A DNA stretch of 24,711 nucleotides. It comes from a virus. Within the stretch, counting starts at the first letter, position 1, and each line of letters starts with the position of its first letter. Positions 1-24,711 of the stretch are shown here, piece by piece. The stretch is taken from the IMG/VR virus record IMGVR_UViG_3300024262_000226, positions 1-24,711 of that record; one strand, written 5' to 3'. Position numbers and translations under genes: made by a program. The notes under the pieces are model-generated. The model was given only the letters and a program-made list of their open reading frames with translations, had not been told where the DNA came from and made no database searches.

Positions 1-1
1 G

Positions 2-526
2 ATGGCTTCTCTTAATATTCAAAGTTTAGGGACAAAAATAGATGATATGAAAAGTCTACTTACTGATAGTTTTACTACCGAACAAAACGCAATAATAGCA
101 AAGGCAAAAGATGAATTATCAGATTTTAATGGTGTAATAGAAACAATTATGAACACTATGGCGGGATATGCGGGCGATACGACGGACAATCTTAGGACCA
201 CACCACAATCATTTGGACAAGATATGGGTACGGCAAATGACTTTATATCAAGACCCAATATGCCCCTTCAAAAATTTAATGAAAATGATATCGTTATTGC
301 GGGCACTAACTTAATTGGTGATATTATGGGTGGAGGTTCACCATCCCCCATGTCGGGAGATATTAATTTAAATGTGGGAGGTAAAATTGACCTATCGGTA
401 GATGGAAGAAATTTACCACAAAACATAACGTCAGAACAACTAGCTAATGAAATTGTAAATAATCCGGAATTCACAAGTAAATTAATGAATATATTTACAG
501 ACGCTAATAATACATATAGGTCTTAA
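2..526 (+). CDS. C-terminal part of a putative tail (tape-measure-like) protein, probably truncated by the window edge
   Basis: The reading frame is open from the first bases of the window, so the Met at position 2 may be internal and the true gene probably begins upstream. The 174 visible residues have a helical N-terminal half, a Gly/Pro-rich linker (GGGSPSP near residue 112), then a short beta-rich stretch with the pattern INLNVGGKIDLSVDG. They end in a helical tail of the type 'NPEFTSKLMNIF'. That ending (an NVGG-type strand followed by a NPxFxxKL helix) resembles, from memory, the C-termini of tape-measure proteins in large myoviruses, where it would contact the baseplate hub. The position directly before baseplate genes fits. 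There are no cysteines and no membrane segments in the visible part. The family assignment is inference from a weak pattern and from order; a different virion protein is possible. Confidence 0.45.
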   Translation: MASLNIQSLGTKIDDMKSLLTDSFTTEQNAIIAKAKDELSDFNGVIETIMNTMAGYAGDTTDNLRTTPQSFGQDMGTANDFISRPNMPLQKFNENDIVIAGTNLIGDIMGGGSPSPMSGDINLNVGGKIDLSVDGRNLPQNITSEQLANEIVNNPEFTSKLMNIFTDANNTYRS

Positions 527-542
527 AAATGAATAATTAATC

Positions 543-556
543 TATTTATATAAAAA
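543..556 (+). promoter_or_regulatory. Candidate late promoter or leader motif, first copy
   Basis: The 14-mer TATTTATATAAAAA lies 9 bases before the start codon at 566. The identical 14-mer lies before the gene at 12275, and a near copy lies before the gene at 23593. Its place before virion genes suggests a late promoter, but it could also be an A-rich translation initiation region, since no Shine-Dalgarno sequence is present. It is not the T4 late consensus in this orientation. Confidence 0.4.
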
Positions 557-565
557 TGGATTTGT

Positions 566-3500
566 ATGTCAAGTGAATTAACATTTAGTGCAACTGAAAA
601 CTTTAGGAAAAGACTTTTAGTAAGAAACTTAGAGCCATACGCCGAAGGGTATAAAGGTAACGATTCGCCTGGAAGCGCTGAGTTCGCACTTAATGATGTG
701 GCCGTACTTGATGCAATAAGGATTGAAGACTCACAGATTACCGACCAGGCACAAAAGAGGGCGTTTATACAAAATCAATACGGACCTGAAGGGGGATTTA
801 ACGATTTAATTAATATAAGAGATATAAGAAATAAAATTGAACAAAGAGAAACTTACTATACCTTTGTTGCTTCCACTTATAGTTCCCTTACCCTCCTTAC
901 AAGTTTTGACCCAATGGGGTCTAACGGAAGACTTAATCAAGACTCTACTTTAGCTCAGATAGCGGGTAAGTCACTAAAGACTCAGTTTGAATATAGAATC
1001 GCTGAAGAAACTTACCAACAAACATTAGGTAGGGTAAATATTTTAGACGCATTAGGAGACCCTTTTGACGCGTTAGCAATTGCAACAGGAAATGAACAAC
1101 TAATTGAAAGTGATTGGAAAATTTCAGTACCTAATAATGTTATAGGTAAAGGTCTTGATTTTTTAAGTAGGGTGTCCGGAATATATTCACCATATTCGTG
1201 GATACCTGGAAGTTATTTTAATGAGGTTCAACCACAATCAAGTATTAATCAGGCATCAGATGGAAGAGGTGAGTTTAGTGATAGAGGAACCCTACTACCA
1301 CAAGGTAATAAAAGAGCCTCCGAAACATTTTTAACTAGTACTGGTAGAGGACAAACAAAGAGATTGTTTAAAAATATTTCATTAAATGTATTTGCTCCTG
1401 ACTATACTGAAAACTCTCGAAGTTTTGGGTTAAGAGCCCCCGCAGGAAATTACTACGTAGGGAGTAAAGAGCAAGAGTTAACTGATATAGTTGCCCCTGC
1501 AGGCGAGTTACCCATAGACCAATTTGGTAATAAGGTAAGAACCGCAGTAAGGGGGTACGGTGAAATCGCCCAATTATATGAAACTAGAGACGCACCAAAC
1601 GTTTTTAAATTTGGATTAAATGGAAGTAGATTTTTAAGGTTTAGAACCAATACCAATAGTAGTTATGATGCCCCTAGACTACAAGGGGGATTTACATGGA
1701 CAAGTACCGACAGTAATGAAGCTGCTGGTAGATTTGTAAGTGAGGGTGGTGGATTACAGTCTATGGACACTAATTTTGAACAAGCGGTTAAATCTAGTTG
1801 GGATGGTACTGTTTCCACACAATATACCTTTACGAGAGGCTCTATATTAGACGACACACAAAGGTTAGTTGACGCAGCAGACCAATTAAATGGGGATGCT
1901 AGATTACAACACGTTGGTAATGCGATTAATCAAGTTTCTAAAGTTTTTAATGACGGAACTAGAGAAATGACTAAAGGGTCAAGGGTTTATAAGTATGAGG
2001 ACCAAACAACAGGTGAAATAAAAGGAATGGAGTATTGTAGAGTCTTCACTAAAGATATACCGTATTTTAGTAACGATGAGATACAAAAGAGTGAAGGTAT
2101 AACGACACAAAACCGAAGATTCTCCTACTCAATACTCGACAACACCTATAACTTAAATATCGCACCATGGAGAGATAACGAGTCCACAAATATCCAAGAT
2201 AATAAAGTAAAAAAGTATATGTTCTCAATTGAGAACTTAGCGTGGAGGACATCTAGTCGACCTGGATTTACATATCAAGATTTACCTCACTGTGAGCGAG
2301 GACCAAACAACGGTAGAATTATGTGGTTTCCACCTTATGATATGAAAGTGAATGAACAAAACTCTGCAAGTTGGACATCAAACGAATTTTTAGGTAGACC
2401 AGAACCAATATTTACATATAATAACACTACAAGAAACGGTTCATTAAGTTGGAAAATTGTAGTAGACCACCCATCAATTCTAAATGCAATTGTGGATAAA
2501 GAATTAGCTGGTGAAAACGCACAAAAGGTTAATGATATTGTTGATTCATTTTTTGCGGGTTGTAGAAAATACGATATATATGAGTTAGCTTCTAGATTTC
2601 CTCAGTTCACGTATAAAGATATTTACGATATTGTTACAGAAACTGAAAATATTACCGACTACGAATATTATAGTAACGAAATACAGAGCACTCAAATAAC
2701 GACAACAGACCCGGTAATTGAAGAATATACTCCCGTTATATCAGAAACGGACTATCAGTTTGAATTTTATTTCGATAATGACATACCTGGACCACAAAAC
2801 GCCAACTCAGTAACGACGAGTGAAAATTATTCAAATAGTTTACAAGAGTATATTAATCAAAAACCCCTCTATTTAATTTCTGCGGATGAAGACCAAAAAA
2901 CACCTGTAAGTAATTTTTTCGATAGTTTTATAGTTGGTACCTCAGGTAGAACACAGGAGTTGGCCGGTAAAATAAAAGAGGCTATTGATAAAGGAGCTAC
3001 GGTTAATATACAACTTCAGGGTTCGGCGTCATCGCCGAATAGTAATAATTATAATTTATCTCTATCAAAGAGAAGGGTCGATGCGATAAAAAAATATATA
3101 TTAAGTTTTTCTGACTTAAATAGACATACTGATAAATTAAATATTTCTGAAGTGTCTTCAGGTGAGAATGTTACTGTTACTCCTGGCGCGGGTTCGGGTC
3201 AAGAAATTAATTGTAGCGAGGGACTTACAGGGAATAATCAAATTTATTCTATAAGTGCTATGGGATGTAGAGCGGTTAGGTTTTCTACGACAATACAAGA
3301 GGTCCCACCAGAACCAAATCCTGAAGATTTAGAACCAATAATTGAGGAAACCATTATTACAAGTACTGTAACAGGAAAAACCGAGGTACAAAGGACAGTG
3401 GAAAGTAATGCGGTAAGACAAAAACAAAATGTGGCTAAAATAATAGTGAAAAAACTTTTAACTGAGTGCGATTACTTTAATATGATGAAAGAAGATTCAC

Positions 3501-5290
3501 CACAAGTATATGAGGGAATAAAAGAAAAAATTAAATACTTCCAACCGGCATTTCACTCGATGACACCTGAAGGTTTAAATTCTAGACTTACTTTCTTACA
3601 GCAATGTCTAAGACCAGGAGATACTATACCCGTTATTGGTGAAGACGGAAAACCTAGTAAGGGGGATATAAAAAATACCTCATTTGGAGCTCCACCGATT
3701 TGTGTATTACGTATAGGTGATTTCTACCATACGAAGATTGCTATAAATCAAATGAGTATAAATTACGAACCATTAACTTTTGATTTAAATCCTGAAGGGA
3801 TTGGGGTTCAACCTATGATAGCTGACGTAAACATGTCTTTTTATTTTATAGGTGGGCAAGGACTAAAAGAGCCAGTTTCTCGATTACAAAACGCATTGTC
3901 GTTTAACTATTTCGGTAATACTGAAGTTTATGATGAACGTTCTGTACCGACAGAAGACACTACAAATATTGATAGAGTTGCTATTGAAAGTGTAGAGGCC
4001 GCTGGAGGTTTTACTGTTGAAGATGGTAAAATCGAAAGACCGGAAGAGGCAGGTGATACTATAGGTGAGATTACAAATACGACATTTGGAGATAATACCG
4101 AATTAATTGGGGACATACAGTATAAAGGAATTATAAACGACTTTGTTGATAAATCCCAAGGATATACCCAAACGGTGATTAACAGTCTAGAAACTATTAG
4201 TCAGGAACAATCGTCGATAGGTTTATATTATTACACTAACGATAGACAGTATATTAATGGAAATATTACGGGAAATCTGGATAATAATAATGTATTAGGT
4301 ATGGAGTTATTCGGTAAGCCTATTAAAATTGAAAACAAAACTCAAGAATTATATACATTACTATTAAGTGATGTTGATAACAACACCAATCCATTCTTAA
4401 GTTCAATATCGTCACAAAACTTCAAGAATAGTGATATAAAAAAGTTTAGAAAATTACTCAAACAATTTATAAACGTAACTAATCCATTTTTTCCTGCTAC
4501 TATTAATGGTACCATGTTTGACCTATTGGAAAGTCAGACAGACTTAGTAAGGGTTATAGATAAGTTAAATTTAGTGTTAACCGACACTGATGGTTATAGA
4601 AATAAGTCAGGACAAATAAACATTCTTAGTTTAACCGCGACTACAGATGTTGATGTTTCTTCTTCACAATCAAACACAGGATTGGAATTGTTAGCTGACA
4701 TTCAAACGGTTGGGTTAGACCTACAAGACTTCTACAACACTATTTTTCAAAGTAATGGATTAATACCACCTAAAGATAATTTATATAAAGGGTTTTTAAG
4801 TGGTACTTTTGATACTGAATCACAAACTAGATTCTGTACAATAGCCTACCCTTATATTATTAATGACCCTGAAGACTTTATAAATAGAATACTTGGTGAG
4901 GAGCTTTCTCTAAAGTCGGATTGGGTGAATTACGCCAATACGATAGTTTACGGACAACCCGAAATACCAAACAACCTCACATCAATTTTAGGTAGTGAAG
5001 GTATGAACGAACCAATACTTCCAGCTCAACCAGGATTACTAGACATATATAAAGAACTCCAACAGAATACGACATCTGAATTTAAGTCATTTACTAATAA
5101 TCCTCCCGTACAAACCTTTACATTATATCAACCTTTTAATCCTAACAAAGTTAGGGAGTTTACATACGTACAAGAAACTCAAGATAGTATAGTGGGTCCA
5201 ACCCAAAAACCACAGTTTTTTGATGAAACTTATACAGGTACTAACGGAGGGGCTGTTGATAAATATAATTTAAAATATACATTTAACTAA
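566..5290 (+). CDS. Giant baseplate/tail structural protein with an internal OmpA-like domain
   Basis: The 1574-aa protein is not recognised as a whole, and two regions can be interpreted. Residues about 725-915 look like an OmpA/MotB-type domain: FYFDND strand, then GSASS (819-823), YN (829-830) and LSKRR (833-837), closing with a MGCRAVRF strand. The usual GHTD motif is replaced by GSAS, so the Asp used for peptidoglycan binding is missing, while the Arg pair remains. Residues about 1041-1124 (PPICVLRIGDF, then NMSFYFIGG and RLQNALSFNYF) resemble, by pattern only, the tube/initiator-type beta domains of contractile tails. The start at 566 is the first in-frame ATG after the previous stop, with no Shine-Dalgarno sequence. 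The stop overlaps the next start (TAATG at 5288-5292), so translation is probably coupled to the LysM-like and hub-like genes. The protein is very large for a T4-type baseplate component. Structural role is likely; exact role is unknown. Confidence 0.65.
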   Translation: MSSELTFSATENFRKRLLVRNLEPYAEGYKGNDSPGSAEFALNDVAVLDAIRIEDSQITDQAQKRAFIQNQYGPEGGFNDLINIRDIRNKIEQRETYYTFVASTYSSLTLLTSFDPMGSNGRLNQDSTLAQIAGKSLKTQFEYRIAEETYQQTLGRVNILDALGDPFDALAIATGNEQLIESDWKISVPNNVIGKGLDFLSRVSGIYSPYSWIPGSYFNEVQPQSSINQASDGRGEFSDRGTLLPQGNKRASETFLTSTGRGQTKRLFKNISLNVFAPDYTENSRSFGLRAPAGNYYVGSKEQELTDIVAPAGELPIDQFGNKVRTAVRGYGEIAQLYETRDAPNVFKFGLNGSRFLRFRTNTNSSYDAPRLQGGFTWTSTDSNEAAGRFVSEGGGLQSMDTNFEQAVKSSWDGTVSTQYTFTRGSILDDTQRLVDAADQLNGDARLQHVGNAINQVSKVFNDGTREMTKGSRVYKYEDQTTGEIKGMEYCRVFTKDIPYFSNDEIQKSEGITTQNRRFSYSILDNTYNLNIAPWRDNESTNIQDNKVKKYMFSIENLAWRTSSRPGFTYQDLPHCERGPNNGRIMWFPPYDMKVNEQNSASWTSNEFLGRPEPIFTYNNTTRNGSLSWKIVVDHPSILNAIVDKELAGENAQKVNDIVDSFFAGCRKYDIYELASRFPQFTYKDIYDIVTETENITDYEYYSNEIQSTQITTTDPVIEEYTPVISETDYQFEFYFDNDIPGPQNANSVTTSENYSNSLQEYINQKPLYLISADEDQKTPVSNFFDSFIVGTSGRTQELAGKIKEAIDKGATVNIQLQGSASSPNSNNYNLSLSKRRVDAIKKYILSFSDLNRHTDKLNISEVSSGENVTVTPGAGSGQEINCSEGLTGNNQIYSISAMGCRAVRFSTTIQEVPPEPNPEDLEPIIEETIITSTVTGKTEVQRTVESNAVRQKQNVAKIIVKKLLTECDYFNMMKEDSPQVYEGIKEKIKYFQPAFHSMTPEGLNSRLTFLQQCLRPGDTIPVIGEDGKPSKGDIKNTSFGAPPICVLRIGDFYHTKIAINQMSINYEPLTFDLNPEGIGVQPMIADVNMSFYFIGGQGLKEPVSRLQNALSFNYFGNTEVYDERSVPTEDTTNIDRVAIESVEAAGGFTVEDGKIERPEEAGDTIGEITNTTFGDNTELIGDIQYKGIINDFVDKSQGYTQTVINSLETISQEQSSIGLYYYTNDRQYINGNITGNLDNNNVLGMELFGKPIKIENKTQELYTLLLSDVDNNTNPFLSSISSQNFKNSDIKKFRKLLKQFINVTNPFFPATINGTMFDLLESQTDLVRVIDKLNLVLTDTDGYRNKSGQINILSLTATTDVDVSSSQSNTGLELLADIQTVGLDLQDFYNTIFQSNGLIPPKDNLYKGFLSGTFDTESQTRFCTIAYPYIINDPEDFINRILGEELSLKSDWVNYANTIVYGQPEIPNNLTSILGSEGMNEPILPAQPGLLDIYKELQQNTTSEFKSFTNNPPVQTFTLYQPFNPNKVREFTYVQETQDSIVGPTQKPQFFDETYTGTNGGAVDKYNLKYTFN

Positions 5291-5607
5291 TGAGGTATTA
5301 CGATAGATATCAAGAATTCTTATTAAATGGTAAGCAGACGGTTGTACCATACGTCACTATACCTCCTAAGCCGACAGATAAAAAGTTTATTTATAAAGTC
5401 GGACAAAGTAGATTAGACAAACTTAGTCAAGAATTTTATGATACCCCATATTTTGGATGGTTAATTTTAATGTCTAACCCACAATACGGAGGGTTAGAAA
5501 ATAATATTAGTGATGGTGCGGTTTTAATTATACCTTACCCCTTAGTGAATACATTGCAAGATTATAAAAAAGCATTAGACACACACTTCTTCTACTATGG
5601 CAGGTAA
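5290..5607 (+). CDS. gp53: LysM-like baseplate protein (gp53-type)
   Basis: This 105-aa protein has one compact LysM-like domain at about residues 33-83. It shows FIYKVGQSRLDKLSQEFY, then an aromatic YFGWLILMSNP, then ISDGAVLIIP, the usual pattern of a first strand, helix, Trp-containing helix and closing 'G..L.IP' strand. In T4, gp53 is a wedge protein with this fold; in simpler contractile tails and Afp/PVC-type particles a LysM protein joins tube and hub. Here it lies between the 1574-aa structural gene and the hub-like gene, as expected for such a connector. It is shorter than T4 gp53 (about 196 aa), so it is essentially the LysM domain plus short tails. Its ATG shares one base with the previous stop, and it overlaps the next gene by 11 bases, suggesting translational coupling. 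The LysM fold is well supported; gp53 rather than an Afp7-type equivalent is inference. Confidence 0.75.
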   Translation: MRYYDRYQEFLLNGKQTVVPYVTIPPKPTDKKFIYKVGQSRLDKLSQEFYDTPYFGWLILMSNPQYGGLENNISDGAVLIIPYPLVNTLQDYKKALDTHFFYYGR

Positions 5608-8600
5608 TAAATTCTTTAATAACCAAGACGTTTATGTGGAGACTGATTATGATAATATAATAATAGTCGACCCTAATAAAGTCGTTGATAGTGATGGTAA
5701 AGTATCCGAAAGGTTAGTTAATCATGAGGAATTGGTAATGTATGCTAGTTTAGAGGCTAAAGTGTTACCCAGAAGTAAATTAGTCTTAGGTAGTAATTTT
5801 GATGATACCATTCAAAATATTAGGGTAGGTGCGATAAATAGGGGTGGTACGGTTAATTTTATGAAGCCCCAAGTACAAGACACTGGTGATGGAGAGACTC
5901 AGGATAGTTATCTTGACACTTCTTGGACAGATAATTTAACTTTAGGTCAGACAAGAAGAGGTGATGTAGACTCACAACTATTAGGTATTAGTAATATCAG
6001 TGTCAAAATGAATGCATCCTTCAAGTCGTTCGTTACTATAGAAATGGAAGATGTGCAGGGTAGAGTTCTATTTGAACAAGGAGAGAACTCACCATATAGT
6101 GCGTTTTTTCAATATCCATACCCACTTTTCACTTTAGTATTAAAAGGTTATTACGGAAAGGCTATGAGATATGAGTTAATGTTAATAGATTTTAACGCTA
6201 GATTTGACCCTCAGTCCGGAAATTATAAAATAACTATAAACCTAATAACTAGAACGCACGCTCTATTGGCGGATATCCCAACCGAATGTTTATTCGCACT
6301 ACCCCATATGTACCCAAGGACCGTGACAATAGGGCCAAACAAAACGTCAACCCAAACTGGAGAGGGTACACAAGAAGTTAAGCAGATTAAAACGACTAAG
6401 GGTTACGACATGATAAAAAGTGTATACTCGTCATATAAAGCTAAAGGGTTGATAGATGAGAATTTTCCTGAATTAACATTAAATCAGATGTTAATGAAAA
6501 TGCAGAATTTTGAAAATTATGTAATGCAGGCTTATGGTAAGGAAGATATGTCGGCACTCAATGACATAGAAACGTATCTAAACACAATTAACGAATATAG
6601 AAATGACATATTTGGGAACTATACTGACAATTGGGAAACAAAAAATATAGATAAAAACTTAAAATTAATAACTAATATACCTAACGACCCTATACTTTAT
6701 TCATATAAAAAAGTTTTCTCAGCTCCTAAGGAAATATTAAACAATAAAGCTAATTCGATTTCTGAATTAGATGGTATAATTAAAAAATATAATAAACTTT
6801 TAAATGATAATACAACCTTTGGGACGAACGGACAAGCAACTATAGGTAAAGAAAAAATAGAAACTGCGTTATTTTGTGATGTAAAGATTTCGGACTTTAT
6901 ACAGGACAAACCTGAAATAGAGTACGTTGATATGCGAGCGACCTATGAGGTTAGAAATAACGGAACAGTCCCAAATGAAGTTGAATTATCCGATTTTAAA
7001 ATTAATGTAATTGGAAAAGAATTGGCGTTTCCTAATTACGAGGCTAACGCGGAAACTTTAGAGATTGAAGAAAGTACGTTATTAAATACGTACTTTATTT
7101 TTGGAGATACATTAAATAGCGTCAATCTTAAAAATAATACTTTTTTAGGTAAGTTAAAAAACTTAGAAGATAAATTCAAAAATAAGAGACAGATTATTGA
7201 AGAAAAATTATCTATCGCTTTGGCTGAAAAAATTGCTTCACCTGACGTTGGTTTAGGATTTAGACCCACAATACGAAATGTTGTTGCGGTTATATCTGCC
7301 TCTGCCGATGCGTTTTTAAGACTCATGGACGAAGTACACGATAAATCGTGGGAACAAAGAGAGAACCCTATAAGGGTTGGGGCGGTTATGTCTCCTGAAA
7401 AGTCTGAAGGAATTGAAACTACCCAAGTAAACGCACTATTGACAGGTTTGGCAAGTATGGGCTCAAGTTCAGATATACCTAAACCCGTTGTTTACCCATG
7501 GCCACAGTATTTTGTGGCTTCAGTGGACGAATCGGGTAATGAAATATATGAAGATAAATATCCTGGAGACCCCTCTGAGAGCGGTAAAATTCAAGGGTGG
7601 CTAACTGAGGTTTGGCCTGAAATACAATTTGTGGAAGAATTTATAAAAGGTTCTACAGAAAAAGAAGAAAGCAATTTAGATTACGACTATCCCAACACCT
7701 ATAAAGAAAATCCATATATTAGTTGTAACGCAATAGAGTTTCCGTTTGAAAACCAACCATACCGTAATTTAAGTGTTATACCTTTCTTATATGAGTTATA
7801 TGAGAGAACTTTTGTAAACTCTAACTACACTAAATTATTTCGGGAGGGGGGTTATAAAGATGAATTATACGCAGTATGTGCAGATTTCGAAAATATAAAT
7901 CTAAAAGAATCTGTAACAAAATCACCTGAGTTAATAGAATTACTTAAGAACTTTTCATTTAGTTATGAAAACTTATTAAAGTATATGAAAAGTATTTCCA
8001 ATAATGGACAGGGTGAATTTTGGAATCTTTTTGTGAGAGGTAATTATACTACACCATATTTAAAGTCATTAATTGATAGAGATTTTGGTGTATACAAAAT
8101 GTCATATTTGGACGGAAACTCGGTAAGTGTAGAAGCCTCTACTCAGAGCTCAGAAAAACTCACAAACTACATCAAGTCAAATCAATCCGACGAACTTACA
8201 TTTAGCGATGGATATCCATTTAATAACTTATCATGGTTACAAAAAAACATATCACAAGGTAGTTCCATAAGCTCAATACGACTAAGCAATGATACATCTA
8301 AGATGTTCTCATTTGATGAGAATAAAAAAACACTCGCGTCGTTTTCAAATGATGATGAGAGGTATGACAAAAAGATGTATAGTTACTTTGAGTGGACTAT
8401 GAATAAATCTACAAACCCAAATCAGGAAGTAAGTACCCTAGAAAGTAGTGTAAATTCTTCAGGGGATAATTCATTTAATACTAATGCTCAGGTTATTAAT
8501 TATTATAATAATAGAACTAAAGAGAAATTTGTTTTAACTGAATCAGTTTTAGATTATGGTGATGAATACGACACTACTAAAAATTTCATAACTAATTCAC

Positions 8601-11600
8601 AGACAACTTCATTATTAAACACGCCTTACTTTATTAATTCTATATTGAAGGGTGTTGAAAACGAAAAGAATAGTAATAAGGACCCTTATGTTGCTTTAGG
8701 TTACTTATACTTAAACTCATTACCGTTATCAACACTAAAGGAAAAATTTAAAAGTTATAACACTAATGTAACTACGGACTTAAATTATATTTTTGCGACT
8801 TTAAATAAGTTTGCCGCCATACATAAGATACCTTACTATTGGATATTAAAGTATGGGTCTATATGGTACAGATACAAAAAATATAAAAAAAATGGTGTAG
8901 ATATTTTAGACGATATTTGGAAAGACTTCGACTATAAAGAGGCTTATGACCCCATATCAAGTAACACCTCTAAGAGTTATACTTTTAATGGGTACGATAA
9001 TGAGTCGGTAACTATAAAACAATTAGAAGAAACTGAAGATACGGTTATTATTGATTTAGGTAGTGAGTTTTTACCGCCACAAGAACTGTTTGAAACTAAA
9101 ACATTTGAATTTTCGAGTGTACAAAACGGATTCTACCCGAAGGTTATGAACGACATCTACTACTATTTCACTAAAAAAGATGTTTTTACTGGGTACACCT
9201 CAAATGAGATAGTTAATGCCCAAACCAATAAAAATTTAAAAATAGGTAATTCAGTAAAAGGAAGTTTTAATCAGAATACGAATAGTGGTGATACCTTAAG
9301 TGAGTATAAAATGACTACTTGGTCACAATACTTTACTATAAAAGGAAATTATGATTTTAGAGAAAATCAAGAAGATAAATTACTAATTGTACCTTCATTC
9401 GGGGATGTAAAATTTAACCAATCAAAGTTCGAATGTTTTAATCAAATTGGAGGTCATAAACAAAATTTAATAACTAACCCATCCATTTATAATGGAGGTG
9501 TTAGGTCACTATGGTCTGCTCCGAACTACGGGTATTTCTCCAATGAAATGGTGGATAAGCCGACACCTAGTCAATATATTAAACATATAAATCCTGATGA
9601 CAGAAATGCTCAATCATTTAATTTAGGTAACGATACTACGGTTTCGTACTCATCTATTGATGATATATTCGGAGTGTTTACTGAGGAAATGTTAGATAAT
9701 TTTGAGACGTACTTTTTAAATTTCTGTCAAGTGGACAATAAATTTAATATCGACTTAGTAAATAGAGGAGGTGATACATTCACAGAATTTTTAAATAGTG
9801 ATGTAATAAAAAATCAATATAATGGAGATGAAATACCTGATACTGAGTTAAATAGGTTGAAGTCTTTATATGAGAATCAAGGAAGCGCATATAACGGAAT
9901 AGAATTAAGTGAATATGATTTAAACCTACCTAGAGTGATGAAAGAGTTATTTATGGTAGATTCTCCGACATTAACTGATAACATTGACCAAGATTTAAAA
10001 AGTATTAGTGATGCCCAAAGCTCAAGGTTTGTAAATTTCCATATTAGTGAGGCTTTAAATAGAGACGTAGTGTTAAAAATCGGTAATCCTGAAAAATATG
10101 ATAATAAAGTTTATGGTTCTATTACAACAGTAACAAATCAAAAAATTGAATCACCCTATGACTTTGGAAACTACATTAACAACTCCCTACCAACCCAAGG
10201 GGGAGCTGTAACACTAGGAGAAAGTATTGGTCTATACCCTGAAGCTTGGTCAGCAATGACAATAAATGTTGGGGAATTTAATGAGGATGGATTTAAATAT
10301 AGTGATAACGGTTCCTATCTTACTGACTTTTTTGTTGATATGGATTATGAGTTTACGGAAGATAATGTTAAAAAATTATCATCTCTAATTAAAATATATG
10401 CAGCTAAAAAAGGTCAAGATATTACTTACAATAAGTCGAACTTTATACAAGATTTAAACAAAAATCTTACAGAAAAAGAAGAGTTTCAAGAAAATGTTTT
10501 AAACAATATCTTCATTAAATTAAATCGAGACTTACCTTCAGTGGCAATAACTGACGACCCAACTAGGATATCTAAGATAGATGGAAACGTAATTAAATTA
10601 GATTTATGGAAATCATTTCAAACGTTAAACGATAAATGGATTTCGGGTCAAGACTTTAAAGAAAGAACAATTTTTGAGGACTTTTTATTTTTAGATAGGG
10701 CTAATAGACCGATAGGTAATAAAATAGATATAAATATAAAACAATTAGAGGGGCGATTTAGAAATCGAAACCCAAGACAAAATATATACGGATTATTTGG
10801 TTTTATATATGGTGATAATAATTTTACCTTTATGCCCACCCCCGCCTATACTAACTTTTATGGTAGAGATGAGAGAGTTAAAAATGGGTTGCCCGTTCCA
10901 CAGGATATACCTAATGATTTGTTCGGTACATTTATGGAGGTGGACACGAGAGATAGTAGACCTAGAGTTTTAGGTGTGTATCAAGGACAACCTTCTACAA
11001 AGTTAGGTATGGGTCAAAATACAAATATACGGGTTGGAGATGATTCATTCGATATAACAAACCCATCGGATTGTCCACTAAGAGAGAACCAACAGAATAA
11101 AACCGATTATTCGGACAGTAATAGATGTGTAGGGTTCCAAGTGGATTTCGGTAAAAGAAACCAAGGGGTTTTTAATTCAGTATCGATAGATATGGCCCAA
11201 CATAAAAATACCGCAGCATCGTACCAAGTGTTAGAAGAGTTAGGGTCACAAACTTCAGGTCAAAAAGTTGCGCAACAGACACAATCGTATTACGATATTT
11301 ACAGGTCCGCTAGTTATACCTGTCAGGTGCAGTCTTTAGGTAATGTTATGATTCAACCTACCATGTATTTTAATTTAACTAATGTTCCTATGTTTTATGG
11401 ACCATATCTTATTATGGATGTGAGTCATAATATTTCCTCAAGAGGATTTAGTACGTCCTTCCAAGGAACTAGAGTTCCTAAATTCTCCCTATCAACACCA
11501 AGTCAACTAGTTGCTAGTATTAATAGAAAAATATTAGATAGTTATAAGCAGAGGTTAAGACAAATAGAGAGTAACACTCCATCAGGACAAACAAATAACT

Positions 11601-12235
11601 CAATAGCTCTTGAAGATATAAAGAAAATTACTCAGGGTCCTGAGGATAAATGTCAAGAAATGACTAAATACCCAAATAAAGACTTTGTTAATATGTTACA
11701 GACGAACATAAAGGCACAAGACGTGATTGATTATCTTAATAGTGTAACATTTAATAGTGATAATATTAAATTATTTATATATGGTGTCGCAACTCAAAAT
11801 AAGGCTGTTAGACAAAATGTATATAATAATAATTTAACCAACTTATTTACTAACCGAGAAATAAAACCAGATAATAGAACAACCCTATTCAATTCACAAG
11901 CGTGTTTATCGGGAAATGAACAAGTCTTTCCGATTGCATCTTTTAATACTATAGAGGACTCATTAAACTTTATGAAAGAAACATATAACCCTTTTAGCGC
12001 GTGGTTAGATAGTATGGATACTATATTGCAACAAACACAAGTAAATGATGCGACACCTAAAACGTTAACGTACTTTTATATGTCTCAAATATATGAGATT
12101 GATAAAATAGAAGGAACTCCACAACAGGTAATATCTATTGTCGATAACAAAATGACAAACAATGATGTATATACGGATGAGTTTAATCAGTGGTTAGATA
12201 TATTCACTTCAGCTTTAAATAGAGGTGATATTTGA
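5597..12235 (+). CDS. Giant baseplate hub-like protein, 2212 aa
   Basis: The N-terminal part (residues about 128-240) has GISNISVKMNASFKSFVTIE, DVQGRVLFEQGENSPYSAFF and a LKGYYGKAMRYEL segment, a beta-rich pattern of large-phage hub-like proteins. Near the C-terminus, residues about 1904-1961 (SYTCQVQSLGNVMIQPTMYF, then FYGPYLIMDVSHNIS and GFSTSFQGTRVP) match the late-control-D/gp27/VgrG hub signature: 'lGN..i.P.m...l', '..G.Y.i..V.H.i', '.F.T...G.r'. Between them lie roughly 1650 residues rich in Asn, Tyr, Ser and Asp that I cannot assign. T4 gp27 is 391 aa, so this would be a hub with a huge insertion or a fusion of several baseplate proteins. The start ATG lies inside the LysM-like gene (11-base overlap). 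No Shine-Dalgarno sequence, signal peptide or membrane segment is seen. The hub role is inferred from two short signatures and gene order. Confidence 0.65.
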   Translation: MAGNKFFNNQDVYVETDYDNIIIVDPNKVVDSDGKVSERLVNHEELVMYASLEAKVLPRSKLVLGSNFDDTIQNIRVGAINRGGTVNFMKPQVQDTGDGETQDSYLDTSWTDNLTLGQTRRGDVDSQLLGISNISVKMNASFKSFVTIEMEDVQGRVLFEQGENSPYSAFFQYPYPLFTLVLKGYYGKAMRYELMLIDFNARFDPQSGNYKITINLITRTHALLADIPTECLFALPHMYPRTVTIGPNKTSTQTGEGTQEVKQIKTTKGYDMIKSVYSSYKAKGLIDENFPELTLNQMLMKMQNFENYVMQAYGKEDMSALNDIETYLNTINEYRNDIFGNYTDNWETKNIDKNLKLITNIPNDPILYSYKKVFSAPKEILNNKANSISELDGIIKKYNKLLNDNTTFGTNGQATIGKEKIETALFCDVKISDFIQDKPEIEYVDMRATYEVRNNGTVPNEVELSDFKINVIGKELAFPNYEANAETLEIEESTLLNTYFIFGDTLNSVNLKNNTFLGKLKNLEDKFKNKRQIIEEKLSIALAEKIASPDVGLGFRPTIRNVVAVISASADAFLRLMDEVHDKSWEQRENPIRVGAVMSPEKSEGIETTQVNALLTGLASMGSSSDIPKPVVYPWPQYFVASVDESGNEIYEDKYPGDPSESGKIQGWLTEVWPEIQFVEEFIKGSTEKEESNLDYDYPNTYKENPYISCNAIEFPFENQPYRNLSVIPFLYELYERTFVNSNYTKLFREGGYKDELYAVCADFENINLKESVTKSPELIELLKNFSFSYENLLKYMKSISNNGQGEFWNLFVRGNYTTPYLKSLIDRDFGVYKMSYLDGNSVSVEASTQSSEKLTNYIKSNQSDELTFSDGYPFNNLSWLQKNISQGSSISSIRLSNDTSKMFSFDENKKTLASFSNDDERYDKKMYSYFEWTMNKSTNPNQEVSTLESSVNSSGDNSFNTNAQVINYYNNRTKEKFVLTESVLDYGDEYDTTKNFITNSQTTSLLNTPYFINSILKGVENEKNSNKDPYVALGYLYLNSLPLSTLKEKFKSYNTNVTTDLNYIFATLNKFAAIHKIPYYWILKYGSIWYRYKKYKKNGVDILDDIWKDFDYKEAYDPISSNTSKSYTFNGYDNESVTIKQLEETEDTVIIDLGSEFLPPQELFETKTFEFSSVQNGFYPKVMNDIYYYFTKKDVFTGYTSNEIVNAQTNKNLKIGNSVKGSFNQNTNSGDTLSEYKMTTWSQYFTIKGNYDFRENQEDKLLIVPSFGDVKFNQSKFECFNQIGGHKQNLITNPSIYNGGVRSLWSAPNYGYFSNEMVDKPTPSQYIKHINPDDRNAQSFNLGNDTTVSYSSIDDIFGVFTEEMLDNFETYFLNFCQVDNKFNIDLVNRGGDTFTEFLNSDVIKNQYNGDEIPDTELNRLKSLYENQGSAYNGIELSEYDLNLPRVMKELFMVDSPTLTDNIDQDLKSISDAQSSRFVNFHISEALNRDVVLKIGNPEKYDNKVYGSITTVTNQKIESPYDFGNYINNSLPTQGGAVTLGESIGLYPEAWSAMTINVGEFNEDGFKYSDNGSYLTDFFVDMDYEFTEDNVKKLSSLIKIYAAKKGQDITYNKSNFIQDLNKNLTEKEEFQENVLNNIFIKLNRDLPSVAITDDPTRISKIDGNVIKLDLWKSFQTLNDKWISGQDFKERTIFEDFLFLDRANRPIGNKIDINIKQLEGRFRNRNPRQNIYGLFGFIYGDNNFTFMPTPAYTNFYGRDERVKNGLPVPQDIPNDLFGTFMEVDTRDSRPRVLGVYQGQPSTKLGMGQNTNIRVGDDSFDITNPSDCPLRENQQNKTDYSDSNRCVGFQVDFGKRNQGVFNSVSIDMAQHKNTAASYQVLEELGSQTSGQKVAQQTQSYYDIYRSASYTCQVQSLGNVMIQPTMYFNLTNVPMFYGPYLIMDVSHNISSRGFSTSFQGTRVPKFSLSTPSQLVASINRKILDSYKQRLRQIESNTPSGQTNNSIALEDIKKITQGPEDKCQEMTKYPNKDFVNMLQTNIKAQDVIDYLNSVTFNSDNIKLFIYGVATQNKAVRQNVYNNNLTNLFTNREIKPDNRTTLFNSQACLSGNEQVFPIASFNTIEDSLNFMKETYNPFSAWLDSMDTILQQTQVNDATPKTLTYFYMSQIYEIDKIEGTPQQVISIVDNKMTNNDVYTDEFNQWLDIFTSALNRGDI

Positions 12236-12254
12236 ATATTTCGTTTAACCAATA

Positions 12255-12268
12255 TATTTATATAAAAA
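12255..12268 (+). promoter_or_regulatory. Candidate late promoter or leader motif, second copy
   Basis: The 14-mer TATTTATATAAAAA, identical to the copy at 543-556, lies 6 bases before the start codon of the 74-aa gene at 12275. It sits in the short gap after the 2212-aa gene. Exact repetition of the 14-mer in two of the few non-coding gaps is the evidence; its function is inferred. Confidence 0.45.
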
Positions 12269-12274
12269 ACAACT

Positions 12275-12499
12275 ATGAATATAAAAAATTTATTAGATAC
12301 CTATCTAAACAAAGATGCTAGATTAACTGAACGCGATAACGGTAATGGTTATAAAGAAGTTTGCGATTTAGATACTGGCGATTGTTATACGGTAAGAATG
12401 AAAGACGGTCTAATAGAAAGAGTTGATAATACTATGAAGGTTAATAGAACTCTTAGAGTTGAGACATCTACAGGTATGAAAACATTACTAAACGGATAA
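12275..12499 (+). CDS. Small protein of unknown function, 74 aa
   Basis: I do not recognise the family. The protein begins with a short amphipathic helix (MNIKNLLDTYLNKDARL), followed by LTE at residues 17-19 and a beta-rich remainder with two Cys in the motif CDLDTGDCY (residues about 29-37). It ends with a Thr-rich segment. It follows the repeated 14-mer, and the next gene begins 12 bases after its stop, so the two form one unit that ends at the terminator at 13157-13186. Its place after tail genes and behind the putative late motif suggests a virion component. The amphipathic N-terminus ending in L-x-E is reminiscent of T4 capsid-targeting peptides cleaved by the prohead protease, but one short motif is weak evidence. 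It is probably a real gene, because it is tightly packed and in phase with the gene layout. Confidence 0.7.
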   Translation: MNIKNLLDTYLNKDARLTERDNGNGYKEVCDLDTGDCYTVRMKDGLIERVDNTMKVNRTLRVETSTGMKTLLNG

Positions 12500-12510
12500 A
12501 TATTATTAAG

Positions 12511-13131
12511 ATGTCGATAGATAAAAATATATTAGAAGAAATAAAGAGATATAGAAGTATCACTGACTATGTTTTAGAACAAGAAGAGTTAGAGTTACCT
12601 CCATTACCTGATGAAGGTGGTGAAGAAGATATAACGTCTGATGAGGGAGGTGTAGATGAAGTACCGGAACCTATTGATGTAAGCTCTGACCCTGAGGTGG
12701 AAGTTGTTGGTGATGAAGGAGAAGAAGTTTCCGATGAAGGAGGAACTGAGGAGTTAGACATTACCGATTTAGTCACCACTCAAAAAGATATATCACAAAA
12801 ACAAGATGATTATATGGAAGCTATGTTTGGTAAGTTAGACGATTTAACTAGTAAATTAGGAGAAATGGATACTATACTAGATAAGATTAATAGTTTGGAA
12901 AGTAAAGTAGAAAAATATCGACAAAAAACGCCTGAGGAGAAGTTACAACTAAGAAGTTTAGATAGTTATCCATATAATCAAAAACTAAGTGAGTTTTTTA
13001 CTGATAAGCAGGATGAATTAGAAAAGACCGGTAAACATGAATATGTTTTAACTGATGATGAAGTTGAAAACTATTCAGAAAATGACATCAAACAATCATT
13101 TGACAAACCATTTGAGGATGAGGGATTTTAA
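12511..13131 (+). CDS. Acidic coiled-coil protein of unknown function, 206 aa
   Basis: This protein has three parts. A basic/hydrophobic N-terminal helix (ILEEIKRYRSITDYVLEQEE, residues 7-26) comes first. A strongly acidic, Gly-rich linker with repeated DEGG units follows (residues about 30-85). Then comes a probable coiled coil (residues about 90-140, KLDDLTSKLGEMDTILDKI) and a charged C-terminal domain ending in DEGF. There are no cysteines and no transmembrane segment. The family is not recognised. It shares a unit with the 74-aa gene, and a strong terminator lies 25 bases after its stop. The composition fits a scaffold, internal head protein or assembly chaperone; the helix followed by an L-E-Q-E sequence could be a prohead-protease site. 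These roles are speculative; that it is a real gene is well supported by length and position. Confidence 0.75.
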   Translation: MSIDKNILEEIKRYRSITDYVLEQEELELPPLPDEGGEEDITSDEGGVDEVPEPIDVSSDPEVEVVGDEGEEVSDEGGTEELDITDLVTTQKDISQKQDDYMEAMFGKLDDLTSKLGEMDTILDKINSLESKVEKYRQKTPEEKLQLRSLDSYPYNQKLSEFFTDKQDELEKTGKHEYVLTDDEVENYSENDIKQSFDKPFEDEGF

Positions 13132-13156
13132 TTAAAATAACCTTATTATATGTAAT

Positions 13157-13186
13157 AAAAAAAGAGACTAAAAAGTCTCTTTTTTT
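13157..13186 (+). terminator. Strong intrinsic terminator closing the structural block
   Basis: A perfect inverted repeat: the left arm AAAAAAAGAGACT (13157-13169) pairs with AGTCTCTTTTTTT (13174-13186) around an AAAA loop. The T-tract gives a standard rho-independent terminator on the + strand, and the A-tract could serve the other strand as well. It lies 25 bases after the 206-aa gene and just before the gp32 promoter. Confidence 0.93.
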
Positions 13187-13198
13187 GTGTTAAGTAAT

Positions 13199-13228
13199 TT
13201 GACTTACCAAGTTTCTTAGTTATATTTG
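13199..13228 (+). promoter_or_regulatory. Bacteroidetes-type promoter for gp32 and the replication cassette
   Basis: TTG at 13199-13201 and TATATTTG at 13221-13228 are separated by 19 bases. This matches the Bacteroidetes primary-sigma consensus (TTG near -33, TAnnTTTG near -7). The expected start is about 6-8 bases downstream, giving a leader of roughly 35 bases before the ATG at 13272. It follows the terminator at 13157-13186 directly, as expected for a new transcription unit. It implies that this unit uses the host RNA polymerase. Confidence 0.7.
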
Positions 13229-13271
13229 TATAGATTAACAGATAATAATTTTAAGAATAAAAGAAAAAACT

Positions 13272-14123
13272 ATGGCAAACGCACTTGACGCAGTACTAGC
13301 ACAGTACGACAAAAACGTAACATCTCGCGGTAATGGAGATGGAATGACACAAGAAGAGAGGTTGAAAAAATACTTCACGACTTACCTACCTAAAGGGACT
13401 AAATCGGGACAATCTAGAGTCAGAATCCTACCAACACCTGATGGCTCATCACCTTTTAAAGAGGTGTGGTTCCATGAAGTACAAGTAGATGGTCGATGGG
13501 TTAAACTATACGACCCAGGTAAGAATGATGGGGAACGTTCTCCATTGACTGAGGTTTATGAAGAGTTGATGTCTACAGGTAAAGAGGCGGATAAGAAATT
13601 GGCGATGCAATATCGACCACGTAAGTTTTATATCGTCAAACTTATTGACCGAAACAACGAGGAGGATGGTATTAAATTTTGGAGGTTTAAAGACAACTAT
13701 AAGCAAGAAGGAATTCTCGACAAAATCATCCCAATTTGGAGAGCAAAGGGTGATGTAACTGACGCAAATGAAGGGAGAGACCTTATCATTGAACTTGTAA
13801 AGTCAAAAACTAATTCAGGGATTGAGTATACAGTTGTTCAAACAATCATGTACGATGACCCTATGGTGTTGTCTGAAGATAAGGGTACGATGAAAGATTG
13901 GATGGAAGATGAGATGACATGGTCTGACGTGTATGCTCAAAGACCTGTCGAATACTTGGAAGCGGTTGCTCGTGGGGAAACTCCTGTATGGGACTCAGAA
14001 CTTAAGAAGTTTGTTTATGGTGATAACACTACTGAGACTATTGGAGGTGAGAATAAAACAACTACAACAGAGGAAAAAGACCCGCAGTCGACTACTGAAG
14101 TCGATAGTGACCTTCCTTTCTAA
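13272..14123 (+). CDS. gp32: gp32-like single-stranded DNA-binding protein
   Basis: This 283-aa protein coats ssDNA during phage replication and recombination and organises the replisome. It follows the gp32 layout: a basic N-terminal segment (residues 1-45, for cooperative self-association in T4), an OB-fold core (about 46-225) with aromatic and basic strands (RVRILPTPDG, VWFHEV, RKFYIVKLIDR, KFWRFK), and a Thr/Glu-rich acidic tail (about 255-283). Two departures from T4 stand out. There is no cysteine at all, so the T4-type zinc site is absent; the segment that would hold it reads KLYDPGKNDGERSPL. The protein ends in DSDLPF, like bacterial SSB tips. The A-rich leader lacks a Shine-Dalgarno sequence. 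It is first in the cassette behind a strong promoter, and a hairpin separates it from uvsX, fitting the high amounts needed. The assignment is confident from pattern, size and the uvsX neighbour. Confidence 0.9.
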   Translation: MANALDAVLAQYDKNVTSRGNGDGMTQEERLKKYFTTYLPKGTKSGQSRVRILPTPDGSSPFKEVWFHEVQVDGRWVKLYDPGKNDGERSPLTEVYEELMSTGKEADKKLAMQYRPRKFYIVKLIDRNNEEDGIKFWRFKDNYKQEGILDKIIPIWRAKGDVTDANEGRDLIIELVKSKTNSGIEYTVVQTIMYDDPMVLSEDKGTMKDWMEDEMTWSDVYAQRPVEYLEAVARGETPVWDSELKKFVYGDNTTETIGGENKTTTTEEKDPQSTTEVDSDLPF

Positions 14124-14136
14124 CGACCAAAACTAC

Positions 14137-14170
14137 TGATGGTGGGGGATAATACCTCCACCATCATTTT
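14137..14170 (+). terminator. Hairpin between gp32 and uvsX, probable partial terminator
   Basis: A 12-bp stem (TGATGGTGGGGG at 14137-14148 with CCTCCACCATCA at 14155-14166, one G-T pair) encloses an ATAATA loop and is followed by a short T-rich run (TTTTATTT). The T-tract is interrupted, so read-through is likely. It starts 14 bases after the gp32 stop and would let gp32 be made in excess over downstream genes, and could also protect the gp32 mRNA 3' end. Confidence 0.75.
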
Positions 14171-14181
14171 ATTTAAAAAAA

Positions 14182-15201
14182 ATGGCTATTAAAAAGAAAG
14201 ACTTTAAAGATATAAAGAAGAGATTTTCTTCTTCAGCAAAATTTAAACCACAGAGGTTTCACGACTTAGGTAAAGAATTTTTAGATGCGGTCGGGGTACC
14301 AGGTCCTGCTATCGGACATATTAATATGATGTTAGGTCACTCTGACACGGGAAAGACTACCGCGTTAGTTAAAGCGGCAGTTGACGCTCAGAAAAAAGGT
14401 GTACTACCAGTTTTTATTATTACAGAACAAAAGTGGTCTTTTGAACACGCAAAACTTATGGGGTTTGATTGTGAAGAAGTGGTTGATGAAGAAACTGGAG
14501 AACTTGATTGGGACGGATTCTTTATATTTAATAATGATTTTGAGTATATTGAGCAAATAACTTTATTTATAAATGAGTTATTGGACTCCCAAGAAAAGGG
14601 GGAGTTAGATTATGATTTATTATTTTTATGGGACTCAGTTGGTTCGGTACCTTGTAAGATGACCTATGAAGGTAAAGGAGGTAAACAACATAACGCGGCG
14701 GTACTTGCCGATAAAATCGGGATGGGAATAAACCAACGTATCTCAGGGTCTCGTAGGTCAGATTCAAAACATGAAAATACCCTACTTATTGTTAATCAAC
14801 CTTGGGTCGAACTTCCTGACAACCCTTTTAGTCAACCAAAAATTAAAGCGAAAGGAGGTGAAGCGATTTGGTTAAACTCATCACTTGTATTTTTGTTTGG
14901 TAATCAAAAAGGTGCGGGTACAAGTAAAATAACGGCGGTTAAAGATAAGAGAAAAGTAAAATTTGCAACTCGTACAAGAGTTTCAGTACTTAAAAACCAT
15001 ATTAATGGATTAGGATATGAGGACGGAAGAATCCTCGTAACCGCTCATGGGTTCTTAGCGGGTAAAGATGCGGCTGAGGAAAAAAAGTCTATTGAAGGAT
15101 ACAAATCCGAACAATCGGAATATTGGAAAGAAGTCATCGGAACAGGTGGTGACTTTAATCTTGAAGAAGATGGTGGAACCTTCGATATAAATGCGTTGTG
15201 A
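14182..15201 (+). CDS. uvsX: UvsX/RecA-type recombinase
   Basis: This 339-aa ATP-dependent strand-exchange protein drives recombination-dependent replication in T4-type phages together with gp32. Walker A is GHSDTGKTT (residues 52-60). A TEQ follows the second core strand (Glu82, the position of the RecA catalytic Glu). Walker B is LLFLWDS (146-152, Asp151), and the sensor strand reads LLIVNQPWVEL with Gln206. KAKGGEAIWLNSS (223-234) lies in the region of the second DNA-binding loop. The Walker A is closer to the normal GxxxxGKT form than the T4 UvsX version. The acidic C-terminus (LEEDGGTF) is typical of RecA-family tails. No Shine-Dalgarno sequence is present, only an A-run before the ATG. 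Its TGA overlaps the GTG start of the nuclease gene. RecA fold is certain; UvsX is chosen over bacterial RecA from size and gp32 adjacency. Confidence 0.92.
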   Translation: MAIKKKDFKDIKKRFSSSAKFKPQRFHDLGKEFLDAVGVPGPAIGHINMMLGHSDTGKTTALVKAAVDAQKKGVLPVFIITEQKWSFEHAKLMGFDCEEVVDEETGELDWDGFFIFNNDFEYIEQITLFINELLDSQEKGELDYDLLFLWDSVGSVPCKMTYEGKGGKQHNAAVLADKIGMGINQRISGSRRSDSKHENTLLIVNQPWVELPDNPFSQPKIKAKGGEAIWLNSSLVFLFGNQKGAGTSKITAVKDKRKVKFATRTRVSVLKNHINGLGYEDGRILVTAHGFLAGKDAAEEKKSIEGYKSEQSEYWKEVIGTGGDFNLEEDGGTFDINAL

Positions 15202-16211
15202 CCAAAACTTTATTAGTTGACGGGAATAACCTATTTAAAATTGGTTATCATGGGGTCCGCGAATATTATCATAAAGGTAACCATATAGGTGGTATATACC
15301 ATTTTGTGAATACCTTACGTAGGTTTATTGACGAATACAACTATGATAAGGTTATTGTTTTTTGGGATGGGGAAGATAATTCTATACAGAGAAAAAAGAT
15401 TTTTCCAGAATATAAAGAAAATAGAAGATATAATAGACTGAATGATATTCAGAAACAATCTTATAGTTGGCAACTAAAGAGAGTTAAAGAGTATTTGGAA
15501 GAGATGTTTATTCGACAAATTAATGTTGATGGTAATGAGGCGGATGATATGATAGCACAATACTGTCAAATTTCGGAAGATGAACACAAAACAATATTTT
15601 CGGCGGACAAAGACCTAACACAACTAATATGTGAAAAAGTCCAAGTCTACTCTCCGTCACAAAAACAAATGATTAAGAATGGGGATAAGGTTAAGTTAAG
15701 TAGTATTGAGATACCTCACCAAAACATAAGCACATTTAAAATTATATCGGGAGATAAGTCAGATAATATTGATGGTATTTATTATTTTGGGGAAAAAACA
15801 TTTGTAAAGTTATTTCCTGAAATTGTTGATTCTATAGTATCTGTTGACGATATTTTAACTAAAGGTGAACAATTACATGAAAACGATAAAGACAATAAGG
15901 CGTTACAAAACCTTCTTTCAGGTAAAACAAAAAGAGGGGTATACGGTGAAGAATTTTATTTAATTAATAGGAAGTTGGTAGATTTATCTATACCTTTGCT
16001 AACTGAAGAGGCAATAGAAATAGTCAAACTTTATTATGAAGAAGATATAGACCCTGAAGGTCGAGGTTATCAAAATCTAATGAGAATGATGATGGACGAT
16101 GGAATATTTAAGTATTTACCAAAAACAGACAATGCGTGGGTCTATTTCTTGACCCCTTTTATGAAACTAACAAGAAAAGAAAAACGAAGGTTTAAAAAAA
16201 CAAAAAATTAA
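15198..16211 (+). CDS. rnh: 5'-3' exonuclease / flap endonuclease (T4 RNase H type)
   Basis: This 337-aa nuclease of the FEN/PIN superfamily would remove RNA primers and 5' flaps during lagging-strand synthesis. The metal-binding acidic motifs occur in order: LLVDGNN (Asp8), VFWDGED (Asp57), DGNEADDMI (Glu114, Asp116, Asp117), SADKDLTQL (Asp137, Asp139) and SGDKSDNI (Asp186, Asp189). The last motif leads into the helix-hairpin-helix region. Size is close to T4 RNase H (305 aa). The C-terminus is strongly basic (KLTRKEKRRFKKTKN), probably for DNA contact. It starts with GTG, and the overlap GTGA with the uvsX stop suggests translational coupling; no in-frame ATG fits better, because the conserved LLVDGNN strand begins at residue 5. 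The family call is certain; rnh rather than another phage FEN is based on T4-type neighbours. Confidence 0.9.
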   Translation: MTKTLLVDGNNLFKIGYHGVREYYHKGNHIGGIYHFVNTLRRFIDEYNYDKVIVFWDGEDNSIQRKKIFPEYKENRRYNRLNDIQKQSYSWQLKRVKEYLEEMFIRQINVDGNEADDMIAQYCQISEDEHKTIFSADKDLTQLICEKVQVYSPSQKQMIKNGDKVKLSSIEIPHQNISTFKIISGDKSDNIDGIYYFGEKTFVKLFPEIVDSIVSVDDILTKGEQLHENDKDNKALQNLLSGKTKRGVYGEEFYLINRKLVDLSIPLLTEEAIEIVKLYYEEDIDPEGRGYQNLMRMMMDDGIFKYLPKTDNAWVYFLTPFMKLTRKEKRRFKKTKN

Positions 16212-16229
16212 TTTTAAAAATTAAAAAAA

Positions 16230-16685
16230 ATGATTAAGGAAAAAAGTGATATGACTAAAATGGAGTTTCTTCTAACTCTTAATGATAACATTATCGTACA
16301 AAGATATTATAATGTTAAGGGTTATAATAAAGACGCTAAGAATAGTGTCGAGTTATACGATGCGGTTGATGAAATTCGTAATCAGATTCATCAAGACCTG
16401 AAGATGAAGACAATTACATATATGTTAGATAATCAGTTTCAGATTATGACAGACCAAAACATTATGGAGACTTCTATGACTGAAGATGAAGAAAGATTCA
16501 ACGTGTACATTAAACTTAATGATGATGTAATCTATCATATGATATGGGATGGAAAAATTTATCCACCTAAAGTGAGGTATACTGTCGATGTTCGTCCACA
16601 CTTAAAGTCTGTTTTGAAGTCTCTAACTGAGGTTTTTTCTACTGACAAATTGACACACGAATTTAACGGATATAATCTAATTTGA
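16230..16685 (+). CDS. Unknown protein inside the replication cassette, 151 aa
   Basis: I do not recognise the family. The protein has an N-terminal strand (FLLTLNDNIIVQRYYNV), a helix (SVELYDAVDEIRNQI), a region with many Met, Asp and Glu (residues about 65-90), then strands ending in VYIKLNDDVIYHMIWDGKIY. A final helix follows (HLKSVLKSLTEVF). There are no cysteines, Walker motifs or membrane segments. A second possible start, Met8 at 16251, is preceded by AAGGA at 16236-16240, one of the few Shine-Dalgarno-like sequences here, so the true product may be 144 aa. It lies 18 bases after the nuclease gene and 30 bases before the helicase gene. That position suggests a replication accessory role such as helicase loading or primase-helicase contact, but no sequence motif supports it. 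Confidence 0.75.
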   Translation: MIKEKSDMTKMEFLLTLNDNIIVQRYYNVKGYNKDAKNSVELYDAVDEIRNQIHQDLKMKTITYMLDNQFQIMTDQNIMETSMTEDEERFNVYIKLNDDVIYHMIWDGKIYPPKVRYTVDVRPHLKSVLKSLTEVFSTDKLTHEFNGYNLI

Positions 16686-16715
16686 TTATACTTATTAAGA
16701 CACGTAATTTAAAAG

Positions 16716-18101
16716 ATGATAAGAATGTCAAATGAAAAAAATTTTGGTTATCTTGGGAATACCTTCCAGATACAACTACTTAATAATATCGTACTTTACA
16801 AGGATTTTGCGGCTTCTATAGTTGACGTTATTGAACCAAAATACTTCGACAATCAATATTTTAAATTGGTGATGCAGATTATTAAGGAGTATTATATAAA
16901 GTATGAGCATACACCCTCTTACAATACGTTAGAACAACTTGTTAAATCTGAAGTATCCTCACCTATGGCTCAAAAAATGGTGTTGGATATGGTAGAACAA
17001 GTCAAAGAAGCACCCGATGGAGGTGAGAGCTTTGTACAAGAGAAATCTTTAAAATTCTGTAAACAACAAGAACTACAAAAGGTTATGGTTAAGGCTCAAA
17101 AAATCATCGATAAGGGTGATTTTGAGAGTTACGACCACCTTGAGGAAATGGTCAGAGAGGCTCTACAGGTGGGGGAAATTGATGCGGGAACTGCAGACGT
17201 TTTTGCTAATCTTGACGATGTATTAGAAGAAGATTTTAGACATCCAATCCCTATGGGTATTGACGGAATAGACAATCTTTTAAAAGGTGGTATGGCTAAG
17301 GGTGAATTAGGTGTTATATTGGCACCTACTGGGGTTGGTAAATCTACACTACTTACAAAAATTTCTAACCATGCATTTAACTTAGGATATAACGTACTTC
17401 AAATATTTTTTGAAGATAATCCCAAAATTATTCAAAGGAAGCACATTACACTTTGGACTGAAATTGCTCCTGATTTACTTTCTTTACATAAAGATAAAGT
17501 CATGAAAAAAGTTCAGGATATTAAAGAAAATGCACCAAACAAGTTAATATTAAAAAAATTACCTTCTGATACGTTAACTATGAGTCAGATTAAAAATCAA
17601 ATTCGTAAAATGATAGCGGAGGGTAATAAACTTGATATGGTAGTTTTGGATTATATTGATTGTGTTGTTCCTGATAAAAATTTAGGTGATGAATGGAAAA
17701 GTGAGGGTTCGGTTATGAGAGGATTTGAGGCTATGTGTCACGAGTTAGACTTGGTTGGGTGGACAGCAACACAAGGTAATAGAAGTTCAATCTCTTCTGA
17801 AGTAGTGACCACAGACCAAATGGGAGGTTCAATTAAAAAGGCTCAGGTTGGTCACGTTATTATATCCGTAGCTAAATCTTTACAACAAAAAGAAATGAAC
17901 TTGGCAACTATTGCAATAACGAAATCCCGTATCGGTAAAGACGGTATTGTATTTGAAAACTGTAAGTTCGATAATGAGATGTTGGTTATAGATACCGAAC
18001 AAAGTGTTACTTTCTTAGGTTTAGAGGAACAGAAAGTAGAGAAGAATAAAGTAAGAATTAAGGAGCTCCTTGACAGAAGGCAGCAAAAGGAGACGAAATA
18101 A
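16716..18101 (+). CDS. gp41: DnaB-family replicative helicase (gp41-like)
   Basis: This 461-aa hexameric 5'-3' helicase unwinds DNA ahead of the phage replisome. The N-terminal helical domain (residues about 12-110) corresponds to the DnaB/gp41 N-domain used for primase and loader contacts. A linker follows, then a RecA-like core opening with the DnaB signature IPMGIDGIDNLLKGGMAKGE. Walker A is LAPTGVGKST (202-211), the catalytic Glu is probably Glu233 in FFEDNP, and Walker B is MVVLDYID (308-315, Asp312). Further on are TQGNR (352-356, Gln sensor) and KSRIGKDG (403-410) near the arginine-finger region. The length matches T4 gp41 (475 aa). Met4 at 16725 is an equally good start. No primase gene is adjacent in this window, and no primase domain is visible in this protein. 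Confidence 0.92.
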   Translation: MIRMSNEKNFGYLGNTFQIQLLNNIVLYKDFAASIVDVIEPKYFDNQYFKLVMQIIKEYYIKYEHTPSYNTLEQLVKSEVSSPMAQKMVLDMVEQVKEAPDGGESFVQEKSLKFCKQQELQKVMVKAQKIIDKGDFESYDHLEEMVREALQVGEIDAGTADVFANLDDVLEEDFRHPIPMGIDGIDNLLKGGMAKGELGVILAPTGVGKSTLLTKISNHAFNLGYNVLQIFFEDNPKIIQRKHITLWTEIAPDLLSLHKDKVMKKVQDIKENAPNKLILKKLPSDTLTMSQIKNQIRKMIAEGNKLDMVVLDYIDCVVPDKNLGDEWKSEGSVMRGFEAMCHELDLVGWTATQGNRSSISSEVVTTDQMGGSIKKAQVGHVIISVAKSLQQKEMNLATIAITKSRIGKDGIVFENCKFDNEMLVIDTEQSVTFLGLEEQKVEKNKVRIKELLDRRQQKETK

Positions 18102-18127
18102 TAAACCCTTTTTAAAGTAGTGTAAAT

Positions 18128-19408
18128 ATGGAAAGTTTGATTGATAAGATTGAAAGAGATAATCGTTATGTAGTTAAGAGAAGTGGGGCTAAGGTCACAT
18201 TTAAACTTGAAAAAATGGAGAATGCCATTTTAAAAGCAATGAAGAGTATTGAAAAAGTGGACGAGGAGATGGCTGAGAAAATTGCAAGGTTATCCACAAA
18301 GGCTCTTTTTAGAAATAATAAAGATAGGGTTCCTCATGTCGATGAAATCCACGATATGGTGGAGAATAAATTAATGGATAACGGTCTAAATGATGTAGCT
18401 AAAGAATATATTATTTACCGTTCTAAAAGTAGACCAAACATCTTCTCAAAGAGAACCAACCTAAAACCCTATGAATACCCTAATTTAAACGAGTATGTTG
18501 ACGCTATTAGACATTCTTATTGGGTACATACTGAATTTAACTTTACTTCCGATATACAGGACTATAAGGTCCATTTAAATGAGGAAGAAAAATCCGCAGT
18601 AGAGAGAGCTATGTTAGCAATTTCACAAATTGAAATCGCGGTTAAATCTTTTTGGGGTGACATATATAAGAGAATGCCAAAACCTGAAATAGGTAATGTT
18701 GGAGCGACCTTCGCGGAATCAGAAGTTAGACACGCGGATGCATATTCACACCTAGTTCAACTGCTGGGATTAAACGGTGAATTTGAAAACTTACTTGAAG
18801 TTCCCGCGATTAGGAGAAGGATTAAATATTTAGAAAAATCTATAACAAACTCTAAAGCGGTAGAAAACAAAGAGTATTTTGAGTCTATTGTGTTGTTTTC
18901 TATGTTTATTGAGAACGTATCATTATTTTCTCAGTTTTTGGTTATTATGTCGTTTAATAAACATAAAAACAAATTAAAGGGAATAAGTAATGCCGTAGAA
19001 GCTACCTCTAAAGAGGAAAATATACACGCGGAATTCGGATTTGAGTTGGTCAATTTAATAAAAAGTGAAAACCCTGATTGGTGGACTGAAGAGTTGGTTG
19101 AAGACCTTATAATCTCTACTCAGGAGGCGTATGAGGCGGAAGAAGAAGTGGTAAATTGGATTTTTGAGAAAGGAGATTTAGATTTCCTAACTAAAAAACA
19201 AACATTGGAGTTTATTAAGAACAGATTTAACGTATCTTTAAATTCAATAGGTATTGATAGTATCTTTGAAGTTAACGATACTATATTAGAGACAACAGAA
19301 TGGTTTGACGATGAGATTTTAACTACAAAACATACGGACTTTTTTAATAAGAGAAGTATTAATTATAGTAAAAAGTCTAAATCAATTACATCAAACGATT
19401 TATTTTAA
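18128..19408 (+). CDS. nrdB: Class I ribonucleotide reductase small subunit with N-terminal ATP-cone
   Basis: The 426-aa radical-generating subunit works with the next gene to make dNTPs. The ferritin-like core carries a complete metal-ligand set by alignment to E. coli NrdB: Glu169, Glu199, His202, Glu262, Glu297, His300. The radical tyrosine is Tyr206 (ESEVRHADAY). The C-terminus ends in SNDLF, an acidic-aromatic tail of the type that docks on NrdA. The unusual part is the N-terminus: residues about 14-105 (YVVKRSGAKVTF, then HVDEIHDMVENKLM and VAKEYIIYRSK) are an ATP-cone, the nucleotide-binding on/off domain normally found on NrdA. Typical NrdB proteins are about 320-390 aa and lack it. 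Cone-bearing NrdB was characterised in the flavobacterium Leeuwenhoekiella blandensis. The gene sits 26 bases after the helicase gene and 16 bases before nrdA. Subunit identity is certain; the regulatory role is inferred from the family. Confidence 0.95.
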   Translation: MESLIDKIERDNRYVVKRSGAKVTFKLEKMENAILKAMKSIEKVDEEMAEKIARLSTKALFRNNKDRVPHVDEIHDMVENKLMDNGLNDVAKEYIIYRSKSRPNIFSKRTNLKPYEYPNLNEYVDAIRHSYWVHTEFNFTSDIQDYKVHLNEEEKSAVERAMLAISQIEIAVKSFWGDIYKRMPKPEIGNVGATFAESEVRHADAYSHLVQLLGLNGEFENLLEVPAIRRRIKYLEKSITNSKAVENKEYFESIVLFSMFIENVSLFSQFLVIMSFNKHKNKLKGISNAVEATSKEENIHAEFGFELVNLIKSENPDWWTEELVEDLIISTQEAYEAEEEVVNWIFEKGDLDFLTKKQTLEFIKNRFNVSLNSIGIDSIFEVNDTILETTEWFDDEILTTKHTDFFNKRSINYSKKSKSITSNDLF

Positions 19409-19424
19409 AAAGATATTATTAAAA

Positions 19425-21131
19425 ATGAAAAATAGAGAAAATTTCGACTGGATAAATGAGGAGTCCATTACTTTTCTTCGTAGAGGATACCTTAGTGAGG
19501 GAGAAGAGCCTTTAGATAGAATTAAAACTATCGCGGAACACGCTGAAAAGATTTTAGGTATTGATGGTTTTGCTGAAAAGTTTTACGACTATATGGGTAG
19601 AGGGTGGTATTCATTATCTTCTCCAGTATGGGCTAATTTTGGTAAAAAAAGAGGTTTACCTGTAAGTTGTTTTGGTTCTAATATTGGAGACAATATTGAA
19701 TCAATTCTTTACACACAAGCTGAGGTTGGTGAAATGAGTAAGATGGGAGGGGGAACATCAGGATACTTTGGAAACCTTAGAGGTAGAGGTGCTGAAATTA
19801 CAGATAATGGACATGCTCCAGGTGCGGTACACTTCATGAACTTATTCCAAAGTGTTGTGGATAATATATCCCAAGGTTCAACAAGAAGAGGTAGGTTTTC
19901 ACCGTATCTACCTGTTGAGCATCCAGATATTATGGAGTTTTTAGAGATTGGGACAGAAGGGTTCCCAATCCAAGATTTAACACATGCCGTTACCGTAAGT
20001 GATGAATTCATGAAGGAGATGGTTGAGGGTGATAGTGAAAAAAGGGATATTTGGGCAAAAATAATTCAGAGAAGAGGTGAAATTGGTTACCCTTATATTA
20101 TGTTCTCTGACACGATGAATAATAATGCTCCTGAAGTATATAGAGATAATAACGCAAAGATTTATAATTCTAATTTATGTTCTGAAATTGCGCTTCATAA
20201 CTCTGAAGAGGAGTCTTTTGTGTGTGTACTTTCATCTATGAATTTACTTCATTATGATGAGTGGAAAGATACCGACGCAGTTGAAACCATGACCTTTTTC
20301 TTGGACGCAATTGTTAGTGAATTTTTAACTAAGATTGAAAATATTAGAGATGAAGGAACTATAGAGGGTAGACGAGCATTTTTTTATTTAGAAAAGGCTT
20401 ATAATTTTGCTAAAAGACAAAGAGCGTTAGGTTTAGGTGTTTTAGGGTGGCACTCCCTACTACAATCAAAAAATTTACCTTTCGATTCTAAAGATTCCTC
20501 AAAATTAAATATTGAAGTTTTTAAGTTAATAAAAGATAAGTCTTATAAGGCATCATCAGAGCTCGCTGAGATGTTTGGAGAGCCAGAATATCTGAAAGGT
20601 TACGGAAGGAGAAATGTTACTCTAAACGCTATCGCTCCCACTACATCATCAGCATTTATATTAGGTCAAGTTTCACAGTCAATAGAGCCTATATGGTCTA
20701 ACTGTTATGTTAAAGATGTTGCTAAATTAAAAGTAACGATTAAAAATCCAATACTAAAGAAGTTATTAAGTGACTTAGGTAAAGACACTAAAGAAGTTTG
20801 GGATAGTATTAAGAAAAAGGATGGTTCCGCACAGCACTTAGATTTTTTAAGTGATGAACAAAAAGATGTGTTCAGAACATTTGCTGAGGTAAACCAATCG
20901 TCTATTATTAACCAAGCGGGGATAAGACAAGATTATATTGACCAATCACAATCTTTAAATTTAATGGTATCTCCTGATATGCCGACAAAAGATGTGAATA
21001 AGTTATTAATTGATGCATGGAAACTAGGGGTCAAAACTCTATATTACCAACACTCGATGAACTCAGCTCAGGCATTTGCAAGAAAAAAACTTAAACTTAA
21101 CGATTTACAATGTGTTGCTTGTGAAGGATAA
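19425..21131 (+). CDS. nrdA: Class I ribonucleotide reductase large subunit lacking an ATP-cone
   Basis: The 568-aa catalytic subunit reduces ribonucleotides. Active-site features are complete: Cys82 (PVSCFGSN) and Cys267 (ESFVCVLSS) as the redox pair, and Asn250, Cys252 and Glu254 (NLCSEIALH), where Cys252 is the thiyl radical site. Tyr540-Tyr541 (TLYYQHS) are the radical-transfer pair, and the C-terminal CVACEG holds the shuttle cysteines 563 and 566. GTSGYFGNLRGRG matches the phosphate/specificity-site loops. The protein opens almost directly on the catalytic domain (FLRRGYLSEGE at residues 17-27). The roughly 90-residue ATP-cone of E. coli or T4-type NrdA (about 750 aa) is absent, and the overall length is compact. 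The overall activity switch is therefore probably on NrdB. It is the last gene before the terminator at 21136-21165. The start has the AT-rich TATTATTAAAA before ATG and no Shine-Dalgarno sequence. Confidence 0.95.
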   Translation: MKNRENFDWINEESITFLRRGYLSEGEEPLDRIKTIAEHAEKILGIDGFAEKFYDYMGRGWYSLSSPVWANFGKKRGLPVSCFGSNIGDNIESILYTQAEVGEMSKMGGGTSGYFGNLRGRGAEITDNGHAPGAVHFMNLFQSVVDNISQGSTRRGRFSPYLPVEHPDIMEFLEIGTEGFPIQDLTHAVTVSDEFMKEMVEGDSEKRDIWAKIIQRRGEIGYPYIMFSDTMNNNAPEVYRDNNAKIYNSNLCSEIALHNSEEESFVCVLSSMNLLHYDEWKDTDAVETMTFFLDAIVSEFLTKIENIRDEGTIEGRRAFFYLEKAYNFAKRQRALGLGVLGWHSLLQSKNLPFDSKDSSKLNIEVFKLIKDKSYKASSELAEMFGEPEYLKGYGRRNVTLNAIAPTTSSAFILGQVSQSIEPIWSNCYVKDVAKLKVTIKNPILKKLLSDLGKDTKEVWDSIKKKDGSAQHLDFLSDEQKDVFRTFAEVNQSSIINQAGIRQDYIDQSQSLNLMVSPDMPTKDVNKLLIDAWKLGVKTLYYQHSMNSAQAFARKKLKLNDLQCVACEG

Positions 21132-21135
21132 AAAG

Positions 21136-21165
21136 AAAACCTGTCTAAATAGACGGGTTTTTTTT
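21136..21165 (+). terminator. Intrinsic terminator closing the replication/dNTP cassette
   Basis: AAAACCTGTCT (21136-21146) pairs with AGACGGGTTTT (21151-21161), with one G-T pair and an AAAT loop, followed by more T to 21165. It begins 4 bases after the nrdA stop, a standard rho-independent terminator that separates nrdA from the baseplate genes. Confidence 0.93.
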
Positions 21166-21184
21166 ATAAAAATATTATCTTGAA

Positions 21185-21195
21185 TATTTATTGTT
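21185..21195 (+). promoter_or_regulatory. Weak relative of the late motif before gp25
   Basis: TATTTATTGTT lies directly against the ATG at 21196. It shares the TATTTAT half of the motifs at 543, 12255 and 23571, but not the A-rich half or the spacing. Because a terminator lies just upstream, gp25 and gp6 need a promoter in 21166-21195, and this is the best candidate I can see. Confidence 0.25.
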
Positions 21196-21675
21196 ATGGC
21201 GATAAATAAAACATATGGTGTAAAATTTCCATTTACTGAAAGTGTTAATGGAAATTATCTGACTCTTACTAAAAGTGCTGAACAAGAGATAAGAACAGAC
21301 TTACTTCATTTAATATTAACTAGAAAAGGTAGTAGATATTACCTACCTGATTTTGGGACTAGAATATATGAATTTATTTTTGAACCTATGGACGGGCCAA
21401 CATTTGACGCTATAAAGGCAGACATACAAACATCAGTTGATAAGTATATTCCAAACTTACAGATTAATAATGTTTCAATAACACCTTATACTGATGAAGA
21501 TAAAGTTAGTGTCGAAGAGTTAAACACAGAAGACCAGAGTTCTGAATACGAGATGTTCGATATATTTAGAACTGCCGGTGAAGGTGTAAATGAATATACT
21601 GCTAAAGTAAAGATAGACTATTCCATTAAAGACACTACATTTGAAAGTAGAGATTTCATAATAATTAATATTTAA
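21196..21675 (+). CDS. gp25: Baseplate wedge protein, gp25/TssE family
   Basis: The 159-aa protein belongs to the gp25-like family, which in contractile tails sits at the inner baseplate and nucleates the sheath. The family core is clear: an early strand GVKFPF, then a helix EIRTDLLHLILTRKGSRYYL, PDFGTRIYEF and FEPMDG (residues 62-67). The last motif corresponds to the conserved EPR-type element. A helix (FDAIKADIQTSVDKYIP) and strands ending in IIINI close the fold. An acidic stretch at residues about 98-130 is an insertion compared with T4 gp25 (132 aa). It is followed after 5 bases by gp6, the same pairing as in many phage and injection-system clusters, so both are probably co-transcribed and made late. 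Confidence 0.92.
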   Translation: MAINKTYGVKFPFTESVNGNYLTLTKSAEQEIRTDLLHLILTRKGSRYYLPDFGTRIYEFIFEPMDGPTFDAIKADIQTSVDKYIPNLQINNVSITPYTDEDKVSVEELNTEDQSSEYEMFDIFRTAGEGVNEYTAKVKIDYSIKDTTFESRDFIIINI

Positions 21676-21680
21676 ATTAT

Positions 21681-23519
21681 ATGGCTAATCGTAAAATATC
21701 ATATACAGAAAGAGATTTTGAGGGACTAAGGCAGGACCTTATAAACTTTACACGTCAATATTATCCAGAATTAATTGATAATTTTAACGACGCTTCGGTA
21801 TTCTCGGTGTTTTTAGATTTAAATGCTGCGATAGGAGATAACCTAAACTATCATATTGATAGAAGTATACAAGAGACCGTTCTACAATATGCTCAACAAA
21901 AATCTTCAATATATAACATCGCAAGGACATATGGTTTAAAAATACCCGGTAACCGACCTTCAATCGCATTGTTAGATGTTTCGATAACCGTACCCGCATT
22001 TGGGGACCAAGAGGATAGTAGATACTTAGGTGTTATAAGAAGTGGTTCTCAGTTTATAGGTGCTGGACAGATTTTTGAAAACCAAGACAATATAGATTTT
22101 AGTACTCAATATAATAATAGCGGTTTCCCAAATAGAACTAAGATACCAAATTTTGATAGTAATAATAGAATCGTAAATTATACTATAACAAAAAGAGAAG
22201 TTGTAGTAAACGGAGCTACCAAAATATTCAAAAAAACTATTAACAATAACGATGTAAAACCATTCTATGAATTTTTCTTACCTGAAAAAAATGTTATTAG
22301 TATTACCACACTAATACAAAAAGATGGTACATCATACTCAAGCCCGCCGACATACGGAGAATTTATAACCTCACCTGATAAGTGGTATGAGGTAGACGCG
22401 TTAGCTGAAAATACTATATTCATAGAGGACCAAACAAAGGCTTCAGATAAACCTGGAATAAAAGTTGGTAGATATATTGAAACGGAAAATAGATTTATAT
22501 CTGAATATACTCCTGAAGGTTATTGTAAATTAACATTTGGCTCTGCAACTGTTACCGCGGATGACCAATTAGCTCAATTTGCGAGGACAGGAATTCCCTT
22601 GAGATTAGAAAACTATCAGAATAATATATCATTAGGAAAAACAGTTAAGGCGAATACTACACTATTTGTAAAATATAGAATAGGTGGTGGGGTCGGGTCT
22701 AATGTAGGTGTTAACGTTATTACTCAAATTGGTGTAAGTAATTTTGCTGTCACGGGACCGTCACCAAATATTAATCAGAATGTAATACAAAGTCTAAGAT
22801 GTAATAACATAACGGCAGCAATTGGAGGAGGTAATTTACCAACAACCGAAGAGGTACGTAATATGGTAACATATAACTTTGCCGCTCAGAAAAGAGCGGT
22901 AACTGTAAACGATTACAATTCTTTAATACGAACTATGCCGAGTAAATTTGGAGCACCTGCAAAGGCGGCTATAACTGAAGAAGATAATAAGATAAATATT
23001 CAAATACTATCTTACGATAATAGTGGGAATTTAACTAGTAATGTTTCTAACACATTAAAACAAAATATCGCTAACTACTTATCGAATTATAGAATGATAA
23101 ATGATTATATTTCGGTTAAGAGCGCTCAAGTTGTCGACTTAGAGTTTGACTTCTCGATTGCCATGGAATCATCAGAAAATCAAGGACAAGTAATTACTAA
23201 TGTCGTTGACAGTGTTAACTCTTATATGTCACCAGCAACTAACCTACTCGGTAAAAATGTTAATGTATCGGATATCAGAAGAATAATTCAAGATATACCT
23301 GGAGTTAGTACATTGGCCGAAATTAAAATATTTAACAAAACTGGAGGACAATACTCTTCATCTGAAACCTCGCAAAGGTACGTGGATAATAATACAAAAC
23401 AGATTGAATTAATCGACGACACTATATTTGCTCAACCTAATCAGATATATCAAGTTAGATTTCCTGATAAAGATATTAAAGTCAGAATTAAGCTTTTGAA
23501 GAACGTAGACTTCTCTTAA
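21681..23519 (+). CDS. gp6: Baseplate wedge protein, gp6 / baseplate-J family
   Basis: The 612-aa protein fits the gp6/J-like wedge family, which forms the inner ring of the baseplate. The N-terminus has the family pattern: YTERDFEGLRQDLINFTRQY, then NDASVFSVFLDLNAAIGDNL (a membrane-free helical pair) and ARTYGLKIPGNRPS. The middle is beta-rich, and residues about 404-430 (RAVTVNDYNSLIRTMPSKFG) carry the 'R-a-v-t-..D-y' signature of baseplate-J proteins. The C-terminal part has the helix and strands (VNVSDIRRIIQDIPGVSTL) common to this family. Length is close to T4 gp6 (660 aa). It starts 5 bases after gp25 with no Shine-Dalgarno sequence. Wedge assembly in T4 also needs gp53 and gp7; a gp53-type protein is encoded at 5290, and gp7 is not seen in this window. 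Confidence 0.9.
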   Translation: MANRKISYTERDFEGLRQDLINFTRQYYPELIDNFNDASVFSVFLDLNAAIGDNLNYHIDRSIQETVLQYAQQKSSIYNIARTYGLKIPGNRPSIALLDVSITVPAFGDQEDSRYLGVIRSGSQFIGAGQIFENQDNIDFSTQYNNSGFPNRTKIPNFDSNNRIVNYTITKREVVVNGATKIFKKTINNNDVKPFYEFFLPEKNVISITTLIQKDGTSYSSPPTYGEFITSPDKWYEVDALAENTIFIEDQTKASDKPGIKVGRYIETENRFISEYTPEGYCKLTFGSATVTADDQLAQFARTGIPLRLENYQNNISLGKTVKANTTLFVKYRIGGGVGSNVGVNVITQIGVSNFAVTGPSPNINQNVIQSLRCNNITAAIGGGNLPTTEEVRNMVTYNFAAQKRAVTVNDYNSLIRTMPSKFGAPAKAAITEEDNKINIQILSYDNSGNLTSNVSNTLKQNIANYLSNYRMINDYISVKSAQVVDLEFDFSIAMESSENQGQVITNVVDSVNSYMSPATNLLGKNVNVSDIRRIIQDIPGVSTLAEIKIFNKTGGQYSSSETSQRYVDNNTKQIELIDDTIFAQPNQIYQVRFPDKDIKVRIKLLKNVDFS

Positions 23520-23541
23520 TTGAGTTTCATATACTTTTATT

Positions 23542-23593
23542 TAAATAGTTCTAAAATTACTATGAATAACTATTTATCTTAAAAGTAATTTTA
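23542..23593 (+). repeat. Two interleaved inverted repeats before the last gene
   Basis: Pair 1: TAAATAGTT (23542-23550) with AACTATTTA (23568-23576). Pair 2: TAAAATTACT (23552-23561) with AGTAATTTTA (23584-23593). All pairs are perfect. The order left1, left2, right1, right2 cannot form two nested hairpins; it is the topology of an H-type pseudoknot, or of two mutually exclusive hairpins. The last base of pair 2 is the A of the start codon. The region is very AT-rich, so chance is possible. Confidence 0.5.
23571..23584 (+). promoter_or_regulatory. Candidate late promoter or leader motif, third copy
   Basis: TATTTATCTTAAAA lies 8 bases before the start codon at 23593 and differs at only two positions from the 14-mer at 543 and 12255. 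Spacing to the start codon (9, 6 and 8 bases) is similar in the three cases. It overlaps the inverted repeats at 23542-23593. Confidence 0.4.
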
Positions 23594-24711
23594 TGCCAAA
23601 GTCATATAGATTTAGAACCGAAATAGGTACCGATAGAGAAGTCAGACTCAACATAGAGCAAGACTTCGACTTCTTAGAGATACTATCATTAAAATTACGA
23701 CAAGAAGATTTATACGAAAGATTTTGTGCAGACTATGGTATTGTAACAGGTAGAGTAGTTGCGAATGGGGGGTTCGGAGTACCAAACGCAACGGTTTCTG
23801 TATTTGTTCCTTTAGATAATGTCGATGAAAATGACACTATAATATCTACACTTTACCCGTATAAAAATTTAAAAGATAAAAATGAAGATGGGTATAGGTA
23901 TAATTTATTACCATATAAGAGAGAATATGGAGGACATACACCCACAGGTACATTTCCAGATAGAGAAGATGTTTTAACAAGAAAAGAAGTACTACAGGTT
24001 TATGAAAAATACTACAAGTACACAGTAAAAACAAACAGTTCAGGAGACTTTATGATAGTCGGTGTACCATTGGGTCAACAAAAGTTAGTTATGGACTTAG
24101 ACCTATCTAATATAGGTCAATTCTCATTACGACCCTCTGACTTAATAAGGATGGGTATGGGAGTTCCGTCACAGTTTAATGGACAACAATTTAAAGCTTC
24201 ACAAGATTTAAATAGTTTACCGCAAATAGTAAATATCGTGAAAGAAGTGGATGTCACTCCATTTTGGGGCGAAAATGATTTATGTGATGTTGGGATTACT
24301 AGAAGTGATTTTGATTTAAGAGATTTAGGTATTGAAATACAACCACAAGCCATTTTTATGGGTTCCCTATTTAGTACTACGGATGACGATTATTTAAGAG
24401 CGAATTGTAAACCTAAAAATGATACAGGTAAATTATGTGATTTATCTACAGGTCCGGGTCAAATAGTCTGTATAAGACAGACAATAAATGTCGATTACTC
24501 AGGTAACCCTATACTAGAAGAATATATTCTTGAAGAAGGTGGTAATGTAATTGACGATAACGGTACGTGGTTAATTGACTTACCGATGAATTTAGATTAT
24601 GTAACTACTAATGAATTCGGTGAACAAATTCTATCGATAGACCCATCTATCGGAATTCCTACTAAATCTAAAAGTAGATTTAAAATAAAATGGCAAAATG
24701 AATCAGGATTA
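23593..24711 (+). CDS. N-terminal part of a large structural protein with a carboxypeptidase-regulatory-like domain
   Basis: The frame is open from the ATG at 23593 to the last base of the window (373 codons, no stop), so the gene is truncated by the edge. Residues about 50-75 (IVTGRVVANGGFGVPNATVS) and 149-176 (SSGDFMIVGVPLGQQKLVM) form the two halves of a carboxypeptidase-regulatory-like beta-sandwich ('G.V....g.pv.nA.V.v', 'G.f.i..vp.G.y.l'), here split by a long insert. Further on are Cys-containing turns (DLCDVGITR, NCKPKN, KLCDL) and a GTWLIDLPMNLDYVTTNEFG segment. No catalytic motif is visible. The position after gp25-gp6 suggests a further baseplate or host-contact protein; such beta-sandwich domains occur in adhesive and structural proteins. 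The start is chosen because it opens the PKSYRFRTEIG segment and follows the promoter-like motif. The product's role is inferred from context. Confidence 0.8.
   Translation, partial: MPKSYRFRTEIGTDREVRLNIEQDFDFLEILSLKLRQEDLYERFCADYGIVTGRVVANGGFGVPNATVSVFVPLDNVDENDTIISTLYPYKNLKDKNEDGYRYNLLPYKREYGGHTPTGTFPDREDVLTRKEVLQVYEKYYKYTVKTNSSGDFMIVGVPLGQQKLVMDLDLSNIGQFSLRPSDLIRMGMGVPSQFNGQQFKASQDLNSLPQIVNIVKEVDVTPFWGENDLCDVGITRSDFDLRDLGIEIQPQAIFMGSLFSTTDDDYLRANCKPKNDTGKLCDLSTGPGQIVCIRQTINVDYSGNPILEEYILEEGGNVIDDNGTWLIDLPMNLDYVTTNEFGEQILSIDPSIGIPTKSKSRFKIKWQNESGL

Follow-up and report, generated by a model that had tools for sequence, protein, structure and literature searches.

The closest described counterpart of the locus analysed here is the NrdAi/NrdBi ribonucleotide reductase (RNR) of Leeuwenhoekiella blandensis (5OLK; eLife 2018 e31529), for which a scheme has been established in which the enzyme is active as alpha2beta2 with ATP and unproductive in beta4-containing complexes with dATP (PMC5794259). 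The NrdB of Facklamia ignava (glutaredoxin-ATP cone-NrdBi; PMC6187632) is a second class Id protein with a cone before the core, encoded upstream of nrdA. The gene order beta before alpha is a published correlate of cones on beta (PMC9669993), and NrdAi subunits never bear a cone (PMC5794259). In phage T4, the cone of the class Ia NrdA binds dATP without inhibition (PMC3267527), and it has been argued (PMC9669993 among the sources) that the loss of the ATP-cone from viruses is favoured by compact genomes or by unchecked dNTP synthesis.

A cone on a phage NrdB is already known and is not novel. In a phage collection, 75 records matched at least 80% of the NrdB studied here at E<=1e-30, mostly from Staphylococcus phages, and the cone was present in the inspected Silviavirus, Baoshanvirus, Mammaliicoccus, Sporosarcina and Salicola phages; cone-bearing NrdB occurs in dozens of sequenced Staphylococcus phages, one Sporosarcina phage and one Salicola phage, while the few Rhizobium records among the 75 matches have no cone (L168). 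IMG/VR yielded 501 NrdB relatives, the nearest 80 of which are 85-92% identical and all cone-bearing. What the present analysis adds is a class assignment, a separate phage ancestry, a maintained cone and a short joint between cone and core.

We analysed a viral DNA stretch of 24,711 nucleotides (IMG/VR record IMGVR_UViG_3300024262_000226; "the window"). Its RNR resembles that of L. blandensis in the order of domains and of genes (beta before alpha), in the class Id metal site and in the fold and cone-cone contacts of the cone, with 58% identity in NrdB, but differs from it in a joint shorter by 4 residues, the lack of an Arg102 counterpart, the replacements Q72H and KRS for KRD, and its setting as a phage gene in a replication block. 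It shares class Id membership, a cone before the core and nrdB upstream of nrdA with F. ignava, but its NrdB has no glutaredoxin domain. Silviavirus Remus, Romulus and CF5, Baoshanvirus and Sporosarcina phage Lietuvens likewise have a class Id NrdB with an N-terminal cone and beta before alpha, but these proteins are 48-52% identical to the window NrdB, have a joint of 12 and keep Arg102 as bacteria do. Salicola phage SCTP-2 combines a cone with a joint of 8, as in the window, but its NrdB is 49% identical, has Lys at the contact Asp (L. blandensis position 73) and is paired with an intein-containing NrdA. Flavobacterium phage immuto_2-6A has the same order of genes (SSB, recombinase, exonuclease, DnaB, nrdB, nrdA), but its NrdB is cone-less, 33% identical and without the class Id Lys, and its NrdA is 44% identical. 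T4, finally, is also a phage with an ATP-cone on its RNR, but there the cone is on the catalytic subunit and the enzyme is not inhibited by dATP.

The gene pair, its class and its genomic setting

The nrdB gene (18128..19408, + strand; 426 aa) starts 26 bases behind a DnaB-like helicase gene and is followed after a gap of 16 bases by nrdA (19425..21131, +; 568 aa). A preliminary description of this DNA, made from the letters alone, had proposed that NrdB carries a full ATP-cone ahead of a complete radical core and that NrdA has none, and both statements were borne out. The HMM comparison of the NrdB N-terminus that it had suggested matched the ATP-cone family at residues 14-100 (PF03477, 18167..18427, +; 70.8 bits against a cut-off of 25.8, E=1.4e-19), and Ribonuc_red_sm was found at residues 109-383 (18452..19276, +; E=1.9e-56). 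In NrdA, Pfam found the all-alpha and barrel domains only, and a six-frame PF03477 search of the whole record found exactly one cone, at 18167-18427 in NrdB, and none on NrdA or elsewhere in the window. In eight related phage contigs (32-270 kb), PF03477 likewise detected exactly one cone per contig. The structure prediction suggested by the same description gave an AlphaFold2 model of NrdB (pLDDT 85) in which residues 14-100 fold as a beta-hairpin and four helices. The likeness to Leeuwenhoekiella that it had pointed out proved exact, as 5OLK is both the best PDB sequence match of NrdB (E=2.4e-157, residues 12-426) and the top solved match of the full model (Z 43.8, 387 residues, 3.6 A). For the core by itself, the fit to 6sf5 is 1.1 A across 296 residues; the larger whole-chain rmsd against 5OLK is consistent with a different cone angle, an angle that is unreliable in a single predicted chain.

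We assign the window enzyme to class Id (NrdAi/NrdBi; predicted Mn2 type), because the metal-site and signature residues match at all ten positions, NrdA scores above the class cut-off and the closest structures are of this class. The predicted metal ligands E169, E199, H202, E262, E297 and H300, the first of them a Glu, align to identical residues (E170...H301) of L. blandensis, and the signature residues K173, W176, Y206 and T293, with the Lys three residues ahead of the Trp, are identical in that species. NrdA reached 747.4 bits against NCBIfam TIGR02510 (cut-off 602.25), and its length of 568 aa compares with a class Id NrdA median of about 564 aa. In the PDB it is closest to the alpha chains 6dqx and 6dqw, which we take to be the structures of class Id alpha described by Rose et al. 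2019. The catalytic motifs of NrdA (SCFG, SNLCSEI, FVCVLSSMN, YYQHS and the C-terminal CVAC) align with 6dqx. The earlier proposal that both subunits are intact was supported. The ligands and the Lys, Trp, Tyr and Thr are published marks of class Id in L. blandensis, the Lys in the studied subgroup, with the Tyr held by the Thr (PMC6754362). As NrdAi never has a cone, the cone-less NrdA follows the rule of its class.

No glutaredoxin partner gene was found in the window; one is present in a 270-kb relative (G001). A Grx::cone::NrdB fusion was looked for by eye in the longer ORFs of five relatives (L021, L023, L038, L041 and L042), which contained no Grx sequence and look like upstream in-frame readings.

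The phage setting given in the preliminary description was also upheld. Upstream of nrdB lie genes for a gp32-like single-strand DNA-binding protein (13272..14123, +), a UvsX/RecA-like recombinase (14182..15201, +) and a 5'-3' exonuclease (15198..16211, +), followed by the DnaB-like replicative helicase (16716..18101, +), which directly precedes nrdB; it has this place also in Flavobacterium phage immuto and in 73/80 loci of related phages. An extra ORF between exonuclease and helicase (16230-16685) is not part of the immuto_2-6A order. The neighbours also include a baseplate J protein, and the gp25-like baseplate wedge gene beside the block (21196..21675, +) marks the genome as that of a tailed phage. 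For the helicase, baseplate J and terminase (the last taken from a related contig), immuto phages are among the closest cultured relatives at 26-28% identity, and the distant cultured relatives in this range are Flavobacterium and Microcystis phages; a Bacteroidetes host is plausible. Window positions 1-12000 had no DNA-level match to any sequenced phage. Two very long ORFs of the window, 566-5290 (1574 aa) and 5597-12235 (2212 aa), matched nothing in PHROGs; a weak OmpA-family hit (E=0.0013) was obtained for the first, and for the second the Pfam comparison covered the first 1134 aa.

The cone-core joint and a predicted nucleotide switch

Besides the class Id identity, the preliminary description had missed a phage-specific shortening of the joint between cone and core (residues 98-106, RSKSRPNIF; 18419..18445, +), which is 4 residues shorter than in bacterial NrdBi. 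Measured from the invariant Arg that ends the cone motif (L. blandensis Arg95) to the invariant Phe that opens the core (Phe107), it spans 12 steps in 85/85 bacterial cone-bearing sequences and in the Firmicute phages, versus 8 in the window, in 80/80 of its near relatives, in 18/20 further cone-bearing environmental phage sequences and in the Salicola phage. The claim applies to the bacterial set compared, which consisted of the 80 best matches and 22 sequences from a Bacteroidota sample.

The shortened stretch lies directly before the position of Arg102, the one residue through which the L. blandensis protein contacts the gamma-phosphates of dATP (PMC5794259). This Arg, the contact that we compared individually (the remaining dATP contacts are labelled in the source only in a figure), is invariant in 80 bacterial sequences, and the aligned phage position holds Asn, Arg, His or Ser; in the window its counterpart is absent, and the dATP-binding residue set is thus not fully kept. 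Gln72 is invariant in the 80 bacterial cones and is shared by P. aeruginosa NrdA and P. copri NrdD, whose cones bind two nucleotides; the short-joint group has His at this position. Directly behind the KR motif, 73/80 bacteria have Asp, and 80/80 of the nearest phage sequences have Ser, Thr or Asn. These changes suggest that the second nucleotide site is probably altered in the window's clade. The residues of the dATP-tetramer cone-cone contact (L. blandensis 73, 76, 80, 89, 92, 93 and 95), on the other hand, are all kept in the window (D76, E79, M83, K92, I95, I96 and R98) and in 80/80 of the nearest phage sequences, except that I93 is I in 56/80 and otherwise L or V, so the contact that would lock NrdB is likely retained in this clade. 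In other short-joint phages (L181-L191, L216, L246-L247), the contact Asp 73, which forms a cone-cone salt bridge in L. blandensis, is replaced by Lys, Arg or Thr in 18/20 sequences; because this salt-bridge residue is replaced, any oligomer formed by their NrdBs should differ.

We estimated selection on the cone from pairwise Nei-Gojobori comparisons within the phage clade. Because many pairs approach saturation at synonymous sites, the estimates use unsaturated pairs only, and they are approximate. Median dN/dS was about 0.07 for the cone and 0.035 for the core, and about 0.4 for the first 11 residues of NrdB, an unstructured tail. The purifying selection on the cone indicates that it is maintained for a function. 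Amino-acid change in the cone was 2.0 times that in the core in phages versus 2.7 times in bacteria, so that constraint on the cone is no weaker in the phages than in bacteria.

These results are consistent with a model in which a tailed phage carries, inside its replication gene block, a complete class Id RNR with a working switch of the L. blandensis type on NrdB, the shorter joint altering rather than abolishing the response to dATP. We give this reading a probability of roughly 0.65. The dimanganese site of NrdB would make the oxidant with which NrdA reduces ribonucleotides, and the cone of NrdB would read the ATP/dATP ratio: with ATP, NrdB dimers would pair with NrdA as active alpha2beta2, and with dATP, pairing of cones via helices 3 and 4 would trap NrdB in beta4-containing oligomers that are unproductive. 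A nucleotide switch is likely on the basis of the cone and core domains, the class Id assignment and metal site, the kept tetramer contacts, the low dN/dS of the cone and the gene order recurring in 73/80 loci; the short joint, the missing Arg102 counterpart, the change of Q72 to His, the replaced Asp after KR and the T4 precedent count against it. The dATP response itself, its strength and the proposal that the shorter joint alters without abolishing it are inferred. Our literature search found no biochemistry on these phage enzymes.

The main rival is that the cone still binds nucleotides, as in T4 NrdA, but no longer switches the enzyme off, serving instead ATP activation, assembly or stability while synthesis runs on in high dATP. 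Such a cone would fit the absence of Arg102 and of the Asp after KR and the change Q72H, and unchecked dNTP synthesis would benefit a lytic phage, an argument made for cyanophages that lost the cone. However, full retention of the dATP-tetramer contacts in the window's clade would be odd if ATP binding alone mattered, and the cone is constrained as much as its bacterial counterpart; we regard this alternative as unlikely. A variant of the switch reading, which we offer only tentatively and find somewhat doubtful, is that the window represents an old, separate branch of environmental phages in which the shortened joint and altered second site lead to fewer bound nucleotides, or to a different dATP trip level, than in the bacterial two-dATP switch.

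If this variant is true, the radical subunit of these phages carries a dNTP switch tuned to the phage. The small-subunit cone is kept under selection in a large group of phages, and it is absent from some phages that use this gene slot (immuto); with one enzyme pair it would thereby become possible to ask why a phage should restrict its own supply of dNTPs, and the short joint is a naturally occurring variant with which the two-dATP mechanism of the cone could be dissected.

Ancestry of the gene pair and origin of the cone

The preliminary description had also suggested acquisition from a Bacteroidetes host, and on this point the trees gave no support. On the NrdB core, a 73-row tree groups the window with its 80 nearest phage relatives (clustered to 13 rows) in a clade made up of phages only (100/99), and the cone-bearing Flavobacteriia form a separate one (100/96). 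In the NrdA tree the phage clade (100) joins other short-joint phages (SH-aLRT 90), with Bacteroidota apart (SH-aLRT 97), although long branches (L171, L260 and others) leave the deep branching of the trees unsure. The window sequence is not nested among Bacteroidetes on either the NrdB core or NrdA; its nearest cellular relatives are Flavobacteriia, at about 62% identity. Because the phage clade is separate on both subunits, recent capture from a Bacteroidetes host, in the simple form proposed, is not supported. One clade for all short-joint phages was compatible with the data on both the core (p=0.43) and the cone (p=0.57).

The phage lineage may have gained a cone of its own, perhaps taken from a phage class III reductase, in a fusion independent of the one that joined cone and NrdB in bacteria; this alternative concerns the origin of the cone and not its function. 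The different joint length would agree with such an event, as would a cone-only tree in which the cones with a short joint are intermingled with those of phage NrdD and the remaining NrdB cones are set apart (82/74), but that tree was built from 89 columns and a single origin of all NrdB cones was not rejected (AU p=0.28); a separate fusion seems to us rather improbable. That the cone is a passive leftover of recent flavobacterial gene capture is very hard to credit, since, even with Flavobacteriia as nearest cellular relatives and Flavobacterium phages among the cultured relatives of the helicase, baseplate protein and terminase (related contig), the cone evolves under far stronger constraint than the unstructured tail (dN/dS about 0.07 versus about 0.4), the phage clade stands apart from Flavobacteriia on both subunits, the joint is unlike every sampled bacterial joint, and where viral NrdBs do cluster with the bacterial clade (L173-L176), they have no cone.

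These four viral NrdBs are of class Id and are 72-74% identical to the Leeuwenhoekiella core; two (L173 and L174) group with Bacteroidota on both subunits and two (L175 and L176) on NrdB. They are likely host-to-phage transfers without a cone, and no cone decay products were seen in three frames upstream of cone-less viral nrdB genes (L173, L175 and others).

Several other arrangements of these domains were observed. The NrdA of Salicola phage SCTP-2 (L165 5300-7969; 889 aa) contains an intein-like splicing domain and a LAGLIDADG endonuclease domain, and the NrdAs of Staphylococcus phages CF5 and Remus (L162 5353-8080 and L167 5336-9236) are split around HNH or GIY-YIG homing endonuclease genes. 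Proteus phage Vb_PmiP-P59 encodes a lone 111-aa ATP-cone protein (NC_070975 54844-55179; L301 601-936; PF03477 E=3e-20, no other domain), which is annotated as an anaerobic ribonucleotide reductase and overlaps the end of a dps-like gene; matches to this protein were also found in Proteus phages Privateer and 3H10_20 and in Cronobacter phage vB_CsaP_009. In a Bacteroidota genome (G259, contig C65 6566-7528; L274), a single 933-codon frame fuses a cone-less NrdB to NrdA as a class Id beta-alpha protein.
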